DNA of 64,000 nucleotides. It comes from Verrucomicrobiales bacterium. Lineage in GTDB: Bacteria > Verrucomicrobiota > Verrucomicrobiia > Verrucomicrobiales > V1-33. The stretch's first letter is position 1. Every line of letters starts with the position of its first letter. The translations under genes were made by a program, and so were the position numbers. Shown here piece by piece: positions 1 to 64,000 of the stretch. The stretch covers positions 1-64,000 of the forward strand of contig JAQGPJ010000067.1 in the NCBI GenBank assembly GCA_028293125.1, given 5' to 3'. The notes under the pieces were generated by a model. The model was not told the DNA's origin. It was given only the letters and a program-made list of their open reading frames with translations, and did not search any database.

Positions 1-1
1 A

Positions 2-277
2 TACGAAGGTCTGATCGTCCTGAACACCAAAGGCCGTGAGGACACTGTGGACACCATCGTCTCCAAACTCGGTCGCGATATGGAGCTCGAGGGCATCACC
101 CTCGAGCAGATCGACCACCTCGGCAAAAAGAAGTTCCCCTACGGCAGCAAGAAGCTGGATGAGGGCTACTATGTGAACTACCAGTTCTCCTCCGAGCCCG
201 CCGCTCTCGACAAGATCAGGGCCAAGCTGCGCCTGAACGCCGATGTGCACCAGCAGCACTATCAGCGCCTCGTCTGA
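2..277 (+). CDS. rpsF: 30S ribosomal protein bS6, 3' part
   Basis: The reading frame is open from the left edge, so the start codon lies outside the window and about 91 C-terminal residues are visible. They begin YEGLIVLNTKGREDTVDTI and continue through a typical bS6 beta-alpha-beta core with KKKFPYG and the GYYVNYQF strand. bS6 is a primary component of the 30S platform that binds 16S rRNA together with bS18. The next gene downstream is ssb, the usual rpsF-ssb neighbour pair. A hairpin lies between the two, so ssb may be expressed partly from its own promoter. Confidence 0.93.
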   Translation, partial: YEGLIVLNTKGREDTVDTIVSKLGRDMELEGITLEQIDHLGKKKFPYGSKKLDEGYYVNYQFSSEPAALDKIRAKLRLNADVHQQHYQRLV

Positions 278-336
278 TTGATCCGGTCCTGCCTCCCTGA
301 ACGGAGCGGACCCCTTTCACTATCTTCAAAACCCGA

Positions 337-366
337 CGAAGGGCTTGCCGGACGGCAAGCCCTTCG
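337..366 (+). terminator. Hairpin between rpsF and ssb
   Basis: A near-perfect inverted repeat has arms at 337-350 and 353-366 and is followed by a short T-containing stretch (CTTTAG). It sits 60 bases after the rpsF stop and ends 15 bases before the ssb start. It could be an intrinsic terminator or attenuator separating rpsF from ssb. The T tract is short, so termination may be partial. Confidence 0.6.
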
Positions 367-381
367 CTTTAGTCTGAAGCT

Positions 382-969
382 ATGGCCTCACTCAACAAAG
401 TAATGCTCATCGGGAATCTCACCCGTGATCCCGAACTCCGCTACACCCCCAAGGGAATGGCCGTCACGGACATTGGCCTGGCGATGAACCGCCGGTATGT
501 CGTGGACGGTGAAAAACGGGAGGAGGTCACCTTCGTGGATGTGACCTTCTGGGGCAAAGGCGCGGAGATCATCTCCCAGTACATGAAAAAAGGGAGCCCT
601 ATTTATGTCGAGGGCCGTCTGCGTCTGGACTCCTGGGAGGACAAGCAGAGCGGCCAGAAGCAGTCGCGCCTGAAGGTGACCGGCGAGGAATTCCAGTTCC
701 TCGGCGGACGCGAAGGAGGCGGCGGCGCTGGCGGTGGAGGAGGAGGCGAGGGAGGATATGAGCGCAGCAGCGGAGGTGGCGGCGGAAGCGGCAACCAGAG
801 CCGTGGCCCGTCCCAGCGTCCCCAACCGCAGCAGAGCGGTGGCGGTGGCGACTACGATGCGCCCCCTCCCCGGTCCTCCGGAGGCGGAAGCGGCAGCGGG
901 GGTGGCGGCGGCCAGCAGCGGCCCGATCCCTTCCCGCCGGGACTGGATGATGATGAGATTCCGTTCTGA
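382..969 (+). CDS. ssb: Single-stranded DNA-binding protein
   Basis: This 195-residue protein starts MASLNKVMLIGNLTRDPELRY, the canonical bacterial SSB N-terminus. The OB-fold occupies roughly residues 1-110 and includes TFVDVTFWGKGAEI and the IYVEGRLRLDSW strand. A very long Gly/Ser/Pro/Gln-rich linker follows (about residues 112-183). The protein ends in the acidic tip DDDEIPF, which recruits replication and repair partners. It coats single-stranded DNA during replication, recombination and repair. The only unusual point is the glycine-rich linker, which is longer than in Escherichia coli. It lies directly after rpsF, as in many bacteria. Confidence 0.96.
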   Translation: MASLNKVMLIGNLTRDPELRYTPKGMAVTDIGLAMNRRYVVDGEKREEVTFVDVTFWGKGAEIISQYMKKGSPIYVEGRLRLDSWEDKQSGQKQSRLKVTGEEFQFLGGREGGGGAGGGGGGEGGYERSSGGGGGSGNQSRGPSQRPQPQQSGGGGDYDAPPPRSSGGGSGSGGGGGQQRPDPFPPGLDDDEIPF

Positions 970-1077
970 ATCACCCGCCAGCCCCTCTTTCCCATCCTGC
1001 CCGTGACAAGGCTGCGCCAGACCCGCGTAACCAGGTCTCCAGTTCCGAGGCAGGTCCCCGGCCCTGATTTCCGCCTT

Positions 1078-1112
1078 CCGCGCCTCCGGACTGTCCGGAG
1101 GCGCGGTTTTTC
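1078..1112 (+). terminator. Rho-independent terminator after ssb
   Basis: A 13-bp GC-rich stem (arms 1078-1090 and 1094-1106) with a 3-base loop is followed by TTTTTC. It lies about 110 bases after the ssb stop and before the MFS gene, so it most likely ends the rpsF-ssb transcript. Confidence 0.8.
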
Positions 1113-1146
1113 ACTGTTTTCCTCTCCCAGACCGACGCCCTGAAGC

Positions 1147-2418
1147 ATGTCCGCCCCCTATACTCCCCCGGCTTCCGATATCCGTCCTCCAGCCGCCGCC
1201 CCGGATCCCGGGATGGCGTTGAAGCGGCAGCAGCATCTGCTGATTTTCCTGACGGTTCTGATCGACCTGATCGGTTTTGGCATCCTGATCCCGATTCTGC
1301 AGAGCTACGGCAAGCGCTATGGGGCCAGTGACTGGGAGCTGACGATGCTCATGGGGGTTTACAGCCTCATGCAGTTCATCTTCGCGCCCATCCTGGGCCG
1401 GCTTTCGGACCGCATCGGGCGGCGTCCCGTGATCCTCGCCAGCCTGATCGGCTCCACGGTGGGATATCTGATTCTCGCGGGAGCCGACTTTGCCTCCCAT
1501 CCGGGTGTCAGCCTTGCCCTGCTGTTCTTCGCGCGGGTGGTGACCGGCATCTGCGGCGCCAGCTTCTCCGCCGCCCAGGCGTATCTGGCGGACATCACCT
1601 CTCCTGAAAAGCGCGCCGGGGTCATGGGCATGATCGGAGCCGCTTTCGGCCTTGGATTCATGATCGGTCCGGTTCTGGGAGGTTTGGCCACCCATTTCGG
1701 GCGGCCCGCTCCCTTCTTTCTGGCCGCCGGACTGAGCATCCTGAACTTCCTCTACGCTTGGAAAAAGCTGCCGGAGAGCCTCGCTCAGGAGCTGCGGGGC
1801 AAGGTGTCCACCGCCCGGGCCTCCCTGCTGCGCTCCTGGTCGGCGGCGCGGGGCACTATTCTGGCACCGCTGATCGCCGCCAACTTCCTCGTGATCACCG
1901 CCTTCTCGATCATGACCACATGCTTCATCCTGTTCACGGAGCACCGCTTTCATCTCACCCCGGCCAACAACGGGCTGCTTTTCGGATTCATCGGCCTGAT
2001 CGGGGTTTTCATTCAGGGAGGTCTGATCCGACGCATCGCCAAGCCGCACACGGAGCGCCCGCTGGCGCTCGCCGGCATTGTCTGCATGACCATCAGCCTC
2101 ATTCTGCTGCCGCTGAGCACCCCTTGGGCGGGGCTGCTGGGAGTCATCGCCCTGACAGCCATCGGCAACAGCCTGACCAGTCCCACACTCAATTCCATGG
2201 CTTCCCGCGCCGCCGCCGCCACCGATCAGGGAGCCACCCTGGGGGCCATGGCCAGCGCCGGCAGCCTCGGGCGTTTTGTGGGCCCCTTCCTGGCGGGCCC
2301 CCTGCTCTATATTCAGCCGGAAAAATACGCCCAGTGGTCCCTCTGGACCTCGGCCCTGATCATGGCCTCCGCCTTTTTGGTCACCCAAATGGTGCCGGCC
2401 AGTCCTAGGACGGCCTGA
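1147..2418 (+). CDS. MFS transporter, TetA/multidrug efflux type
   Basis: This 423-residue inner-membrane protein has about twelve hydrophobic segments. The MFS motif A follows the second segment (GRLSDRIGRRPV), and a motif C-like glycine-rich stretch (GAAFGLGFMIGPVLGG) lies in TM5. These features place it in the drug:proton antiporter group close to the TetA family. The N-terminal ~30 residues before the first membrane helix are Pro/Ala-rich and probably cytoplasmic. The chosen ATG leaves a full 12-TM protein and follows the ssb terminator, so the gene probably forms its own unit. The substrate cannot be read from the sequence; tetracycline is not implied. Confidence 0.85.
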   Translation: MSAPYTPPASDIRPPAAAPDPGMALKRQQHLLIFLTVLIDLIGFGILIPILQSYGKRYGASDWELTMLMGVYSLMQFIFAPILGRLSDRIGRRPVILASLIGSTVGYLILAGADFASHPGVSLALLFFARVVTGICGASFSAAQAYLADITSPEKRAGVMGMIGAAFGLGFMIGPVLGGLATHFGRPAPFFLAAGLSILNFLYAWKKLPESLAQELRGKVSTARASLLRSWSAARGTILAPLIAANFLVITAFSIMTTCFILFTEHRFHLTPANNGLLFGFIGLIGVFIQGGLIRRIAKPHTERPLALAGIVCMTISLILLPLSTPWAGLLGVIALTAIGNSLTSPTLNSMASRAAAATDQGATLGAMASAGSLGRFVGPFLAGPLLYIQPEKYAQWSLWTSALIMASAFLVTQMVPASPRTA

Positions 2419-2598
2419 CAGAATAAAAGACGGTCAGGCGGAACGGCGGCGGTGTTTTTTCAGGACAGCCTTCCTTCGCTGGACCGTGAATCCGTAAGCG
2501 GCTTGCTGCATTCCGCCGCCGCCGGGCAGCGTTCCACAGCGGTGCGGCGGTCTCCGGCTGGCGCGCATCACAAGACCCGCCCGATCCCGCGACCCGCC

Positions 2599-3672
2599 AT
2601 GAAATCCACCCTGACCGTCGGTGCCTGTGCTCCGGCGCTGATGCTGACCCTGACTTTATCCCTGGCCCTGACACCGGCCTTTCAACGGGTCCAAGCCCAG
2701 GAAAAGCCACCGCAGGTGCCGCCCAGCGCGCCCTTGGCGCCTCCCGCCCCCGCCCCGGAGAAAAAGCGCGCTCCCGCCGTTCCCAAGCCCACGGAAGCCA
2801 ATGTCGCCTATGGCGCCGATCCCCGTCAGGTGCTGGATTTCTGGAAAGCGGACACGCGGGACCCCGCGCCCGTCCTTTTCTTCATCCATGGCGGAGGCTG
2901 GAACAGCGGGAATAAAAATTCGGTCGCCGGTAACGGTCTGGCCAAATATCTCGCCGCCGGCATTTCCGTGGTCTCCATCCATTACCGACTGGTTCCCGCC
3001 GCCACCGCCGCCGGCGTCAAACCGCCCGTCTCCTGGCCCATGCATGATGCCGCGCGCGCTTTGCAGTTCGTCCGGAGCAAAGCCGGTGAATGGCATCTCG
3101 ACAAAACCCGTATCGCCGCCTCCGGGGGCTCCGCCGGAGCCTGCACCAGCCTGTGGCTGGCCTTTCACAGCGATCTGGCCGAACCGGGCAGCCCCGATCC
3201 CGTGGCCCGCGAGTCCACCCGTCTGACCTGCGCCGCCGTGATGGGAGCCCAGACCTCCCTGGATCCGCGGCAGATGAGGGAGTGGACACCCAACAGTGTT
3301 TATGGCGGACACACCTTCGGCTTTGCCAGTGACCCCAAGGATAAAACAGCCCAGTTCACCGCCTTTCTGGCCGGCCGGGAGTCCCTGCTCCCCTGGATCC
3401 GGGAATACTCTCCTTGGGAACTGGTCAGCAGTGACGATCCACCCGTTTTCATGATCTACAGCACCCCTCCCAACCTTGGTCAGGAGGAGAGGGATCCCAC
3501 CCATAGCGCCAACTTCGGAGTGAAACTTCAGGAGAAGCTCAAAGCCACCGGCGTCGAATGTGTCCTTGAGTTTCCCGGAGCCAACGCCGTGCCCGCCACT
3601 CCGCAGGATTTTGTGATCCTGAAGCTGAAACCCTCGCCTCCCGCCAAACCGCAGGAGGCACCAGCCAATTAG
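2599..3672 (+). CDS. Secreted alpha/beta hydrolase (esterase-like)
   Basis: The ATG at 2599 gives a clear signal peptide (MKSTLTVGACAPALMLTL..., probable cleavage after VQAQ) and then a Pro-rich spacer. The frame is open further upstream, but that part does not look like a secretion signal. The enzyme shows the oxyanion HGGGW motif and the nucleophile elbow GGSAGA expected of the hormone-sensitive-lipase/BD-FAE group of carboxylesterases. A family Asp is plausible near the C-terminus, but the expected catalytic His is not obvious to me. It probably acts in the periplasm on short esters or on ester decorations of polysaccharides. The substrate is unknown. Confidence 0.8.
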   Translation: MKSTLTVGACAPALMLTLTLSLALTPAFQRVQAQEKPPQVPPSAPLAPPAPAPEKKRAPAVPKPTEANVAYGADPRQVLDFWKADTRDPAPVLFFIHGGGWNSGNKNSVAGNGLAKYLAAGISVVSIHYRLVPAATAAGVKPPVSWPMHDAARALQFVRSKAGEWHLDKTRIAASGGSAGACTSLWLAFHSDLAEPGSPDPVARESTRLTCAAVMGAQTSLDPRQMREWTPNSVYGGHTFGFASDPKDKTAQFTAFLAGRESLLPWIREYSPWELVSSDDPPVFMIYSTPPNLGQEERDPTHSANFGVKLQEKLKATGVECVLEFPGANAVPATPQDFVILKLKPSPPAKPQEAPAN

Positions 3673-3871
3673 ATCCAGCCTGATGACGGCAAAGCTGAAT
3701 TCAGGAAAAAATCACACCATCCCCTCCTGCAAAACCGGGAGAGAGTGAAATTCCGCTTGCGTTTGGCTTCAGGAGTGTATGTTCACTGCCCCGCGCCCCG
3801 TCCGGCCACTCAGCCCCGGCGGCGTTTGTTTTTTCAACTTCACTTCACTTCCCTTTCCGGATTTATTTAAC

Positions 3872-4138
3872 ATGGTCGCAATCAGACTCAGGCGCGAAGG
3901 TTCCAAGGACCGTCCTTATTACCGTATTGTTGTCACGGACTCGCGTGCCCGCCGTGATGGCCCCTTCATTGAGCAGGTCGGCACCTACGACCCCATGCAG
4001 AACAGCGGAATCAACTACCGCGTGGACCTTTCCAAGGTGGACAGCTGGCTGACCAAGGGTGCCCAGCCCAGCGAGACCGTTGCCAGCCTGATCCGCAAAA
4101 CCCGCAAGGCCCTGCCTGCGCAGGTTGCCGCCGCCTGA
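3872..4138 (+). CDS. rpsP: 30S ribosomal protein bS16
   Basis: An 88-residue protein starting [21 protein letters not shown], the canonical bS16 N-terminus with the RPYYRIV strand. The conserved [12 protein letters not shown] segment follows (here [14 protein letters not shown]). An upstream in-frame ATG at 3779 would add about 31 non-homologous residues and is rejected. bS16 is an essential assembly protein of the 30S body. khpA follows after a hairpin, but rimM and trmD, which often follow rpsP, are not here. Confidence 0.96.
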
Positions 4139-4167
4139 GCAGCCCCGTTCCCCACGGACAGATTTCC

Positions 4168-4200
4168 GCCCGGTTCCGCTGAGGAACCGGGCTTTCTGTT
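4168..4200 (+). terminator. Rho-independent terminator after rpsP
   Basis: A 10-bp stem (arms 4168-4177 and 4183-4192) with a 5-base loop is followed by a T-rich tail (TTTCTGTTT). It lies 30 bases after rpsP. Confidence 0.8.
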
Positions 4201-4252
4201 TCGTACTCATTCTTCTTCGTCCGCCTTTTTATTTCGACCCGATTTTTGTCTC

Positions 4253-4501
4253 ATGCAAGCAGTCCACGGCATTCAGCAGTTTTTGGAATTTGTTCTGGCC
4301 GGCATCACCGAGCGGCCCGCCTCCGCCTCGGTCACGTCCCGGGAACAGAATGGCTCCACCATTTTTGATCTGGCTGTGGATGGCGGGGATATCCCCCGGC
4401 TGATCGGCAGCGGGGGCGGCACCGTCAATGCCCTGCGCGCCCTGGTCCAGGGAGCGGCGGACCGCCACGGTCTGCGGGTGGGGGTAAGCATTGCGGAGTG
4501 A
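4253..4501 (+). CDS. khpA: KH-domain RNA-binding protein, KhpA type
   Basis: This 82-residue single-KH-domain protein carries the RNA-binding GXXG loop as IGSGGGTVNALRAL, preceded by the strand ending DIPRLIG. Size and position just after rpsP match KhpA (YlqC), which forms a dimer with KhpB and acts as a general RNA chaperone in cell elongation and small-RNA biology. The C-terminal helix contains RALVQGAADRHGLRV. The hairpin upstream suggests it is transcribed partly separately from rpsP. There is no rimM gene after it. Confidence 0.85.
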   Translation: MQAVHGIQQFLEFVLAGITERPASASVTSREQNGSTIFDLAVDGGDIPRLIGSGGGTVNALRALVQGAADRHGLRVGVSIAE

Positions 4502-4645
4502 TTCAAAGGAATCTTTTGGCTGGCCGGAGAAAACCGCCCCGTGCGGTTCCAATAGGGTCCGGGCCAAAAGCTGGGAGGATGATTTCCACCGCCGTGAGCC
4601 CGGCTTTTTTGCTTTCTTTCCGCCCTCCATTTCAACGTCCGCACC

Positions 4646-5446
4646 ATGAGTGACGGCTCTCCGCACGATGACGACTACGCCGACCGCTTTGGCGGCATGG
4701 GCCGGCTGCTGGGTCTGCCCGGTCTCGCCAAAGTGCGGGCCAGCCACGTCTGTGTGATTGGCGTGGGCGGAGTGGGGTCATGGACCGTGGAGGCACTGGT
4801 GCGGTCAGGGGTGGGAGCAGTGACCATGATTGACATGGACGATGTCTGCATCACCAACGTGAACCGGCAGCTGCCGGCGCTTGATGGCGGCATCGGACGG
4901 CCCAAGGTGGAGGCCCTGGCCGACCGTATGCGGCTGATCCATCCGGGATGCGCCATCCATGCGGTGACGGAGTTTTTCACCGCCTCCAACGCGGCGGGGC
5001 TGCTGGCGGCGGAGCCGTTCGATTTCGTGATCGACGCCGTGGACCGGATTTCCACCAAAGTGCTGATCATCACCGAATGCCGCACCCATGGCGTTCCCTT
5101 ACTGACCGTGGGCGGAGCCGGCGGCCGGCGCGATGCCACGGCGGTGCGCACAGCGGATCTGGCTTTTTCCACGGGTGACAATCTTCTCCGCGGGGTGCGT
5201 CGGAAACTGCGTCGTCAGCACGGCTTTCCCGCGGACGACAGGCAGCCTTTTGGCATTTCCTCTGTGTATTCGGCGGAGCCACAGGTGTTTCCGTGGGCGG
5301 ACGGCACCTGCCGGGCGGAGCCCGAGGCCGCCGGAACCATGAAGCTGGACTGCGCCTCCGGCTTTGGAGCCGCCAGCTTCGTCACCGGGGTCTTTGGATT
5401 CGCCGCCGCCGGAGAGGTGGTCAGGCGTCTGGCGGAGAAGGCCTGA
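4646..5446 (+). CDS. tcdA: ThiF/E1-like enzyme, TcdA (t6A cyclising) type
   Basis: A 266-residue E1-like adenylating enzyme. The N-terminal region contains RFGGMGRLLG and the nucleotide-binding Rossmann motif VIGVGGVGSWTVEAL, followed by DMDDVCITNVNRQ with the conserved Arg that contacts ATP. The short length and these motifs match tRNA threonylcarbamoyladenosine dehydratase (CsdL/YgdL), which dehydrates t6A37 to its cyclic form using ATP. There is no fused rhodanese or ubiquitin-like partner nearby, which argues against ThiF or MoeB. The gene stands alone between khpA and the large secreted protein. Confidence 0.85.
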   Translation: MSDGSPHDDDYADRFGGMGRLLGLPGLAKVRASHVCVIGVGGVGSWTVEALVRSGVGAVTMIDMDDVCITNVNRQLPALDGGIGRPKVEALADRMRLIHPGCAIHAVTEFFTASNAAGLLAAEPFDFVIDAVDRISTKVLIITECRTHGVPLLTVGGAGGRRDATAVRTADLAFSTGDNLLRGVRRKLRRQHGFPADDRQPFGISSVYSAEPQVFPWADGTCRAEPEAAGTMKLDCASGFGAASFVTGVFGFAAAGEVVRRLAEKA

Positions 5447-5678
5447 AGCCGGTTTCCCTCTACTCTGCGAACCGGTGTGCAGCCGGGCCGGACTGGCTTC
5501 CGCCCGGTGCGCACGTACGGGATTTACCCATGAGATGGGGCTCGACAGTTTTCAGGCCACAGCAATAATCGGACCCTCATTGATGCAAACCGGCGGTCCG
5601 GGCTTTCTGAAAAGCCAATGGACCAGAAGGCATGCCCCCGCATTCCGGTTCCCGGTTCCCCTTGCCCCCTCACATTTC

Positions 5679-8600
5679 ATGTTATTCCGCAGCCATTCAC
5701 AGTGGGCCCGTGCCCTGTTTTTGTCAATTTCCGCCCAGGTGACGATTTCGTCAGGCGCGCCGGTGATCTCCGAATTCATGGCGTCCAACAAAGCGACGCT
5801 GGCGGATGAGGACGGAGCCTTCTCCGACTGGATCGAGATCCACAATCCCGACAGCACGCCGGTCAGTCTGGCGGGATGGAAGCTGACGGACAACGCCTCC
5901 TCGCCCAATAAGTGGGTGTTTCCGGCGGTCACGCTGCAGCCGGATGACTTCCTGGTGGTTTTCGCCTCCGGCAAAAACCGCACCAGCCCGGAGGGCCGGC
6001 TGCACACCAATTTTTCCCTCAGCGCCGGCGGGGAATACCTGGGGCTGCGGGCTCCGGACGGCACCGTGGCCACGGAGTTCACCCCGGAGTTTCCGGCCCA
6101 GCAGGACGATGTGAGCTGCGGCTCCCTTTTCAGCAGCGTGAACCTGATCACCGCTGGTCACAATGTCCGCTACACCATTCCCCAGAGCACCACCCCGGCG
6201 GACTGGACAGGGCCGGCTTTCAATGACAGCGTCTGGTCCAGCGGCCCTTCGGGCATTGGATTCGGACTGATGCTGCCGGGCATGACCGTTAAAGAGGTGC
6301 AGACCAACACCGATCTGGGCACCCTGGCGCTGCTGGACACCGCCCTGGCCGGGACGCCCTCCCCTCCCCGGCTCACGGTGGACACGCGCATCCGTCAGGT
6401 GATCAATCTTCTGGGGGATGGCGGCGATGGCCGCTTCACCTCGGGAAATCAAACCTTCGCGCTGCCGGGGGAAACCCATGGTCTGCAGGCAACCGGCTAC
6501 CTGTCCGTCCCCACCGCCGGCGCATGGACTTTCGGGATCAATTCCGATGACGGCGCCCGCTTGCGGATCGACATCAACAACGACGGAGACTTCAACGATG
6601 CCGGGGAAGGTGTGATCGTGGACGACTCCGGCCATGGCGCGCAGGATATCTTTGGACGGGTGGCCGCGCTGAGCGCCGGCAGCCACCGGTTCGAGCTGGT
6701 GTATTTTGAAAACTACGGCGGGGACGAGGTGGAATTCTTCGCCCAGAAGGGCAGCTTCACCACTTGGAACACCGGATTCCGCCTCGTGGGCGACACCGCC
6801 AACGGCGGGCTGGCGGTGTCCACTCCGGCAGGCGACGCCGGCACCGGGGGTGTCCTGGGCGGGAGTTCGGCGCTGGCCACGAACATCCAGTCCGCCATGC
6901 TGGGCGTGCGCTCCTCCGCCTATCTGCGGGCCGCCTTCAATGTGGCGGACGCCGACGCTCTGGCGAAAATCCAGGTGCTGGGACTGAACATGCGCTGGAA
7001 CGACGGCTTTGTGGCCTGGCTGAACGGGGTGGAGGTGGCCCGCCGCAATGCTCCGGAGGCACTGGCCTTCGATTCCGCCGCCACCGCCGTGCGCGACACC
7101 GCCGCCTCGCTGACCGCGGAGGGCATCAACGTGACCGCCGGCCGCCAAGCTCTTGTCACGGGCACCAACATTCTCGCCATCCAGGGACTGAACACCGCCG
7201 TCAGCGACGATTCCTTTCTGATCCAGCCGGAACTGACAGGAGGAGGACTGGAGGGTGGCGGGCCGTTTTATTTCCGCCAGCCGACCCCGGGCACGCTGAA
7301 CTCCACCACCGCCTCGCTGGGGCCGGTGGCCGACACCACCTTCAGCGTGAAGCGCGGCATCTACTCGGAGCCCGTCAATGTGACCATCGCCACCCCCACG
7401 CCGGGGGCCTCCATCCGCTACACCATGGACGGCTCCAAGCCTTCGGAATCCTCCGGCACCCTGGTCAGTCCGGCGGATGACGCCACGCCCCCCACAGTGA
7501 CGCTGAACCTCACCGGCACCACCGTCCTGCGCGTCATGGCTTACAAAGCCAATTACGACAGCACCAATGTGGACACCAACACTTATCTGTTTCCGGATGA
7601 CATCATCCGCCAGCAGCCCACCGGCAGTCCGCCGCCCGGTTGGCCGGCGGGCTCCGTGAACGGACAGGTGCTGAACTACGGGATGGATCCCGACATCGTC
7701 AACTCCACCAACGCCGCCATTGGCGGGGCGGAGCAGGTGAAGTCCGCGCTGAAGGCCATTCCCAGCGTGTGCCTCAGCGTGCCGGTGTCCAGTCTGGTTG
7801 ACAGCTCGACCGGGATCTACACCCACGCGGGTGAGGACGGATTCGCCTGGGAGCGCGAGGCCAGCATTGAGATGATCAACGACCCCAAAACAGAGGAGCA
7901 CGGTTTTCAGGAAAACTGCGGCATCCGTATGCGGGGTGGCTTCTCCCGCTCCTCCGGCAATCCCAAACACGCCTTCCGCATTCTGTTCCGGTCGGACTAC
8001 GGGGCGGGCAAGCTGAACTACCCGGTGTTTCCCGATGACCGCACCGCCGCCGTGGAGTTCGACAAATTCGATATCCAGACCTCCCAGAACTATTCCTGGG
8101 CCTTCCAAGGGGACGGATCCAACACTTTTCTGCGCGAGCTCTGGAGCCGGGACACCCAGCTGGACATGAACCAGCCGGCCACCCGGGGACGGTTTGTGAA
8201 CCTTTACCTGAACGGCATCTATTGGGGTCTCTATCAAATCCAGGAGCGCGCCGAGGCCGACTACGCGGCCAGCTACTTCGGCGGCACGGACGACGACTAC
8301 GATGTGGTGAAGGTGGAGACCTCCGCCGGCTACACCATCAATCCCACGGCGGGCGATCTGGATGCCTGGACGGATATGTGGAATAAATCGCGGGCCAGTT
8401 ATTTCATCAACACCAACCGCAGTCCGGTTTCCCCCTACGCGGCCGCCACTTACACTCAGGAACAGAAAAACGCCGCCTATTTCAAGCTCATGGGCCTGGC
8501 GGCGGACGGGGTGACGCCGACCACGGACCCGGTGCTGGTGGACCTGGACAACCTGATCGACTACATGATGATCGTTTTCCTCACGGGGAACGGCGACGCA

Positions 8601-10871
8601 CCTCTGGGCGGCGGCGGGGATTTTCCGAACAACTTCTACTCCATCCGCGACCGGCGCGGCGGGCATGGCTTCATGCACTTCCAGCACGACGGCGAGCACT
8701 CGCTGAATGCCGGCGGTGCCGGGTATGACCGCACCGGGCCCTACACAAGTCCCATCAACGGTTCCTGGAACAGCCTGCCCCGGTCCAATCCCCAGTACAC
8801 CCACCAGGATCTGACGCCCAATGAGGAATACCGCATCCACTTCGCCGACCGGGTCCACCGGTTCATGGTGTCGCCCAACGGAGCGCTGAATCCGCAGGCC
8901 AACCAGCAGCGGATGTCCGCCCGGGCTGCGGTGGTGGAGACCGCCATCATCGCGGAATCCGCCCGCTGGGGCGATGCCCAGCGGTCCACGCCCTTCAATG
9001 CCAATGACTGGCGCTCGGCAGTGAACTCCACGCTCAACTGGTTCACCAACCGCAACAGCATCGTCCTGCCGCAGCTCATCGCGGACGGACTCTATCCCGC
9101 CGTGTCCGCCCCGGTCATGAGCCAGCCCGGAGGGGCCATCTCCTCCACGGAACCGCTGTCCATGAACTCCACGTCGGCGGTCATTTACTACACGGTGAAC
9201 GGCCCGGACCCGCGGCTGATCGGCGGGGAGCTGAATCCCGCCGCGCAGAGCTACGTGGGCGGCACTATCACGCGCACGGACTTCATCACCGATGGCCCTG
9301 GCGGCAGCCGCTGGCGCTATCTGGACGACGGCTCCAACCAGGGCACCGCATGGAAAGAGCCGGCTTTTGATGACTCCACGTGGAAAGGGCCGGCAGCGGG
9401 ACAGTTCGGCTATGGCGAGAACGATGAGAACACAGTCATCGGCTACGGCCCGGACTCCGGGAACAAATTCATCACTACCTACCTCCGCACCACCTTCGAT
9501 CTCGCCTCGGTGTCCGGCTTCGACAATCTGACCTTCGAGGCCAAACGCGATGACGGCATCGTCGTGTATCTCAATGGCACCGAGATCGTGCGCAGCAACA
9601 TCCCCGCCGGTGCGGTGGGCCACATCACCACCGCGGACAACAGCGGTGATGACGGCCAGGAGTTTGTGACCTTCACCAATCTCCCCCGGACCATGCTGAA
9701 GACCGGCACCAATGTGCTGGCGGTGGAGGTGCATCAGAGCAGCGGTGGCTCCACCGACATCAGCTTTGACGGCAGGCTCTTCGCCAGCCGCACCACCGGG
9801 GGCACACAGATTTTCCTGAACACTCCCGGTCTGGCCACGGTGCGTGCCCGCGTGCTCAGCTCCACCGGGGTCTGGAGCGCCCTGAATGAGCAGGAGTTTC
9901 TGGTGGACACAGAGCCCGCCGCCGCCGCGAACCTGACGGTCAGCAAGCTGATGTACCATCCCGCGCCGCCCACGGTCACGGAGGCCGCCGCCGGCCACAC
10001 GGAGGACCAGAGCTTCCAATGGCTGGAGCTGATGAACACCGGCTCCAAAGCGGTGGACCTCCGGGGAGCCGCCTTCTCCATGGGCATTGAGTTTGAATTC
10101 CCCGCAGTCTCCAGCGCCGCCACCCTGCTGCCGCCGGGCGGACGCCTGTTGCTCTGTGAGAACACGGATGCTTTCCTGATGCGCCACGGCGCGGCCTTGG
10201 CTCCCCTCGTCGCCGGACAGTTCAGCGGAGCGCTGGCCAATGGCGGCGAGCGCCTGGTGCTGAACGCCGCGGACGGTTCGGTGATCCTAGACTTCACCTA
10301 CGACGACGCCGATCCATGGCCGGAGGAGGCCGACGGCGCGGGCCGCAGCCTGGTCCTTGTCAGCCCCGCCTCCCGCCCCGACGCCTCCCTGCCCGCCAAC
10401 TGGCGCATCAGCACCGCCCCCGGCGGCAATCCCGGCAGCTCCGACGCCATCACCTTCAGCGCTTGGAAAACCGCCAAGGGCCTCACGGAGGACCATGCCG
10501 ACCCGGATGGAGACGGCCTGACCAACCTTATGGAATACGCCCTTGCCGGCGATCCCGCCGCCGCCTCAACCGCGCCCCTGCCCAAGCTGGGCACCGTCTC
10601 CCTCCCCCTCGGCGATCCGCCCGTGGCCACCCCCTTCCTGACCCTCACTTGGCAGCGGAATCTGGCGGCGGACGACCTCGTTTACCAGCTTGAGCAAAGC
10701 CCCGACCCGGCGGCCGCGGCCAGCTGGCAGGCCCTGCCGGCGGTGCCCGTCAGCACCCGCCTCACCGACACCGGCGCCACCGCCGAGGTCACGGTGCGCC
10801 TGGCCACTCCCCTGCCCCTGCCCGAAGTCCGGAATTTCATCCGGCTCCGGATTCAGCGCCCCGGGGAATAG
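5679..10871 (+). CDS. Large secreted LTD / PA14 / CotH multidomain protein
   Basis: The ATG at 5679 gives 1730 residues with a probable signal peptide (MLFRSHSQWARALFLSISAQ...). The frame stays open further upstream but there it overlaps tcdA. Visible domains in order: a lamin-tail domain (about 27-140, ISEFMASNKATLADEDG), a PA14-like beta-sandwich (about 240-360, TFGINSDDGARLRIDINND), a jelly-roll module, a chitobiase-C-like Ig module (about 555-635, IRYTMDGSKPSE), a CotH-like kinase-fold region (about 740-1015, with CGIRMRGGFSRSS and FQHDGEHS), another jelly-roll (about 1200-1370), a second lamin-tail domain (about 1417-1548) and a C-terminal tail with DPDGDGLTNLMEYALAG. It is likely exported to the cell surface. 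Its role is unknown; adhesion or polysaccharide binding would fit. Confidence 0.85.
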   Translation: MLFRSHSQWARALFLSISAQVTISSGAPVISEFMASNKATLADEDGAFSDWIEIHNPDSTPVSLAGWKLTDNASSPNKWVFPAVTLQPDDFLVVFASGKNRTSPEGRLHTNFSLSAGGEYLGLRAPDGTVATEFTPEFPAQQDDVSCGSLFSSVNLITAGHNVRYTIPQSTTPADWTGPAFNDSVWSSGPSGIGFGLMLPGMTVKEVQTNTDLGTLALLDTALAGTPSPPRLTVDTRIRQVINLLGDGGDGRFTSGNQTFALPGETHGLQATGYLSVPTAGAWTFGINSDDGARLRIDINNDGDFNDAGEGVIVDDSGHGAQDIFGRVAALSAGSHRFELVYFENYGGDEVEFFAQKGSFTTWNTGFRLVGDTANGGLAVSTPAGDAGTGGVLGGSSALATNIQSAMLGVRSSAYLRAAFNVADADALAKIQVLGLNMRWNDGFVAWLNGVEVARRNAPEALAFDSAATAVRDTAASLTAEGINVTAGRQALVTGTNILAIQGLNTAVSDDSFLIQPELTGGGLEGGGPFYFRQPTPGTLNSTTASLGPVADTTFSVKRGIYSEPVNVTIATPTPGASIRYTMDGSKPSESSGTLVSPADDATPPTVTLNLTGTTVLRVMAYKANYDSTNVDTNTYLFPDDIIRQQPTGSPPPGWPAGSVNGQVLNYGMDPDIVNSTNAAIGGAEQVKSALKAIPSVCLSVPVSSLVDSSTGIYTHAGEDGFAWEREASIEMINDPKTEEHGFQENCGIRMRGGFSRSSGNPKHAFRILFRSDYGAGKLNYPVFPDDRTAAVEFDKFDIQTSQNYSWAFQGDGSNTFLRELWSRDTQLDMNQPATRGRFVNLYLNGIYWGLYQIQERAEADYAASYFGGTDDDYDVVKVETSAGYTINPTAGDLDAWTDMWNKSRASYFINTNRSPVSPYAAATYTQEQKNAAYFKLMGLAADGVTPTTDPVLVDLDNLIDYMMIVFLTGNGDAPLGGGGDFPNNFYSIRDRRGGHGFMHFQHDGEHSLNAGGAGYDRTGPYTSPINGSWNSLPRSNPQYTHQDLTPNEEYRIHFADRVHRFMVSPNGALNPQANQQRMSARAAVVETAIIAESARWGDAQRSTPFNANDWRSAVNSTLNWFTNRNSIVLPQLIADGLYPAVSAPVMSQPGGAISSTEPLSMNSTSAVIYYTVNGPDPRLIGGELNPAAQSYVGGTITRTDFITDGPGGSRWRYLDDGSNQGTAWKEPAFDDSTWKGPAAGQFGYGENDENTVIGYGPDSGNKFITTYLRTTFDLASVSGFDNLTFEAKRDDGIVVYLNGTEIVRSNIPAGAVGHITTADNSGDDGQEFVTFTNLPRTMLKTGTNVLAVEVHQSSGGSTDISFDGRLFASRTTGGTQIFLNTPGLATVRARVLSSTGVWSALNEQEFLVDTEPAAAANLTVSKLMYHPAPPTVTEAAAGHTEDQSFQWLELMNTGSKAVDLRGAAFSMGIEFEFPAVSSAATLLPPGGRLLLCENTDAFLMRHGAALAPLVAGQFSGALANGGERLVLNAADGSVILDFTYDDADPWPEEADGAGRSLVLVSPASRPDASLPANWRISTAPGGNPGSSDAITFSAWKTAKGLTEDHADPDGDGLTNLMEYALAGDPAAASTAPLPKLGTVSLPLGDPPVATPFLTLTWQRNLAADDLVYQLEQSPDPAAAASWQALPAVPVSTRLTDTGATAEVTVRLATPLPLPEVRNFIRLRIQRPGE

Positions 10872-11246
10872 CGTTGCCACCCTGCGGCATTGGAGATTAC
10901 GGGTTTTCTCCGCTTCGCAGCCGGGCCGTCCGGGCTTTGCCGCAGCAGGTGAAGACGTTTTGATGCGCTGCTGGATATCCTCAGCTTGCCACCTTAACCT
11001 TCCCTTGAATTGAGGATATATAATTCGCCGGCAAGTTTGCCGGCCAATTTATGACCTCTGATTTCCTTTTAGAGCCTCCCTTTAACGGGTCATTGGACCT
11101 GCATTCCGGAAGCGTCGCCGCCGGTGCCCGCTTTGGCAAAGGAGGGGGTCATCTGAGCAGGACTCTGATGCTGGAGGAGCTTACCCCTTGCTGGCCGAAT
11201 TCCGACACTTCATAAAAAACGAGGGTGTGAATGTCCATCGCAGGCG
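10872..11246. other. Intergenic region with a short palindrome
   Basis: No convincing gene is seen in this 375-base stretch. It is more AT-rich than its flanks around 11,000-11,060. A perfect short inverted repeat at 11,027-11,044 (arms GCCGGCAA and TTGCCGGC) could be a weak terminator for the upstream secreted-protein gene, although no T tract follows. Confidence 0.5.
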
Positions 11247-11558
11247 GTGAAAACCCTATCAGTCGCGGCTTCGGAAGTGGAGGCCGTGGTGCTGCGCCGG
11301 TCCGGGTGGACCTGGGCGCGCATCGCCGCCCGTCTGAGTGAGCTCATCGGGGAGCCGGTGCCGCTGACCACGCTGTACGAGGCGGCCACCCGGTGTGCCA
11401 AAAGGCGGGCAGCGCTGAAGGCCCTGCCGGATCCCGCCGCCGGGTTTCCCCCGCCGGGGCACCCCCGCGGCGCCAAAGCGCCGCCGGTGCGGCGACGCGC
11501 CCCGGCCTCCCCGGGCCAGGCCACTCCTCCGCTGATGACCGCATTCTGTTTCCAGTAA
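11247..11558 (+). CDS. Hypothetical small HTH-like protein
   Basis: A 103-residue frame opening at GTG ([19 protein letters not shown]). Residues ~15-50 ([16 protein letters not shown]...TTLYEAATR) look like a helix-turn-helix of the kind found in small plasmid- or phage-associated proteins. The second half is Pro/Ala/Arg-rich low-complexity sequence and may not be functional. The end of the frame abuts the broken P-type ATPase on the other strand near 11,555, so the gene may have arrived with the rearrangement that truncated it. No function is recognised. Confidence 0.4.
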
Positions 11559-12002
11559 GCCACCAAGGGCATGCGTTTGGCCAAAGCGCGCAGCACGGAG
11601 GAGGCGTGCCCCAGGGCGTGGCTCGTCAATGCCTCGCCGTCTGAAAGCATGAGGACGACAATAACCCCGGCGAGTTACTCCCCCAGCAGGACCGAAGTGA
11701 CAATGGAGATTCCGGCCAGCAGGTCGGAGCCGAATTCACGCCGCCCGGCCTTCCGCAGGAGATCCCAGACGAGAGGGGTTCCTCCAAGAATCAGAACGGC
11801 GATCAAAGGCAGCCTGCCGAGGCCCGGAGACGCGTGAAAGGAAAATCCAAGCAAGCAGATGGGCGGCGATGCCCGCCAGGGCACAGACGGCAATCAGGAG
11901 AGTTCCCCGCTGTTTTAACAAGGCATGGAAATTCGCCGGGGGATCCGCATATTTCTGACGCTGCGGCCCCGCTGCCCCATTGGTGGAGGGATTGGACATC
12001 AT
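11555..12002 (-). pseudogene. Remnant of a heavy-metal P-type ATPase
   Basis: Read from the ATG at 12,002 (MMSNPSTNGAAGPQ), the first membrane helix is intact (GTLLIAVCALAGIAAHLLAW). The match then moves to another frame near 11,840 (LPLIAVLILGGTPLVWDLLRKA, then FGSDLLAGISIVTSVLLGE). An in-frame TAA follows exactly where homologues have Tyr, after which the match resumes ([29 protein letters not shown]). Homology stops near 11,555, before the phosphorylation Asp and nucleotide domains. One frameshift, one nonsense codon and a 3' truncation make it a dead zinc/cadmium-type ATPase. Its start overlaps the deacetylase stop as ATGA, so it was the last gene of an adh-deacetylase-ATPase operon. Confidence 0.75.
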
Positions 12003-12814
12003 TCGGACCTTTTTGTGAATTGTGGATTGCCGGGCCGCCACACGGAGCACAGGCCCGGCAGATGGGAAATTTTGACGATTCTGAATCCCCGGCTTTGCAG
12101 GTTGCGCAAAATGCCGGGCAGCGCCGCCGCCGTGGAGGGTTCACCCACATGCATAAGAACAATGCTTCCGTCCAAATCCGCGTCTGTTGCGGACGTGACC
12201 TGGTTAAAGAGAAATGGCGGGCTTTTGGGAGGGTCGATGGAATCCAGGCTGTCCAGGGTCCAGTAAACGGAGGTGTAGCCCAGATCACTGGCTATGTTCA
12301 GCACCCGACTGTTCCGGGCTCCATACGGTGCCCGGAGCAACGGACGCGGAGTCCTGCCCGTCAAAGCCGTAAGGAGCAGGTCCGTGCGTGAAATCTCGGA
12401 CTGGATTTCTGGCCCATCCAAGCGGGTCAGGTCAGAATGGGACCAGGTGTGGTTTCCTATCTCATGGCCCCGCGCCGCGATCTCCCTGACATGCCGGGGA
12501 TGTCCCGAGGCCCAGGTGCCGGTTATGAAAAAGGTGCAGGTGACCCTGAAGGCCTGAAGACTTTCCAGCAGCTCCGCAAGACCGGAGTCCGTCCCGCCCG
12601 CGTCGAAGGTCAGGGCTATGCATCCGTGCCCGGATTGACCCCGCGAAACCTCAGCTGGAAGTATCGGAAGCGGGCGGAGCGGAGCCTCTGGAGGCAGGCC
12701 TGAGCAGCCCGTCAGCACTGCGGCAATGATCGTTGCGGCGAAATGCCGTCCGGGGATCCTGCCGTTTGCTGAAATATAAAGGGGAGGGGAGACAAAACAC
12801 GGAAGGACAGGCAC
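11999..12814 (-). CDS. Polysaccharide deacetylase lipoprotein (NodB/CE4 domain)
   Basis: I start this gene at GTG 12,814 because a strong GGAGGAAAG ribosome site lies about 9 bases upstream. A longer frame runs into adh. The N-terminus has a lipoprotein signal with lipobox LTGC, so the protein is probably lipid-anchored. The NodB domain shows TFDAGGTDSG (the motif-1 Asp is present, though TFDDG is the norm), HTWSH for the two metal His ligands, and RAPYGAR for motif 3. It likely removes acetyl groups from peptidoglycan or an extracellular polysaccharide. It follows adh by 19 bases and overlaps the ATPase remnant by four bases. Confidence 0.8.
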   Translation of the reverse strand: MPVLPCFVSPPLYISANGRIPGRHFAATIIAAVLTGCSGLPPEAPLRPLPILPAEVSRGQSGHGCIALTFDAGGTDSGLAELLESLQAFRVTCTFFITGTWASGHPRHVREIAARGHEIGNHTWSHSDLTRLDGPEIQSEISRTDLLLTALTGRTPRPLLRAPYGARNSRVLNIASDLGYTSVYWTLDSLDSIDPPKSPPFLFNQVTSATDADLDGSIVLMHVGEPSTAAALPGILRNLQSRGFRIVKISHLPGLCSVWRPGNPQFTKRSE

Positions 12815-12833
12815 CGAAAACTTTCCTCCAAGG

Positions 12834-13853
12834 TTAATAGTGGGCGATTCTGAGCACGGCACGCCCTTTCAGGGTGCCGTGCCTCAGCCTGTCCATTACT
12901 GTGTTCACATCCTCAAGCTCCATAATCTCAATGGCGGGCCGGACTTTGCCGGCGGCGGCAAAAGCCAATGCCTCCCGCATGTCCGCACGCGTGCCCACCA
13001 GTGAGCCCCGGACCGTGAGACAGCGGAGAACGGTGTCGAATATGGAAATGGGAAACGACCCGGAAGGCAGGCCGGTCAGCACACAGGTTCCCCCCCGGCG
13101 CAACATGCCTGTGGCCTGTGAAAAGGCGTCCGTGGAAACCGCCGTCACCAGCACGGCATGAGCGCCGCCGATCATGTCCTGCATGAACTTCACCGGGTCG
13201 TCCACGGAGGCGTTGACCGTAAGGGAAGCCCCGAGTGACCGGGCCAAGGCAAGTTTGTCCTCAGCCACATCCACGACCGCGACCTGGAGCCCCATGACCC
13301 GGGCATACTGGATTGCCAGATGTCCCAGGCCCCCCGCTCCACTGATGACCACCCATTCCCCGGGATGGCAGTCAGCCACTTTGAGTCCTTTGTAGGTGGT
13401 GACACCCGCGCAGATGATTGGACCCGCATGGAGCGGGTCCAGACCCTGCGGAATCCGCGCCACGTAGGCGGCGGGAGCCGTGCAGAACTCCGCGAAACCT
13501 CCGTTGGCTGAATAGCCGCCATAGCGCGCATGCCCGCACAGGGTCTCACGCGAGGTCAGGCAGTAATCGCAGAGTCCACAGGCATCAAGGAGCCACGGAA
13601 CCCCCACTCTGTCACCCACCGCGATGGATTTGACGCCCTTCCCAAGGGAAACCACTCTGCCTATTCCCTCATGTCCGGGAATGAAGGGAAGTCCGGGCTT
13701 CACGGGCCAGTCCCCATCCACGGCATGAACGTCGGTATGGCAGACCCCGCAGGCCTCGATCCGGATCAGGACCTCCCCTTCCGCAGGCTCAGGAGTGGGG
13801 ACTTCCCCAATGATCAGTGGTTTTCCAAATTTGGTGGCAAGAGCGGCTTTCAT
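12834..13853 (-). CDS. adhA: Zinc-dependent alcohol dehydrogenase
   Basis: A 339-residue medium-chain dehydrogenase starting MKAALATKFGKPLIIGEV. The catalytic zinc site is visible as CGVCHTD and GHEGIGRV. The structural zinc lobe has only part of the usual four-cysteine set (CGLCDYCLTSRETLC). The NAD-binding Rossmann motif is GAGGLGHLA. Its features match the AdhA/AdhP group that interconverts ethanol and acetaldehyde or other primary alcohols with NAD(H). The ATG at 13,853 was chosen because the 53 residues encoded upstream do not resemble the family. It lies 67 bases after a universal stress gene, fitting a fermentative stress setting. Confidence 0.9.
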   Translation of the reverse strand: MKAALATKFGKPLIIGEVPTPEPAEGEVLIRIEACGVCHTDVHAVDGDWPVKPGLPFIPGHEGIGRVVSLGKGVKSIAVGDRVGVPWLLDACGLCDYCLTSRETLCGHARYGGYSANGGFAEFCTAPAAYVARIPQGLDPLHAGPIICAGVTTYKGLKVADCHPGEWVVISGAGGLGHLAIQYARVMGLQVAVVDVAEDKLALARSLGASLTVNASVDDPVKFMQDMIGGAHAVLVTAVSTDAFSQATGMLRRGGTCVLTGLPSGSFPISIFDTVLRCLTVRGSLVGTRADMREALAFAAAGKVRPAIEIMELEDVNTVMDRLRHGTLKGRAVLRIAHY

Positions 13854-13920
13854 GGGTTTGGGAATGATGGAGATGCGGTGGTCCGGGGAACCAGTCAGGG
13901 ATGAGAGGAATGATGCGGAT

Positions 13921-14370
13921 TCAGACAGTTCCGGAGGCCGGGTGCCGGCGCACCACAAGCACCGGGCAGGGCGCATGCTGGACCACGCGTTCAGCGACAC
14001 TGCCCAGCACAAGATGCTTCAACGCCGTCCGCCCGTGGGTCGGCATGACAATCAAGTCGATGCCGCCCTGCCCCGCGCGCTCAACGATGCTGGACCACGG
14101 GATGCCGGTGGTCATGTCCGTGTCCACTTTCATATTCAGAGTGACCGTGCTGGACAGCCTGTGAAGCTCCTTGGAAGCCGCTTCGGCCATTGCCTGTCCG
14201 TAGGTATCGAAAGAAAACATCGGTCCATCCGGCGGCGGCGGGGCCGGCTCCAGGACATGGAGGAGCGTGATGCGGCTGGAAAATTTATCTCCAATACCCA
14301 CAGCGTATTCAATGGCGCGGGAGCTGCCTTCGGAAAAATCAACTGGTACAAGGATGTGCCGGATATTCAT
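13921..14370 (-). CDS. Universal stress protein, single domain
   Basis: A 149-residue UspA-family protein starting MNIRHILVPVDFSEGSSRAIEYA, the classic first strand and helix. The ATP-binding signature G-2x-G-9x-G(S/T) appears as MPTHGRTALKHLVLGSVAERV, so it probably binds ATP. An upstream in-frame ATG at 14,451 would add 27 non-family residues. It closely resembles the two other single-domain copies at 19.2-20.2 kb, but its upstream region is different. Usp proteins typically act under starvation, hypoxia or oxidative stress. It is followed by adh on the same strand. Confidence 0.9.
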   Translation of the reverse strand: MNIRHILVPVDFSEGSSRAIEYAVGIGDKFSSRITLLHVLEPAPPPPDGPMFSFDTYGQAMAEAASKELHRLSSTVTLNMKVDTDMTTGIPWSSIVERAGQGGIDLIVMPTHGRTALKHLVLGSVAERVVQHAPCPVLVVRRHPASGTV

Positions 14371-14593
14371 GTTCTTAACAGGCTGGTGAAAATCCATCCT
14401 TTCCATATTGGGGAAAAGGACGCTATTGCTGTATTGTTCATGCCTTCCCATGGAGTGGAACTATGCAGGCAGGCAATTTGCTTATTGGGGTGGCGGCGTA
14501 TGAAAATATAACCGTATTGTTTTGCCAACGTGAACTTAATTAAATTACAAATGGAGTTCAGCGTTGATATTGATGTTCGAATCCCATTGAATA

Positions 14594-17122
14594 CTAGTGC
14601 TGCCAGAGGATGGAATTCTCCTCCAAGGGAATTCCCACGCCCTCCCTTGAGGGGATGGCGCGCACTGTGAAATCGGAAACGGGGCGTCCGGCCGGAACTG
14701 CCGCGCGGAAGATGTATCCTCCGACTGAACCCGCCATCTCGTGTCCCCTTGTCATTTCCTGAATCAGCGGCTCACCATTTCCGGCCGGCTCCGCATAAAT
14801 TTGGACTTTAACCCAGTCAGGATCGAGCTCCGTGAGATAAATCACCGCTTCGCAGGAATGCCTGGGCCCGCATGTCGTCCATTTCACCTCGCCGAACCGC
14901 ACCCCAGGCCATTGGCTCCTGATTTTCCTCAGCCATGCGCTGATCTCCGCACCGGCTTTTCCGTGCTCAGCCGCCCGGCTGCGGTATGAAGCCGCGAGAG
15001 GAAGATAATAACGCTCCGTATAGTCGCGCACTGCCCTGCCTGCCGAATAGCGGGGCGTCAGCAGCGCCATGCTTTCCCGCATCCGTTCGATCCACGCCAG
15101 GGGCAGGCCTCCGTGGTCCCTTCGGTAAAATTCAGGGAGCACCTGACCCTCCAGCAGATTATACAGCGGCTCCGCATCCGCCGCACCATGCTCTCCGCCC
15201 GCATTCCCGCTTTCCAGTGACCACCCGGCCTCGCGTGTGTAAGCCTCCTCCCACCATCCGTCGCTCACGGAGAGATTGATGCCGCCATTCACGAGCACCT
15301 TCATCCCGCTGGTCCCGCAGGCCTCCCATGGGCGCAGCGGTGTGTTGAGCCAGACATCAGTGCCCTGAACCAATTGGGCGGTCAGCTCCATGTCGTAATC
15401 GCTGAGAAATACAGCGCGTCCCCTCACTTCAGGGCTTCGGATGAACTCCTGCCACTCATGGATGAGCCGCTTTCCCTCCCCGTCAAGAGGATGGGCCTTG
15501 CCCGCGATGACAAGCTGCAGGGGCCGCTCGGGATGATTCAGAATCCTGATCAGGCGTTCCCTGTCCTGAAGAAGCAGATTGGGCCGCTTGTAGGCGGCGA
15601 ACCGTCTTGCAAATCCCAAAGTAAGCACATTGGGATCCAGGATTTTCCCCGCAGACGCCACCGTTTGGGCAGATCTGCCCGATGCCGCAAACTGCCCGGT
15701 GAGCTTCCGGCGGACGTAATTCACAAAGGACTTTCTCGCCTCAATCCGGAACTGCCATAATTCCTGATCGGGGATCCCCCTCATTTTCTCCTCAAGGTTT
15801 TCCGCCCTCCCACGCCAGCGTTCCTTGCCGCAAGCCCTGGTCCAAAGTTCATCAGCGGCGGCGGAGTCCCAGGTCGCCATGTGAACACCGTTGGTCACAT
15901 GGCCAATGGGCACCTCATTGCAGGGCCAGCGTGGAAATACTGAACTGAAAAGTTTTCTGCTGACTTCGCCGTGCAGCCGGCTCACGCCATTGACAGCGGC
16001 GCAGCCACGCACAGCCATATATGCCATACTGAAAGGCTCGGACCGGTCATCCGGATCACGCCGGCCCAATGCCATCAGCTGATCCATGGAAATGCCAAGT
16101 TGTCTTTCCGCGTAGTGCCCGAGATACTGCTCCATCAGCTTCGGATCAAACCGGTCAAATCCCGCCGCCACGGCGGTGTGGCTGGTGAAGAGATTGCCAG
16201 CCCTTGTCACCGCCAGGGCATCCCCGAACGGCACCCCATGGTCCTCCATGAAACACCGTGCCCTTTCCAAAATGGCAAACGCGGCATGCCCCTCATTCAG
16301 ATGGGCTATTTCGGGATCACAACCCAGCGCCCTCAGCAGACGCCATCCGCCAATCCCCAGAATCAATTCCTGCTGCAGCCGAAGTTCAGGCCCTCCGCCA
16401 TACAGCTCACTCGTGATGCCCCGGTGCGCCGGGAAATTCGCGGCATCATTGCTGTCCAGCAGATAGAGTCTGAGCTTCCCCACCCGCACCTGCCAAGTCC
16501 GCAGCCACACGGAATAACCGGGCAGCGCAATCTCCAGCCGCAGCCATTCGCCGTTTTCATGACGCAGTGCCGTGATTGGCAGCTGACCGGGATCATTGTA
16601 AGGGAACAGCTCCTGCTGCCAGCCGGACTGATCGATCATTTGCCGGAAATAACCCTGCTGATACAGCAAACCCACTCCGAAAACCGGCACTCCCATCTCA
16701 CCCGCCGCTTTCAGCTGGTCACCCGCAACGTTTCCAAGCCCTCCGGCGTAAATGGGAAGCGACTCGGCCAGCATGAACTCCAGACTGAAATAAGCGACCC
16801 CGCTCAATGCAGAGCCAGCGTGGGCAGTCCCGAACCAGGCAGAAGTTTCCGCCAACCGGCGACGGTCCTTTACAAGATCATCCAGTGTTCCGCGAAAGTT
16901 CTCCTCCTTCAGCAGCCCTTGGATTCCGGCCTGTGAAGCTGTCTGAAGAACCACCCAGGGATTGTGGGTAAGGTCCCATAAACCGGGATCAATCCGCATC
17001 CAAAGCGTGTCAGCGGCGTGGTTCCAGGAGGACCGGAGATCCAGTGCCAGTTCCACCAGCGAATCAAAACCGGAATCCACCGGAAGACTGCCCGGTTGCG
17101 GGCAAGGTGATCCGGGTTTCAT
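14594..17122 (-). CDS. glgP: Glycogen / alpha-glucan phosphorylase
   Basis: An 842-residue GT35 enzyme of the bacterial/archaeal type with an N-terminal extension (SSWNHAADTLWMRIDPGLW). The substrate loop YAGGLGNVAGD and HLNEGHAAF are conserved. The pyridoxal-phosphate lysine lies in EACGTSGMKVLVNGG at about residue 608. It releases glucose-1-phosphate from stored glucan. Its start overlaps the end of the tandem Usp gene by four bases (ATGA), which in turn overlaps the flavin-type stress gene, so all three form one operon. This links glycogen use to stress survival. Confidence 0.93.
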   Translation of the reverse strand: MKPGSPCPQPGSLPVDSGFDSLVELALDLRSSWNHAADTLWMRIDPGLWDLTHNPWVVLQTASQAGIQGLLKEENFRGTLDDLVKDRRRLAETSAWFGTAHAGSALSGVAYFSLEFMLAESLPIYAGGLGNVAGDQLKAAGEMGVPVFGVGLLYQQGYFRQMIDQSGWQQELFPYNDPGQLPITALRHENGEWLRLEIALPGYSVWLRTWQVRVGKLRLYLLDSNDAANFPAHRGITSELYGGGPELRLQQELILGIGGWRLLRALGCDPEIAHLNEGHAAFAILERARCFMEDHGVPFGDALAVTRAGNLFTSHTAVAAGFDRFDPKLMEQYLGHYAERQLGISMDQLMALGRRDPDDRSEPFSMAYMAVRGCAAVNGVSRLHGEVSRKLFSSVFPRWPCNEVPIGHVTNGVHMATWDSAAADELWTRACGKERWRGRAENLEEKMRGIPDQELWQFRIEARKSFVNYVRRKLTGQFAASGRSAQTVASAGKILDPNVLTLGFARRFAAYKRPNLLLQDRERLIRILNHPERPLQLVIAGKAHPLDGEGKRLIHEWQEFIRSPEVRGRAVFLSDYDMELTAQLVQGTDVWLNTPLRPWEACGTSGMKVLVNGGINLSVSDGWWEEAYTREAGWSLESGNAGGEHGAADAEPLYNLLEGQVLPEFYRRDHGGLPLAWIERMRESMALLTPRYSAGRAVRDYTERYYLPLAASYRSRAAEHGKAGAEISAWLRKIRSQWPGVRFGEVKWTTCGPRHSCEAVIYLTELDPDWVKVQIYAEPAGNGEPLIQEMTRGHEMAGSVGGYIFRAAVPAGRPVSDFTVRAIPSREGVGIPLEENSILWQH

Positions 17123-18075
17123 GGCAGAAGCCTCCCGGCTTGGTTGGAGCGGAGGATATGATGTCTTGGCAGATGAAACCCATGATTCGCCGCCAGAGCC
17201 TCAGGGGGCTTCACCACGAGAATGGAGCAAAAAGCGTGTTTCAGCATGCTTTCGGCGTTGGTTCCAATAAGGAAATCCACCAGATTTGTCTTTCCATGGG
17301 TCCCCATCACCACCAGATCAACATCATTGTTCTCCGCATAAGTTATGAGCGACTTCCGTATGTGCGGATCATTGCACAGTTCAGTCCTCCAAGTGATGGC
17401 TCCGAAAGGCTCCAGAATCGGAGCGAAGAATTCTCCAAGATCCTTTCTCCAGGCATTCAGGCACGCCCGCGAGTCCGGAAGGTCCGGAATGGAGCCCGGA
17501 TATTCCATGGCCACGGCAATTTGAACCGGGGGCCTGAAGGCAAACACGCAATCGAGCTCAGTCCGGTCACATTGGGCTAAATGGCCCGCCACCTTCAGAG
17601 CCCGGGCCGATGTCGCGGAAAAGTCAACACAGACAAGCGCCCTTTTAAACCGTTCCCCGGCGTCTTCCCGGACCAGAAACACGTCGGCGGGAGCATGGCG
17701 GATGCACGCTCCCACCTGATCCGCCCGGTGCTGGACACCCCGGGTTCCCAGCACCAGCAGATCGGCTCCGCGGTACCGGCAGGCTGAGACCAGCCCCGTA
17801 AAAGGATGGTTCACCTCCAGGTGAACCTCCATGGCCTGCCCGGGATTTTGCAGTTTTCCCAGGAAACGATAGAGACTGTCCTCCATGTGCCGCAGCAGTT
17901 GAGGATGGTCAAATCCATTCACACGGCGCATTTCATCCGCCAGCTCAGGTTCCACAATATGGACCAGAGTGATGGGCGCCTTGTCAAAAGCCGCCAATCT
18001 GAGAGCCGCCTTCAAAGCCGCCTTGCTGGCCGGGGAAAAATCGATCCCGACAAGTATATTGTGCCATCGCCTCAT
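17119..18075 (-). CDS. Tandem-domain universal stress protein
   Basis: A 318-residue protein with two Usp domains. The first (about 1-140) begins RRWHNILVGIDFSPASKAAL but lacks a full ATP-binding signature in its LGTRGVQHRADQVG segment. The second (about 145-290) begins RFKRALVCVDFSATSARAL and keeps GTHGKTNLVDFLIGTNAESM, so only the second half is a likely ATP binder. This arrangement is like that of UspE and Rv2623-type proteins. It is coupled by four-base overlaps to the stress protein upstream (18,072-18,075) and to glgP downstream (17,119-17,122). Confidence 0.9.
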   Translation of the reverse strand: MRRWHNILVGIDFSPASKAALKAALRLAAFDKAPITLVHIVEPELADEMRRVNGFDHPQLLRHMEDSLYRFLGKLQNPGQAMEVHLEVNHPFTGLVSACRYRGADLLVLGTRGVQHRADQVGACIRHAPADVFLVREDAGERFKRALVCVDFSATSARALKVAGHLAQCDRTELDCVFAFRPPVQIAVAMEYPGSIPDLPDSRACLNAWRKDLGEFFAPILEPFGAITWRTELCNDPHIRKSLITYAENNDVDLVVMGTHGKTNLVDFLIGTNAESMLKHAFCSILVVKPPEALAANHGFHLPRHHILRSNQAGRLLP

Positions 18076-18647
18076 AGAGGTGGCTCCGTCTCTTTTCCCA
18101 TGCCTGACTTGCCGCCATGCCTTCCCTCCCAGGCATTCGGCGCTCTGACCAGACCGGCCGGGTCAATCTCAAACCGGAGCGCATTCCCGGGCGAGCTGCA
18201 TTCTATGGCCTCCACGGTGGTTTCAATCGCCACAAAACCGGGTTTTTCGGCATATTCGTTCAGAAAGTAGGCGTGTGAGGTATCCACAATCTTTCGCCAG
18301 ATCTGTTTCAGGAGGGCCGTCTCCTCAATAATCCGGGCCCACCCCGTCAGATTGAGCACAAGAGTTTTATCGGCATTGAAAAACATCCAGTGCACCGCCG
18401 GATGCCTCAGTATTTCGCGCACTTTTCGGCTGTTGGGCGCTGTAAGGCTGTGAAATACAGGAAATGCCTCGCATGAAAGCGTGGACATCCAGCGCAGCCG
18501 GGGTGAGCCGTTGGCATCGACTGTAGCCAGAATTCCGGGATGCCGGCCGTTTACAAGGCTTTTGGCCAGCCCCAGAATATCCCCACTGTCCTCAATGTCG
18601 TAAAAATTATGTTCCAGAGTGATTTCTGTGCCCATGATATTCGGCAA
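18072..18647 (-). CDS. Pyridoxamine-5'-phosphate-oxidase-like stress protein
   Basis: A 191-residue protein with a split-barrel FMN-binding fold typical of general stress proteins of the PNPOx-like family: GILATVDANGSPRLRWMSTL, then a helix with NSRKVREILRHPAVHWMFF and a GWARIIEE strand. These proteins bind FMN or F420 and are often induced with Usp and Hsp20 genes. True PdxH activity is unlikely from the sequence. A second ATG at 18,635 would shorten it by four residues. It heads the operon with the tandem Usp gene and glgP. Confidence 0.8.
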   Translation of the reverse strand: MPNIMGTEITLEHNFYDIEDSGDILGLAKSLVNGRHPGILATVDANGSPRLRWMSTLSCEAFPVFHSLTAPNSRKVREILRHPAVHWMFFNADKTLVLNLTGWARIIEETALLKQIWRKIVDTSHAYFLNEYAEKPGFVAIETTVEAIECSSPGNALRFEIDPAGLVRAPNAWEGRHGGKSGMGKETEPPL

Positions 18648-18689
18648 AATTTGAAGTTTGATTTTTTGGCCAAGGAAACGGCGCTGGCA

Positions 18690-19160
18690 TCATTGAACCG
18701 GAACGTTCAGCTGTTTGGGGCTGGCCTGGGCGGATTTGGGAAGAGTGACCCTCAGCACTCCATCCCGGCATTCAGCTTTGACCCCTGACGCCTCCACATC
18801 CTCCGGCAGGGTGAAAATCCTGGTGAAGGTTCCGCTGATACGCTCCACGCGGTGCTGTGTCTCATCCTTTTCCTCCTTTGCCGCCTTGCGCTCGCCTGTG
18901 ATTTCGAGAGCGCCATTTTTCACCGTCACCTTGACATCCTCCCGGGAGACTTCAGGCATGTCCATTTTGATGGAGTAACTTTTGGGATCCTCCGTGATAT
19001 CCACCGGGGGAATCCAGTCGACAAGGGTGAGGCTTTCACCGGTGCCATTCCCGCTCCGGCTCTGGCCAAGAGGCAGCTGTCCCAGGAATTTTGAGAAGCG
19101 GTGGACCAGTTCGTCAAGCTCGCGGGCTGGATTCCAGGTGGAGAGCGTGCTCAATTTCAT
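18690..19160 (-). CDS. Hsp20 family small heat-shock protein
   Basis: A 156-residue small heat-shock protein. The start at 19,160 (MKLSTLSTWNPARELDEL) is preferred because the 42 residues before it look untranslated. The alpha-crystallin domain (about 45-145) contains WIPPVDITEDPKSYSIKMDMPEV, VKVTVKNGALEITGERK and the C-terminal GVLRVTLPKSAQA motif. A short C-terminal tail with a V-P-V style anchor follows. It is an ATP-independent holdase that oligomerises and protects unfolding proteins. It lies just downstream of the broken usp copy. A second Hsp20 gene is at 22.8-23.3 kb. Confidence 0.92.
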   Translation of the reverse strand: MKLSTLSTWNPARELDELVHRFSKFLGQLPLGQSRSGNGTGESLTLVDWIPPVDITEDPKSYSIKMDMPEVSREDVKVTVKNGALEITGERKAAKEEKDETQHRVERISGTFTRIFTLPEDVEASGVKAECRDGVLRVTLPKSAQASPKQLNVPVQ

Positions 19161-19206
19161 GGATGGGTGGTGTTTTTGGTTGGTTGGTGGGTTTGATTGA
19201 GAGAAA

Positions 19207-19650
19207 TCAGCCTGCCCCTGCAGGCTGATGCTGACGCACGATGAGCACCGGACACGGCGCATGGCGCACCACACGCTCGGCGACACTGCCCATCAGAAAA
19301 TGCCGGAGGGCAGTCCGCCCATGGGTCGGCATCACAATGAGGTCGGCTCCGTCCTGCTGCGCGCGCTCCACAATGCAGGCCTAGGGGTTTCCGGAGGTCA
19401 GGGCGGTGCCGGCCACCGGATCCAAGTCCGCGGCCAGCTCATCAAGTCTTTTCCGGGCTTTCTCCGCCAATGCGTGATCATAGGCATCGAAATCCAGTAT
19501 AAGGCCATCCGGGGGCGGTGTGACCGGCTCCATGACGTGGAGGAGAGTGATCCGGCTCGAAAGTTTGCGTCCTAATCCGGCGGCGTATTCAATGGCATGG
19601 GGAGTGCCTTCTGAAAAATCGACGGGGACAAGAATATGATTGATGTTCAT
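19207..19650 (-). pseudogene. Universal stress protein interrupted by one amber codon
   Basis: The frame from MNINHILVPVDFSEGTPHAIEYA runs 89 codons to a TAG (complement of 19,381-19,383). It then continues without any shift as ACIVERAQQDGADLIVMP, THGRTALRHFLMGSVAERV and a normal C-terminus ending at 19,207. The sister gene at 19,787-20,236 has Trp (TGG) at this position, so a single G-to-A change explains the stop. The part lost includes the ATP-binding loop. It is either a very recent pseudogene or a sequencing error. The surrounding sequence is otherwise intact, with 147 codons and normal length. Confidence 0.85.
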
Positions 19651-19745
19651 CGACTGATGGTGACGCTTTTTAATTGCATTTGAGATCGGCTGACGCTGTT
19701 GCGGCATTATTCAAAATATCCTAATCACATTATTATTTATACAAT
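19651..19745 (-). promoter_or_regulatory. Conserved upstream region of the interrupted usp gene
   Basis: The ~95 bases before the ATG share blocks with the region before the next usp gene (20,237-20,330), in the same order and spacing. These are TTGTATA followed by AATAATAAT far upstream, then TCTCAAATG..AATTA, then GCGTC.CCATCAGTCG directly before the ATG. The AT-rich block is a likely promoter. Conservation in a non-coding stretch points to a duplicated promoter with its leader. No factor can be named. Confidence 0.45.
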
Positions 19746-19786
19746 GAATCCATTCGTAAGTCTGGACTGCTGATGAGGTCACACCC

Positions 19787-20236
19787 TCACTCCGCGTCGG
19801 AAGGCTGATTCTGACGCACTATGAGTACCGCACACGGCGCATAGCGCACCACGCGCTCAGCGACACTGCCCATCAGGAGATGCTTGAGGGCTGTCCGCCC
19901 ATGGGTCGGCATCACAATAAGGTCGATGCCGTCCTGCTGCGCCCGCTCCACAATGGAGGCCCAAGGGATGCCGTAGGTTATATCAGTCTCCACTTCAATG
20001 TCCAGGGTGAGCGAGGTTGACAACTCCCAAAGCTTTTTTTTGGCAACTTCCAGCAGCGCCTGCTCCCATGCGTCAAAAGGTGGCGTGAATTGGTCCGGAG
20101 GAGGAGGCAGTGGCTGCATCACGTGAAAAAGCGTGATGCGACTGGAGAAACTTTTTCCAATGCCAATTGCATAATCAATGGCATGGGAGGTGCCTTCGGA
20201 AAAATCAACGGGGACAAGAATATGATTGATGTTCAT
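19787..20236 (-). CDS. Universal stress protein, single domain (intact copy)
   Basis: A 149-residue UspA-type protein starting MNINHILVPVDFSEGTSHAIDYA, with the ATP-binding stretch MPTHGRTALKHLLMGSVAERV and a C-terminus ending IVRQNQPSDAE. It is very similar to the interrupted copy downstream and to the gene at 13,921-14,370. The 62 codons open upstream of 20,236 include the AT-rich promoter region and are not part of the protein. Its conserved upstream region is shared with the interrupted copy, so the pair arose by duplication of the gene plus promoter. Confidence 0.9.
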   Translation of the reverse strand: MNINHILVPVDFSEGTSHAIDYAIGIGKSFSSRITLFHVMQPLPPPPDQFTPPFDAWEQALLEVAKKKLWELSTSLTLDIEVETDITYGIPWASIVERAQQDGIDLIVMPTHGRTALKHLLMGSVAERVVRYAPCAVLIVRQNQPSDAE

Positions 20237-20330
20237 CGACTGATGGGGACGCACTTTACAGTAATTCCATTTGAGACCGGCAGATGCTATTTTGATATTA
20301 TTTAAATAACCCAAATTCAAATTATTATAT
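20237..20330 (-). promoter_or_regulatory. Conserved upstream region of the intact usp gene
   Basis: The same ordered blocks as at 19,651-19,745 are present. They include TTGTATATATAATAAT upstream, TCTCAAATGGAATTA in the middle and GCGTCCCCATCAGTCG directly before the ATG. The AT-rich block is a plausible promoter. Confidence 0.45.
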
Positions 20331-20473
20331 ATACAAAAATTGTCTGCAAGCCGTGTGGCTTCGTCCTGCGGAATTCCGTGTTCGGCGAAGCGCTGATTGA
20401 AGATAGCTATACTTCCTTCCATAGCCAGCAGGCCTTTGGCCTCGGAGAGGAGAGCTTGGGGGCATGCCTTTCA

Positions 20474-20695
20474 CTAGAGAATCATCCGGGCACGCTCCAA
20501 GGACGCGTACGGCATGGATTCCCCTATCAGTCCCGCCTCCGCCTCCAGCCAGTTGGACTCATCATTCCCCTCCGCGTAACCACTGCGCTCATAGATGCTG
20601 TAGGCTCTGGCCGCGATTTCCGCGTTGGAGGGCGTGGAAGGTGTTGGGTGCGGTGATGGTGTTTTATCCGTCGGGGTTTTTTTTTGTTTTTTCAT
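20474..20695 (-). CDS. DUF2934 family small protein
   Basis: A 73-residue protein with a Lys/Thr/Pro-rich N-terminal tail (MKKQKKTPTDKTPSPHP) and a C-terminal domain, EIAARAYSIYERSG..EGNDESNWLEAEAG. The A-Y-x-I-x-E-x-x-G then W-L-x-A-E pattern is the signature of DUF2934, a short helical domain common in stress and plant-associated gene sets. The function is unknown. It sits between the intact usp gene and the receiver-like protein, on the same strand, with an AT-rich upstream region that probably contains its own promoter. Confidence 0.7.
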   Translation of the reverse strand: MKKQKKTPTDKTPSPHPTPSTPSNAEIAARAYSIYERSGYAEGNDESNWLEAEAGLIGESMPYASLERARMIL

Positions 20696-20737
20696 GTTTG
20701 CTAATTTAATACTAATATTATGCTTTACATCAAAATC

Positions 20738-21220
20738 TCAGGACTGTCTTAATAAATCATAGTCACCATGTAAATCGGCCATGCTATGCCAGGATGGAGC
20801 CGCATCAGACCGCCTGCAGACTGCCGAAATCAGTTCCCGGCTTGAAGCCGTCCTTGGTATCTCATCCACAAGTTCCTCCGGAGACAGCGCCGGATTGGAT
20901 TTTTCAAGATTCTTTCCCGAAAGGACCACGACTGCGGTATTGTCACCTTTGTCGCGTATGGCATGCACCAGATCACGGACACCAGTGCCTGGAATGACGG
21001 CCTCGGTCAGAACAACGTCGAAACGGTCAAAATCCAAAGCCTCCAAGGCCTCAGCTCCAGTGTGGACGCAGCGGGTGGTGAATCCGGACAAAGCAAGCAT
21101 TGCAGCATGAAGCGCACATTGCTTCCGGTCACCATTCACCAGCAGAATTTTGCGGCGTATTCCGCTTCTGGCGTTGAATGGACGTCCGGAATTTTCGCTC
21201 GACAGGTTGTTGAAATGCAT
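20738..21220 (-). CDS. Degenerate receiver-domain protein
   Basis: A 160-residue protein whose residues ~22-140 form a CheY-like receiver fold (IRRKILLVNGDRKQCALH, FDVVLTEAVIPGTGVRDL, AVVVLSGKN). The normal acidic pair at the first strand is replaced by Asn-Gly before an Asp. The phosphorylated Asp is Glu at about residue 73. The conserved Lys is absent (IPRTAS). It therefore cannot use the normal Asp phosphorylation chemistry, and may mimic a phosphorylated state or be an atypical stress regulator. It has no output domain. Confidence 0.75.
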   Translation of the reverse strand: MHFNNLSSENSGRPFNARSGIRRKILLVNGDRKQCALHAAMLALSGFTTRCVHTGAEALEALDFDRFDVVLTEAVIPGTGVRDLVHAIRDKGDNTAVVVLSGKNLEKSNPALSPEELVDEIPRTASSRELISAVCRRSDAAPSWHSMADLHGDYDLLRQS

Positions 21221-21338
21221 AATTTTTGATTTGGATATGATATTGATATAAGATAAGCATGAAAATTATATCTTGTAAAAAGAGTGGCCTTTGGCCGCCC
21301 ATGCTGCGTCCACCTTCATGATAAACCAGGTAATTGTG

Positions 21339-22080
21339 TCAAGATCTGAGAGGGCCATTCGGGGAGAATTTGTTCCGTGCGGTGCTGATCCTGATGGGAG
21401 TGCCCCGATCGACCCACTCGTAAAAACACCGGGACGGTTTGTTTCCGATGAGGGGGACCCGGATGCAGCCGTGAGAGGCGGGGTAGTCCGGGACGCTGGT
21501 GAAGCCGTGTATGAAAATGTGTCCGTTGATTTGAACACTCCAAGGCATGAGGGCATTGTGATAGCAGGAGGAGTAGTGTATGCGCGGCTTAAATGGGCCT
21601 GCCTGAAAATCACCTGCGGGTGTGCTGCCATTGCGGCCCGGACTGATTCGGGTCCGCAGGACAAGCCGGGCACCCTGCCACGCCTGCAATTCCTGATCGC
21701 CCAGACTGACCTCCACGCGTTTGGCCGGAATGGTGAGAGTAAAGCTGCGGAAACCGGAGCGCACGGTGATGCAGGCTGAATCGATGAGGGGCGCAATGCC
21801 GGCTCCGGCCAGCAGCACCAAAGCCTGATCCGCCAGTTCGGTGCCATCCGCCAGCAGGTGAAATGCATCCGGCATCGTGACGATATTGTTTAGCACTGTG
21901 CACTGACCGGGCCTCGTTGAATCTGATCCGCCAATGTAATTGATCAGCGACTTCCCTGACAGGAAGGAACCATGCCGAGGAGGATTCAGCAAAGCTCACG
22001 GCCTCCAGTTCTCTTGCGCGGACTTCGTTGGTTGACAAGACGCATGTTATAAACAATGGAAGACATTTAACAAAATTCAT
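21339..22080 (-). pseudogene. L,D-transpeptidase (YkuD) with a +1 frameshift
   Basis: From MNFVKCLPLFITCVL (signal peptide) the frame encodes SSSAWFLPVREVADQLHWRIRFNEAR, like the copper-amine-oxidase-N module often attached to transpeptidases. Near 21,915 the match moves to the +1 frame (CTVLNNIVTMPDAFHLLADG). One extra base in a C-run (GGCCCGG) explains it. The second half holds the YkuD catalytic motif as HGFTSVPDYPASHGCIRV, with the nucleophilic Cys. Without the shift it would make 3-3 crosslinks in peptidoglycan. It is either a pseudogene or an assembly error. The position fits an envelope gene within the stress island. Confidence 0.75.
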
Positions 22081-22110
22081 GGGCGGTGTAATCCTGCTTT
22101 TTTGTCATTT

Positions 22111-22464
22111 TTACGGGTTTCTCCATAGCAATGCGAGGCCAAGGACCATGGCCAAGCCGCCGGCGATGGCAGTACTCGGTTCGTGATGGATGAGTTTCTG
22201 CAAATCCCGCACGGCTCTTTTGGTCTGGGCCAGTCCGCTGGCCAGACAGTCCCTTGATTGATGAATGGCAGCGCCAGCAGCCTTGACGGTGGCGGAGGCC
22301 TCCCTGCCGCAATGAGCTGCAGTGTGCTGGATTTCGCTGACGCAATCATCAAAATTTCTGGCTTTGCCAGTGAGGTGTTTGGAGATGTTTCGTGTCGGTC
22401 GCGGATGGATCGCGCTTCGCCAAATCAAATAAAGCGCGCCCAAGCCGAGGCCGGACACCAGCAT
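22111..22464 (-). CDS. Membrane-anchored YqjD/DUF883-like protein, start uncertain
   Basis: A 117-residue protein opening MLVSGLGLGALYLIW (one membrane segment), then an amphipathic helical middle (REASATVKAAGAAIHQS) and a C-terminal hydrophobic helix ending AMVLGLALLWRNP. Layout and tail are like DUF883/ElaB-YqjD ribosome-anchoring proteins, though I cannot be sure. The frame before the ATG still reads as protein (AWWIHPSELIAQLPRRRP), and a Pro-rich leader in another frame begins at 22,622. A frameshift near 22,525 may have detached the N-terminus. Confidence 0.5.
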   Translation of the reverse strand: MLVSGLGLGALYLIWRSAIHPRPTRNISKHLTGKARNFDDCVSEIQHTAAHCGREASATVKAAGAAIHQSRDCLASGLAQTKRAVRDLQKLIHHEPSTAIAGGLAMVLGLALLWRNP

Positions 22465-22838
22465 CGGACGGCGGCGCGGCAGCTGCGCAATGAGTTCAGA
22501 CGGGTGGATCCACCACGCTTTGATCCCGGATCCCGAACATCGTGGGACTCTTTACGGGCAGGAGGCGGTTCAGGGCCCGGGACAGAAAATGGTGGAGGCG
22601 GTGGGTTGGCTTTAGTAATCATAAAAAATCTTCAAAAGCAGCTAATAATTTTATTACATTTTTCGTTTGTCCGTGTTCGGGTTGATTTGTTTTCCGCACG
22701 CGGATAATTAGCATTAACCTGTGTTCGCCGGGAAGCGCTCAAGCCACCACCTTGGAGTCGCCTCCCGGCGTTTCCCGGCAAAGCGCTGGGCCGCACTGGT
22801 TATATAACTTCAGGACGGTCGCGCCTCCCGGCGAAGTC

Positions 22839-23330
22839 TTATGTGATGCTGATATCAATGGCTGTGGATTTGGTCTTTTCATCCTTGGGCAGATGCACCA
22901 CCAGCATGCCATCCTTGAACTCCGCAGTCACCTTCCCGGGGTTGACCGCATCCGGCAGAATAAAGGTGCGGATAAAGCTTCCGTAAGACCGCTCAATGCG
23001 GTGGTATTTCTTTCCTTTTTCCTCCTTTTCCGTTTTTCGCTCACCGGAAATGGCGAGTTCGCCGTTCTCAACACTGACTTTTACATCCTCCTTTTTCAAT
23101 TCCGGGAGTTCCGTTTTTAGAACGTATTCCTTGTCATCCTCGCTGATGTCCACGGGTGGACTCCACTCCGCGACGGTCATGGTCTCTTTGTTGACCCCAT
23201 TGCCATTGCTCAAATGATGGACGGGATCCCACCCCAGCAATTTGCCGAGACGATTTTCGAATTTTCCGAAATTGCCAAAAGGATTCCAGCTTGGCGCTTG
23301 GATTCGGCTCGGGGCTAATAGTGAATTCAT
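22839..23330 (-). CDS. Hsp20 family small heat-shock protein
   Basis: A 163-residue small heat-shock protein. The N-terminal arm is SWNPFGNFGKFENRLG. The alpha-crystallin domain spans about residues 50-150 (WSPPVDISEDDKEYVLKTE, VKVSVENGELAISGERK, DGMLVVHLPKDE), with a C-terminal ISIT tail. It is related to, but clearly diverged from, the copy at 18,690-19,160. Its position next to the response regulator and kinase suggests the phosphorelay may control it. A possible promoter in the AT-rich stretch near 23,340-23,355 is weak. Confidence 0.92.
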   Translation of the reverse strand: MNSLLAPSRIQAPSWNPFGNFGKFENRLGKLLGWDPVHHLSNGNGVNKETMTVAEWSPPVDISEDDKEYVLKTELPELKKEDVKVSVENGELAISGERKTEKEEKGKKYHRIERSYGSFIRTFILPDAVNPGKVTAEFKDGMLVVHLPKDEKTKSTAIDISIT

Positions 23331-23446
23331 GTTTTGCTTGCTATAATTGAGTTCATAAATGACGACCGCATCATGTCTGTCATGGGTGGAAACTACCTGC
23401 GGATCCCCACAACAACTATTGGCAGATCCTCCCCGCCAGTCTCAGC

Positions 23447-23758
23447 CTATTGCTGACGCGCGCTCAGCGGGACGCTCGCCGGCAAGTGCATGTCAAAAGA
23501 GCGGACCCCAAACCCCAACCCTCGCCGGAGATCCCGCCCCGCCGTCCGCCACGCGCCCATCACTGCCGGCGACATTTGAGGATATAGCTGGAATCTCCGC
23601 GTGATTCCGCGGATGCCCACGAGGATGGGCCAACGGTCATTCAGGTCCAAGGTATCTCCCACGCGCAGCGGCACGTCTTTTTCGTCGGCCCTACAGCATG
23701 GACAAGCGTTTGCGGGCGCAATTTTACATAGCATGCTGACACCGCATGGCAGACACAC
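23447..23758 (-). CDS. Unclear small ORF with cysteine pairs
   Basis: A 103-residue frame that can start at GTG 23,758 (VCLPCGVSMLCKIAPANACPCCRADEKD..). It has CxxC-like cysteine pairs and then a stretch WPILVGIRGITRRFQLYPQ. I do not recognise a family. The frame that is open immediately upstream differs, and the coding evidence is weak. It sits in the 518-base gap between the Hsp20 gene and the response regulator. Confidence 0.25.
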   Translation of the reverse strand: MCLPCGVSMLCKIAPANACPCCRADEKDVPLRVGDTLDLNDRWPILVGIRGITRRFQLYPQMSPAVMGAWRTAGRDLRRGLGFGVRSFDMHLPASVPLSARQQ

Positions 23759-23848
23759 ATCCTGGATCCGGAGATGAAAAGCTCAAACCGTGAAGTATCC
23801 AAGCGCTCCCGCCATGGTTTGGGCCCCTGATTGATCACAGAATGCCCC

Positions 23849-24532
23849 TTACTCGTCGCCTACCCACCTGACGGCGTAGTGGATCAGTTCCGTGTTGCTT
23901 TTGAGTTCAAGTTTTTCCCGCAGGTGACTGCGGTGGGTGTCCACTGTTTTGAGGCTGATGTGCAGATCCGCTGCGATCTGATGCGTGTCGTTCCCCCGTC
24001 CGATAAGCCGGAGGATTTCAAGTTCGCGGTCTGTCAGCTTACCCAGAACGGAGGTGCTGGCAGCGGAACGTGGACGTGACAGCGAGTCCAGGATGGTGGC
24101 TGCGGTGCGGGCGCTGGCATAGACCTGACCGTTCAATACCTTGGTGATGGCCGCCAGCATTTCGTCCGGGCTCTCCTGCTTCATGATGTAGCCCCGGGCT
24201 CCCGCCCGCAGGGCGCGTTCGGCATAAAGGAGTTCATCATGCATGGAAATGATGAGCACGGGGAGCTCTGGTTTCATCGCATGAACATCCTGCATCAGCT
24301 CAAAGCCACTTTTCCCTGGCATACTGATGTCCATCAGGACCAGGTCAGGGTTAAGCCTGCAGAGGCCTTCGAAGGCCTGGGTGGCGTTCTCCGCTTCGCC
24401 GCACACCACAAGGTCGGGAATTTGACTGACAATTCTGACCAATCCGCCGCGAAAGACCGGATGGTCATCAATGATAAACACCTTTTTCGGTGGAGACTGT
24501 GTGCTTGAGCCTGAGGAAACTTTCTTAGGCAT
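23849..24532 (-). CDS. NarL/LuxR-family response regulator
   Basis: A 227-residue two-component response regulator. The receiver begins KKVFIIDDHPVFRGG with the acidic pair at D22-D23. The phosphoacceptor is D68 (LVLMDISMPGKSG), S96 follows (LIISMHDE) and K118 is conserved (GYIMKQ). A LuxR/NarL helix-turn-helix is at the C-terminus (LTDRELEILRLIGRG, KTVDTHRSHLREKL). The gene lies 12 bases after the six-PAS histidine kinase, so the two are surely partners. It likely switches on genes of the stress island, but no binding site can be read. Confidence 0.93.
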   Translation of the reverse strand: MPKKVSSGSSTQSPPKKVFIIDDHPVFRGGLVRIVSQIPDLVVCGEAENATQAFEGLCRLNPDLVLMDISMPGKSGFELMQDVHAMKPELPVLIISMHDELLYAERALRAGARGYIMKQESPDEMLAAITKVLNGQVYASARTAATILDSLSRPRSAASTSVLGKLTDRELEILRLIGRGNDTHQIAADLHISLKTVDTHRSHLREKLELKSNTELIHYAVRWVGDE

Positions 24533-24544
24533 ATGGCGGATGAA

Positions 24545-27500
24545 TTATTTCGGGGTGGAAGCGGGGAAGGTGCATACAACAAGTGTGCCTCCATCCGGAG
24601 GATGTGAAAATTCCAAAGTGCCGCCGATCAAATCCGCACGGTAGCCCATGATGCGCAGCCCCATGCCTTTGGTTCCCTTCGCGTGCGGTGTGGCGTCCCG
24701 GCCGCCGTTGTCCTGGATGGACATCTTTGTCCAGCGGGGAGTGACCGAAATTCCGATTTCGATTTTGCTGGCGGCTCCGTGCTTCACCGCATTGGTGATC
24801 GCCTCCTGGGCAATGCGATAGAGATGCGTCGCCATCTTGTTATCCAGCGTGAGATCGACGGGGCAATGGCTCCTGCACTGGATGCGGAACATGTTTGATG
24901 TCCGCTCACTAAGCTCTTTCAAGGCGGAATCGAAGCCGCCCTTCTCCAGGACCACAGGCTGCAGGCCGTGCGCCAGGGCACGGGTCAATGCCAGTGCGTC
25001 TTTGAGCAGCCGGAGGAGTTCATCGGCCAATCCGGCTTCACAGGAATTCTTGTCCGCCAGATTCCTTTTGAGCACGCCGGTAAGAAGGCTGATTCCTGCG
25101 ATTTGCTGTCCCAGGTCGTCATGCAATTCCTGACCGATGCGCTGACGCTCCAAATCACTGATATTTGAAATTTCCTGTTCCAGCTCGCGCCGTTTAACGA
25201 TCTCATCCTTCAGGTCCTCGTTGGCGATGCGAAGTTTCGCCGTGCGGCGGGCCACGCGATCCTCCAATTTCTCGTTCAGTTTCCGAATCATCTCCTCGGC
25301 GCGTTTGCGCTCGCTGATGTCCACGTGGGCAATGACCACAGAATGCGGAATCCCATCCTGAAACGGGGTGGCATAACCAACAAACCAGCGTTTTTCGTCA
25401 GGTGAGTGACACGCATATTCCATCGAGAACCGCGCCCTCCGTCCAGCGATCACGTCACGGATGCCGGTTGCAAAGACTGCTGATTCTTTATCACCTGATC
25501 CGGCGGCGGCATCGCAGACAGACAGATAGTCCGCCCCTTCACCCATCACGGAGCCGCTCCCTCCGTTCTGTGAAGCGAACTCCCGCCACGCCTGATTGGT
25601 TCTGACGATGATACCCTCGGGATTCAGCACTGCAAGGCTGGCGGGAACGGCCTCAAGCGTGGATTTGGCGAAACGCCGCGCGTAAGTAATTTCGTTTTCG
25701 AACCGCACACGGTCGTTGATGATTTCCGCGAACAGTATGATCCCGCCAATCTCACCCCTAGAGTCGTGCCACGGTCGGCATTCCCATTTTATCCAGTCCA
25801 ATGAGCCATCAGCCCGGGGGAACGGGTCCCTCTCGCAGCTTTCGGTGGCACCGGCAAGACAGCGCTGGTGAATTATCTTCCAGCTCTCAGGGATTTCAGG
25901 GAATATTTCGTAGTGGGACCTGCCCGTAAGGTCGCTGACATTCAGCCGGAAGTCCTCCACCCAGCGATCGCTGGCCACGATATACCGCATTTCACGATCA
26001 AACATCACCACGGGAGCAGGCGTGTGGAGAATGAAAAGCCGGAGACGTTCCTCGCTGGCCCTTAAAGCCTCCTCGGCTTTTTTCTGCTGGGTGATGTCCC
26101 TCACGGCGCTGATCACCAGCTTCCCTTCCGCAGTCTCGAGGGGACTCAGACTGACCTCTACTGGGAACTCGCCGCCATCCTTCCGCCGTGCCAACAGCGT
26201 CATCCCGACACCCATAGGCCTGGTATGCGGAGATGCGTTATAAGTGACCTGATGATCGGGATGGCGGCCGCGAAAGCGCTCGGGCAGCAGCATCTCCATG
26301 GGCTGGCCTATCAACTCGTCCCGCGAGTAGCCGAACAGCGTCATGGCCTGCGCGTTGATGAGTTCAACAACCCCACTCCCGTTGACGACGACCATCGCAT
26401 CCGGCGCGGACTCCAGCAGGCCACGGAACTTTTGCTCGCCCAGTTTGCGGCTGGTGATATCCCGGGAAATGCTGGATACGCCGATGATGCGGCCAGCGCT
26501 GTCGCGCAAGGGTGAGATAGTGAGGGAAACCTCCAGGATCCGGCCCTCCCTGCAGCGCCGCCTCGTCTCGCAGGGAGCGACACGCTCGCCGCGACGGATG
26601 TGATCCATGAGCGCCACCTCCGCTTCCCAGGCATCCGGCGGGATCAGAAACGCCACCGGCTTCCCCACAGCTTCCGCAGCGCTATAGCCGAAGAGGCGTT
26701 GCGCTCCGAAATTCCATGTGGTGATGATGCCGTCGAGCGTTTTGGTGATGATGGCGTCCTCGGAGGATTCCACCACGGCGGCAAGCTGGCGGCTCAGGGC
26801 TTCGGCTTTCTTGCGTTCCGAGATGTCCCTTGCCAAGCCGCTGATATGGTGAGGACGGCCATCCTTGCGGCCCATCACGATGCCGCGGTCCGTGATCCAG
26901 TGCATCCGGCCCTCACGGCTCAGTACCCGATATTCCATGCGGAAGGCGGGGGCTTCATCAGTGATCCAACGATAAAATGCGGTCCTGACCGTCTCACGGT
27001 CATCGGGGTGGATGGCGTTCATCCATACTTGATTGTCGGCGTAGAGATCAGTGGCCGGAATGCCCCAAATTTCCTCAAAGGCTGGGCTGACGTAGGTCAC
27101 GCGCGGCGGGTCCAGTTCCATGAACCAAAACACCTCGCCCATGTTTTCGGCCAGCAGCCGGAACCTGGCTTCACTGGCCATGAGCGCCGCCTCCGTGGTC
27201 CGCCGTTCGGTGACATCAACAAGGGCGGTGTGGCACCAGCCGGATTTGTTTTCAAATTCATGCGCTGGACGGGTGATGAACTCCACCCACCGTTCACCCC
27301 TGTCACCGGTGTTGAGACGCAGGGTGACAGTGTGTTCATCCCGGGAATGGCGGCACTGCCATAGATGTTTTAGAAAAGCTCTACGGTCCGCCTGCGCCAG
27401 ATATGGCACTATGGGGCGGCCAATCAGGTAAGCCTGGGCAAAGCCCAGCAGTTCAGCCGCCCTGTGGTTAATTTCGCGGATACAGGCCCGGTTATCCAAG

Positions 27501-27772
27501 GTGATGTAACCCACGGGCGCGAAGTTATAGAGATCCGCGTGGCGGTGCTGGCTGAGCTCCAGACTGGCGTGGGCCTGCTCAAGCTGTTCGTCACGCAGCT
27601 CGAGCAACTCCAGCAATTCCTGATAGTCCCGCGTTTGAGCTGGCGAATCCGCAGACTCCACGACACCGGAATTCCTGTTTTTCTCATCAGCCACCAAGCC
27701 TTTTCCGAGCCGCTTTCCCGCTTTCGCATCGCGCATCGGCTTCCTCGCTGATTTACGGACGGCACGTTTCAT
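24545..27772 (-). CDS. Cytoplasmic six-PAS histidine kinase
   Basis: A 1075-residue sensor without membrane helices. About six PAS domains are readable (YNFAPVGYITLDNRACIREIN, RLLAENMGEVFWFMELD, VVESSEDAIITKTLDGI, LLESAPDAMVVVNGSG, LFILHTPAPVVMFDREM, LEAVPASLAVLNPEGI). A HisKA_3 dimerisation domain follows with H884 (RIGQELHDDLGQQ). The HATPase domain has RIAQEAITNAVKH, IQDNG and KGMGLRIMGYRAD. It phosphorylates the adjacent NarL-type regulator. The signal is unknown; PAS domains could sense redox state, oxygen or ligands. It begins 11 bases after the CheB-CheR fusion. Confidence 0.9.
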   Translation of the reverse strand: MKRAVRKSARKPMRDAKAGKRLGKGLVADEKNRNSGVVESADSPAQTRDYQELLELLELRDEQLEQAHASLELSQHRHADLYNFAPVGYITLDNRACIREINHRAAELLGFAQAYLIGRPIVPYLAQADRRAFLKHLWQCRHSRDEHTVTLRLNTGDRGERWVEFITRPAHEFENKSGWCHTALVDVTERRTTEAALMASEARFRLLAENMGEVFWFMELDPPRVTYVSPAFEEIWGIPATDLYADNQVWMNAIHPDDRETVRTAFYRWITDEAPAFRMEYRVLSREGRMHWITDRGIVMGRKDGRPHHISGLARDISERKKAEALSRQLAAVVESSEDAIITKTLDGIITTWNFGAQRLFGYSAAEAVGKPVAFLIPPDAWEAEVALMDHIRRGERVAPCETRRRCREGRILEVSLTISPLRDSAGRIIGVSSISRDITSRKLGEQKFRGLLESAPDAMVVVNGSGVVELINAQAMTLFGYSRDELIGQPMEMLLPERFRGRHPDHQVTYNASPHTRPMGVGMTLLARRKDGGEFPVEVSLSPLETAEGKLVISAVRDITQQKKAEEALRASEERLRLFILHTPAPVVMFDREMRYIVASDRWVEDFRLNVSDLTGRSHYEIFPEIPESWKIIHQRCLAGATESCERDPFPRADGSLDWIKWECRPWHDSRGEIGGIILFAEIINDRVRFENEITYARRFAKSTLEAVPASLAVLNPEGIIVRTNQAWREFASQNGGSGSVMGEGADYLSVCDAAAGSGDKESAVFATGIRDVIAGRRARFSMEYACHSPDEKRWFVGYATPFQDGIPHSVVIAHVDISERKRAEEMIRKLNEKLEDRVARRTAKLRIANEDLKDEIVKRRELEQEISNISDLERQRIGQELHDDLGQQIAGISLLTGVLKRNLADKNSCEAGLADELLRLLKDALALTRALAHGLQPVVLEKGGFDSALKELSERTSNMFRIQCRSHCPVDLTLDNKMATHLYRIAQEAITNAVKHGAASKIEIGISVTPRWTKMSIQDNGGRDATPHAKGTKGMGLRIMGYRADLIGGTLEFSHPPDGGTLVVCTFPASTPK

Positions 27773-27783
27773 ACTGGCTCCTG

Positions 27784-30744
27784 TTAGGCGGTGACATCCT
27801 CCAGCGTCAGCAGGATCAGCGGAGGCTGACTGGTTTCCGGCGCAAAACGCCGCGCATTGAGCAGCATCGATTTCCTGCCAATGACGGGGAAATCCCGCTC
27901 AATTCTGAAACCCCGGATAGTGGACTTCCGAGGGAGAATTTTCTCCAGCAGCTCGCGCAGTGATGCCATGTTCCAAGCGCCGTCCCCGGTCTCAAGGAGC
28001 AACTTGCCATGGGTGCCGGCCGGCGTGGTGCGGAACAGGCTGTGGAAGCTTTGGTTCGCTGACTTCACGCGCAGGTCGCCGTCCAGAACAAGCAGCGGCT
28101 CGTGGATTGTGGCGACAATTGCTTCGGCGTAATCCCGGGCGGCTTCCGCCTCCGCGAGGGAGCGTTTGACGGCGTCGATGTCCTGCAGGATGAGCACCAC
28201 GCCATTGATGCGGTGATCCGTTGTCCTGTAGGGCCGGATGCGCAGGGCATGCCACCGGTTCTCGAGGTCCTGCACTTCCAGTTCCTTGGCGTTGAGGCTG
28301 TCAATGACTTCCGTGATCAGTTCGGTAAGGTTTGACAGCCGCAGTTTGATTTTGAAATCCGAGAGAGGGCGGCCCACATCGCTTGCCAGCAGGTTCAGCA
28401 CTCTGACCGTGCGCGGGGTGAAGCGGCGGATGCGCAAATCGGCACTGAGGATGATGATCGGGACATCAATGCTTGCGAACAAATTGATCATGTCGTCGCT
28501 GACTTCCTGGAGCTCGATGTTCCGGATTTGAAACTCGTCATTGAGCGTGATGAGCTCCTCATTGGTGGACTGAAGCTCCTCGGTTGCGGTCTCCATTTCC
28601 TCATTGGTGCTCTGGAGTTCCTCATTGCTGGAAAGGATCTCCTCGTTCGCCGCACGGAGTTCCTCGTTGGCGGCATCCTGTTCCTCAATGATGTGCTGGA
28701 GGGAGAGCTTGGTGGAGGCAAGCTCATCGTGCAGTTGATCCAGTTCACGCTGCGTGGCATTGGCCCGAAGCGGATGGCATTTGCGTGTGTCGTTGAATCC
28801 GGTGGACGCGGGTTCCTCGAAAACCACGAGGAAGAACAATTCTGTGAAGTCCGGTATCTGCAAGGGATGCACGCGCACATGCACGGTGATCACCCGTCCG
28901 TCATGCCGCACTTCCACGCCCTCCTTCCCGACCGCCCGCTTTTGTCTGGTGGACTTGGCAATGAGCGGACGTAATTCCAAAGCGAGTCCCGGGCGCGCCA
29001 TTTTGAGCAAGTTCAGGGTGGCTTCTCCCGGAGTGTTTTCGAGGTAGGCTCCCGTGCGGCCCCGGAACTGGAGAATTTCCATGCTGGAATTAACCACAAC
29101 GCCCGCAGGGGAGAACTGGCTGAGCACCACAGCGTCAGCCTGCCGGCGGACGATGCTCAGGACAGGCTCTGCCGGTGCATGCACCGGGCCGTCAGGTGTA
29201 ACATTGTGCCCCCCCCGTGTGGCCATGAGTCGGGCGGGCGGGTTGTAGTAGCGCGTGTGTGCGAACGTTTTTTCGTAGACGCGGTATTTGGGCTCAGCCA
29301 AAGCGAATAATTCACAATGCGCCCCTATGGATTCCGCCGCGCCAAGGATGAGGAAACCATGAGGACGGAGGGCGTAGTGAAAAACCGGAATCACTTTCTT
29401 CTGCAGAGCGGCATCAAAATAGATCAGCACATTCCGGCAACTGATGAGATCAACGTGCGAGAAGGGCGGGTCCTCAAACAGGTTTTGCCGCGCGAACATG
29501 CACAGGTCGCGGATGGATTTGTTGATGCGGTAGCCACCGTCGGACTTCGTGAAGAATTTCCTCAGACGCCCGGATGCCACGTCATCCTTGATCCGCTCCG
29601 GATACATCCCGGCGCGGGCGCGGCTGATGACGTTTTCGTTGATGTCCGTGCCAAACAGCTGCATATGGCCGCGCACGCTCTCCTTTTCCATGAACTCCAC
29701 GAGCGCTATGGCCATGGAGTATACCTCCTCGCCCGTGGAACACCCCGGCATCCACAGGCGGATGGGAGCGTCGGGCTGGCGGTTTTGGATGATCCGCGGG
29801 AGGATTTTCCTCTTCAGAAAGTCGAACATCCCGGGATCCCGAAAGAAGCCAGTGACTCGGATGAGAACGTCCTGAAACAACGCCTCACTTTCCGCCGGGT
29901 TGGCACACAGATGATCAATGTATTCCTTGATCGTCTGCATCCTCAGCATCCCCATGCGGCGGATGATACGGCGATGCAGGGTCGCGGGTTTATAATGCGT
30001 GAAGTCCACACCGCTGTGCGTCAGCAGCTGGGCGCGGATCCGCTTGAAATCCCCGTCTTCGATCACCGGTTCGCTCTCTTTCCCCGGCACTGGCGTGTGA
30101 AGGAGGGGCTGATGGCCTCCAAAGCGCATCAGTTCCACGGCGATCTGACCCGGCGGCAGAATATAATCCGCCACACGGCTGGCACTTGCGGGCATGCCTG
30201 CAAATCGCGCCGAAGCTTCATCCTGCGTGAAGGTGATGCCGCCTGCCGCCTTGATTTCCTCCAGCCCCTGAGTGCCATCTGAACCAGTGCCGGAGAGCAC
30301 GACTCCAACCGCCTGCGCCCCTAAATCGGATGCCAATGCCCGGAAAAAATAGTCCACCGGCGCATGGTCGTCTCCCCCGGCAATATCACGGGGGAAAAGC
30401 CGCAGTCTGCCGTTCCCGATGCCCATCTTTTTATTTGGCGGGATGACATATACATGCTCGGGCGCCACAGCCATTCCATGCGTCGCCTCGTATACGCCCA
30501 TTGCGGTGGTCCGCGACAGCAGTTCCGTCAGAGAGCTTTCGTGCGACGGATCAAGATGCTGGACCAGTACAAAAGCCATCCCGGTATTCGCAGGCAAATG
30601 TTTAAGCAGCAAAGTCACCGCTTCCAAACCACCGGCGGAAGCACCGATTCCAACGACAGGGAAGCGCCCCGCCGCAGAGAGCTTGGATCGGTTGTTTCCG
30701 TCCGCCTTGGCTCTTCCACCTCCGGCTGGTCTCTTTTTTATCAC
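27784..30744 (-). CDS. CheB-CheR-PAS fusion protein
   Basis: A 986-residue protein. The CheB methylesterase domain is at about residues 28-215, with Ser36 (GIGASAGG), His63 (LVQHLDPSHES) and an Asp in GTGSDGTQG. The CheR methyltransferase is at about 240-510 (RRMGMLRM, MPGCSTGEEVYS, ISCRNVLIYFD). A long coiled coil rich in ANEE/SNEE repeats is at about 660-750, then PAS domains. It ends at LTLEDVTA without its own kinase domain, and the kinase gene follows 11 bases later. There are no chemotaxis genes in the window, so it may modify a non-chemotaxis sensor. It probably shares an operon with the kinase and regulator. Confidence 0.88.
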   Translation of the reverse strand: MIKKRPAGGGRAKADGNNRSKLSAAGRFPVVGIGASAGGLEAVTLLLKHLPANTGMAFVLVQHLDPSHESSLTELLSRTTAMGVYEATHGMAVAPEHVYVIPPNKKMGIGNGRLRLFPRDIAGGDDHAPVDYFFRALASDLGAQAVGVVLSGTGSDGTQGLEEIKAAGGITFTQDEASARFAGMPASASRVADYILPPGQIAVELMRFGGHQPLLHTPVPGKESEPVIEDGDFKRIRAQLLTHSGVDFTHYKPATLHRRIIRRMGMLRMQTIKEYIDHLCANPAESEALFQDVLIRVTGFFRDPGMFDFLKRKILPRIIQNRQPDAPIRLWMPGCSTGEEVYSMAIALVEFMEKESVRGHMQLFGTDINENVISRARAGMYPERIKDDVASGRLRKFFTKSDGGYRINKSIRDLCMFARQNLFEDPPFSHVDLISCRNVLIYFDAALQKKVIPVFHYALRPHGFLILGAAESIGAHCELFALAEPKYRVYEKTFAHTRYYNPPARLMATRGGHNVTPDGPVHAPAEPVLSIVRRQADAVVLSQFSPAGVVVNSSMEILQFRGRTGAYLENTPGEATLNLLKMARPGLALELRPLIAKSTRQKRAVGKEGVEVRHDGRVITVHVRVHPLQIPDFTELFFLVVFEEPASTGFNDTRKCHPLRANATQRELDQLHDELASTKLSLQHIIEEQDAANEELRAANEEILSSNEELQSTNEEMETATEELQSTNEELITLNDEFQIRNIELQEVSDDMINLFASIDVPIIILSADLRIRRFTPRTVRVLNLLASDVGRPLSDFKIKLRLSNLTELITEVIDSLNAKELEVQDLENRWHALRIRPYRTTDHRINGVVLILQDIDAVKRSLAEAEAARDYAEAIVATIHEPLLVLDGDLRVKSANQSFHSLFRTTPAGTHGKLLLETGDGAWNMASLRELLEKILPRKSTIRGFRIERDFPVIGRKSMLLNARRFAPETSQPPLILLTLEDVTA

Positions 30745-31545
30745 CCAAATTAGTAAAGTCGGCCGTAAAATTTACCAGCGATTTCGCTTTGTCAGTGGCG
30801 GACTGCCTTCCAGAATTGGATGATCGCTCGCTGGCGGTGCCGCAGGCTCCCCTGCCGTCGATGGTCCGCGGCTTAACGAACTTAAGGAAATAAGCTTCAT
30901 CGCTGCAAAAAATCCAAACTGGGCAGAATTTCCTCACCGCATCACGGCAAAGAGCGGCATTTCTGGGAAACCCCTCGGCGTGACTGGAAGGCCGACTGCC
31001 GTGATTTACTGGTCTGATCCAGCACCATTTCAATGATTGGCTCATGACTCATGACTGCAATGGTTCAGGTTGGGACATAAGAGCTGGGGATCAGGCATCA
31101 AATTAAGCTCGGTTTACTGGTAATTAATTCAGGACAGCTTTATGGAGGACGGGGGACTTGAATGACTGACCTGGGGGTTACAATATACCAACACTTTTGA
31201 ACCGGCAATGAGCGGATTCCTGTGGACAATTTCAGTGAATCCCTGAGAGGGGGGGAGGAAACTTCCCCATTTAGCCTGGACACTTCAACGAGCAGGCTGC
31301 CCATCTCAGAACTCAGCCCGCACGTATGAAAAGATCACATTGTCCAACCTGGCGCCTCCGATTTGCAGCATGTTTTCATTACTTTCACCACAAGCCTTGG
31401 GCTGAATACAACGAGAAAGAGGAAGGGCTGCGAGACCACTTCAGCAACTCAAAACATTCAGGAACCACGAGCATTCCGGAATCCGGCAACTGAGGTCATA
31501 CCCCGGCGATCAGATCAACAGAACTAAATAAAGCGTCTTCGCAAA
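30745..31545. other. Intergenic stretch upstream of the fusion and the primase module
   Basis: I see no convincing gene in these 801 bases. The stretch is bounded by divergent genes and probably contains the promoters for the CheB-CheR operon (minus strand) and the primase module (plus strand). The sequence is of lower GC than its neighbours. No operator or large palindrome was clear. Confidence 0.5.
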
Positions 31546-31815
31546 ATGTCAGTCGCCACAGAATTCAGGGGCTGCGGGGTGGCAGAGTTGCACAGGGTGA
31601 TGCATTCCATTGCCAGGCGGGCCACGTCTGATCTTTCCTTGCTCAGACGTGCCAGCGCTTGGCGGCGTGTTTGTCAATTGCGTCTGCGCTTAGAAAAACT
31701 CCAGGCAATATTGCCTGGGCATGGTGCCAGTGTTGCGCAAAACAACAGAGCACTTCAGGAGGTGCGTATCCGATTATTCAAAAAAGGTGGCTCTTCCCAA
31801 ATCAACATGATATGA
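31546..31815 (+). CDS. Small basic ORF before the primase-like gene
   Basis: An 89-residue frame with many Arg and Leu residues (VMHSIARRATSDLSLLRRAS, QLRLRLEKLQ) that could form helices. Its TGA stop overlaps the ATG of the next gene as ATGA at 31,812-31,815. The same four-base junction occurs between the primase-like and TIM-barrel genes, which is the main reason to list it. No family is recognised. It may be a non-coding leader. Confidence 0.35.
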   Translation: MSVATEFRGCGVAELHRVMHSIARRATSDLSLLRRASAWRRVCQLRLRLEKLQAILPGHGASVAQNNRALQEVRIRLFKKGGSSQINMI

Positions 31816-33374
31816 TCGTCAAAGAAAATCCACAGACCGCCGGAATTCCCATTTTAAGCCGTGCGGGATCACGGCCTCCCCTGCGCTCGGGCAAGGGGCC
31901 TTCCGCCGGTGCGGTATCCCTGCCAAGTCGGACACGAAATGGCGGAGCACGGAGGGCGAGCCAAAACTTTCAAAATACCTTAATCGCATTAGCCCGGCCC
32001 GCTTCCTCCCAAGTTTACGAGGACCACTTTGTCAGAAAGCGTCTGGAGGAATTTCTGGGGCGCAGCCTTGGGCGGAATTTGACAGCGCATTATATAACCC
32101 AAGCGGACAACTGCCTGTATCAGCGTGGAAATCTTCGGAAACCAACAGAACTGGACTGGTTCCTGCAAAACGAGATGGATATTGCCAGGTCACTCGGTGA
32201 CACCGAGTCCCTTCTGTTTCATCTTGACGTGGAATACGTCAATTTTGACATCCCAGGGCAGGCGTTTCCTGATCCGCACCGCGCTTTTGAACTGCAGCAA
32301 CCGGTCATCACCACAATTGATACCCTGCTTTACGGCTGGGGAATCAAACCTCTTCATATTCTGACCGGCCAAGGCCATCACTTCGTATGGCGCATTCCCA
32401 GAGTTTCGCCCTTGGCGGCGGAAATCGCCTCGCTCTCTCCGGCTCCGGAATTGCTTGAACCCTGCACGGAACGCATACCGCATGAAATTTGTCCCGAGCG
32501 TGACATGGAGGGGCAGCGGGCATTTGGAGCAGTTGCCCTCCTGATGGAGTTTGTAGCGCACCGGGTCAGGGCGGCCGCAGCCCGTCATTCCTCTTTGCCG
32601 GTCGAGATGACGGCTGTTCATGTGGGTCCCTGCCATGCCGGGCAGCGGGAAATCATCTCCATCGACATTTCCGAATATGGCGACCCGCTGCACGCCAGAA
32701 TGGTCCGGATGCCATTCACCAGATACCGCAAAGCACTGGCTCAGGGCGCTTCTTTATGGGCGGTTCCGGTTGACGGGATGACGACAGCCCAAAGTCTAGA
32801 AATACGCGGAAACGGGGCGGCGGTTGCGGATCTGGCACACAGGGCCAGCGGCGCCATCCCCGACCAAACTCCCGGCACTGAACGCCTTTTGAGTGCCTAT
32901 GAAGCATCCGCACTCTGCTGTTTTCATAAAGAATTTTATTCGTCCAAACATGATCCCCCTTCTATCTGGAGCCAGACCTATGACAGGACTCCGCTGGATT
33001 TTCTGCCCCATTGCGCGCGTCATATTCTGACATGCCCCAATGACCGGCTTTTGAAGCCCGCAGGCATCCAGATTGTCACGCGGAGCCTTTTGGCCCAAGG
33101 CTGGCATCCGCGCCACATCGCCGGCCTGATCCGCTCCAAATTCGCGGATTCCTCCTACTCCTGGGGCATCGACTGGAACGACTATGAGCCCGGCACCCGG
33201 GCTGACTTCTATGTCCGGCTGTTTGCGGGCCTTTACGCCACCGGCCTCGACCAACTCGTGGACATGAACTGTGTCTCCACCGCCGAAAAGGGTTTTTGTT
33301 TTCAATACCCCGGCATTTGTCCGGGACTTGAGAAAGAGCGGCACAATCTGCTTTCCCGTAAATATCCATTATGA
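31812..33374 (+). CDS. Putative AEP primase with PriL-like cysteine domain
   Basis: A 520-residue protein, starting at the ATG coupled to the upstream ORF. The core shows HLDVEYVNFD with the acidic pair D139/E141, then ILTGQGHHFVW (H189/H190), then IISIDISEYGDPLHARMVR with D285. These match the order and spacing of the archaeo-eukaryotic primase motifs I, II and III. The C-terminal part has LPHC (C401), GWHPRHIAGLIRSKF, TRADFYVRLFAG, and C487-8x-C496-6x-C503, like the four-cysteine iron-sulphur domain of the primase large subunit. This looks like a small-plus-large-subunit fusion. It overlaps the next gene by ATGA. The activity is inferred, not proven. Confidence 0.6.
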   Translation: MIVKENPQTAGIPILSRAGSRPPLRSGKGPSAGAVSLPSRTRNGGARRASQNFQNTLIALARPASSQVYEDHFVRKRLEEFLGRSLGRNLTAHYITQADNCLYQRGNLRKPTELDWFLQNEMDIARSLGDTESLLFHLDVEYVNFDIPGQAFPDPHRAFELQQPVITTIDTLLYGWGIKPLHILTGQGHHFVWRIPRVSPLAAEIASLSPAPELLEPCTERIPHEICPERDMEGQRAFGAVALLMEFVAHRVRAAAARHSSLPVEMTAVHVGPCHAGQREIISIDISEYGDPLHARMVRMPFTRYRKALAQGASLWAVPVDGMTTAQSLEIRGNGAAVADLAHRASGAIPDQTPGTERLLSAYEASALCCFHKEFYSSKHDPPSIWSQTYDRTPLDFLPHCARHILTCPNDRLLKPAGIQIVTRSLLAQGWHPRHIAGLIRSKFADSSYSWGIDWNDYEPGTRADFYVRLFAGLYATGLDQLVDMNCVSTAEKGFCFQYPGICPGLEKERHNLLSRKYPL

Positions 33375-34276
33375 ATTCATGGACTATTGGCCTATCCACA
33401 GGCTGCTTTTACCGTCAGCCGATTCTGGACGTCCTTCCCGCGATCCGGGCTGAGGGTTTCGAGGATATCGAAATCTGCTCCTTTCCCAAACACCTTGACT
33501 ACCATTCCGAAGCCGAGGTTCACAAGGCTGGTGAAATGATTCTTTCTCTTGGACTGCGGGTCGTATCGTTCCATGCGCCATTTGCGGATCAGATCGACAT
33601 TACCTCTTTTGATCCGAATCAAAGGGAAGCATCCATTGCTGAATTAATTCTCGCCTGCACCGCCGCCGCCCGGCTCGGTGCCCGGAATGTGGTGCTTCAC
33701 CCCGGGCCGGAAAGGACGGGGCGTCCGCCTCACGACGCGTTTGTGCTTCATATGCGCCACGCCGCGGATGGCCTGAACCGGGTGGCGGCCCGTTGCTGCG
33801 AACTGGGGGTGCAACTGCTTCTCGAAAACATGCTGCCCCATCTTCTTTTCGGTCAGACGAGTGACATGCTTTACCTTCTTGGGAGCATTAACACCTGCAG
33901 TGTGGGCACCTGTCTGGATACCGGACATGCCCGCCTCAGCGGCGACCTTCATCAAGTCGTGTATAAGCTTTCGGGCCACCTGAAAATGGTTCATGCCAAT
34001 GACAACATGGGTGATTGGGATGCCCATCTGATTCCCGGAGATGGCTCCATCGACTGGCCATGGCTCATAAGCGAGCTCAAACGCCTCGGTTTTCAAGGTC
34101 CTCTGATCATTGAGATGGCCGGGCAGAACGGGGAAAACACCTCCTCTACTCTGGAGCGCGCTCTTCGAGGCCGTCTGTTTCTTGAAAATCTGCTCCGGGG
34201 GCAGGTACAGGCCGGTGCCCCGCATCCCGCTCCGACCCAATTCCGGGCCAGCCCGGCCACTCTTTCACTCACCTAA
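33371..34276 (+). CDS. Endonuclease IV / xylose-isomerase-type TIM barrel
   Basis: A 301-residue AP-endonuclease-2-fold protein. Likely metal ligands follow the barrel strands: H in VSFHAPF, H in VVLHPGPE, E in LLLENM, D and H in CLDTGHA, H in MVHANDN, D and H in WDAHLIPGDG, and E in LIIEMA. That pattern resembles the nine-ligand trinuclear zinc site of endonuclease IV, but many sugar isomerases of this fold keep most of the same residues. It could cut DNA at abasic sites or isomerise a sugar. Coupling to the primase-like gene by a four-base overlap favours a nucleic acid role only weakly. Confidence 0.7.
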   Translation: MNSWTIGLSTGCFYRQPILDVLPAIRAEGFEDIEICSFPKHLDYHSEAEVHKAGEMILSLGLRVVSFHAPFADQIDITSFDPNQREASIAELILACTAAARLGARNVVLHPGPERTGRPPHDAFVLHMRHAADGLNRVAARCCELGVQLLLENMLPHLLFGQTSDMLYLLGSINTCSVGTCLDTGHARLSGDLHQVVYKLSGHLKMVHANDNMGDWDAHLIPGDGSIDWPWLISELKRLGFQGPLIIEMAGQNGENTSSTLERALRGRLFLENLLRGQVQAGAPHPAPTQFRASPATLSLT

Positions 34277-34282
34277 AACCAT

Positions 34283-34567
34283 ATGTTAAGCAAATTCGCC
34301 ATCGATTACATCCCTCTGCCCGGAATCAATACCACCACGGCCACTCACCGCACCGATGATCCAGTGGAGGCGGAGGAGTTTCTCATGCATCTTCTCAATG
34401 CCGGATCCAAACTTCTCGAAATACGCCACGATGGAGTGAAGCTCTCGCCCCACCAGTCAGATATGATGCTGCGGGTCGCCGCGGAGCGGAATACTTCCGC
34501 CGTGCTTCAGAAGTTTCTCGGCATTGACGGAGTGGAGGTAAAACACCGGTTCGGCTTCGCTCCATGA
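34283..34567 (+). CDS. Small unknown protein of the primase module
   Basis: A 94-residue protein beginning MLSKFAIDYIPLPGINT. It has a helical middle (VEAEEFLMHLLNAGSKLLEIRHDGVKLS) and a C-terminal segment ending VEVKHRFGFAP. It follows the TIM-barrel gene by six bases and precedes acetate kinase. Its TGA stop is in the same frame as acetate kinase, but that is probably coincidence. I do not recognise the family. The layout suggests a small accessory protein of the module. Confidence 0.6.
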   Translation: MLSKFAIDYIPLPGINTTTATHRTDDPVEAEEFLMHLLNAGSKLLEIRHDGVKLSPHQSDMMLRVAAERNTSAVLQKFLGIDGVEVKHRFGFAP

Positions 34568-34594
34568 ACACTCAAGAGCCGGGGCGGACTGTCG

Positions 34595-34993
34595 GTGCTT
34601 GCTGTGAACTGCGGCTCGTCCAGTGTGCGTTTCTCAGTGTATGGAGTCGGTGAGAAGCCAGTTCTGCGGCTTGAAGGCAGGGTTGGCCGTATGGGCCTGC
34701 CTGGGGCAAATCTCTCCTTCCACAGCCTGGTCACCGGGCGGATCCACACGCGGCCCATAGCGGAGGGCGACGGCCCATCCATGCTCAGCCTGATGCTGGA
34801 GGTGCTTGAGGACCAGAGGGAATTCGCCTCCATCGTAGCCGTGGGGCATCGGGTGGTGCACGGCTTTGACCACACAGAGCCCCGGATGGTGACTCAGGAA
34901 CTTCTTCAAGAGTTGGAGTGTCTGATTCCCCATGCTCCGGAGCATCTGTTAATTCCCGAATTATCTGGCGCGAATTTGGTCGAATTATTGTAA
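34595..34993 (+). pseudogene. ackA: Acetate kinase, N-terminal third only
   Basis: The frame from GTG (VLAVNCGSSSVRFSVYG) carries the acetate kinase phosphate-binding N-terminus and then IVAVGHRVVHGFDHTEP and ECLIPHAPEHL. Homology stops there near 34,945, about a third of the usual ~400 residues, and the frame ends at 34,993 inside the left end of the IS. The catalytic Asp/Glu region and C-terminal lobe are missing. Acetate kinase makes ATP from acetyl phosphate, so loss would remove a fermentation step, unless another copy exists elsewhere. Confidence 0.85.
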
Positions 34994-35021
34994 GCCTTTG
35001 ACGCGTGCTTCCAATTACCCA
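34990..35021 (+). repeat. Left terminal inverted repeat of the IS
   Basis: A 32-base repeat that begins GTAAGCCTTTGACG and ends CCAATTACCCA. Its reverse complement at the right end differs only at two adjacent bases near the middle. Confidence 0.85.
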
Positions 35022-35053
35022 CAAGTTTTCCCTGAAAAACGGCGGTTCCGTGA

Positions 35054-36568
35054 ATGAATTGTCTGTACAACGCGATGCAGTTTGCTGAAAAGCGTTACAT
35101 GCCCTTAAAAAAGCAGAGTAGACCCGCACAGGAGATGACGCGGCTCCATGAACTTGCTGAAATATCTCCAATGGATGCGGAGACGGCTAAAGGCAGCTTT
35201 GGAGATACACGTCTGGACCGGCGGTTTAAAACGCTGCTGGATGGTCTCTTCCGCCACATCGGCGGCAGCATTCCGTTTGCCTGTCAGGACTGGGCGGCCA
35301 CAAAGGCGGCCTACCGGTTTTTCTCCAATCCGCGGGTGAGTGAAGAGGGCATCCTGGCGGGGCATTTCGAGGCATCACAGGGCCGCGTGCAGGCGGCGGA
35401 GGGCCCTATCCTGATCCTGCACGACACCACGGAGTTCACCTATCAAAGACAGGGCATCACGGGCATGGGTCTTCTCAAACGCAGTTTTGCCTGCAGGGAC
35501 TTCCGGAAAACCGGGCGCCCTGCCCGCCTGACGGTAAGAGGGATGCTCATGCATTCCAGCATGGCCTTCACCCTGGACGGGCTGCCCCCCGGGCTGACCG
35601 CCATCAAGTTCCGGACCCGCAGCAAATTTAAAGGTGCCGCGGAACTGAAGCGGCATGTCAATCCCACCCGCATTCCCATTGAGGAGAAGGAGAGTTTCTG
35701 CTGGCTGGAGAATCTGCGGCAGTCCACCTGTCTTCTCAATGACCCCGGACGCTGCGTTCACATTGGTGACCGTGGAAGTGATATCTTTGAGTTGTTCCGC
35801 GCGGCACAGGAGGAGAAAACGCACTTCCTGTTCCGCACCTGCGTGGACCGTTACGCCGGAGAACGGGGGCTGACCATTGCCAAGGAAATGGAGATGCCGG
35901 ACGGACGGGGCATGCGCACGCTGCAGCTTAAAACAAAGGACGGAAACCTGTCAGAGGCACAAGTGGAGATCAGATACCGCCGCCTGCGCATCCTGCCCCC
36001 GGAGGGCAAAAAGAAACGGTATCCGGCGCTGGAACCCACCGTCATTCATGTCATGGAAAACGGTGAACCCGAAGGCAGGGAACCGGTAAAGTGGAGGCTT
36101 CTGACGGACCTTCCGGTCACCTCCATGGAGGAGGCCCTCGAAAAGACATGCTGGTATGCGCCGCGCTGGAAAATTGAAATATTCCATAAGATTCTTAAAT
36201 CCGGCTGCAAAGCGGAGGAGTTCCTGCTGAGGTCCTCGGAGCGGCTGGTAAAGCTCATTTCCGTGTTTTGCATCGTGAGCTGGCGCATATTTTGGATCAC
36301 CATGCTCAACCGCGCCGCGCCCGACGCGCCGCCGGACCTTGCACTGACGGAGGATGAGTGCCGGACGCTGGACCAACTGACAAATTCTGACCCGCCCCCC
36401 GCTGCGGCCCCGCACGGCATGTCACACTACTTTACCGCCATTGCACGCCTTGGAGGATATCTGGCGCGAAGGCGGGATCCTCCACCTGGCAACACGGTCA
36501 TGTGGCGGGGCCTGCGAAGGCTTGCTGACATCATGCTCGGCGTGCAAATCCAAAAAACTTATGGGTAA
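35054..36568 (+). CDS. IS4-family transposase (IS50/Tn5-like)
   Basis: A 504-residue DDE transposase. The N-terminal domain has FGDTRLDRRFKTL and DWAATKAAYRFF. The first catalytic Asp is in LILHDTTEFTY, the second in HIGDRGSDIFEL and the Glu in RWKIEIFHKILKSGC, inside the Y-(2)-R-(3)-E-(6)-K signature typical of IS4. A second ATG at 35,099 is also possible. The gene fills the IS, and its stop lies in the right terminal repeat. The frame is intact, so the element may be mobile. Confidence 0.92.
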   Translation: MNCLYNAMQFAEKRYMPLKKQSRPAQEMTRLHELAEISPMDAETAKGSFGDTRLDRRFKTLLDGLFRHIGGSIPFACQDWAATKAAYRFFSNPRVSEEGILAGHFEASQGRVQAAEGPILILHDTTEFTYQRQGITGMGLLKRSFACRDFRKTGRPARLTVRGMLMHSSMAFTLDGLPPGLTAIKFRTRSKFKGAAELKRHVNPTRIPIEEKESFCWLENLRQSTCLLNDPGRCVHIGDRGSDIFELFRAAQEEKTHFLFRTCVDRYAGERGLTIAKEMEMPDGRGMRTLQLKTKDGNLSEAQVEIRYRRLRILPPEGKKKRYPALEPTVIHVMENGEPEGREPVKWRLLTDLPVTSMEEALEKTCWYAPRWKIEIFHKILKSGCKAEEFLLRSSERLVKLISVFCIVSWRIFWITMLNRAAPDAPPDLALTEDECRTLDQLTNSDPPPAAAPHGMSHYFTAIARLGGYLARRRDPPPGNTVMWRGLRRLADIMLGVQIQKTYG

Positions 36569-36593
36569 TTGGAAGCATCCGTCAAAGGCTTAC
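36562..36593 (+). repeat. Right terminal inverted repeat of the IS
   Basis: This is the inverse of the left repeat (30 of 32 positions). It contains the last bases of the transposase gene, so the gene reaches the IS end. Confidence 0.85.
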
Positions 36594-36753
36594 TTACGGA
36601 GGTGACGTGGTTCGGGATTACCGGCGCCACGGCGAGGCTCACCTTGCCTTGGAGCACCTCATCTATATGGTTCACGAGCCACCGCTTGCAATCACTCTTG
36701 AAACATACGATCTGATCCGGGCTGAAGCGGAGGCCTTGGGATTCGGGCCTTGA
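36594..36753 (+). pseudogene. C-terminal fragment of a small ORF cut off by the IS
   Basis: Right after the IS the plus strand reads (Y)GGDVVRDYRRHGEAHLALEH, then LIYMVHEPPLAITLETY and a tail EAEALGFGP to a TGA. The G-E..LALE.L pattern is like small immunity-type proteins such as MafI, but this is a weak similarity. No start codon is left. Part of the missing N-terminus might be the ~45 non-acetate-kinase bases just left of the IS (34,945-34,989), which I cannot prove. Confidence 0.35.
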
Positions 36754-36820
36754 AGCTATGCATATATTCACCCTTGACCGGGGGTCCGATAGACGCCGGT
36801 GCCAGCCCGCATGCCGCCGA

Positions 36821-37579
36821 TCATGCCACGTCCCGGGCAATGGCGGAGAGCAGCCTGCACTTGCGGCACTGGAAATCAAACAGGTGAAGCCGGGGGTCAA
36901 GACGCCACTCCGAACCGCAGGACGGACAGCGTCTTTGAAGTTCGGACGCACGGCTGCGGCTCCGGCATTTGTGGAGGTAATAATACACCGGAACGCCGGT
37001 CAGCAACTCCAGCTGTGAGCACAGGCTCCGGCCATGACGGGACAGGCTGCTGTCGTGCCGCCACAGCTGCTGCTCTCCAAAGCGCTCTCCGGTGGTGCTG
37101 AGCATCTGAAGGGTGTCACACGCACTGTAGTCGGCAGCCCACTGAAGCAGCTCAAGGTACTCCTCGCCCTCAGGATGCGGCAGAGTATAAAGAGCGACGG
37201 GATCAAAGCAGTCCAAGCACCGCACCGGGGGAAGGCCGTTGGCCAGAAAGTGAGTGAAGAGCACGAACGCGGAGCGCGACGGACAGGCGCAAAGGCCCAC
37301 CCGACAGGGATCACGGCCCAGAACCGTCACCGAGTAACTGGCGGGTAAAAGCGCCTCCACCGCCCGTGTGGCCCACACGTTGTTGTGCACCGCCCCCAGC
37401 GAATCAACCGCCGGAAGCTGGACAAAAGCCTCCAGTGCCCCGCCGATGTCCGCGATCGGCCAGGAGTTTCCAATAATCTGCCCGTTCTTATCCCAGGCGG
37501 CGAGCAGTTCAATAACCCTCTCAGCCATGGCCTCCAGATTCTCCCCGGCTTTTGAAAACGAAACTTTCGCGGTGAACAT
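36821..37579 (-). CDS. Zinc-ribbon protein, DUF2310-like
   Basis: A 252-residue protein (MFTAKVSFSKAGENLEAM). The N-terminal two thirds are mixed alpha/beta, with several single cysteines. The C-terminus carries a zinc ribbon with two CxxC pairs, CPSCGSEWRL and FQCRKCRLL. This fits the DUF2310 group of zinc-ribbon proteins that may bind nucleic acid, but the match is by pattern only. It is a lone minus-strand gene between the IS and opcA. Confidence 0.55.
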   Translation of the reverse strand: MFTAKVSFSKAGENLEAMAERVIELLAAWDKNGQIIGNSWPIADIGGALEAFVQLPAVDSLGAVHNNVWATRAVEALLPASYSVTVLGRDPCRVGLCACPSRSAFVLFTHFLANGLPPVRCLDCFDPVALYTLPHPEGEEYLELLQWAADYSACDTLQMLSTTGERFGEQQLWRHDSSLSRHGRSLCSQLELLTGVPVYYYLHKCRSRSRASELQRRCPSCGSEWRLDPRLHLFDFQCRKCRLLSAIARDVA

Positions 37580-37653
37580 GGTTCACCATTTCCAACGTTT
37601 GCCCTTCCGGGCAAGCGCGTGGAAACGGACCGGACAGAACCCGGAAGGGCGCT

Positions 37654-38736
37654 TTACACTCCCTGCCCTTCCTCACCCAGCAGACGGCGGACTGTCCGGA
37701 GAATGCGGAAATAGCGGGGCGTATTGCAGCCGCGGCGCAGGCGTTCGGTGACCAGCTCGGCGGGGGTTTCGCAGGCGCAGGGGGTGAGCACCTCGGAGGA
37801 GGTCCCGCCGAGGGTCAGTTTGGCGTGAATGAAGCCATCGCCCGACTCCTGGGTCAGCACCACTCCGCCACCGGTGCCGTTGAGTCTCACTTCGGAAACG
37901 GCGTGGGTTCCGGCTCCCTTGAGGAAGCGCAGGGCGATTTCCCGGTTTCCGGCCCGGAGTTTGAAGGTGTCCTGGGCCGTCTGGCCGGACTCCAGGGTCC
38001 AGCCGGTCTGATCCATCATCCACGCGGCCAGCATCCTGGCGGCGAGGGAATTTCCCTCCACGGAGGAGATCACCACCTCCTGGAGTCCCGCCAAAATGCC
38101 GATGGCGCCGGGCTGGTCAAAAGCGGAGGCCAAGGCCAGGCGCAGGTGCAGCACCCGTGTCCACATCAGGTCGTTCACGGTGAAATCCCCCTTGGCGTTT
38201 TTCCACGCCTCCTCCAGCAGGGTGAACTGCGGCAGGGGATCGGGCCATTCGCCGCTGTCGATCACCAGACGGTCGATGGAGGCGTAAAGATGCGGCTCCC
38301 AGCGTTCCGTGAACGGTCCCTGCCACCAGAAGATGAGAGGCAGATCGCTGTCCAGATAGGAGAAAACCGTGTTCGGCACCAGACTGGGGCTGTTGCCGGC
38401 GATCATGAAGGAGATCTGCTCGGTGCAGACCGATTTCTTGCCGCCGGCGGCCAGCTGACAGTGAGCTGTGATCCATGCGCGCACGGAGACCTCCGGCGCA
38501 TCGGGCACCGCGGCCACCAGCAGGGCGCGGCAGGCGTGCTCGCGGGTGACCTCGCGAATCAGCTCCGTGTTGGCCGCCAGCTGGTCCGGACGCTCGGAAT
38601 AGATCGCGAAGTTCGCCAGCGAGGCTTTGGTGCGGGCCTCATTGGATTCCCACAGGAGCCTGAGCTGTTTGTCGAGTTCGCGCAGGGGCACCTCATTGCC
38701 GAGGTCCAGCGCGGAGAGTTCCTGAGCCGTCATCAT
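37654..38736 (-). CDS. opcA: Glucose-6-phosphate dehydrogenase assembly protein OpcA
   Basis: A 360-residue protein starting MMTAQELSALDLGNEVPL. Motifs include ASLANFAIYSE, LPLIFWWQGPF and the WTRVLHLRLALA stretch of the OpcA family. OpcA activates or assembles Zwf in cyanobacteria and actinobacteria, and the same pairing here suggests redox control. The gene follows zwf after 76 bases on the same strand. Two adjacent ATGs (38,736 and 38,733) are possible starts. Further-upstream frames overlap zwf and lack family features. Confidence 0.88.
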   Translation of the reverse strand: MMTAQELSALDLGNEVPLRELDKQLRLLWESNEARTKASLANFAIYSERPDQLAANTELIREVTREHACRALLVAAVPDAPEVSVRAWITAHCQLAAGGKKSVCTEQISFMIAGNSPSLVPNTVFSYLDSDLPLIFWWQGPFTERWEPHLYASIDRLVIDSGEWPDPLPQFTLLEEAWKNAKGDFTVNDLMWTRVLHLRLALASAFDQPGAIGILAGLQEVVISSVEGNSLAARMLAAWMMDQTGWTLESGQTAQDTFKLRAGNREIALRFLKGAGTHAVSEVRLNGTGGGVVLTQESGDGFIHAKLTLGGTSSEVLTPCACETPAELVTERLRRGCNTPRYFRILRTVRRLLGEEGQGV

Positions 38737-38812
38737 ATCCGTGAGAAGGGGTGGGGTTGAAGGCGTGGGGCCTTGGGAAAAACCGGCGGGGACCGATTGG
38801 CGGGCGGGCTGC

Positions 38813-40348
38813 TCAGAGCCGGCGCCACTCGCGGCCATCGCGGCGCAGGAGTTCATCGGCTTCGGACGGACCCCAGGAGCCGGCGGGATAGTGGCACATC
38901 GGAGGCTGGCCGGATTCGCCGTGCCAGGCGTTTTCGATGATATCAATATAGCGCCAGGCGTTCTCCACCTCGTCGCCGCGGGCGAAGAGGGTGGCGTCGC
39001 CGCTCATGGCGTCCAGCAGCAGGCGCTCATAGGCCTCGGGACTGGCTTTTTTACCAAAGCTGGTGCTGTAGTGGAAGTCCATCTTCACCCGCTCCGTGCG
39101 GGCGGCGGGACCGGGGATCTTGCTCTGGATGCGCAGGGAGATCCCCTCATCCGGCTGGATGCGCATCACCAGCACATTCGCGGAGTCGTCCTCCGTGCCT
39201 TTGTTGAACAGCACATGGGGCGGGCGCTTGAAGTGAATGGAGATCTCCGTGGTCTTTTTGGGCAGCTGCTTGCCCACCCGCAGGTAGAACGGCACGCCCT
39301 CCCAGCGCCAAGTGTCGATGCTGATCTTCACCGCCACATAGGCCTCGGTCATGGACTCCGGGTTGATGCGGTCCTCCTGGCGGTAGCCCACCGCCGGCTT
39401 TCCATTGATGGTGCCCTCCGTGTACTGGGCGCGGACCACATTGTCCGCCACGTCCCGCGCATCCTTGAAATGGCGCAGGCTGCGGAACACTTTCACTTTT
39501 TCATCCCGCACGCCGTCGGCGCTCAGGTCCGTGGGCGGCTCCATGGCCACCAGGCTCAGCAGCTGCAGCAGGTGGTTCTGCACCATGTCGCGCAGGCATC
39601 CGGCCTTGTCGTAATAACCGCCGCGGCCGCCCTCCATGCCGAGATTCTCGGCGCAGGAGATCTGGACATGGTCGATGTAGCGGCTGTTCCAGATAGGCTC
39701 GAAAATGGCGTTGGCGAAGCGCAGCACCATGATGTTCTGGGCGGTTTCCTTGCCCAGATAATGGTCGATGCGGTAGGTGTCCTTCTCATCGAAAGTGTCA
39801 TACACCGCCCGGTTCAGCGCTTGGGCGGTCTCCAGATCAGTGCCAAAGGGTTTTTCGATCACCACCCGCGCCCACTTGCCCTCCGCCGCGCGGTGCAGGC
39901 CGGCGGCCTTGAGGCGCTCCAGCACGATGGGGAAATAGTCCGGTGAGGTGGACAGGTAAAACAGCCGGTTTCCGCCGGCTCCCTGCTGGTCGAGGTCATC
40001 CAGCAGTTTGGCCAAGCGTTCATAACCCTCGGCATCCTCGAACTCGCTGCGGTGGTAAAAGATGGACTGGCTGAAACTGGCCCACAGACGGTCATCGTGC
40101 CCTTGGCGCGACACCTTTTTGTTCATCTCCTCCAGTTCCTCCCGGAAGCTTTCGTTCGATTTTTCACGCCTGGCGAAGCCCACCACCTTCAAAGTGGGTG
40201 GCAGCTCACCATCCGCCGCGATATTGTACAGGGCGGGAATCAGCTTGCGGCCGGTGAGGTCGCCGCTGGCACCGAAAATCACCACAGTGCAGGTTGCCGG
40301 ACGGGGCCGGGCGGCCTGGTCTTCACGGAAAGGATTGGTCGCTTCCAA
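38813..40348 (-). CDS. zwf: Glucose-6-phosphate dehydrogenase
   Basis: A 511-residue protein with the NADP-binding GASGDLTGRKLIPALYN motif and the substrate-binding RIDHYLGKE motif near residue 190. It oxidises glucose-6-phosphate to 6-phosphogluconolactone, supplying NADPH for the pentose phosphate pathway. It is normal in length and followed by opcA. Together with glgP in this window it links glycogen release to NADPH production. Confidence 0.95.
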   Translation of the reverse strand: MEATNPFREDQAARPRPATCTVVIFGASGDLTGRKLIPALYNIAADGELPPTLKVVGFARREKSNESFREELEEMNKKVSRQGHDDRLWASFSQSIFYHRSEFEDAEGYERLAKLLDDLDQQGAGGNRLFYLSTSPDYFPIVLERLKAAGLHRAAEGKWARVVIEKPFGTDLETAQALNRAVYDTFDEKDTYRIDHYLGKETAQNIMVLRFANAIFEPIWNSRYIDHVQISCAENLGMEGGRGGYYDKAGCLRDMVQNHLLQLLSLVAMEPPTDLSADGVRDEKVKVFRSLRHFKDARDVADNVVRAQYTEGTINGKPAVGYRQEDRINPESMTEAYVAVKISIDTWRWEGVPFYLRVGKQLPKKTTEISIHFKRPPHVLFNKGTEDDSANVLVMRIQPDEGISLRIQSKIPGPAARTERVKMDFHYSTSFGKKASPEAYERLLLDAMSGDATLFARGDEVENAWRYIDIIENAWHGESGQPPMCHYPAGSWGPSEADELLRRDGREWRRL

Positions 40349-40489
40349 AATAAATCAGGGGAATGTGCTGTCTCCCGGGCGCGGAAAGCCGCTCCGGGGA
40401 ATGGCAATGGAACGCGCTCCATCATCAAATCAAGGGCTTTGCGAAATTGAGCATCCATTTGCCGATTTCCGGCATCCCGCCGGCATCCG

Positions 40490-41047
40490 TCAAGGCTGCG
40501 CATCCGGTGATGCCCCGCCCGCGCCCATTCCCATTCCCAGCGCCGTGTAATGTGGAATGAGCGCCACATACCTCGCCGCCCACGCGGCGATGCCGCCCTG
40601 CTCCTCCGGAGTCAATGTTTTCACAATTTTGCCCGGCGAGCCGACCACCATGGACCCCGGCGGAATCTTTTTGTTCTGCGTGATCAGCGCCCCGGCGCCG
40701 ATGATGCAGCGGTCACCGATCTCCACTCCATCCAGAATGATGGCCCCCATGCCGATCAGCACCTCGTTGCCGATGGTGCAGGCGTGCAGCATGGCCATGT
40801 GCCCCACCGTCACATCATTGCCGATAATGCAGCCATGCTCGGCGGAAAGATGCAGCACGCTGCCATCCTGCACGTTCGAGCGGTCGCCAATGACGATGCG
40901 GTTGATGTCCCCCCGCAGCACCGCGGAGTACCAGACGCTGGCCTGCTCCCCCACCGTCACATCGCCGAGCAGCGTGGCGTTGGGGGCGATGAAGGCCGAA
41001 GGATGAATCCGCGGACGGCGCAGGAGGAAGGGCGGTGGGGTGGTCAT
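40490..41047 (-). CDS. Gamma-carbonic anhydrase / hexapeptide protein
   Basis: A 185-residue left-handed beta-helix protein of hexapeptide repeats (SVWYSAVLRGDINRIVIG, NVQDGSVLH, VTVGHMAMLHACTIG). The three likely zinc histidines lie in SVLH, VGHM and LHAC. The C-terminal helix contains IPPGSMVVGSPGKIVK. This matches YrdA/PaaY-type proteins related to gamma-carbonic anhydrase; activity is uncertain. It sits upstream of zwf on the same strand, about 140 bases away. Confidence 0.85.
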   Translation of the reverse strand: MTTPPPFLLRRPRIHPSAFIAPNATLLGDVTVGEQASVWYSAVLRGDINRIVIGDRSNVQDGSVLHLSAEHGCIIGNDVTVGHMAMLHACTIGNEVLIGMGAIILDGVEIGDRCIIGAGALITQNKKIPPGSMVVGSPGKIVKTLTPEEQGGIAAWAARYVALIPHYTALGMGMGAGGASPDAQP

Positions 41048-41221
41048 TTTAAAATATTTAAAATATTTCCGGCGGCGCGGGGAATTTCAGGCCGATTTTT
41101 TTATAACAAGTGAACGGTATAGAAGTTGACTTGGAAAGCGGAAATCCATACAGGTCCTTGATTCCAGCGCTTTCCCCCGGTGCTGCCATCATCATCCACA
41201 ACGACGAATCCAACCAATTCC

Positions 41222-41497
41222 ATGAACAAAGCAGAACTGATCGAGGCCGTGCAGAAGGTTTACGGGGCCGATACCACCAAAAAGCAGGCCGCCGACGCCG
41301 TGGCCACCGTGCTTGAGGAGATCGCCAAAGGCATCAAAAAGGACAAAGTGGTGCAGGTGATCGGATTCGGCACCTTTAAACAGACAGCCCGCAAGGCCCG
41401 CAAAGGCCGCAATCCGAAAACCGGCACGCCCATGACCATCAAGGCGTCCAAAGGGGTGCGCTTCGTCCCGTCCTCCCTGCTGAAGAAATCGCTCTGA
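41222..41497 (+). CDS. hup: HU/IHF-family DNA-binding protein
   Basis: A 91-residue histone-like protein starting MNKAELIEAVQKVYGADTTK. The arm region carries IGFGTFKQTARKARKGRNP and a Pro-containing beta-arm (KTGTPMTI), then KASKGVRFVPSSLLKK. An upstream in-frame ATG at 41,180 adds an unrelated leader and is rejected. It bends DNA and compacts the nucleoid. A strong terminator follows. Confidence 0.92.
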   Translation: MNKAELIEAVQKVYGADTTKKQAADAVATVLEEIAKGIKKDKVVQVIGFGTFKQTARKARKGRNPKTGTPMTIKASKGVRFVPSSLLKKSL

Positions 41498-41543
41498 TTT
41501 CCACCGGCTGACCCAACTCCCTCCGGAGTGCAGCCGCCGCCAT

Positions 41544-41577
41544 GCCCGGCCTTCCTTCACGGAAGGCCGGGCTTTTT
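41544..41577 (+). terminator. Rho-independent terminator after hup
   Basis: A 12-bp GC-rich stem (arms 41,544-41,555 and 41,561-41,572) with a 5-base loop is followed by TTTTT. It lies 47 bases after hup, between convergent hup and the ABC-F gene, and may serve both directions. Confidence 0.85.
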
Positions 41578-41660
41578 GCGGGGGGAAAGCCCCTTCAGGG
41601 CGGCGCACGGCCCATATCCGCCCCGCACCCTGCCGGTTTCGGGCCGGGCGGTGCCGCGCC

Positions 41661-43571
41661 TCAGCTGCTGGCTTTGATGGCCGCCAGCTCCTCCCAGCGC
41701 AGATACAGCTTTTCAATGGTCCGCCGCTGCGCCTCCATGGCGGCGGCGACTCCGGAGATCTCATGCGCGGAGTGGGCATGGAAATCCGGATCGTTCAGTT
41801 TCGCCTCCTGCACCGCCAGGGTTTCCTCGGCGGTCAGAATGACCCCCTCAATCCCTTCCAGCTCCCGCTCCTCCTTCCAGGACAGGCGGCGGACTTTTTC
41901 CTTGGCCGGAGCGGCTGATGAAGCTGCGGACGGGGCGGGCGCGGAGGCCTGGCTGGCGGCGGCACGGGCGGCGGACCGGCGGGCATTCAGCCGCTCGCGG
42001 TTCTTTTCAAGGTAGTAGCTGTAATTGCCTGTCGTGACCTGCACATGGCCGTCGCCCTCGAAGGCGATGATGCTGTCGCAGACGCGGTCCAGAAAGTAGC
42101 GGTCGTGGCTGACGACCAGCACCACGCCGGGGAAATCCAGCAGCGCCTCCTCCAGCACCCGCAGGGTCTGAAGATCCAGATCGTTGGTCGGCTCGTCCAG
42201 CACGAGGACATTGCCGCCGCGGCAGAGGATCTTGGCCAGCAGCAGGCGGCTGCGCTCGCCTCCGCTCATGACGCTGATCTGCTGGGTGACGCGGTCGTCG
42301 CTGAAAAGAAAGCGCTTCAGGTAGGTGCGCACGTGGAGTTTCTCGCCGCCCCAGGTGATGTAGTCCGTGTTGCCGCCAATCTCCTCCAGCGGGGATTTGG
42401 AGGTGTCGAGCGTCAGGCGCTGCTGGTCCACATAGTTGAACACCGTTTTCTTGCCGATCGCGACTTTCCCCGCCGTCGGCTCCTGCTGGCCCATGAGCAT
42501 GCGCAGCAGGGTGGTTTTGCCCATGCCGTTGCGTCCCACAATGCCGGTGCAGGTGCCGGGATCCAGGCTGATATTCAACCCCGAGAACAGGGTGCGTCCG
42601 GGGATGACGGCGGAAATACCCTCCGTGTTCACGATGATATTGCTCATCGGGGGAGGAGGGGGAATGAGCAGGGACATTTCCTCCTCCTGATCGGGCCCCG
42701 CCTGGCCGGCGACGGCGTAATAGGAGTCCAGCCGACTGCGGCTTTTGGTGGTGCGGGCTTTGACACCGGCCCGCACCCACTCGATCTCACGGCGCAGGAA
42801 GGTCTGCCGCCGGTCCTCGCGGGCTTGGTCCGCCGCCCGCCGCTCCAGCCGGGCAGCCATGTAGGAACTGTAATTGCCCTCGTGAATCCAGATTTTCCCG
42901 GCGTCCAGCTCCGCGATGCGGGTGGCGATGCGGTCGAGGAAGTAGCGGTCGTGGGTGACAAAGAGGCAGGCGTGGGTGGCGGTGGTCAGGTATTCCTCCA
43001 GCCAGCGGATGGATTCCGAGTCCAGATGGTTGGTCGGCTCGTCCAGCAGCAGCAGATCGGGCCGGGAAATGAGGGCCCGTGCCAAGGCCACCCGGCGCTT
43101 TTCACCGCCGGACAGCTGACCCGTGATTTTATCCTCCGGAGGACATCCCAGTTCCGTCAGAGCGGTGCGGATGCGGGAATCCAGATCCCATCCTCCCAGA
43201 TGCTCGATGCGGGACAGAATATCGGCCTCGCTGAAGCCCACGGATCCCGACTTGCCGTTTTCATAAGCTTCGATCAGCTCCAGCACATACCCTGCCCCCT
43301 GGCGGACATTGTCCATGACCGTGGCGCTGTCATCCAGTTCGAACTCCTGCGGCAGGTACCCGGTGACGAGCGCCTGCCTCCGCGAAATGATCCCGCTGTC
43401 GGGCTGCTCAGTGCCGGCCAGAATCCGCAGCAGGCTGCTTTTGCCGCTGCCGTTGCGGCCCACAAAGCCGACTTTTTCACCCTCATTCACCGCCATGGTG
43501 GCTCCATCGAGCACATTGTGGCGGCCAAAGCTGAGGGTCAGATCTTTAATGGACAGGACGGCGGAGGACAT
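41661..43571 (-). CDS. uup: ABC-F ATPase, Uup type
   Basis: A 636-residue protein with two ABC cassettes and no membrane domain. Cassette 1 has VGRNGSGKSSLLRIL, LSGGEKRRVALARAL and LLLLDEPTNHLD. Cassette 2 has VGRNGMGKTTLLRML, MSGGERSRLLLAKIL and LVLDEPTNDLD. The linker holds the usual Arg-rich helix (RETFLRREIEWV-like segment), and the C-terminal extension has the Uup coiled coil (ETLAVQEAKLNDPDF). It acts on ribosomes to prevent or clear stalls. The length and tail match Uup. Confidence 0.93.
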   Translation of the reverse strand: MSSAVLSIKDLTLSFGRHNVLDGATMAVNEGEKVGFVGRNGSGKSSLLRILAGTEQPDSGIISRRQALVTGYLPQEFELDDSATVMDNVRQGAGYVLELIEAYENGKSGSVGFSEADILSRIEHLGGWDLDSRIRTALTELGCPPEDKITGQLSGGEKRRVALARALISRPDLLLLDEPTNHLDSESIRWLEEYLTTATHACLFVTHDRYFLDRIATRIAELDAGKIWIHEGNYSSYMAARLERRAADQAREDRRQTFLRREIEWVRAGVKARTTKSRSRLDSYYAVAGQAGPDQEEEMSLLIPPPPPMSNIIVNTEGISAVIPGRTLFSGLNISLDPGTCTGIVGRNGMGKTTLLRMLMGQQEPTAGKVAIGKKTVFNYVDQQRLTLDTSKSPLEEIGGNTDYITWGGEKLHVRTYLKRFLFSDDRVTQQISVMSGGERSRLLLAKILCRGGNVLVLDEPTNDLDLQTLRVLEEALLDFPGVVLVVSHDRYFLDRVCDSIIAFEGDGHVQVTTGNYSYYLEKNRERLNARRSAARAAASQASAPAPSAASSAAPAKEKVRRLSWKEERELEGIEGVILTAEETLAVQEAKLNDPDFHAHSAHEISGVAAAMEAQRRTIEKLYLRWEELAAIKASS

Positions 43572-43768
43572 GATTCAGGATAACAAAAAAGAGATCCGCG
43601 CCGGGGAATGCCGGCGGGCGGAACCCTTCCGATGCAACTAAAACCGGACGGTTTCAAATGTTCTGAACCGTCGGCGGGAAAAATTAGTCCGGCCCGCACG
43701 GCCCGGGCCGCTGCGGATGCCAGGCGGGGAAGGCGGATCCCTGCGGCCAAACGGCGGCCGGCAATCTG

Positions 43769-44746
43769 TCACCCCGGAAAAGTGACCTCCAGCCAGACCA
43801 CCTCATCCGGCCCGCCCAGCGCATGGCGGGCGGTGCCGCCCAGATTGGCCGGAATGAGCGCCCAGTCACCCGGACGCAGCGCGCCGGTGGCGGTCTCCAG
43901 CCTGCCGGACACCAGACCCAGCATCTGGAAATCCCCGCTTTTGCCCAGATTCAGCGTTTCCCCCGCCGTCGCGGACCGGCGGCGGATCGTGAAGTAGTCA
44001 CAGGTCACCAGCACCCCGCCGCTCTGCGCTTCACCAAGAACAGGATCCGTGTCGGAGAAGTCGATGCAGCGCAGGCTTTCCTCCACGTGCAGCGCGCGCG
44101 GCTTGCCGTCCAGTCCCACGCGGTTCCAGTCAAACACCCGGTAGGTGGTGTCGCTGTTCTGCTGGATTTCAAAAATCAGCAGTCCCGCTCCGATGGCGTG
44201 CAGCCGTCCGCTGGGAATGAAGATGAAATCCCCCTCCTTCACCGGCAGGCAGGGCACGGCGTCCTCCACGGTGCCCTCGCGCAGGGCGTCGGCGAAAGAC
44301 TCGGGGGTCACACCCGGCTTCACGCCCGCATAGAGGCTGGCACCAGGTTCGGCATCCACGATGTACCACATCTCCGTTTTGGGCTCGCCCCCCATGGCGG
44401 CGGCCACGGAGGCCGGCGGATGCACTTGGATGGAGAGCTTGTCGCGGGCATCAAGAATCTTGATCAGCAGCGGAAAGCGCCTGCTGTCCGGGGCATTGGC
44501 TCCGAAAATCTCCTTCCGCCGGGTGGTCCACAGCTCATTCAGGGTCATGCCGGAAAGCGGCCCCCCATGCACCACGCTCTGCTCGTCCGGACGGTCCACC
44601 ACCTCCCAGCTTTCGCCGAAGGGCACCTTGGGATCCGGCAGATGGCGACCATAAAGCGACTCCAGCATCCGCCCCCCCCAGACCCGTTCCATGTAAAGCG
44701 GCTGCAGGCGGATGAGTCCAGTCGGCGGGAGGGGTTTGGAGTTCAT
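43769..44746 (-). CDS. manA: Mannose-6-phosphate isomerase, class I
   Basis: A 325-residue short type-I isomerase. It has VWGGRMLESLYGRHLP near the N-terminus, FGESWEVVDRP, the zinc-site SIQVHPP and EMWYIVD, and PSGRLHAIGAG with the catalytic His. It interconverts fructose-6-phosphate and mannose-6-phosphate, feeding mannose sugars or exopolysaccharide. The short size is typical of this bacterial group. It is followed by the uup gene on the same strand. Confidence 0.9.
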   Translation of the reverse strand: MNSKPLPPTGLIRLQPLYMERVWGGRMLESLYGRHLPDPKVPFGESWEVVDRPDEQSVVHGGPLSGMTLNELWTTRRKEIFGANAPDSRRFPLLIKILDARDKLSIQVHPPASVAAAMGGEPKTEMWYIVDAEPGASLYAGVKPGVTPESFADALREGTVEDAVPCLPVKEGDFIFIPSGRLHAIGAGLLIFEIQQNSDTTYRVFDWNRVGLDGKPRALHVEESLRCIDFSDTDPVLGEAQSGGVLVTCDYFTIRRRSATAGETLNLGKSGDFQMLGLVSGRLETATGALRPGDWALIPANLGGTARHALGGPDEVVWLEVTFPG

Positions 44747-45318
44747 AAGGGGCGGAGATAATTCGGCGCCGCCGCAGTGTCAATACGCCTTCCCTGTCAG
44801 GACAGTGACCGGAAGGCCGCGCGGACCATCCCAACAGGCGGGCATCACGAAAACTTTGGCACAGGCTCTGGCGGCTGGCGGCCTTTGAAGCTGACTCTGG
44901 AGCCGCTGGCGGAGCCCACCAGTCTGAATGATCCCGAATGCGCCTCAAACTGGCTGCCCCCCCCCCGGCGGGACTGCCCTCCCCCAGGTTTCTTAACTGC
45001 TGGATCAATCCATTGTAGGGAACTGCCTGAAAACCACTTTGGCGGGAATTCCCGCGCACGCTTTCCGCAGGACACTGTGATGACGGCATCCCGGCCCACG
45101 CACTTCCGGGCAAGAGACCGGCACTCTGACCGCAGCCCCTGACAACACCGTGCTGACCAGTGCGCGCATTGCCCGGCCTGCGCCTGGGAGGACACGCCGG
45201 GCGGAGAAGTCAGACATCCGCGGCAAAGCCGGGGGCTTGAATCCCGCCCAAACGGACACAATAATGTATTTTATTGTGTCAGAAACCCCTTGCGCTCGCC
45301 TTCTCAGCTTGGCGGCCA
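44747..45318. other. Intergenic stretch between manA and an unknown gene
   Basis: No convincing coding or RNA gene is seen in these 572 bases. Both strands have short open frames without family features. The part near 44,960 is a run of C that may cause sequencing error. Confidence 0.5.
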
Positions 45319-45807
45319 TCATTTGCTGTGCTTAACGGCGAAGGCCAGCATCTCAGCATCGAAGGCCGGCACATCCACCCACTCACAGGAATAGTCGTTC
45401 ACCTTGTCTCCCTGAAGGAAAGCGATTTTCAGTGAGCCTAAATTCCTCGTGGCTGCATCCTCGGTGAACTTGATCCGCTTGTCCTCATCCACCGGCAGGC
45501 TGTCTGTGTAAAATCGAATGGTGATTCGATCACCCAGGCTGTGATTGCCCTTTACGCACTGAACCACAGTGGCCCGGAGCACCACCTCAGCAAAAGGCGG
45601 CTTAACCAGATCGAGCGACGTCTGGTAGATGCAAATCAGAAGCACCTGTGCGGCCTCTCTGATCGTTTCCCGAAAACGGTCGTCATCCCCCAAAAACTTC
45701 CAGCGCGGCGAGGCGTCCGTGGCAGCTGCCAAGTCCTTCGCCACAGCAGTATTCCCACAAAATATCGGGGCTCCTGAAATCAATTTGATGACATCCCGGC
45801 GCATCAT
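45319..45807 (-). CDS. Unknown protein with a possible export signal
   Basis: A 162-residue protein from ATG 45,807 (MMRRDVIKLISGAPIFCG...). The RR plus hydrophobic stretch at the N-terminus could be a weak signal sequence. The body has charged segments (WKFLGDDDRFRETIREAAQ, GDRITIRFYTDSLPVDED) and a predicted beta domain. I do not recognise the family. An upstream in-frame start at 45,888 would hide the signal. Confidence 0.55.
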   Translation of the reverse strand: MMRRDVIKLISGAPIFCGNTAVAKDLAAATDASPRWKFLGDDDRFRETIREAAQVLLICIYQTSLDLVKPPFAEVVLRATVVQCVKGNHSLGDRITIRFYTDSLPVDEDKRIKFTEDAATRNLGSLKIAFLQGDKVNDYSCEWVDVPAFDAEMLAFAVKHSK

Positions 45808-46089
45808 GGCGGCAAACGGCTTGGGTGAACCGTGTGCTGTGCGGCAGCCACGGAAAAAGGCGGCAGCCGCCTTTTTAGAGGCTGTCACGGAAGGATTCCG
45901 GAGTCAATTTGCTTTTATGCCAGGCTGAGTGCCCCGGCGCATGGTGGCGCGTTCCCAGTTGTGGTGTCCGTCCCTGATTCCTCCTCTGTGCTTCGAAAAA
46001 TCAATGCAACCTGTTGGGACAATCGGGTTTTCCCACTCAAAATCACCCGCAGGACAGTCGGCGGTTGCCATCAACACCTTGTTCGGCGG

Positions 46090-46551
46090 TTATTTGTTAA
46101 GGCTGAGCTCCCTGGTGATCTTTGGCCTGCTGAGTGCCCACACGCTCGACCCAAGTACAACTAACCCAAAGCAGATTGGGAGAGATGCAGGAAACAACAC
46201 CTGCCGACCTTCCTCGGAGGCCCTGTGCGTGTAGACACCGAGAAACACGAACCAGAGCATCAGGGCAACTGAGAGAGACTGAAGTATCCACCTTCCGGAA
46301 TTCCGCTTCCGCATCAGCGCGAATCCGCCGATACTGAGAAAAATTCCGACCAGGAACTGAATCGGACCTATTGTGAGAGCATTCTTAGAAATGAAGTCAA
46401 AAGGGGCTGGCAGGGAGCTTAGGTCAATGCTCAAAGCGCCCTGTGAGAGCGCCAAAGCAGCTGCGATCGCGACAATTCCGCCGAGCGCCACAAGGAGCCC
46501 CCACACGAGCCAGAGCCTTCCAAGATATGAAGTGGTAATAGATGGTTTCAT
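46090..46551 (-). CDS. Unknown four-helix membrane protein
   Basis: A 153-residue protein from ATG 46,551 (MKPSITTSYLGRLWLVWG). It has four hydrophobic stretches (LWLVWGLLVALGGIVAIA, IGPIQFLVGIFLSIGGFA, SLSVALMLWFVFLGVY, LPICFGLVVLGSSVWAL). It looks like a small inner-membrane protein; no function is known. An earlier start at 46,662 gives an unlikely leader. Confidence 0.6.
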   Translation of the reverse strand: MKPSITTSYLGRLWLVWGLLVALGGIVAIAAALALSQGALSIDLSSLPAPFDFISKNALTIGPIQFLVGIFLSIGGFALMRKRNSGRWILQSLSVALMLWFVFLGVYTHRASEEGRQVLFPASLPICFGLVVLGSSVWALSRPKITRELSLNK

Positions 46552-47025
46552 TGGCCGAATGATCAAGCTGTGCCGACCGCCGGGGCGGGGGTGAGCGAGG
46601 ACATAATGATGGGCTTGAGTCATGGAAAATCCAGGGGTACTGTTGGGAACATGCAGATTCATGGAAAACTTGTGGAATCTGGCGTCGATTTATCCGCAGT
46701 GGCCTGCCGGACCTAGAGTGGACAAGAAAAACACTTCCATTCGATAAAAAAACCGTCTGTGGGTATTTCCGACCGGTGCCATTCAGGAACACGTCAATGT
46801 TGCTCCTGTTGTCCGGAAAAAAGCAGGAAGCGGGACTCTTCTGCCGGTTAGATCAGCCGACCCAATAATAGATCTTATTGGACTGGATCACAGGACACAT
46901 CGGAAACCGGGATATTATTGCATTTTGTGAAGAGGGGCTTGTTTTCCTGCTCTGCCGAACTCCATAGTTTCAATGGAGGCGCTGGGTGCCCCTCAAAAAC
47001 CGAAGTTGGCCGCCATCAACAAGCA
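46552..47025. other. Intergenic stretch before the large secreted gene's end
   Basis: I see no gene of clear support in these 474 bases. The GC content is lower than in the flanks, and it probably contains the promoter of the membrane gene on the minus strand. Confidence 0.45.
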
Positions 47026-49896
47026 TCAGGGAACAGGAGCCGCTTTCAGACGCAGAAAGCCTCTGGGGCTGCCGGGTGCGGCGGGGCTCTCCACACGGTA
47101 CTGACCGGCCGCGGGCGAAGAGGCCGGGACATCCGTCCAAGTGCCGAGATCCGTGGAGAACTGCCCGGTGATCTCCGAGCCTGCCGGGCCCAGATCTTTG
47201 TTTTCAACCGACTGGCCGAAATCAAGGCGCAGCGCGGAGCCCGTCCAGGAGAAAACCGGGAGCCGCTGGCTGCCGCCTCCTGCATTGGAGGAATCAGCGG
47301 GATTGGTTCCAAAATAAAACTCCAGCAGGTTGGGGATGCCGTCGCCGTCGGGATCGACATTGATGGCGGTGGCGGTGCGCCGGGCATTGCCGGTGATGGA
47401 GGAGAAGTCCTGGGCGTCCATCCAGTTGGACTCCGCGGATTCCTCACCGCCGTGGGCGACGGTGAAACGGAACGGCAGACCCACCGGATAGGTTCCAAAA
47501 ACCGGACTGAAATCCAGTGTATTGCCCACCGTGTCCGTTGGTCCCACCACGATGTAATAATCGCCATTGGACGTCAGCCGGTCAATCAGCAGCTCCCACC
47601 GGTAAACACCGCTTTGGGAGGTGCCGGAAATTCGGGACTGCACCAGCTCCGGATACCGCGTGCGGGCACCGTCATCGATTCCCATGGATATCACGGCCAG
47701 GCGGTTTTCATCCTCAATGGCCACCGTGCCCGTCAGCAGAAAGCTGCCGGCGGCCAGGCTGACAGCGGTGGTGTCAAAAGTGAAGCCGCGGATCTGCGGA
47801 GGCAGCCGGTCGGGATCGGTGTTCTGGATGGTCAGGGACTGGGCAGCCCCGGCGGGCAACGGGTCAGCGGCGGGGTTGGCAAATCCGTAGTCGCGCCCGC
47901 GCACGCTGTTCAACAGCGTCACCGTGGGGCGCAGGACCTGGGCTTTGAATCCTTTGGGCACAGTCAGGGTTCCCTTCCAGGAGGTGCCGTCGTGGACCAA
48001 GCCGGGCACATTCAAGGCCGCAGGCGCGCCCAGGGGATCGGTCAGTGTCAGGGAAATGTCCTGGGCCGGCAGCACTCCGGAAGCCTGGGCGCTGATGGCC
48101 ACCATGACATCTCCGGTGGAGACATCCACGGCGGCGGGCGTCATGGTGAATGCCGTCAGTGCCGGAGCCGGTGTGATGGTGCCGGTGTTGACCACGGTCA
48201 GCCCGGTCACGGATCCCGGCAGGGCCGCACCGCCGCGGCCGCCATAGGCCGCCAGGCCATCGGCGAATCCGCTGGAAACCCCCAGCACGTCCACGATGAC
48301 GGGGTAGAATCCCGCCGGCAGTCCCGCTGGAAGCGTGAAGGTGAAACGGTAAGTGGTGCCGGAGACAAACACAGCGGGGGCATTCATGCCCCGCAGCAGC
48401 CGCAGGGTGTTGGTGCCGCCCCAGGCCGGCACGGACTTCGGGAACTCGAAGGAGAGCAACAGATCGGAGGGGTTGTCCAGCAGGTCGGAGAGCGTCAGAT
48501 CGCAGGTGATTTCAACAGCGGCGGAGGTGACATCCACCGTGGGCTTGGAAAGGGAGAATGACAGAATCCGGAACGGCTGAAGGTCGGAGTCCACCGGATT
48601 GATGGTGAGGGCGAAGGTGTCCCACACCGCATAGGCGCTGCCTACTTGGATCTGATACACCGTTCCGGCGGTGACGGGGATCACCACCCGGCTGTCGTAG
48701 TTGTTCGTGGAAGCGTCGATGTCATCGTCGAAAGCCAGCGGGGAGAGGCTTTCGAGCGAGCTCCCGGTGTAAACACTGAGGAAGGTGTCGTGATTCACGG
48801 CCCCGGTGGTCCTCACCTCCACGGCTCCGGAGGCGGGTGCGGTCCAGGAGTACCAGACCGTGGAGGTCAGGCTTTCCACCGGCAGTTTCTCTCCGGGCTC
48901 GGTGGTGGCCCTGACCGTGGTGCCGTCCTCGCGGCTCACCGTCGCGCCGCTGCCCAGATTCACACGGTTGGCGAAACTGTCATTGGCCGGCGATGAAGGC
49001 GTTTCCATCGACTCCACATTGAGCGTGAAGAAGCGGGTGGCGGCCCCATTTTGGAAAACTTGGAAGTAATAAACGGTGCCGGGAGTGACGCGGAAAAAGG
49101 ACTCCGGATACCCAAGATCCAGAAACCGTGGCTCCACCCGGGTGAGACCGGTCAGGGCAGTGCCCGTGTAAAGGTTCACCCCGCAGGAGGCACCCACATC
49201 CTCCACGTAAACGTCCAGCCAGTCGGTTCCGGCGGGAGCCGTCCAGCGGTACCAGACGGTGCCGCGCGCGCCGCCGCGATAGGCGCCGGGCTCGCGCTCC
49301 TCCACGGTGGCATCCCGGAAATTGCCGGAGACGGAAAGCGGCAGCGGGGCGCTCAGGACCGTGGCGGCGGCGAAGGAGTCATTCTCCGGCGGCACCGGGG
49401 CACCGGTGTCCGCCAGGGACAGCTGGAACGCGCCCGGCGTGTTGGACTGCTCCGCCACATGAATATAATAGGTGGTTCCAGCCACCGCCTGAAACCGCAC
49501 ACTGAAATCCTCCGAGGGATCGATGGAGACAAGTTTGAGGGACCCGGGGGAGGATCCGGTGAGCACCCCCACCGCCGGACTGTTGCTGATGGTGGTTTCC
49601 GTGGAGGACACCAGCACCCGTTTCCAGCCGGATGCCGGCGCGGTCCATCGGTACCACACCGATCCAAGGGTGTAGTTGTAAATCGGCTCGTCCGCCTCGC
49701 GGGTGGAGTCCACCGTGGTACTTGGAACGGGTGCGGAGATGGCGGGATCCAGCACTACGGCGGAGGCGAAGGGGTCATTGACCGGCGGCGCAGCCACCGC
49801 CCGTGGCACCATTATGGCAGCCGCCAGACAGGCTGCACTGAGCAGGAATGGCCGCAGAATGCTGGCAAAGGCGTGTGAACCGGGGTTGGACTTCAT
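47026..49896 (-). CDS. Secreted protein with three pre-peptidase-like repeats
   Basis: A 956-residue protein from ATG 49,896 (signal MKSNPGSHAFASILRPFLLSAACLAAAI). Three repeats follow (about 35-400), each opening PP.ND.FA.A..L and holding SVWYRWTAPASG-type strands, like bacterial pre-peptidase C-terminal beta-sandwiches. The rest is beta-rich. It ends in a stretch DPDGDGIPNLLEFYFGTNP and a C-terminal domain with STDLGTWTDVPA, a common tail of exported proteins in this group. The role is unknown; surface binding would fit. Confidence 0.8.
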   Translation of the reverse strand: MKSNPGSHAFASILRPFLLSAACLAAAIMVPRAVAAPPVNDPFASAVVLDPAISAPVPSTTVDSTREADEPIYNYTLGSVWYRWTAPASGWKRVLVSSTETTISNSPAVGVLTGSSPGSLKLVSIDPSEDFSVRFQAVAGTTYYIHVAEQSNTPGAFQLSLADTGAPVPPENDSFAAATVLSAPLPLSVSGNFRDATVEEREPGAYRGGARGTVWYRWTAPAGTDWLDVYVEDVGASCGVNLYTGTALTGLTRVEPRFLDLGYPESFFRVTPGTVYYFQVFQNGAATRFFTLNVESMETPSSPANDSFANRVNLGSGATVSREDGTTVRATTEPGEKLPVESLTSTVWYSWTAPASGAVEVRTTGAVNHDTFLSVYTGSSLESLSPLAFDDDIDASTNNYDSRVVIPVTAGTVYQIQVGSAYAVWDTFALTINPVDSDLQPFRILSFSLSKPTVDVTSAAVEITCDLTLSDLLDNPSDLLLSFEFPKSVPAWGGTNTLRLLRGMNAPAVFVSGTTYRFTFTLPAGLPAGFYPVIVDVLGVSSGFADGLAAYGGRGGAALPGSVTGLTVVNTGTITPAPALTAFTMTPAAVDVSTGDVMVAISAQASGVLPAQDISLTLTDPLGAPAALNVPGLVHDGTSWKGTLTVPKGFKAQVLRPTVTLLNSVRGRDYGFANPAADPLPAGAAQSLTIQNTDPDRLPPQIRGFTFDTTAVSLAAGSFLLTGTVAIEDENRLAVISMGIDDGARTRYPELVQSRISGTSQSGVYRWELLIDRLTSNGDYYIVVGPTDTVGNTLDFSPVFGTYPVGLPFRFTVAHGGEESAESNWMDAQDFSSITGNARRTATAINVDPDGDGIPNLLEFYFGTNPADSSNAGGGSQRLPVFSWTGSALRLDFGQSVENKDLGPAGSEITGQFSTDLGTWTDVPASSPAAGQYRVESPAAPGSPRGFLRLKAAPVP

Positions 49897-50069
49897 CGGC
49901 GGACTTGTGCGGGGCAAGGGGGGAAAGTGAAACCGCTCCAGCGTTTTCTGAACCCTCCGCAACTATACGCCAAAACCATGCGCCGGGAAGCACTTCCCGC
50001 TTCCCTGCCCTTATTCCTTTTCCGGCCCTGCCCCGCCCTGCCCTCTCCCGCTGCGGAAGCCACGGCGGC

Positions 50070-51071
50070 TTATTTTCCAAGCTTCGGAGCGGAGCCGTCC
50101 CTGGCCTGCGCCGCCCTCGCCAGTCCACGGGCTTCATCGTCCAAAACCGCCGCTTTGGCCTGTGCCTCGGCCAAGGGCAGCCCGGGGGCCATGCCTGGAC
50201 GCAGATGGCCGACCCCGCTGAGCCACGCGGCACTGAGCAGGGACTGCTTCCGCCGCACCGCGGCCAGGATGCCCTCCCCGCCTGCGGTATCCGGCGTGCC
50301 GTCGGCTTTGATCCTCAATCCCCAGGCGTCAATCACCGGACGGGCCATGATCACGTGGCCTTCGGCACCGGCGTGGACCCCGTCCCCGGCAAGAGTAAAC
50401 TGCGGGTCCTTCACTCTCCTTTCCGCCAGCGCGGCATTCATGGGACCGTGAATATCCAAAACCTCCCATCCGTCAGCCCTTTTGCCCAGCAGCCAGGCAC
50501 TGTACTGATCCAGCACCGTGTTGTATCCCTGCCAGGGCCGGGGATACTCCACCAATCCGTCAGGCAGCACCTGATCCCGGATCGGCAGCGGGTCAAACAC
50601 TGGGGGCGTCAAATGAATGATGCGGGCGCCGGCGGCGGCTGCTTTGGCGTGGAGCTTTATCATTCCGTCCTGAAAAGCCTTGGTCCGGGTGGCATCCGGA
50701 GGATAATAGATCCCATCATTCATGCCATAGCAGGCCAGCACCAGCTGGGGTTTGGTTTTGGCCAGCACCCGGTCCAGCCGCTCATGGAGATCAGGCCGGG
50801 GAAACTGCCCGCCGGCGTGGCCTTTCTCGCTGAGGCCGGAGACGGTCTCACTGGCCAGACCCAGGGGGATGATTTCGCGGACCACGTCCGGCTGCGCGGC
50901 GATCAGCGCCGCCTCGATGATCTGCACGTAGCCTCCGGCCTGGGTGATGCTGTCGCCCAGAAAGACGATGCGCTTCTCCGGCGGCGGTTCGCCGGCCGGC
51001 AGGACGGAGGCGGTGAAAAGGCACGCAAGGATTGGCAAAAGCCACCGGCCGGAGCGGAAGGGAAAAGGCAT
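50070..51071 (-). CDS. Secreted SGNH/GDSL hydrolase
   Basis: A 333-residue protein from ATG 51,071 with a signal peptide (PFRSGRWLLPILACLFTASV). The nucleophile block IVFLGDSITQAGGY, the Gly block (IPLGLASETVSGLS), the Asn block CYGMNDG and the D-x-x-H block LAGDGVHAGAEGH identify the SGNH superfamily. It probably deacylates a cell-wall or polysaccharide ester in the periplasm. It is divergent with hen1, about 125 bases apart, so they may share a promoter region. Confidence 0.85.
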   Translation of the reverse strand: MPFPFRSGRWLLPILACLFTASVLPAGEPPPEKRIVFLGDSITQAGGYVQIIEAALIAAQPDVVREIIPLGLASETVSGLSEKGHAGGQFPRPDLHERLDRVLAKTKPQLVLACYGMNDGIYYPPDATRTKAFQDGMIKLHAKAAAAGARIIHLTPPVFDPLPIRDQVLPDGLVEYPRPWQGYNTVLDQYSAWLLGKRADGWEVLDIHGPMNAALAERRVKDPQFTLAGDGVHAGAEGHVIMARPVIDAWGLRIKADGTPDTAGGEGILAAVRRKQSLLSAAWLSGVGHLRPGMAPGLPLAEAQAKAAVLDDEARGLARAAQARDGSAPKLGK

Positions 51072-51196
51072 GACTGGAACACGCTCCGGCGGCGGCCCGC
51101 ATTTCATGGCATCGCGCGGCTCCTTCATCCTGGCACGCCCCTGAAAATAAAACATGCGCCGCGGCATCAGGCATGTTAGCGTTCCGCCCCCCTTTT

Positions 51197-52849
51197 ATGC
51201 TGCTGCAACTGACCACCACGCACAACCCGGCCACCGACCTCGGATTCCTGCTCGGGAAAAATCCATCGCGGTGCCAGTCGTTCGAACTGCCGTTCGGCCA
51301 GGCGCGGGTGTTCTATCCGGAGGCCACGCCGTCACGCTGCACGGCGGCGCTGCTGGTGGAGGTGGATCCGGTGGGACTGGTGCGCGGCCAACGGCGGGAT
51401 TCCGGCGGCGGGCTGGATCAGTATGTGAATGACCGGCCCTACGCGGCCTCCTCCTTTCTGAGCGTGGCCATGGCCTCGGTTTTCGGCACCGCCCTGTCCG
51501 GGCGCAGCCGGGAGCGCCCGGATCTGGCCGCCACCCCCCTGCCCCTGCAGGCGGCGCTTTCCGCCGTGCCCTGCCGCCACGGCGGCGGTGATCTTCTCCA
51601 ACGGCTGTTCGGGCCGCTGGGCTACACGGTGGACGCCGTGCGCCCGCCGCTTGATGCCGATGCCCCGGAGGAGGGGGACAGCCCCTATTTCCGCCTGACC
51701 CTGACGTCCGGGCACCACACCCTGCGCGCCCTGCTTTCTCATCTGTACGTGCTGCTGCCGGTGCTGGATGACGACAAGCACTACTGGGTGGGCGACGAGG
51801 AGGTGGACAAGCTGCTGCGCCATGGCGGCGACTGGCTGGCGGCGCATCCGGAGCGCGCCCTCATCGCCATGCGCTACCTGAAGCACCGCCCCAGCCTGAC
51901 CAGCGACGCCCTGGCCCGGCTGGCGGATGGCGATCCGGAGATTGTCCCTCCCGAACCCTTGGAAATGCCCCCGTCCCCGGCGGAGTCGGACGAAGCCGCC
52001 GGGTTTCTGTCCTTGGCGGAGGAGGCAACCGTTTCCGGCGATACTGAAGTGTCGGAGCCCACCGCCACCACCACCGCCACCACCGCTGCTGCTGCTGCTG
52101 CTGCCGTCACCGTGGTTCTGGAAGCCGGGCCCGCACAGGATTTCCCTCCCCCCGTCTCCCCGGAAACAGAACCGGAGAAAGGTTTGTCCCTGAACGAACA
52201 GCGGCTCAAATCCGTGCTGGAGGTGCTGAAGGCCAGCGGCGCGGCGCGCGTGCTGGATCTGGGCTGCGGCGAGGGCCGGCTGCTGCGCCTGCTGATGAAG
52301 GAGAAGCAGTTCACCTCCATCACTGGCGTGGATGTGTCCGCCCGCACCTTGGAGATCGCCCGCGACCGGCTGCATTTCGACCGCCTCTCGGAGGCATGGC
52401 GCAAACGCCTTCATCTCCTGCAGGGCTCCCTCACTTACCGCGACGACCGGCTGAACGGCGCGGACGCCGCCGCCGTGGTGGAGGTGATCGAGCATCTCGA
52501 TCCACCCCGCCTGGCCGCGTTTGGCCGGGTGGTGTTCGGCTGCGCCAAGCCGCGGCTGGTGGTGATCACCACGCCCAACCGCGAATACAACACCACGTGG
52601 GAATCCCTGCCCGCGGGCACGTTCCGCCACCGGGACCACCGCTTTGAATGGACGCGTGCGGAATTCCGGCAGTGGGCCGCCAAAACCGCGGCGGAGTTTG
52701 GGTATGAAGTCCGTTTCCTGCCGGTGGGGCCGGAGGATCCGGTGCTTGGCTCCCCGACCCAGATGGGTGTTTTCACCCAGGCGGCGAAAGCGGGGGAGGA
52801 CACCGCCATTCCTTCAGAGGAACCCGCCCCGGTACTGTCCCAAGGCTGA
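51197..52849 (+). CDS. hen1: 3'-terminal RNA 2'-O-methyltransferase Hen1
   Basis: A 550-residue protein from ATG 51,197 (MLLQLTTTHNPATDLGFLLG). The N-terminal Hen1-specific domain is followed by a Thr/Ala linker encoded by trinucleotide repeats (about residues 285-305). The C-terminal methyltransferase has VLDLGCGEGRLL, and the metal ligands of Hen1 appear as EVIEH and HRDHRFEW. It methylates the 2'-OH at the 3' end of cut RNA before ligation, so the repaired site cannot be cut again. pnkp follows 53 bases downstream. Confidence 0.95.
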   Translation: MLLQLTTTHNPATDLGFLLGKNPSRCQSFELPFGQARVFYPEATPSRCTAALLVEVDPVGLVRGQRRDSGGGLDQYVNDRPYAASSFLSVAMASVFGTALSGRSRERPDLAATPLPLQAALSAVPCRHGGGDLLQRLFGPLGYTVDAVRPPLDADAPEEGDSPYFRLTLTSGHHTLRALLSHLYVLLPVLDDDKHYWVGDEEVDKLLRHGGDWLAAHPERALIAMRYLKHRPSLTSDALARLADGDPEIVPPEPLEMPPSPAESDEAAGFLSLAEEATVSGDTEVSEPTATTTATTAAAAAAAVTVVLEAGPAQDFPPPVSPETEPEKGLSLNEQRLKSVLEVLKASGAARVLDLGCGEGRLLRLLMKEKQFTSITGVDVSARTLEIARDRLHFDRLSEAWRKRLHLLQGSLTYRDDRLNGADAAAVVEVIEHLDPPRLAAFGRVVFGCAKPRLVVITTPNREYNTTWESLPAGTFRHRDHRFEWTRAEFRQWAAKTAAEFGYEVRFLPVGPEDPVLGSPTQMGVFTQAAKAGEDTAIPSEEPAPVLSQG

Positions 52850-52902
52850 TTCCACCCGCCGGGACGGGCACCTCCGCCTTCCGGTATTTTTGTTTTCCAA
52901 TC

Positions 52903-55467
52903 ATGGAACTTATCATTCCCGAACTCTCCCTCGTGGTACTCATCGGCGTCTCCGGCTCCGGCAAGAGCACATTCGCGCACCGTCATTTCAAACCCACGGA
53001 AATCCTGTCCTCCGACTGGTGCCGCGGCCTGGTGTCGGACGACGAGAACAGTCAACCGGCCACCGGCGACGCGTTTGACGTGCTCAACTTCATCGCCCGC
53101 AAGCGCCTCGCCGCCGGGCGGCTGACGGTGGTGGACGCCACCAATGTGCAACCGGAGGCGCGTCAGGGGTTTGTGAAGCTGGCCCGTGAATTCCACTGCC
53201 TGCCGGTGGCCATCGTGCTGGATGTGCCGGAAAGCCTGGCCCACGAGCGCAACCGCACGCGGCCCGACCGTGATTTCGGCCCCCATGTCGTGCGCCGTCA
53301 GGCCAGCCAGCTGCACCGCTCCCTGCGGGGCCTGCCGCGCGAGGGCTTTCGCCATGTGCATGTGCTGAAGTCCCAGGAGCAGGCCGACAGCGCGGTCATC
53401 ACGCGCCAGCCGCTGTGGAACAACCGCAGGCACGACACCGGCCCGTTCGATATCATCGGGGATGTGCACGGCTGCTTTGACGAGCTGATCTGCCTGCTGA
53501 CGGATCTGGGCTACAGTGCCCGTGAGGACTTTTCCTGGCATCACCCGGAGGGACGGAAAATGGTTTTTGTCGGCGACCTGGTGGACCGCGGGCCTAAAAG
53601 TCCGGAGGTGGTGCGCCTGGTCATGGAATCCATCCGCGCCGGCTCCGCGCTGGGCGTGCCGGGGAATCACGACGTGAAGTTCATGCGGCACGTGTTTGGC
53701 AAAAAAGTGCAGCTGACCCACGGTCTGGATAAAACCGTGGAGCAGTATGCCGCCTGGGAGACAGAGTATCCGGGAGCCACCCGCCAGGCGGCGGAGTTCA
53801 TCGACAGCCTGGTCAGCCACTATGTGCTGGACGGGGGCCGGCTGGTGGTGGCGCACGCGGGCATGAAGGAGTCCATGCAGGGCCGGGGATCCGGCGGTGT
53901 GCGGGAATTCGCCCTCTACGGCGAAACCACCGGAGAGACCGATGAATTCGGCCTGCCGGTGCGGCACAATTGGGCCGCGGAATACCGCGGCGCCGCCACG
54001 GTGGTTTACGGCCACACGCCGGTGCCGCAGCCGGAGTGGCTGAACCGCACGCTGGATATCGACACCGGCTGCGTCTTCGGCGGCCAGCTTTCGGCGCTGC
54101 GCTGGCCGGAGCGCGAGATCATCTCCGTGCCCGCGCAGGCCACCTACGCGGAGCCGGGCCGCCCGTTCCTCCCGGCGGATTCCGCTGACAGCACGCCCGG
54201 CCTGACCGCGCAGCAGGAGCAGGACCAGCTGCTGGATTTGTCCGACGTGATGGGCAAACGCGGTGTGGAGACCCGGCTGCATGGCCGGGTGACCATTCCC
54301 GCAGAGAACGCCGCCGCGGCGCTGGAGCTGATGAGCCGCTTCGCCCTCGATCCCCGCTGGCTCATTTACCTGCCCCCCACCATGTCCCCCTGCGGCACCA
54401 GCCAGGAGGAGGGCCTGCTGGAGCATCCCGCCGAGGCTTTTGCGTATTTCCAACAGGCGGGGGTAACGAGGGTCATCTGTGAGGAGAAGCACATGGGCTC
54501 CCGCGCGGTGGTCATCGTCTGCCAGGATGCCGCCGTCGCCCGGCGGGCCTTTGGCGTGGAGGAGGATGCCGGCGCGGGCGTCTGCTACACCCGCACGGGC
54601 CGGCGGTTTTTTGACGATGATGCCTTGGAGGCCGCCTTTCTCGATGAGGTGCGGAACGGTGTGACCCGCGCCGGTCTGTGGGAGGAGCTGCAGACGGACT
54701 GGCTGTGTCTGGACTGCGAGCTGATGCCTTGGTCCGCCAAAGCCCAGGAGCTGATCCGCCGGCAGTATGCTCCCGTGGGGGCCGCCGCCGCGGCCACGCT
54801 GTCGGATGCGGAGGAGGCCCTGGCCCGCGCGGCCGACTGGCTGCCCGCCCCTGAAATCACCGCCCTGCATGAGCGCACCGCCGCCCGCCGCCGCATGGCC
54901 GCCGACTATACAGCGGCCTGCCGCCGCTACTGCTGGCCGGTCCGCTCGGTCAGCGATCTGAAGCTGGCTCCCTTCCATCTGCTCGCCGGTCAGGGTGAGA
55001 CCTATGTCTCCCGTTCGCACGACTGGCATATGGCCATGCTGGCGCGGCTGGAGGGCGGCATCGTCATGGCCACCGCTCATCAAACCGTGGATCTGTCCGA
55101 TTCCGGCAGCATGGCCGCCGGAATCCGCTGGTGGGAGGAACTCACGGCACGTGGCGGCGAGGGCATGGTGGTGAAGCCGATGGATTTCATCACCACCAGC
55201 ACGCGCGGCCTGGTGCAGCCGGCGGTTAAATGCCGTGGCCGCGAGTATCTGCGCATCATTTACGGTCCGGAATACACCCTGCCGGAAAACCTGAACCGGC
55301 TCCGCTCGCGCGGCCTTCAAAAAAAGCGTTCCCTGGCCCTGCGCGAGTTCTCGCTCGGCATTGAATCTTTGGAGCGCTTCGCCCGCCGGGAGCCGCTGCG
55401 CCGCGTCCACGAAGCCGTCTTCGGTGTCCTGGCCCTCGAAAGCGAGCCTGTGGACCCGCGGCTGTAG
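52903..55467 (+). CDS. pnkp: Polynucleotide kinase-phosphatase-ligase Pnkp
   Basis: An 854-residue three-domain RNA repair enzyme. The kinase has the P-loop GVSGSGKST (residues 15-23). The metallophosphatase has FDIIGDVHGCFDEL (about 182), VFVGDLVDRGPKS (about 222) and GNHD (about 254). The adenylyltransferase domain has EEKHMGSRAV with Lys529. It heals 2',3'-cyclic phosphate and 5'-OH ends and seals RNA with Hen1. Length and gene order match the known bacterial Pnkp-Hen1 pair. Confidence 0.95.
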   Translation: MELIIPELSLVVLIGVSGSGKSTFAHRHFKPTEILSSDWCRGLVSDDENSQPATGDAFDVLNFIARKRLAAGRLTVVDATNVQPEARQGFVKLAREFHCLPVAIVLDVPESLAHERNRTRPDRDFGPHVVRRQASQLHRSLRGLPREGFRHVHVLKSQEQADSAVITRQPLWNNRRHDTGPFDIIGDVHGCFDELICLLTDLGYSAREDFSWHHPEGRKMVFVGDLVDRGPKSPEVVRLVMESIRAGSALGVPGNHDVKFMRHVFGKKVQLTHGLDKTVEQYAAWETEYPGATRQAAEFIDSLVSHYVLDGGRLVVAHAGMKESMQGRGSGGVREFALYGETTGETDEFGLPVRHNWAAEYRGAATVVYGHTPVPQPEWLNRTLDIDTGCVFGGQLSALRWPEREIISVPAQATYAEPGRPFLPADSADSTPGLTAQQEQDQLLDLSDVMGKRGVETRLHGRVTIPAENAAAALELMSRFALDPRWLIYLPPTMSPCGTSQEEGLLEHPAEAFAYFQQAGVTRVICEEKHMGSRAVVIVCQDAAVARRAFGVEEDAGAGVCYTRTGRRFFDDDALEAAFLDEVRNGVTRAGLWEELQTDWLCLDCELMPWSAKAQELIRRQYAPVGAAAAATLSDAEEALARAADWLPAPEITALHERTAARRRMAADYTAACRRYCWPVRSVSDLKLAPFHLLAGQGETYVSRSHDWHMAMLARLEGGIVMATAHQTVDLSDSGSMAAGIRWWEELTARGGEGMVVKPMDFITTSTRGLVQPAVKCRGREYLRIIYGPEYTLPENLNRLRSRGLQKKRSLALREFSLGIESLERFARREPLRRVHEAVFGVLALESEPVDPRL

Positions 55468-55492
55468 CGTTCCAGATTCAAATCCAAAACAA

Positions 55493-55529
55493 AGGGACCT
55501 GCGGGAGCCATCAGCCCCCGCAGGTCCCT
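55493..55529. terminator. Hairpin between convergent pnkp and the LamG-like gene
   Basis: A perfect 13-bp inverted repeat (arms 55,493-55,505 and 55,517-55,529) with an 11-base loop. It lies 26 bases after pnkp and 42 bases before the end of the convergent gene. T-runs are short in both directions, but the position suits a two-way terminator. Confidence 0.7.
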
Positions 55530-55570
55530 GCGGTCAGTCAATTATTTGGGATTTCCCTATCGGCCCTTTT

Positions 55571-58500
55571 TTATTTGCGCAGACGCAGGAAGAGGTGGCC
55601 GGGATTGGTGGCCGGATTGATAAGCGCGTAGTTGGCGGTGACGCCCGGCACGGGGATCCAGTTGGTCAGGTTGGTGGAGCTCTCCAGAACCCAGCCAATG
55701 GCCTCGCGGTCCCAAGCGTAGAGCACTTGGTTGTCCATGCCGTGTCCGAACGTCAGGCGCGGAGCGGTGGGGATGATCTCTGGCAGTTGGATCGGAATCC
55801 CACCGGCCTGCGGTCCGCCAAGGGCTATCAGCTCCTCCACCGGCAGCGCTCCGGAACGGATCTGGATGCTGTTAACCCACCACGCGCGGCGCTCGTCCTG
55901 ATCCCCATCGCCGAACAGGACGGCGGTGGGCTTCAGAGCGCGCCGCGGATTGTCCAGTCCTTGGTTCGCCGTCCAGTTGTCCTGGAAGACACCGTCCACC
56001 ACCTTCACCACCACCGGCGGATTCGCGGCCATGTCGTAAGAGGCCGCCACGCGGTGCCAGGCACCGGCGGTGAACTGTCCGGTGCCGTTGTAACCATTGG
56101 TGCCCTGGCCGAAGTTGTTGCCCTGCCAGAAGAGGTCGCCGTCGTTGGTGTTGTCCAGGGAGTCGATCTGCAGGATGGAGGCGGCGCCGGGACCGCTGGT
56201 GGAGATCATGACATCCATGATCAGGGTGTACTGGTTGACCAGCGTGCCGCCGCCGTTGGGGGCGATGCGGTGCGTCATGATGTAGCCGATCTCCTTCAAC
56301 ACATCGCCGGGCACCGCCATCACCTTTGCCGGAATCACCCCATCCCCCAACTCCTCGGCTCCCAATTCCACTGGGGTGCCGAAGGCGGTGCCGGTCTGGG
56401 TCAGGCCCTCCGCACCGTCGAGATACTGGAGCGGCGCACCGATGGTGGCCTGCAGGTTGCCGCGGTCGAAGTCCCACTGGCCGGCGACATCGCTGGCTGG
56501 CAGGAGCACGGGAATGCCGGAGGACTGCGGTCCTCCCAGCAGGGCCAGCGCAGCGTCGCCCAGGCGGCCGGGACGGATCTGCACGCTGTTGACATACATC
56601 GTGCGGCGTTCGTCGTGGTCCCCGTCGCCGAAGAGAACGGCGGAGGGCTGGAGCGAGCGCCGGGGATTGTCCAGGCTCTGATTGGCGGTCCAGTCATCCT
56701 GCTTGATGCCGTCCACATATTTCACCGCGACCGGCGGGGTGGCGGCCATGTCGTAGGCGATGGCCACACGGTGCCAGGCGCCCGCGGTGAACTGCCCCGT
56801 GCCGTTGTAGCCGCCGCCGCCCTGGCCGAAGTTGTTGCCCTGCCAGAAGAGGTCGCCGTCGTCCGTGTTCGTCAGGGAACTGATCTGGAGCAGCGAGGCC
56901 GCACCGGGTCCGGCGGTATCCACATAGACATCCATGATCAGGGTGTACTGGTTGACCAGCGTGCCGCCGCCGTTGGGGGCGATGCGGTGCGTCATGGTGT
57001 AGCCGATGGCCGCGTCGAGGTCACCGGGGACCTTCATCACGCGGGAGGGCGCGGTGGCCGTGGAGCCGGGCAGCTCATCCACGCTGAAGTCGGCGGGGGT
57101 TCCGTATTCCGTGCCCACCTTGGTGGTGCCCTCCGCCCCATCCAGATACTGGAGCGGCGCACCGATGGTGGCCCCCAGCGTGCCTTGGTTAAAGTCCCAC
57201 TGGCCGGCCACCTCTGTTCCCGCGCTGGGCAGGTCCACAGGCAGGCCGCAGGCCTCCGGACCGCCGAGCAGCACCATCTGCGCGTCGGTGAGCTTGCCGG
57301 CCCGGATCTGGATGCTGTTGACGTACATCGTGCGGCGCTCGTCCTGATCGCCGTCTCCGAAGAGGATGGCGGCGGACTGCATGGCGCGCCGGGGATTGTC
57401 CAGACTCTGGTTGGCGGTCCAGTCGTCCTGCTTGATACCGTCCACATACTTGGTGACCACGGGCGGATTCGCGGCCATGTCGTAGGCGGCGGTCACCCGA
57501 TGCCATGCACCGGCGGTGAACTGCCCCGTGCCGTTGTAGCCGCCGCCGCCCTGGCCGAAGTTGTTGCCCTGCCAGAAGAGGTCGCCGTCGTCCGTGTTCG
57601 CCAGGGAGCTGGTCTGGAGCAGCGAGGCCGCGCCGGGACCGGCGGCGTCCACGTAAACATCCATGGTCAGGGTGTACTGGTTCACCAGGGTGCCCCCCCC
57701 GTTCGGTGGGATGCCATGGTTCATCACGTAACCGATCTCACGGCTGAGGTCCCCCGGCACACACATCACCAATGCCGGTTGATCCCTGATATTGGGAATC
57801 TGGAAATCCAGCGTGGTGCCGAACTGGGTGCCTGCCGCGGTCATGGCGCTCAGGTAGGCCAGCGGGGAGCCGACCGTGGCCCGCAGGTCTCCCTGATCGA
57901 AGTCCCATTGGCCCGTGACCACTGCGCCGCCGTCCGTGGATGCCGTGATGGAGAAGTTCCATTGATTGGTGTAGGTCTCCCCGTTGCTGTCCTTGAACTC
58001 CAGCGAGGCCACATTTTGCACGATGGTCCGCGTGGCGCTGGGATTGAAGCTGACGATGACATTTTTGCCCTCGCGGGTGACCACGGGAGTGACCCGCGCT
58101 CCATTGAGGGTCAGTTTGACCGAGGCATCCACCACCGTTGCCGCACCATCCCGGATCACGGCTCTGATGGGATCCGAGGGTGCCACCCCGGATGAATCCG
58201 GCAGTGGCGACACCTCCGCGGCATAGGGTCCCACCGAGCGCGGCGCGCTGGCGGCGGTGCGGTAGGCGATAGTGGCCTCCGCGGTTCCATTCAACAGAAC
58301 GCGCTCCTCCGAAAAGGTGCCGGGATCGCGCACGATGTACCATTCCAGCATGGATTTGCCGCCCTGCTGCCAGTAGAGCAGCCGCACGGGATACACGCCG
58401 GCCACAGGCGCATTGAGGATGAACTCCGTCTGGTTCCCCATGTTCATCTGCCCATCATTGGGGAAGCCCGGCACATTCCGGGTGGTTTCCGCCACTTGGG

Positions 58501-59041
58501 TTGAGAAGAAACTGCGGGGATTTTCCCCCACGAACAGCTTCCACCCGTCGTCATCCAAGGCGTCCGTCCGCGCCACCGCGGAGGTGACCCCCAGGGTGGT
58601 GAGTCCTGCGGGCAGCTTCAGATAAGTCACCACCTCGGTGGAGAAAAGCGTGGTCTGTCCAAACTCCGTCAGCCCGGGAAACAGCACATCCGAATCCTGG
58701 AAGTAGCCGGTGAAGACCATCTGGTCAGGATTCATCTCGGCGTTCAGATCCAGTTTCTCCAGATAGGTCACCCCGCCGGCTTCAGGACCGGCCACAGAGA
58801 CATCCGTCACCGGAAATCCCTCCGGATCCTTCAGTGTCTCCGACAACTGCCGGACGGCCCGGAGATAGGTGTTGTCAATGACCGTGCCGTCGGCAGCCTG
58901 GACGGTGCGGATGATGAATCCCGGCTGGGTGCCGGCGGACGGCGGCAGGGCAGCTGAGGGAGGGAGCGCAGTCTGGGCGAAAAGTGCCGGACTGGCGGCC
59001 AGCGAAGTGGCCGTAATAATTAAAAACGGATGTTTACTCAT
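55571..59041 (-). CDS. Secreted protein with three LamG-like repeats
   Basis: A 1156-residue exported protein (signal MSKHPFLIITATSLAASPALFAQ). The first ~370 residues hold PA14-like and Ig-like regions (YFQDSDVLFPG, LPDSSGVAPSDPIRAVI). Three ~236-residue repeats follow, each opening GQWDF..G.L.AT.G.PL.YL and containing GTLVNQYTL.MDV, DLFWQGNNFGQG and AGAWHRV, as in concanavalin-like LamG domains. The C-terminus ends with the ESSTNLTNWIPVPGV motif. It probably binds carbohydrate or surfaces; no enzyme motif is seen. Confidence 0.82.
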   Translation of the reverse strand: MSKHPFLIITATSLAASPALFAQTALPPSAALPPSAGTQPGFIIRTVQAADGTVIDNTYLRAVRQLSETLKDPEGFPVTDVSVAGPEAGGVTYLEKLDLNAEMNPDQMVFTGYFQDSDVLFPGLTEFGQTTLFSTEVVTYLKLPAGLTTLGVTSAVARTDALDDDGWKLFVGENPRSFFSTQVAETTRNVPGFPNDGQMNMGNQTEFILNAPVAGVYPVRLLYWQQGGKSMLEWYIVRDPGTFSEERVLLNGTAEATIAYRTAASAPRSVGPYAAEVSPLPDSSGVAPSDPIRAVIRDGAATVVDASVKLTLNGARVTPVVTREGKNVIVSFNPSATRTIVQNVASLEFKDSNGETYTNQWNFSITASTDGGAVVTGQWDFDQGDLRATVGSPLAYLSAMTAAGTQFGTTLDFQIPNIRDQPALVMCVPGDLSREIGYVMNHGIPPNGGGTLVNQYTLTMDVYVDAAGPGAASLLQTSSLANTDDGDLFWQGNNFGQGGGGYNGTGQFTAGAWHRVTAAYDMAANPPVVTKYVDGIKQDDWTANQSLDNPRRAMQSAAILFGDGDQDERRTMYVNSIQIRAGKLTDAQMVLLGGPEACGLPVDLPSAGTEVAGQWDFNQGTLGATIGAPLQYLDGAEGTTKVGTEYGTPADFSVDELPGSTATAPSRVMKVPGDLDAAIGYTMTHRIAPNGGGTLVNQYTLIMDVYVDTAGPGAASLLQISSLTNTDDGDLFWQGNNFGQGGGGYNGTGQFTAGAWHRVAIAYDMAATPPVAVKYVDGIKQDDWTANQSLDNPRRSLQPSAVLFGDGDHDERRTMYVNSVQIRPGRLGDAALALLGGPQSSGIPVLLPASDVAGQWDFDRGNLQATIGAPLQYLDGAEGLTQTGTAFGTPVELGAEELGDGVIPAKVMAVPGDVLKEIGYIMTHRIAPNGGGTLVNQYTLIMDVMISTSGPGAASILQIDSLDNTNDGDLFWQGNNFGQGTNGYNGTGQFTAGAWHRVAASYDMAANPPVVVKVVDGVFQDNWTANQGLDNPRRALKPTAVLFGDGDQDERRAWWVNSIQIRSGALPVEELIALGGPQAGGIPIQLPEIIPTAPRLTFGHGMDNQVLYAWDREAIGWVLESSTNLTNWIPVPGVTANYALINPATNPGHLFLRLRK
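55770..56482 (-). repeat. LamG-like repeat 3 (C-terminal)
   Basis: The third of three tandem units in the gene at 55,571-59,041, starting GQWDFDRGNLQATIG. It keeps GNNFGQG but has TNGYNG where the first two units have GGGYNG. Confidence 0.75.
56483..57205 (-). repeat. LamG-like repeat 2
   Basis: The second unit, starting GQWDFNQGTLGATIG. Its DNA is near-identical to unit 1 over long stretches, such as the region encoding DLFWQGNNFGQGGGGYNG (near 56,818-56,870 and 57,548-57,600), which suggests recent duplication or gene conversion. Confidence 0.75.
57206..57913 (-). repeat. LamG-like repeat 1
   Basis: The first unit, starting GQWDFDQGDLRATVG. It is offset by about 710-720 bases from the next unit. 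Confidence 0.75.
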
Positions 59042-59434
59042 ATTTTAAAGCACGAACCCAGTAATCTAATGAGCTTTTATAAGTTCAGCAAATTTTGCGC
59101 CAGAAATATTTATTTAAAAATGGCAACATTATCATTTTCAGAGAAATATAGATGTTTTTCCGCAATTGGCAAAATTCCGCATTGGGGCTTTACGCCTTCC
59201 ATGCTGAAAAAAGCTGTGAAAAAATCTTTGTATTAAAAAAATCAAACAAAATTACAGGGGGATGAAGAGAATTTATTGAATTGGGCTCCTGTTTTTTCAG
59301 CAGGGGACACTCTGTGAAAAAGGGGCTGCCGGAACTCCCCTCACCGGGAAAGATTTCCCTTCCCCTCCGGGCTGGCCTGCGCTTTCCTTCGGCTCCTGAG
59401 CCCCCGTTTCCCCTGATTTATTTCCTCCCTTCCC
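59042..59434. other. AT-rich divergent promoter region
   Basis: These 393 bases are strongly AT-rich, especially 59,080-59,280, in contrast to the flanks. No gene with support is seen. The region lies between the divergent LamG-like gene and the TIM-barrel gene and probably holds both promoters. Confidence 0.55.
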
Positions 59435-60370
59435 ATGATTCGCTACACCGGCATCGCAGACGAAGCGGGCAATGGCCTGGCAACCCAGATCCGGGCCACC
59501 CGAGAGCTTGGCTGGCGGCATCTGGAAATGCGCAATGTGCTGGTGCCCGGCTTTCCCCTGGGGAACGTGCATGACATCCCCGCCGAAGCCTTTGACACCG
59601 TCCGCGCCGCTCTGGAGGACGCCGGGGTTCAGGTGGTGGCCTTCGGCTCCAGCATCGGCAACTGGGCCAGTCAAATCACGGATCCTTTCGAAATCACCCT
59701 TGAGCGCGTCACCCGTGCCATTCCCCGCATGCAGGCGCTGGGCACCCGGTTTGTGCGGGTGATGAGCTACGCCATCCTGAAGGACGCCGATGGCCGGGAT
59801 CTTCCCGACCAACTGGAAACTGAGCGGTTCCGCCGCCTGCGGGAAATCAAAGCCCGGTTCGACGACGCCGGGCTGGTGACCGTCCACGAGAACTGCATGA
59901 ACTACGGCGGCATGTCCGTCAGTCATGCCCTGCGCACGCTGGAGAACGTGCCTGGCCTGCGCTGGGTTTTTGACACCGGCAATCCGGTCTTCAACGCCGA
60001 CCGCGACCATCCGGGCCGGCAGCAGGATGCCTGGGCTTTTTACCAGGCGGTGAGGCCGGCCATTTCCCACATCCACATCAAGGACGGCCACTGGAACGCC
60101 TCCAAAAAGGACTGCGACTACACCCTGCCCGGCGAGGGGCAGGGACAGGTGGCGCGCATTCTCAGGGACGTTCTGGCCTCCGGCTATGAAGGTTTTCTCT
60201 CCATCGAGCCCCACACCGCCGTGGTGTTCCACAGCACCCCCGCAACCGGTGCCTCTCCTGAAGAGGCGCAGGCCAGTGCCCAGGAGCAGTATGAGAGTTA
60301 CCTCACCTACGGACGCGCCCTTGAACAACTGGTCTCCGGCCTTTCTGTTTCCGCTTCCCCCGCCGCCTGA
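59435..60370 (+). CDS. Sugar-phosphate isomerase/epimerase-type TIM barrel
   Basis: A 311-residue xylose-isomerase-like protein starting MIRYTGIADEAGNGLATQI. Likely metal residues are seen in VTVHENCMNYGG (Glu), WVFDTGNPVF (Asp) and ISHIHIKDGHWN (His), and the C-terminal strand GFLSIEPH carries Glu. It probably isomerises or epimerises a sugar or inositol derivative, as suggested by the nearby Gfo/Idh/MocA oxidoreductase. A small secreted protein follows by 27 bases. Confidence 0.8.
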   Translation: MIRYTGIADEAGNGLATQIRATRELGWRHLEMRNVLVPGFPLGNVHDIPAEAFDTVRAALEDAGVQVVAFGSSIGNWASQITDPFEITLERVTRAIPRMQALGTRFVRVMSYAILKDADGRDLPDQLETERFRRLREIKARFDDAGLVTVHENCMNYGGMSVSHALRTLENVPGLRWVFDTGNPVFNADRDHPGRQQDAWAFYQAVRPAISHIHIKDGHWNASKKDCDYTLPGEGQGQVARILRDVLASGYEGFLSIEPHTAVVFHSTPATGASPEEAQASAQEQYESYLTYGRALEQLVSGLSVSASPAA

Positions 60371-60397
60371 CGCCATTCCTCCCCGCCGTTCCTCCCC

Positions 60398-61093
60398 ATG
60401 ATCCAAAGACCCGCCACCTTCCGCGCCGCCGTCTCCGCGGCCGTCCTGCTGTGCTCCGCCACCGCCTGCTTTCTGCCCTCCCCGGTCCATGCCCAGGCTG
60501 CGGCCGACTCCGCAAAGCTTGAGGGCCATCCGGCCACCAAGGTGGTGAAGGACTACCTTCAGCTCATGCTCCAGCGTGAGTGGGCAAAGTCCGCCGCGCT
60601 GGTCGAGCCTTCCTCGCTGAAGCAGCTGGTGGAGGATTATGTGAAGCGCTTGAAGGGTGCTCCCACCATGGACGACGAGGCGGAGATGACCAGGCGGGTC
60701 GGCAAGGGCACTATTGAGGAGGTGGAGGCCATGGCCCCCGTTGAATTTTACGTCGCCTACCATCAGGGCATCCAGCAGCGTTATCAGGTTCCCCCGGAGG
60801 TGATCAAAAAAGTCCGCGACAGCCTGTCCCTGCGCGTGCTGAGCCTGGCCCAGGAGGACGAGAGCCACGTCCACATCCTCGTGCGCACCAAGCACAGCAA
60901 CGACAAAGCCCTTTTTGAAAGCCTTGAACTGGTTTCCCTCGTGAAGGTGGGGGACGCCTGGAAGGTGGGACTCAACGAGCAGGCCCCGCGCATGACGCCT
61001 ATCGGTGCCGCCGGCGGTGCCGCGGCGGCTGACAAGCCGGCGGAAACTCCCAAACCGGCCACGCCTCCCAAGGGCAAAGGAAAAGCGAAGTAA
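60398..61093 (+). CDS. Unknown exported protein
   Basis: A 231-residue protein with a signal peptide (FRAAVSAAVLLCSATACFL, probable cleavage after VHAQA). A helical/beta domain follows (KVVKDYLQLMLQREWAKSA, ESHVHILVRTKHSND, LVSLVKVGDAWKVGL), with a Lys/Pro-rich tail ending KGKGKAK. The pattern resembles NTF2-like accumulation domains, but that is only a guess. No family is recognised with certainty. It may be cotranscribed with the TIM-barrel gene. Confidence 0.65.
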   Translation: MIQRPATFRAAVSAAVLLCSATACFLPSPVHAQAAADSAKLEGHPATKVVKDYLQLMLQREWAKSAALVEPSSLKQLVEDYVKRLKGAPTMDDEAEMTRRVGKGTIEEVEAMAPVEFYVAYHQGIQQRYQVPPEVIKKVRDSLSLRVLSLAQEDESHVHILVRTKHSNDKALFESLELVSLVKVGDAWKVGLNEQAPRMTPIGAAGGAAAADKPAETPKPATPPKGKGKAK

Positions 61094-61201
61094 CCGCGGC
61101 CATTCCTTCAGGGCAACTTGGCGTGCTCCCGTCCCATGGAGGGGGGATCAGGCCATTATTCACTTTTTCCATCACCCGCTTTTTATCCATCCACCTCATT
61201 C

Positions 61202-62326
61202 ATGAAAACCGTCCGCGTAGGAATCATCGGAGGCGGCCTTATGGGCCGCGAAGTCGCCAGTGCCTTTGCCCGCTGGGTGGCCCTTACAGATATCAGTGTC
61301 ACACCCGTGCTGCACGCCGTGGCCGATGTCTCGCCGCCCGTGCTGGAGTGGTTCCGCCGTGTGCCCGGCGTGGCCCTGCTCACCACCGACTATCATGAAA
61401 TGCTTGCCGATCCGCAGGTGGACGTGGTGTATGTCGCGGTCCCGCACCACCTTCACGAGGCCATCTATCTGGATGTGCTCAAAGCCGGCAAGGACCTGCT
61501 GGCGGAGAAGCCCTTCGGCATCGATCTCGACGCCGCCCGCCGCATCGGGCAGGCCGGCACCGACACCGGCCGTTTTGTGCGGTGCAGTTCGGAGTTCCCG
61601 TTCTTTCCCGGCCCGCAGAAGGTCATCGCCGGCGTGAAGTCCGGCGCGTTCGGCCGCCTGCTGGAGATCCGCAGCGGATTCCATCACTCCAGCGACCTCG
61701 ACCCCACCAAGCCCGCCAACTGGAAGCGCTCCAGCCGCAGCTGCGGGGAGATCGGCGTCATGGGCGATCTGGGCATGCACACCCTGCACGTGCCGCTTCG
61801 CCTCGGCTGGAAGCCGGCCCGCCTTTACGCCCAGCTGCAGAAGGGGGTGCCCGAGCGTCCGGGTCCCGATGGCAAGCCGGTGCCCTGCGACACCTGGGAC
61901 AATGCCATGCTGCACACCTGGATCGATACCGACGGCAATGCGGTGCCGCTGCGTCTGGAAATGAAACGCCTCGCCCCTGGAGCCACGAATTCCTGGTTCC
62001 TTGAGGTTCTGGGCACCGAGGGCGGCATGCGCTACTCCACCGCCGAGCCCAAGACCCTGCACACCTTCCGGCGCAATGGCGGCAGCCAGGTCTGGGAGCG
62101 CACGGATCTCGGATTCGGCATGCCCTTCGCCACCGTGACGGGCGGCATTTTCGAGCCCGGCTTCCCCGACATCATGCAGCAGATGTGGGCCGCCTACCTC
62201 GCCGAGCGCGACGGCACCCTCGGCGACCGCTTCGGCTGTGTGCGCCCGGAGGAGGCCATCGCCTCCCACGAAGTCTTCGCCGCCGCCCTCCGCTCCCACG
62301 CGGGGCAGACGGTGGAGAGCGTCTGA
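61202..62326 (+). CDS. Gfo/Idh/MocA-family oxidoreductase
   Basis: A 374-residue dehydrogenase from ATG 61,202 (MKTVRVGIIGGGLMGREVASAF). The N-terminal NAD-binding fold includes VDVVYVAVPHHLHEAIY and LLAEKPFGIDLDAARRI with the EKP motif. The C-terminal alpha/beta half has GDLGMHTLHVPLRLGW with a likely catalytic His. It oxidises a sugar or inositol, perhaps with the TIM-barrel protein upstream. An earlier start at 61,118 adds a non-family leader. Confidence 0.88.
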   Translation: MKTVRVGIIGGGLMGREVASAFARWVALTDISVTPVLHAVADVSPPVLEWFRRVPGVALLTTDYHEMLADPQVDVVYVAVPHHLHEAIYLDVLKAGKDLLAEKPFGIDLDAARRIGQAGTDTGRFVRCSSEFPFFPGPQKVIAGVKSGAFGRLLEIRSGFHHSSDLDPTKPANWKRSSRSCGEIGVMGDLGMHTLHVPLRLGWKPARLYAQLQKGVPERPGPDGKPVPCDTWDNAMLHTWIDTDGNAVPLRLEMKRLAPGATNSWFLEVLGTEGGMRYSTAEPKTLHTFRRNGGSQVWERTDLGFGMPFATVTGGIFEPGFPDIMQQMWAAYLAERDGTLGDRFGCVRPEEAIASHEVFAAALRSHAGQTVESV

Positions 62327-62428
62327 GAGGCTTCCGCCCTTTTCTGTTCCGGCTGAACACAGCCTTGGAGCCCTTCATTCATCGGAAATCCAAGCTTCAA
62401 CAGACCGGGGTTCATCGCTGATCCACAG

Positions 62429-62475
62429 GCCGCAGCCGTTTCCCTGCCACAAAGGGACAATGGCTGCGGCTTTCC
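62429..62475 (+). terminator. Terminator after the oxidoreductase
   Basis: A 9-bp GC-rich stem (arms 62,429-62,437 and 62,462-62,470) encloses a second small stem and is followed by TTTCC. It lies about 100 bases after the gene and before queD. Confidence 0.6.
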
Positions 62476-62520
62476 GTTGATTCCCCGCCTCCTCCGTGCC
62501 CTTCTGTTCAAAACCCAGCC

Positions 62521-62883
62521 ATGCGAGCCATTCTCACCAAAGACTACACCTTCGAAGCGGCCCAGACCCTGCCCTCAGCGCCGGAGGGGCATAAATGCCG
62601 CCTGATGCACGGTCACAGTTTCAAGGTGGAGATCTCCGTGGAGGGGGAGGTGGATCCCGCCATCGGCTGGGTCTATGACCACGCACGCATCAGCGGAGCC
62701 ATGAAGCCGCTCCTGGACCTGCTGGACCACTCCTACGTCAACGAGATCCCTGGACTGGAGAATCCCACCATCGAAAACATGTGCGCCTGGTTCTGGCGGC
62801 ATCTGGAGCACCAGCTTCCCGGTCTTTACGAGATCGTCCTGCACGAGACTCCGACCGCCCGCTGCCGGTTCCGGGGCTTCTGA
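62521..62883 (+). CDS. queD: 6-carboxytetrahydropterin synthase
   Basis: A 120-residue QueD/PTPS-family enzyme. The zinc-site motif CRLMHGHSFKV has the C-x3-H-x-H pattern with the catalytic Cys. VYDHARISGAMKPLLD and LDHSYVNEIPGLENPTIENM follow, and the active Glu lies in EIVLHETPTARC. It converts dihydroneopterin triphosphate to 6-carboxytetrahydropterin in queuosine synthesis. It is short but complete. Other queuosine genes are not in the window. Confidence 0.93.
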   Translation: MRAILTKDYTFEAAQTLPSAPEGHKCRLMHGHSFKVEISVEGEVDPAIGWVYDHARISGAMKPLLDLLDHSYVNEIPGLENPTIENMCAWFWRHLEHQLPGLYEIVLHETPTARCRFRGF

Positions 62884-62905
62884 AAACGCGTTCCCCTTTG
62901 CCGTT

Positions 62906-64000
62906 TCAGGCTTCGGGGGCTCCACGCTCCAAGGTGATGACGCATTCAAGGTGCTTCGTCTGCGGGAAGAGGTCGAACGGCTGCACTTTCCGCAGCTGGT
63001 AGCCGGCATCGAGGAAAAACCGCAGATCGCGCATCTGGGTGGCCGGATTGCAGGAGACATAAACCACGGTGCGCGGTCCAAAGGCGAAAAGCTGGTTCAG
63101 GAAAATCTCGTCACTGCCACGCCTCGGCGGGTCGATCAGCACCGCGGTTTCATCCGCCGGCGCGGTGATTTGCGCAAACACCGCCTCCGCACTGCCGGCG
63201 TGGAATTCACAGTTGGCCAAACCGTTGCGCGCCGCGTTCCGGGTCGCGCGCTCCACGGCGGTGGCCGCGATCTCCACTCCGGTCACGCGCTCGAACTCCC
63301 GCGCTCCGAAAAGGCTGAACAGACCGCTGCCGCAGTAGGCGTCCACCAGAAACCGCGCTCCCCCGGACCGGGCCTCGTGGATGGCGTGGGTCACGAACGT
63401 CTCCAGAATGAAGGGGTTGTTCTGAAAAAAGTCGCCCGCCAGAAACTCGAACTCCAGCGGCCCCACACGCTCGTGGGCCACGGCGTTGGAATCCGTCATC
63501 ACTCCCTCCAGAGTGTCGCGCAGCAGCAGGGTGGCCCCTTTTTTGTAGGAGGCGGAGCGCTTGCGGACAGCATTCCGGATTTCCGGCAGAGCGTCGTTGA
63601 TGGCGGGGGTGGCGATTTCACAGCGCGGCACGTCCACCAGCTCATATCGCCGACCGGCCCTGAGAAACCCGATCTCACGGATGGGCCCTCCCTCCCGCGG
63701 CAGTTCGAAATGCGGGGTGATCTTGGACCGGTAGCCATACTCCTTCGGTGATCCAATGACCGGCAGCACCTCGTGCTCGATCTTCGCCATGTGCCGCAGC
63801 AGTTCCGTCACCTGCCGGCGTTTCCACTGAAGCTGCGCGGCGTAGGTCAGGTTCTGATACTGGCAGCCGCCGCAGTTGCCGAAGATTGGGCACAGAGGCA
63901 CTGCGCGGTCCGGTGAGGGTATCAGCACCTCCACCAGATCCGCCTCGGAGAAGTTTTTGTCATTGCGGAACACCCGGGCTTTTACCCGCTCGCCCGGCAG
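62906..64000 (-). CDS. RNA (uracil-5-)-methyltransferase, 5' end missing
   Basis: The frame is open to the right edge, and the visible part is 364 residues. The edge sequence LPGERVKARVFRNDKN looks like the end of a TRAM domain. An iron-sulphur-type cysteine cluster (LCPIFGNCGGCQYQN) follows, then the methyltransferase domain with FLVDAYCGSGLFSL, DPPRRGSDEIFL and the catalytic VYVSCNPATQMRDL. It is an RlmD/RumA/TrmA-family enzyme that makes m5U in rRNA or tRNA; which one cannot be told. It is convergent with queD. Confidence 0.9.
   Translation of the reverse strand: MPGERVKARVFRNDKNFSEADLVEVLIPSPDRAVPLCPIFGNCGGCQYQNLTYAAQLQWKRRQVTELLRHMAKIEHEVLPVIGSPKEYGYRSKITPHFELPREGGPIREIGFLRAGRRYELVDVPRCEIATPAINDALPEIRNAVRKRSASYKKGATLLLRDTLEGVMTDSNAVAHERVGPLEFEFLAGDFFQNNPFILETFVTHAIHEARSGGARFLVDAYCGSGLFSLFGAREFERVTGVEIAATAVERATRNAARNGLANCEFHAGSAEAVFAQITAPADETAVLIDPPRRGSDEIFLNQLFAFGPRTVVYVSCNPATQMRDLRFFLDAGYQLRKVQPFDLFPQTKHLECVITLERGAPEA

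Follow-up and report, generated by a model that had tools for sequence, protein, structure and literature searches.

Repair of gapped DNA by a primase-polymerase together with an endonuclease has been described in mycobacteria, where a functional partnership between the AEP gap-filler Prim-PolC (acting with LigC) and endonuclease IV was demonstrated, and where endonuclease IV was the most efficient gap-processing enzyme for Prim-PolC repair in vitro (PMC5663958). The Prim-PolC gene is linked to an ATP-dependent ligase, and the mycobacterial endonuclease IV is a standard Nfo that is not linked to it. Fe-S domains of the PriL type have been associated nearly exclusively with the chromosomal primases of archaea and eukaryotes, and their PriCT cousins are mostly found on mobile elements (PMC5862659).

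The locus analysed here, in a window of 64,000 nucleotides (the whole stretch of DNA examined) from a Verrucomicrobiales bacterium, encodes a 520-residue protein whose closest solved AEP structure is Prim-PolC (Z 17.4), followed by a TIM barrel. It differs from the mycobacterial system in that the 520-residue protein has a PriL Fe-S-like domain that Prim-PolC lacks, the barrel gene is linked, and no ligase is among the 25 commonest families of the 112 ORFs neighbouring the primase–barrel pair. PolpTN2 of the archaeal plasmid pTN2 is likewise a single-chain fusion of PriS-like and PriL-like parts with four Fe-S cysteines (PMC3973330, PMC5862659). However, it is archaeal and plasmid-borne and has no barrel partner; it carries Gln at motif II where the 520-residue protein has His, a PriCT-1 domain between its AEP and PriL parts for which the 520-residue protein has no room, and a C-terminal winged helix where the latter has no extension (PMC5862659). 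An hhalign comparison of the family with PolpTN2 as a single template was not significant (P 0.087), with motif II in register. With archaeal and eukaryotic PriS-PriL the 520-residue protein shares the AEP fold (Z 10-11), a PriL-CTD-like domain and the cysteine order, but it is one chain, bacterial and barrel-coupled, it lacks the PriL N-terminal domain, and PF04104 stays under its gathering score while PF01896 is absent. The barrel has all nine metal ligands of endonuclease IV (Nfo), but the DNA-probing loops of Nfo are missing and it lies far under the TIGR00587 cut-off. The first-pass annotation knew of no such unit; we found no description of the primase–barrel pair in the literature searched either, but for a PriS-PriL-type fusion PolpTN2 is a precedent (PMC3973330).

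Layout of the locus

The reading frames and overlaps are as follows.

31546-31815, small basic ORF
31812-31815, first ATGA overlap, between the small basic ORF and the 520-residue ORF
31812-33374, + strand, AEP/PriL-CTD-like protein (P0001), 520 aa counted from the first ATG, with residues ~58-520 as the conserved part
33371-33374, + strand, second ATGA overlap, primase stop and barrel start (frame overlap common in relatives)
33371-34276, + strand, endonuclease-IV-like TIM barrel (P0002), PF01261, 301 aa
34283-34567, small 94-aa ORF, 3′ of the barrel
34595-34993, acetate-kinase N-terminal fragment (PF00871, E 1e-15)

The ORFs and both ATGA overlaps were correctly placed by the first-pass annotation. 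The start of the 520-residue protein is uncertain: homologues begin about 58-66 residues further in, no ATG, GTG or TTG stands at that position in the window, and the N-terminal ~58 residues show no conservation in the 67-member family alignment. The second overlap may couple translation of the primase and the barrel. The small basic ORF, which had been taken as part of the unit, has no match at relatives' loci, and the 94-aa ORF has a single weak one (in L040); both were dropped as members. The acetate-kinase fragment likewise does not accompany the pair elsewhere. Stress genes, among them Usp and Hsp20, stand close to the pair in the window, and an IS transposase lies downstream. This stress-gene island is outside the conserved primase–barrel unit, and the proposal of a dormancy island as the general context was not supported, as Usp is the commonest neighbouring family yet accounts for just 7 of 112 neighbouring ORFs.

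An AEP domain joined to a PriL-CTD-like domain

None of the family collections searched with P0001 (Pfam, NCBIfam, PHROGs) gave a match above cut-off, and a Pfam LRV match (E 0.05) was dismissed as noise. Sequence searches of the PDB with the single sequence and with profiles found no AEP or PriL chain; the best match, 5fq6 (E 0.19-1.4), was also noise. The conserved core, in contrast, gave a confident AF2 model (pLDDT 92.9, pTM 0.94), from which the following features were mapped together with an alignment of 67 homologues of the 520-residue protein (36-60% identity).

31983-32909, + strand, AEP (primase-polymerase) domain, core residues 1-309 (VIA-align)
32220-32237, + strand, AEP motif I, HLDVEY (D139, E141); D and E each in 67/67
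32364-32390, + strand, AEP motif II, TGQGHHFVW (H190; GQGHH 186-190); G186, G188 and H190 in 67/67
32664-32732, + strand, AEP motif III and the block after it, DISEYGDPLHARMVRMPFTRYRK (D285, R296, K307)
32958-33371, + strand, PriL Fe-S-domain-like helical C-terminal domain (AF2, VIA-align)
33012-33014, + strand, Cys401, putative 4Fe-4S ligand 1, 67/67
33270-33272, + strand, Cys487, putative 4Fe-4S ligand 2, 66/67
33297-33299, + strand, Cys496, putative 4Fe-4S ligand 3, 67/67
33318-33320, + strand, Cys503, putative 4Fe-4S ligand 4; a Cys 1-11 residues past C496 in 67/67

VIA-align superposed the AEP domain on Prim-PolC (6sa0) with Z 17.4 over 253 aligned residues at 3.5 Å, followed by LigD-Pol (Z 15), CAPP (Z 12) and PriS (Z 10-11), and the first 36 structural rows (Z ≥ 8.4) were all AEPs or AEP-containing complexes. 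The model indicates that the core is an AEP fold of the RRM-derived prim-pol type, and its nearest solved relative is Prim-PolC on gapped DNA, then LigD-Pol, both ahead of PriS. Under the published motif definitions (I hhhDhD/E, II sxH, III hD/E; PMC5862659), motif I corresponds to HLD139-V-E141, motif II to G188-H189-H190 and motif III to I284-D285. In the motif III block D285, R296 and K307 are found in 67/67 homologues and R299 in 66/67. Distant relatives at 18-22% identity retain the D/E of motif I, read SGGH at motif II and DNSWCEG..RSIRSPFSLHKK at motif III. An hhalign comparison of the AEP part with 13 LigD-Pol homologues from related genomes gave no significant match; the kinship to repair Prim-Pols therefore rests on structure and motifs. 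PF01896 is absent from the 520-residue protein; the PF01896 match in the genome is LigD. As an AEP, the protein would be predicted to make primers or polymers on a template.

Folded alone, the C-terminal domain was again modelled confidently (AF2 pLDDT 91). Its six best structural rows were all PriL Fe-S domains from yeast, Xenopus and human (Z 6.0-4.9, 111-118 aligned; VIA-align), with the next unrelated fold below them at Z 4.1, a moderate match that emerged only when VIA-align re-examined the Foldseek candidates; Foldseek on this domain found no significant match. PF04104 was weakly matched in 5 of the 67 family members (best E 0.0091), the best single member printed scoring 14.6 bits against a gathering score of 22.4 bits, and we therefore name the domain PriL-CTD-like, not PriL. 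There is no PF04104 match in the genome. The PriS-binding N-terminal domain of PriL is missing, with ~17 residues between the AEP match, which runs to residue 309 of the core, and the C-terminal domain, which starts at residue 326. The cysteine layout, C401-x85-C487-x8-C496-x6-C503, fits the PriL order C..x~80..C-x(n)-C-x(n)-C, with a variable spacing of the fourth cysteine within the family, and the domain probably carries a 4Fe-4S cluster. One relative (G167) has kept the barrel and lost the cysteines, and distant relatives likewise lack them.

Taken together, these results bear out most of what had been read from the letters. The numbering of D139/E141, GQGHH 186-190, D285 and C401/C487/C496/C503 is correct in the translation; and these residues go beyond chance, D139, E141, G186, G188, H190, D285, C401 and C496 being invariant in 67 homologues and the other two cysteines kept to the extent listed above. 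The confident model, with an AEP fold and a PriL Fe-S-like helical domain, and the conserved D/E, H and Cys residues agree with the PriS-PriL-like fusion proposed for a bacterium, and neither of the two refuting outcomes set by the first-pass annotation came about.

The barrel and its pairing with the primase

P0002 is a PF01261 protein (E 2.8e-38) whose putative metal ligands, H68, H110, E152, D183, H186, H208, D217, H219 and E248, are invariant in 45/45 homologues and align with all nine ligands of E. coli Nfo. None of the other aligned PF01261 paralogues in the genome has the full nine-ligand set, and a sugar isomerase assignment was rejected on this ground. The nearest solved structure is MJ1311, an uncharacterised barrel (E 6.4e-36). 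However, the R37 loop of Nfo is missing, F71 replaces Nfo Y72 and the loop before Nfo D229 is shortened; because these DNA-probing elements are missing, we call the barrel EndoIV-like, not Nfo, and AP-site incision in the Nfo manner is not assured. It scores 28.7 bits against TIGR00587 (cut-off 129.65). By its ligand set, the barrel would be an endonuclease-IV-type three-metal phosphodiesterase.

The barrel gene lies directly downstream of the primase gene in 75/77 loci, and the two are once naturally fused in frame (L039), so the gene order noticed at this locus is conserved; it is adjacent in 16/16 loci from related genomes. The frames overlap in 60 of 71 scorable relatives' pairs, by exactly 4 nt in 36 of those. 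The two proteins show correlated pairwise distances (r 0.83; shuffled maximum 0.21), to which shared ancestry contributes. The pair is found in at least eight bacterial phyla, with a patchy distribution (10 of 289 genomes sampled in the phylum). Among 112 neighbouring ORFs, neither ligases nor glycosylases recur regularly next to the pair, and no ligase is among their 25 commonest families; LigD and Ku are encoded on other contigs of the genome. Canonical Nfo was above cut-off in 9/57 relatives, none of which (0/9) has the pair, an exclusion confounded by phylogeny since the Nfo genomes are mostly of one family.

Candidate functions of the pair

The side-by-side genes suggest a new bipartite machine for DNA repair or restart. 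Directly established are the fold and conserved active-site residues of the first protein, its PriL-CTD-like domain and cysteines, the complete ligand set of the barrel, and conserved adjacency; from these we infer that the two proteins form a complex, that the first carries an Fe-S cluster and that both are catalytically active, along with a substrate and a physiological role. We give about even odds to a dedicated two-protein DNA-processing module, AEP/PriL-CTD-like plus EndoIV-type barrel, working by gapped-DNA repair. The Prim-PolC-like AEP fold with its invariant residues, the PriL Fe-S-like domain, the near-constant linkage, the nine barrel ligands, the Nfo distribution, the mycobacterial precedent and the stress genes near the pair in the window speak for it; the lack of a regular ligase or glycosylase neighbour, the missing Nfo loops, the non-DNA enzymes of the barrel superfamily, the non-significant LigD-Pol profile comparison and the cysteine loss in G167 speak against it. 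The overlapping frames would allow both proteins to be made together, and they probably bind each other. The PriL-like domain would hold on to a DNA end at a gap or nick, by the template and the 5′ side, and the primase partner would position the barrel for cleavage at a damaged site or removal of a 3′-block. The barrel would trim or nick the damaged ends, and the AEP domain would then fill the short gap, possibly with ribonucleotides. Such a module would correspond to the stationary-phase excision repair by Prim-PolC/LigC/EndoIV in mycobacteria, with a fixed set of components. More tentatively, it could be a chromosomal bacterial system in which a single-chain PriS/PriL-CTD-like 4Fe-4S primase and a pared-down EndoIV-type nuclease act as one obligate unit to incise damaged DNA and fill it in again, in at least eight phyla, replacing canonical Nfo in its hosts.

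A primer-synthesis or restart module, in which the AEP and PriL-like domains prime de novo so that stalled replication can resume, while the barrel removes flaps or blocked 3′ ends from the fork, appears unlikely. By analogy with PriL, the Fe-S domain would then hold the initiating NTP and the template. The PriL subunit modulates catalysis in PriS-PriL primases and PolpTN2 priming is impaired once its PriL-like domain is removed (PMC3973330), and the C-terminal domain is closer to the PriL Fe-S domain than to any other fold in the VIA-align second look. Against this, helicase and replisome genes are not regular neighbours (112 neighbouring ORFs), the AEP domain is structurally closer to Prim-PolC and LigD-Pol (Z 17.4 and 15) than to PriS (Z 10-11), and the PriL N-terminal domain is absent. 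It is less probable still that the barrel acts on a non-DNA phosphodiester (nucleotide, nucleotide-sugar or cofactor), while the AEP domain serves an RNA or small-molecule pathway as a nucleotidyltransferase. The barrel superfamily does hold non-DNA enzymes such as CbiR, a cobamide phosphodiesterase that also relies on the conserved metal-binding residues (PMC7733943); CbiR tops the NCBIfam scores of the barrel (39.8 bits against 37.5 for Nfo, both far under cut-off), and the Nfo DNA-probing loops are missing. However, the barrel is near-obligately beside a protein with AEP motifs and a PriL-like domain, once fused to it in frame, and no metabolic gene is conserved among the 112 neighbouring ORFs.

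We regard a role in anti-phage defence or mobile-element replication as quite improbable. Most bacterial AEPs with PriCT domains are mobile-element genes (PMC5862659), and both the patchy spread and the IS transposase in the window would fit; but searches against phages, plasmids and viral contigs yielded nothing, PADLOC has no family for the pair (P0001 none, P0002 E 0.015), and the tree is largely grouped by phylum. Finally, a chance look-alike, an unrelated protein with D/E, H and Cys fortuitously in AEP/PriL order, would fit the empty family and PDB sequence searches but is scarcely credible, being refuted in the main by the modelled AEP match (Z 17), with the six PriL rows and the invariance of the key residues across phyla also against it.

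The 520-residue protein belongs to a chromosomal bacterial family that joins an AEP to a PriL-like domain, lies outside the Pfam and NCBIfam models and is nearly always paired with an EndoIV-like barrel. Verrucomicrobium spp. and Candidatus Laterigemmans offer a small cultivable system in which to probe the role of the Fe-S domain apart from replication, and the pair suggests that AEP–nuclease coupling in excision repair extends well beyond mycobacteria.

Two linked genes and their surroundings

The pair comprises two overlapping genes in the window:

31812-33374, + strand, protein 1 gene, archaeo-eukaryotic primase (AEP)-like protein of 520 residues
33371-34276, + strand, barrel gene, endonuclease IV (Nfo)-like TIM barrel of 301 residues

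In the window sequence an ATGA overlap joins the stop of protein 1 to the barrel start, and translation located every protein 1 residue named in the first-pass annotation at its assigned position. The length of 520 residues hinges on the ATG at 31812. Relatives start 58–66 residues later, at M-x-x-F/V-Y-A-D-x-A-V-R-x-R-L, a position at which none of ATG, GTG and TTG occurs in the window; protein 1 therefore has either a lineage-specific N-terminus or a mis-called one.

The proposed linkage of the two genes proved to be conserved, with the barrel directly downstream on the same strand at 75 of 77 public loci and at 16/16 loci in related genomes. The two exceptions are a contig end (L085) and a broken pair with only a barrel remnant (L089). 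Reading frames overlap in 60 of 71 scorable pairs, by exactly 4 nt in 36, and at L039 one 758-codon open frame spans both genes; barring loss of the stop through a sequencing error, this is a natural fusion. Between the two proteins, pairwise distances show a correlation of r 0.83 (69 loci), part of which is due to shared ancestry alone; shuffling the labels 1000 times gave no value above 0.21. The decayed pair at L162 (G303 C1, about 7726–10108), whose primase frame breaks in the C-terminal domain (CTD) and enters a barrel without its N-terminal half, is a deletion remnant.

No further conserved gene was found when 112 ORFs neighbouring the pairs were scanned for families, Usp being the commonest (7), with Hsp20 and response regulators at 3 each. 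A stress-type island with Usp, Hsp20, alcohol dehydrogenase (ADH), PNPOx and L,D-transpeptidase genes lies near the pair in the window. A minus-strand cluster of stress-type genes at 12834–30744 encodes ADH, three Usp proteins, a PNPOx-like protein, two Hsp20, an L,D-transpeptidase and a CheB/CheR-like protein of 986 aa, plus a PAS histidine kinase and response regulators. The segment 34595–36568 holds an acetate-kinase N-terminal fragment (132 codons, PF00871 positions 2–121 of 392) and, after it, a Tn5/IS4-type transposase (35054–36568). The kinase lacks its remainder, so an insertion event probably cut the gene short.

Fold, motifs and distribution of protein 1

The AlphaFold2 model of protein 1 (67 sequences; pLDDT 92.9, pTM 0.94) best matches Prim-PolC (Z 17.4, 253 residues, 3.5 Å), followed by LigD-Pol (Z about 15), CRISPR-associated Prim-Pol (Z 12) and archaeal/eukaryotic PriS (Z 10–11), and rows 1–36 of the structural comparison are all AEPs or AEP-containing complexes. 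The AEP reading of the first-pass annotation is borne out by motifs I (HLDxEY), II (TGxGHH) and III (hD), which are invariant or nearly so and agree with the published definition (PMC5862659). In three distant relatives at 18–22% identity the blocks D.E, SGGH-like, D and RSxRSPFSLHKK-like persist. As comparison of profiles detected no match to LigD-Pol, homology rests on the fold and the order of the motifs.

Folded alone (pLDDT 91), the CTD has as its top six structural rows the Fe-S domain of the primase large subunit (PriL; yeast, Xenopus and human), as had been suggested, with 111–118 of 138 residues aligned at Z 6.0–4.9. The tool warns that a Z below 8 may reflect a common arrangement. 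The next unrelated row scores Z 4.1 and pRN1 primase Z 3.8; the PriCT-1 domain of the latter is a known cousin. No Foldseek E-value for the CTD was significant. PF04104 weakly matches 5 of 67 members (best E 0.0091; one CTD alone, E 0.021), and the four cysteines stand in PriL order (C401-x85-C487-x8-C496-x6-C503). Taken together, the top-row specificity, the weak PF04104 matches and the cysteine order make the match convincing. Because the PriL N-terminal domain is absent from protein 1 and the CTD does not reach the Pfam cut-off for PF04104, we term it PriL-CTD-like.

The distant relatives in G101 and G090 lack both the Fe-S cysteines and the barrel. At L165 (6195–8503, genome G167) the barrel is intact and the AEP motifs are kept while the cysteines are lost, which suggests that the putative cluster is dispensable in this lineage. 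Distant AEP relatives at L163 (8103–11174, two divergent copies back to back) and L164 (157–1470) carry canonical SGGH and IRSPFSLHKK motifs without Fe-S cysteines, barrel or any Pfam match, and are a possible outgroup family.

Protein 1 is single-copy in its genome and has no family above cut-off in Pfam, NCBIfam or PHROGs. Homologues occur in 19 of 57 related genomes and at 77 public-genome loci, with record titles of Verrucomicrobia, Planctomycetota, Acidobacteriota, Fibrobacterota (with Chitinivibrionales), Latescibacterota, Gemmatimonadota, Deltaproteobacteria (assigned to Myxococcota by the tree tool), Clostridia and Hydrogenedentota; most source genomes are MAGs, and single-phylum assignments may reflect binning errors. 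In a quick tree, clean clades were recovered for three-row groups such as Acidobacteriota, and two changes suffice for Verrucomicrobiota. Searches of phages, plasmids and viral contigs yielded no homologue.

The barrel and a possible role in repair

The barrel matches PF01261 (E 2.8e-38), and among solved structures it is closest to the uncharacterised MJ1311 (E 6.4e-36). Its residues H68, H110, E152, D183, H186, H208, D217, H219 and E248, invariant across 45 homologues, match all nine metal ligands of E. coli Nfo in the alignment, but it lacks the R37 loop, has a shortened loop before D229 and carries Phe for Y72. The source genome has 23 PF01261 barrels, and none of the others aligned has the full nine-ligand set.

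Canonical Nfo exceeds the cut-off in 9 of 57 relatives, none of which has the pair, and sub-threshold matches are solely the pair's own barrels. This mutual exclusion is suggestive only, as eight of the nine Nfo genomes come from one family. The genome of the pair also encodes a LigD-type ligase-polymerase (G000:C44:6245-6880) and a Ku gene adjoining a second LigD-Pol homologue (G000:C10:36922-38605), so it has repair Prim-Pols besides the pair.

PriS–PriL fusions occur on archaeal plasmids, as in PolpTN2 (PMC3973330). No prior description of the pair was found in the literature searched, which mostly lacked subscription journals, and an earlier mention is possible. Rival explanations are that it is a primer-making restart module, that the barrel acts on a non-DNA substrate, or that the pair serves in conflict.

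In mycobacterial excision repair, Prim-PolC fills short gaps with ribonucleotides, most efficiently when endonuclease IV processes the ends (PMC5663958). By analogy, the pair looks like a dedicated version of this arrangement: the AEP of protein 1 falls in the same structural neighbourhood as Prim-PolC, its added PriL-type Fe-S domain would grip DNA, and the barrel, with an EndoIV-type active site and its own DNA-probing loops lost, would plausibly depend on its partner for substrate.
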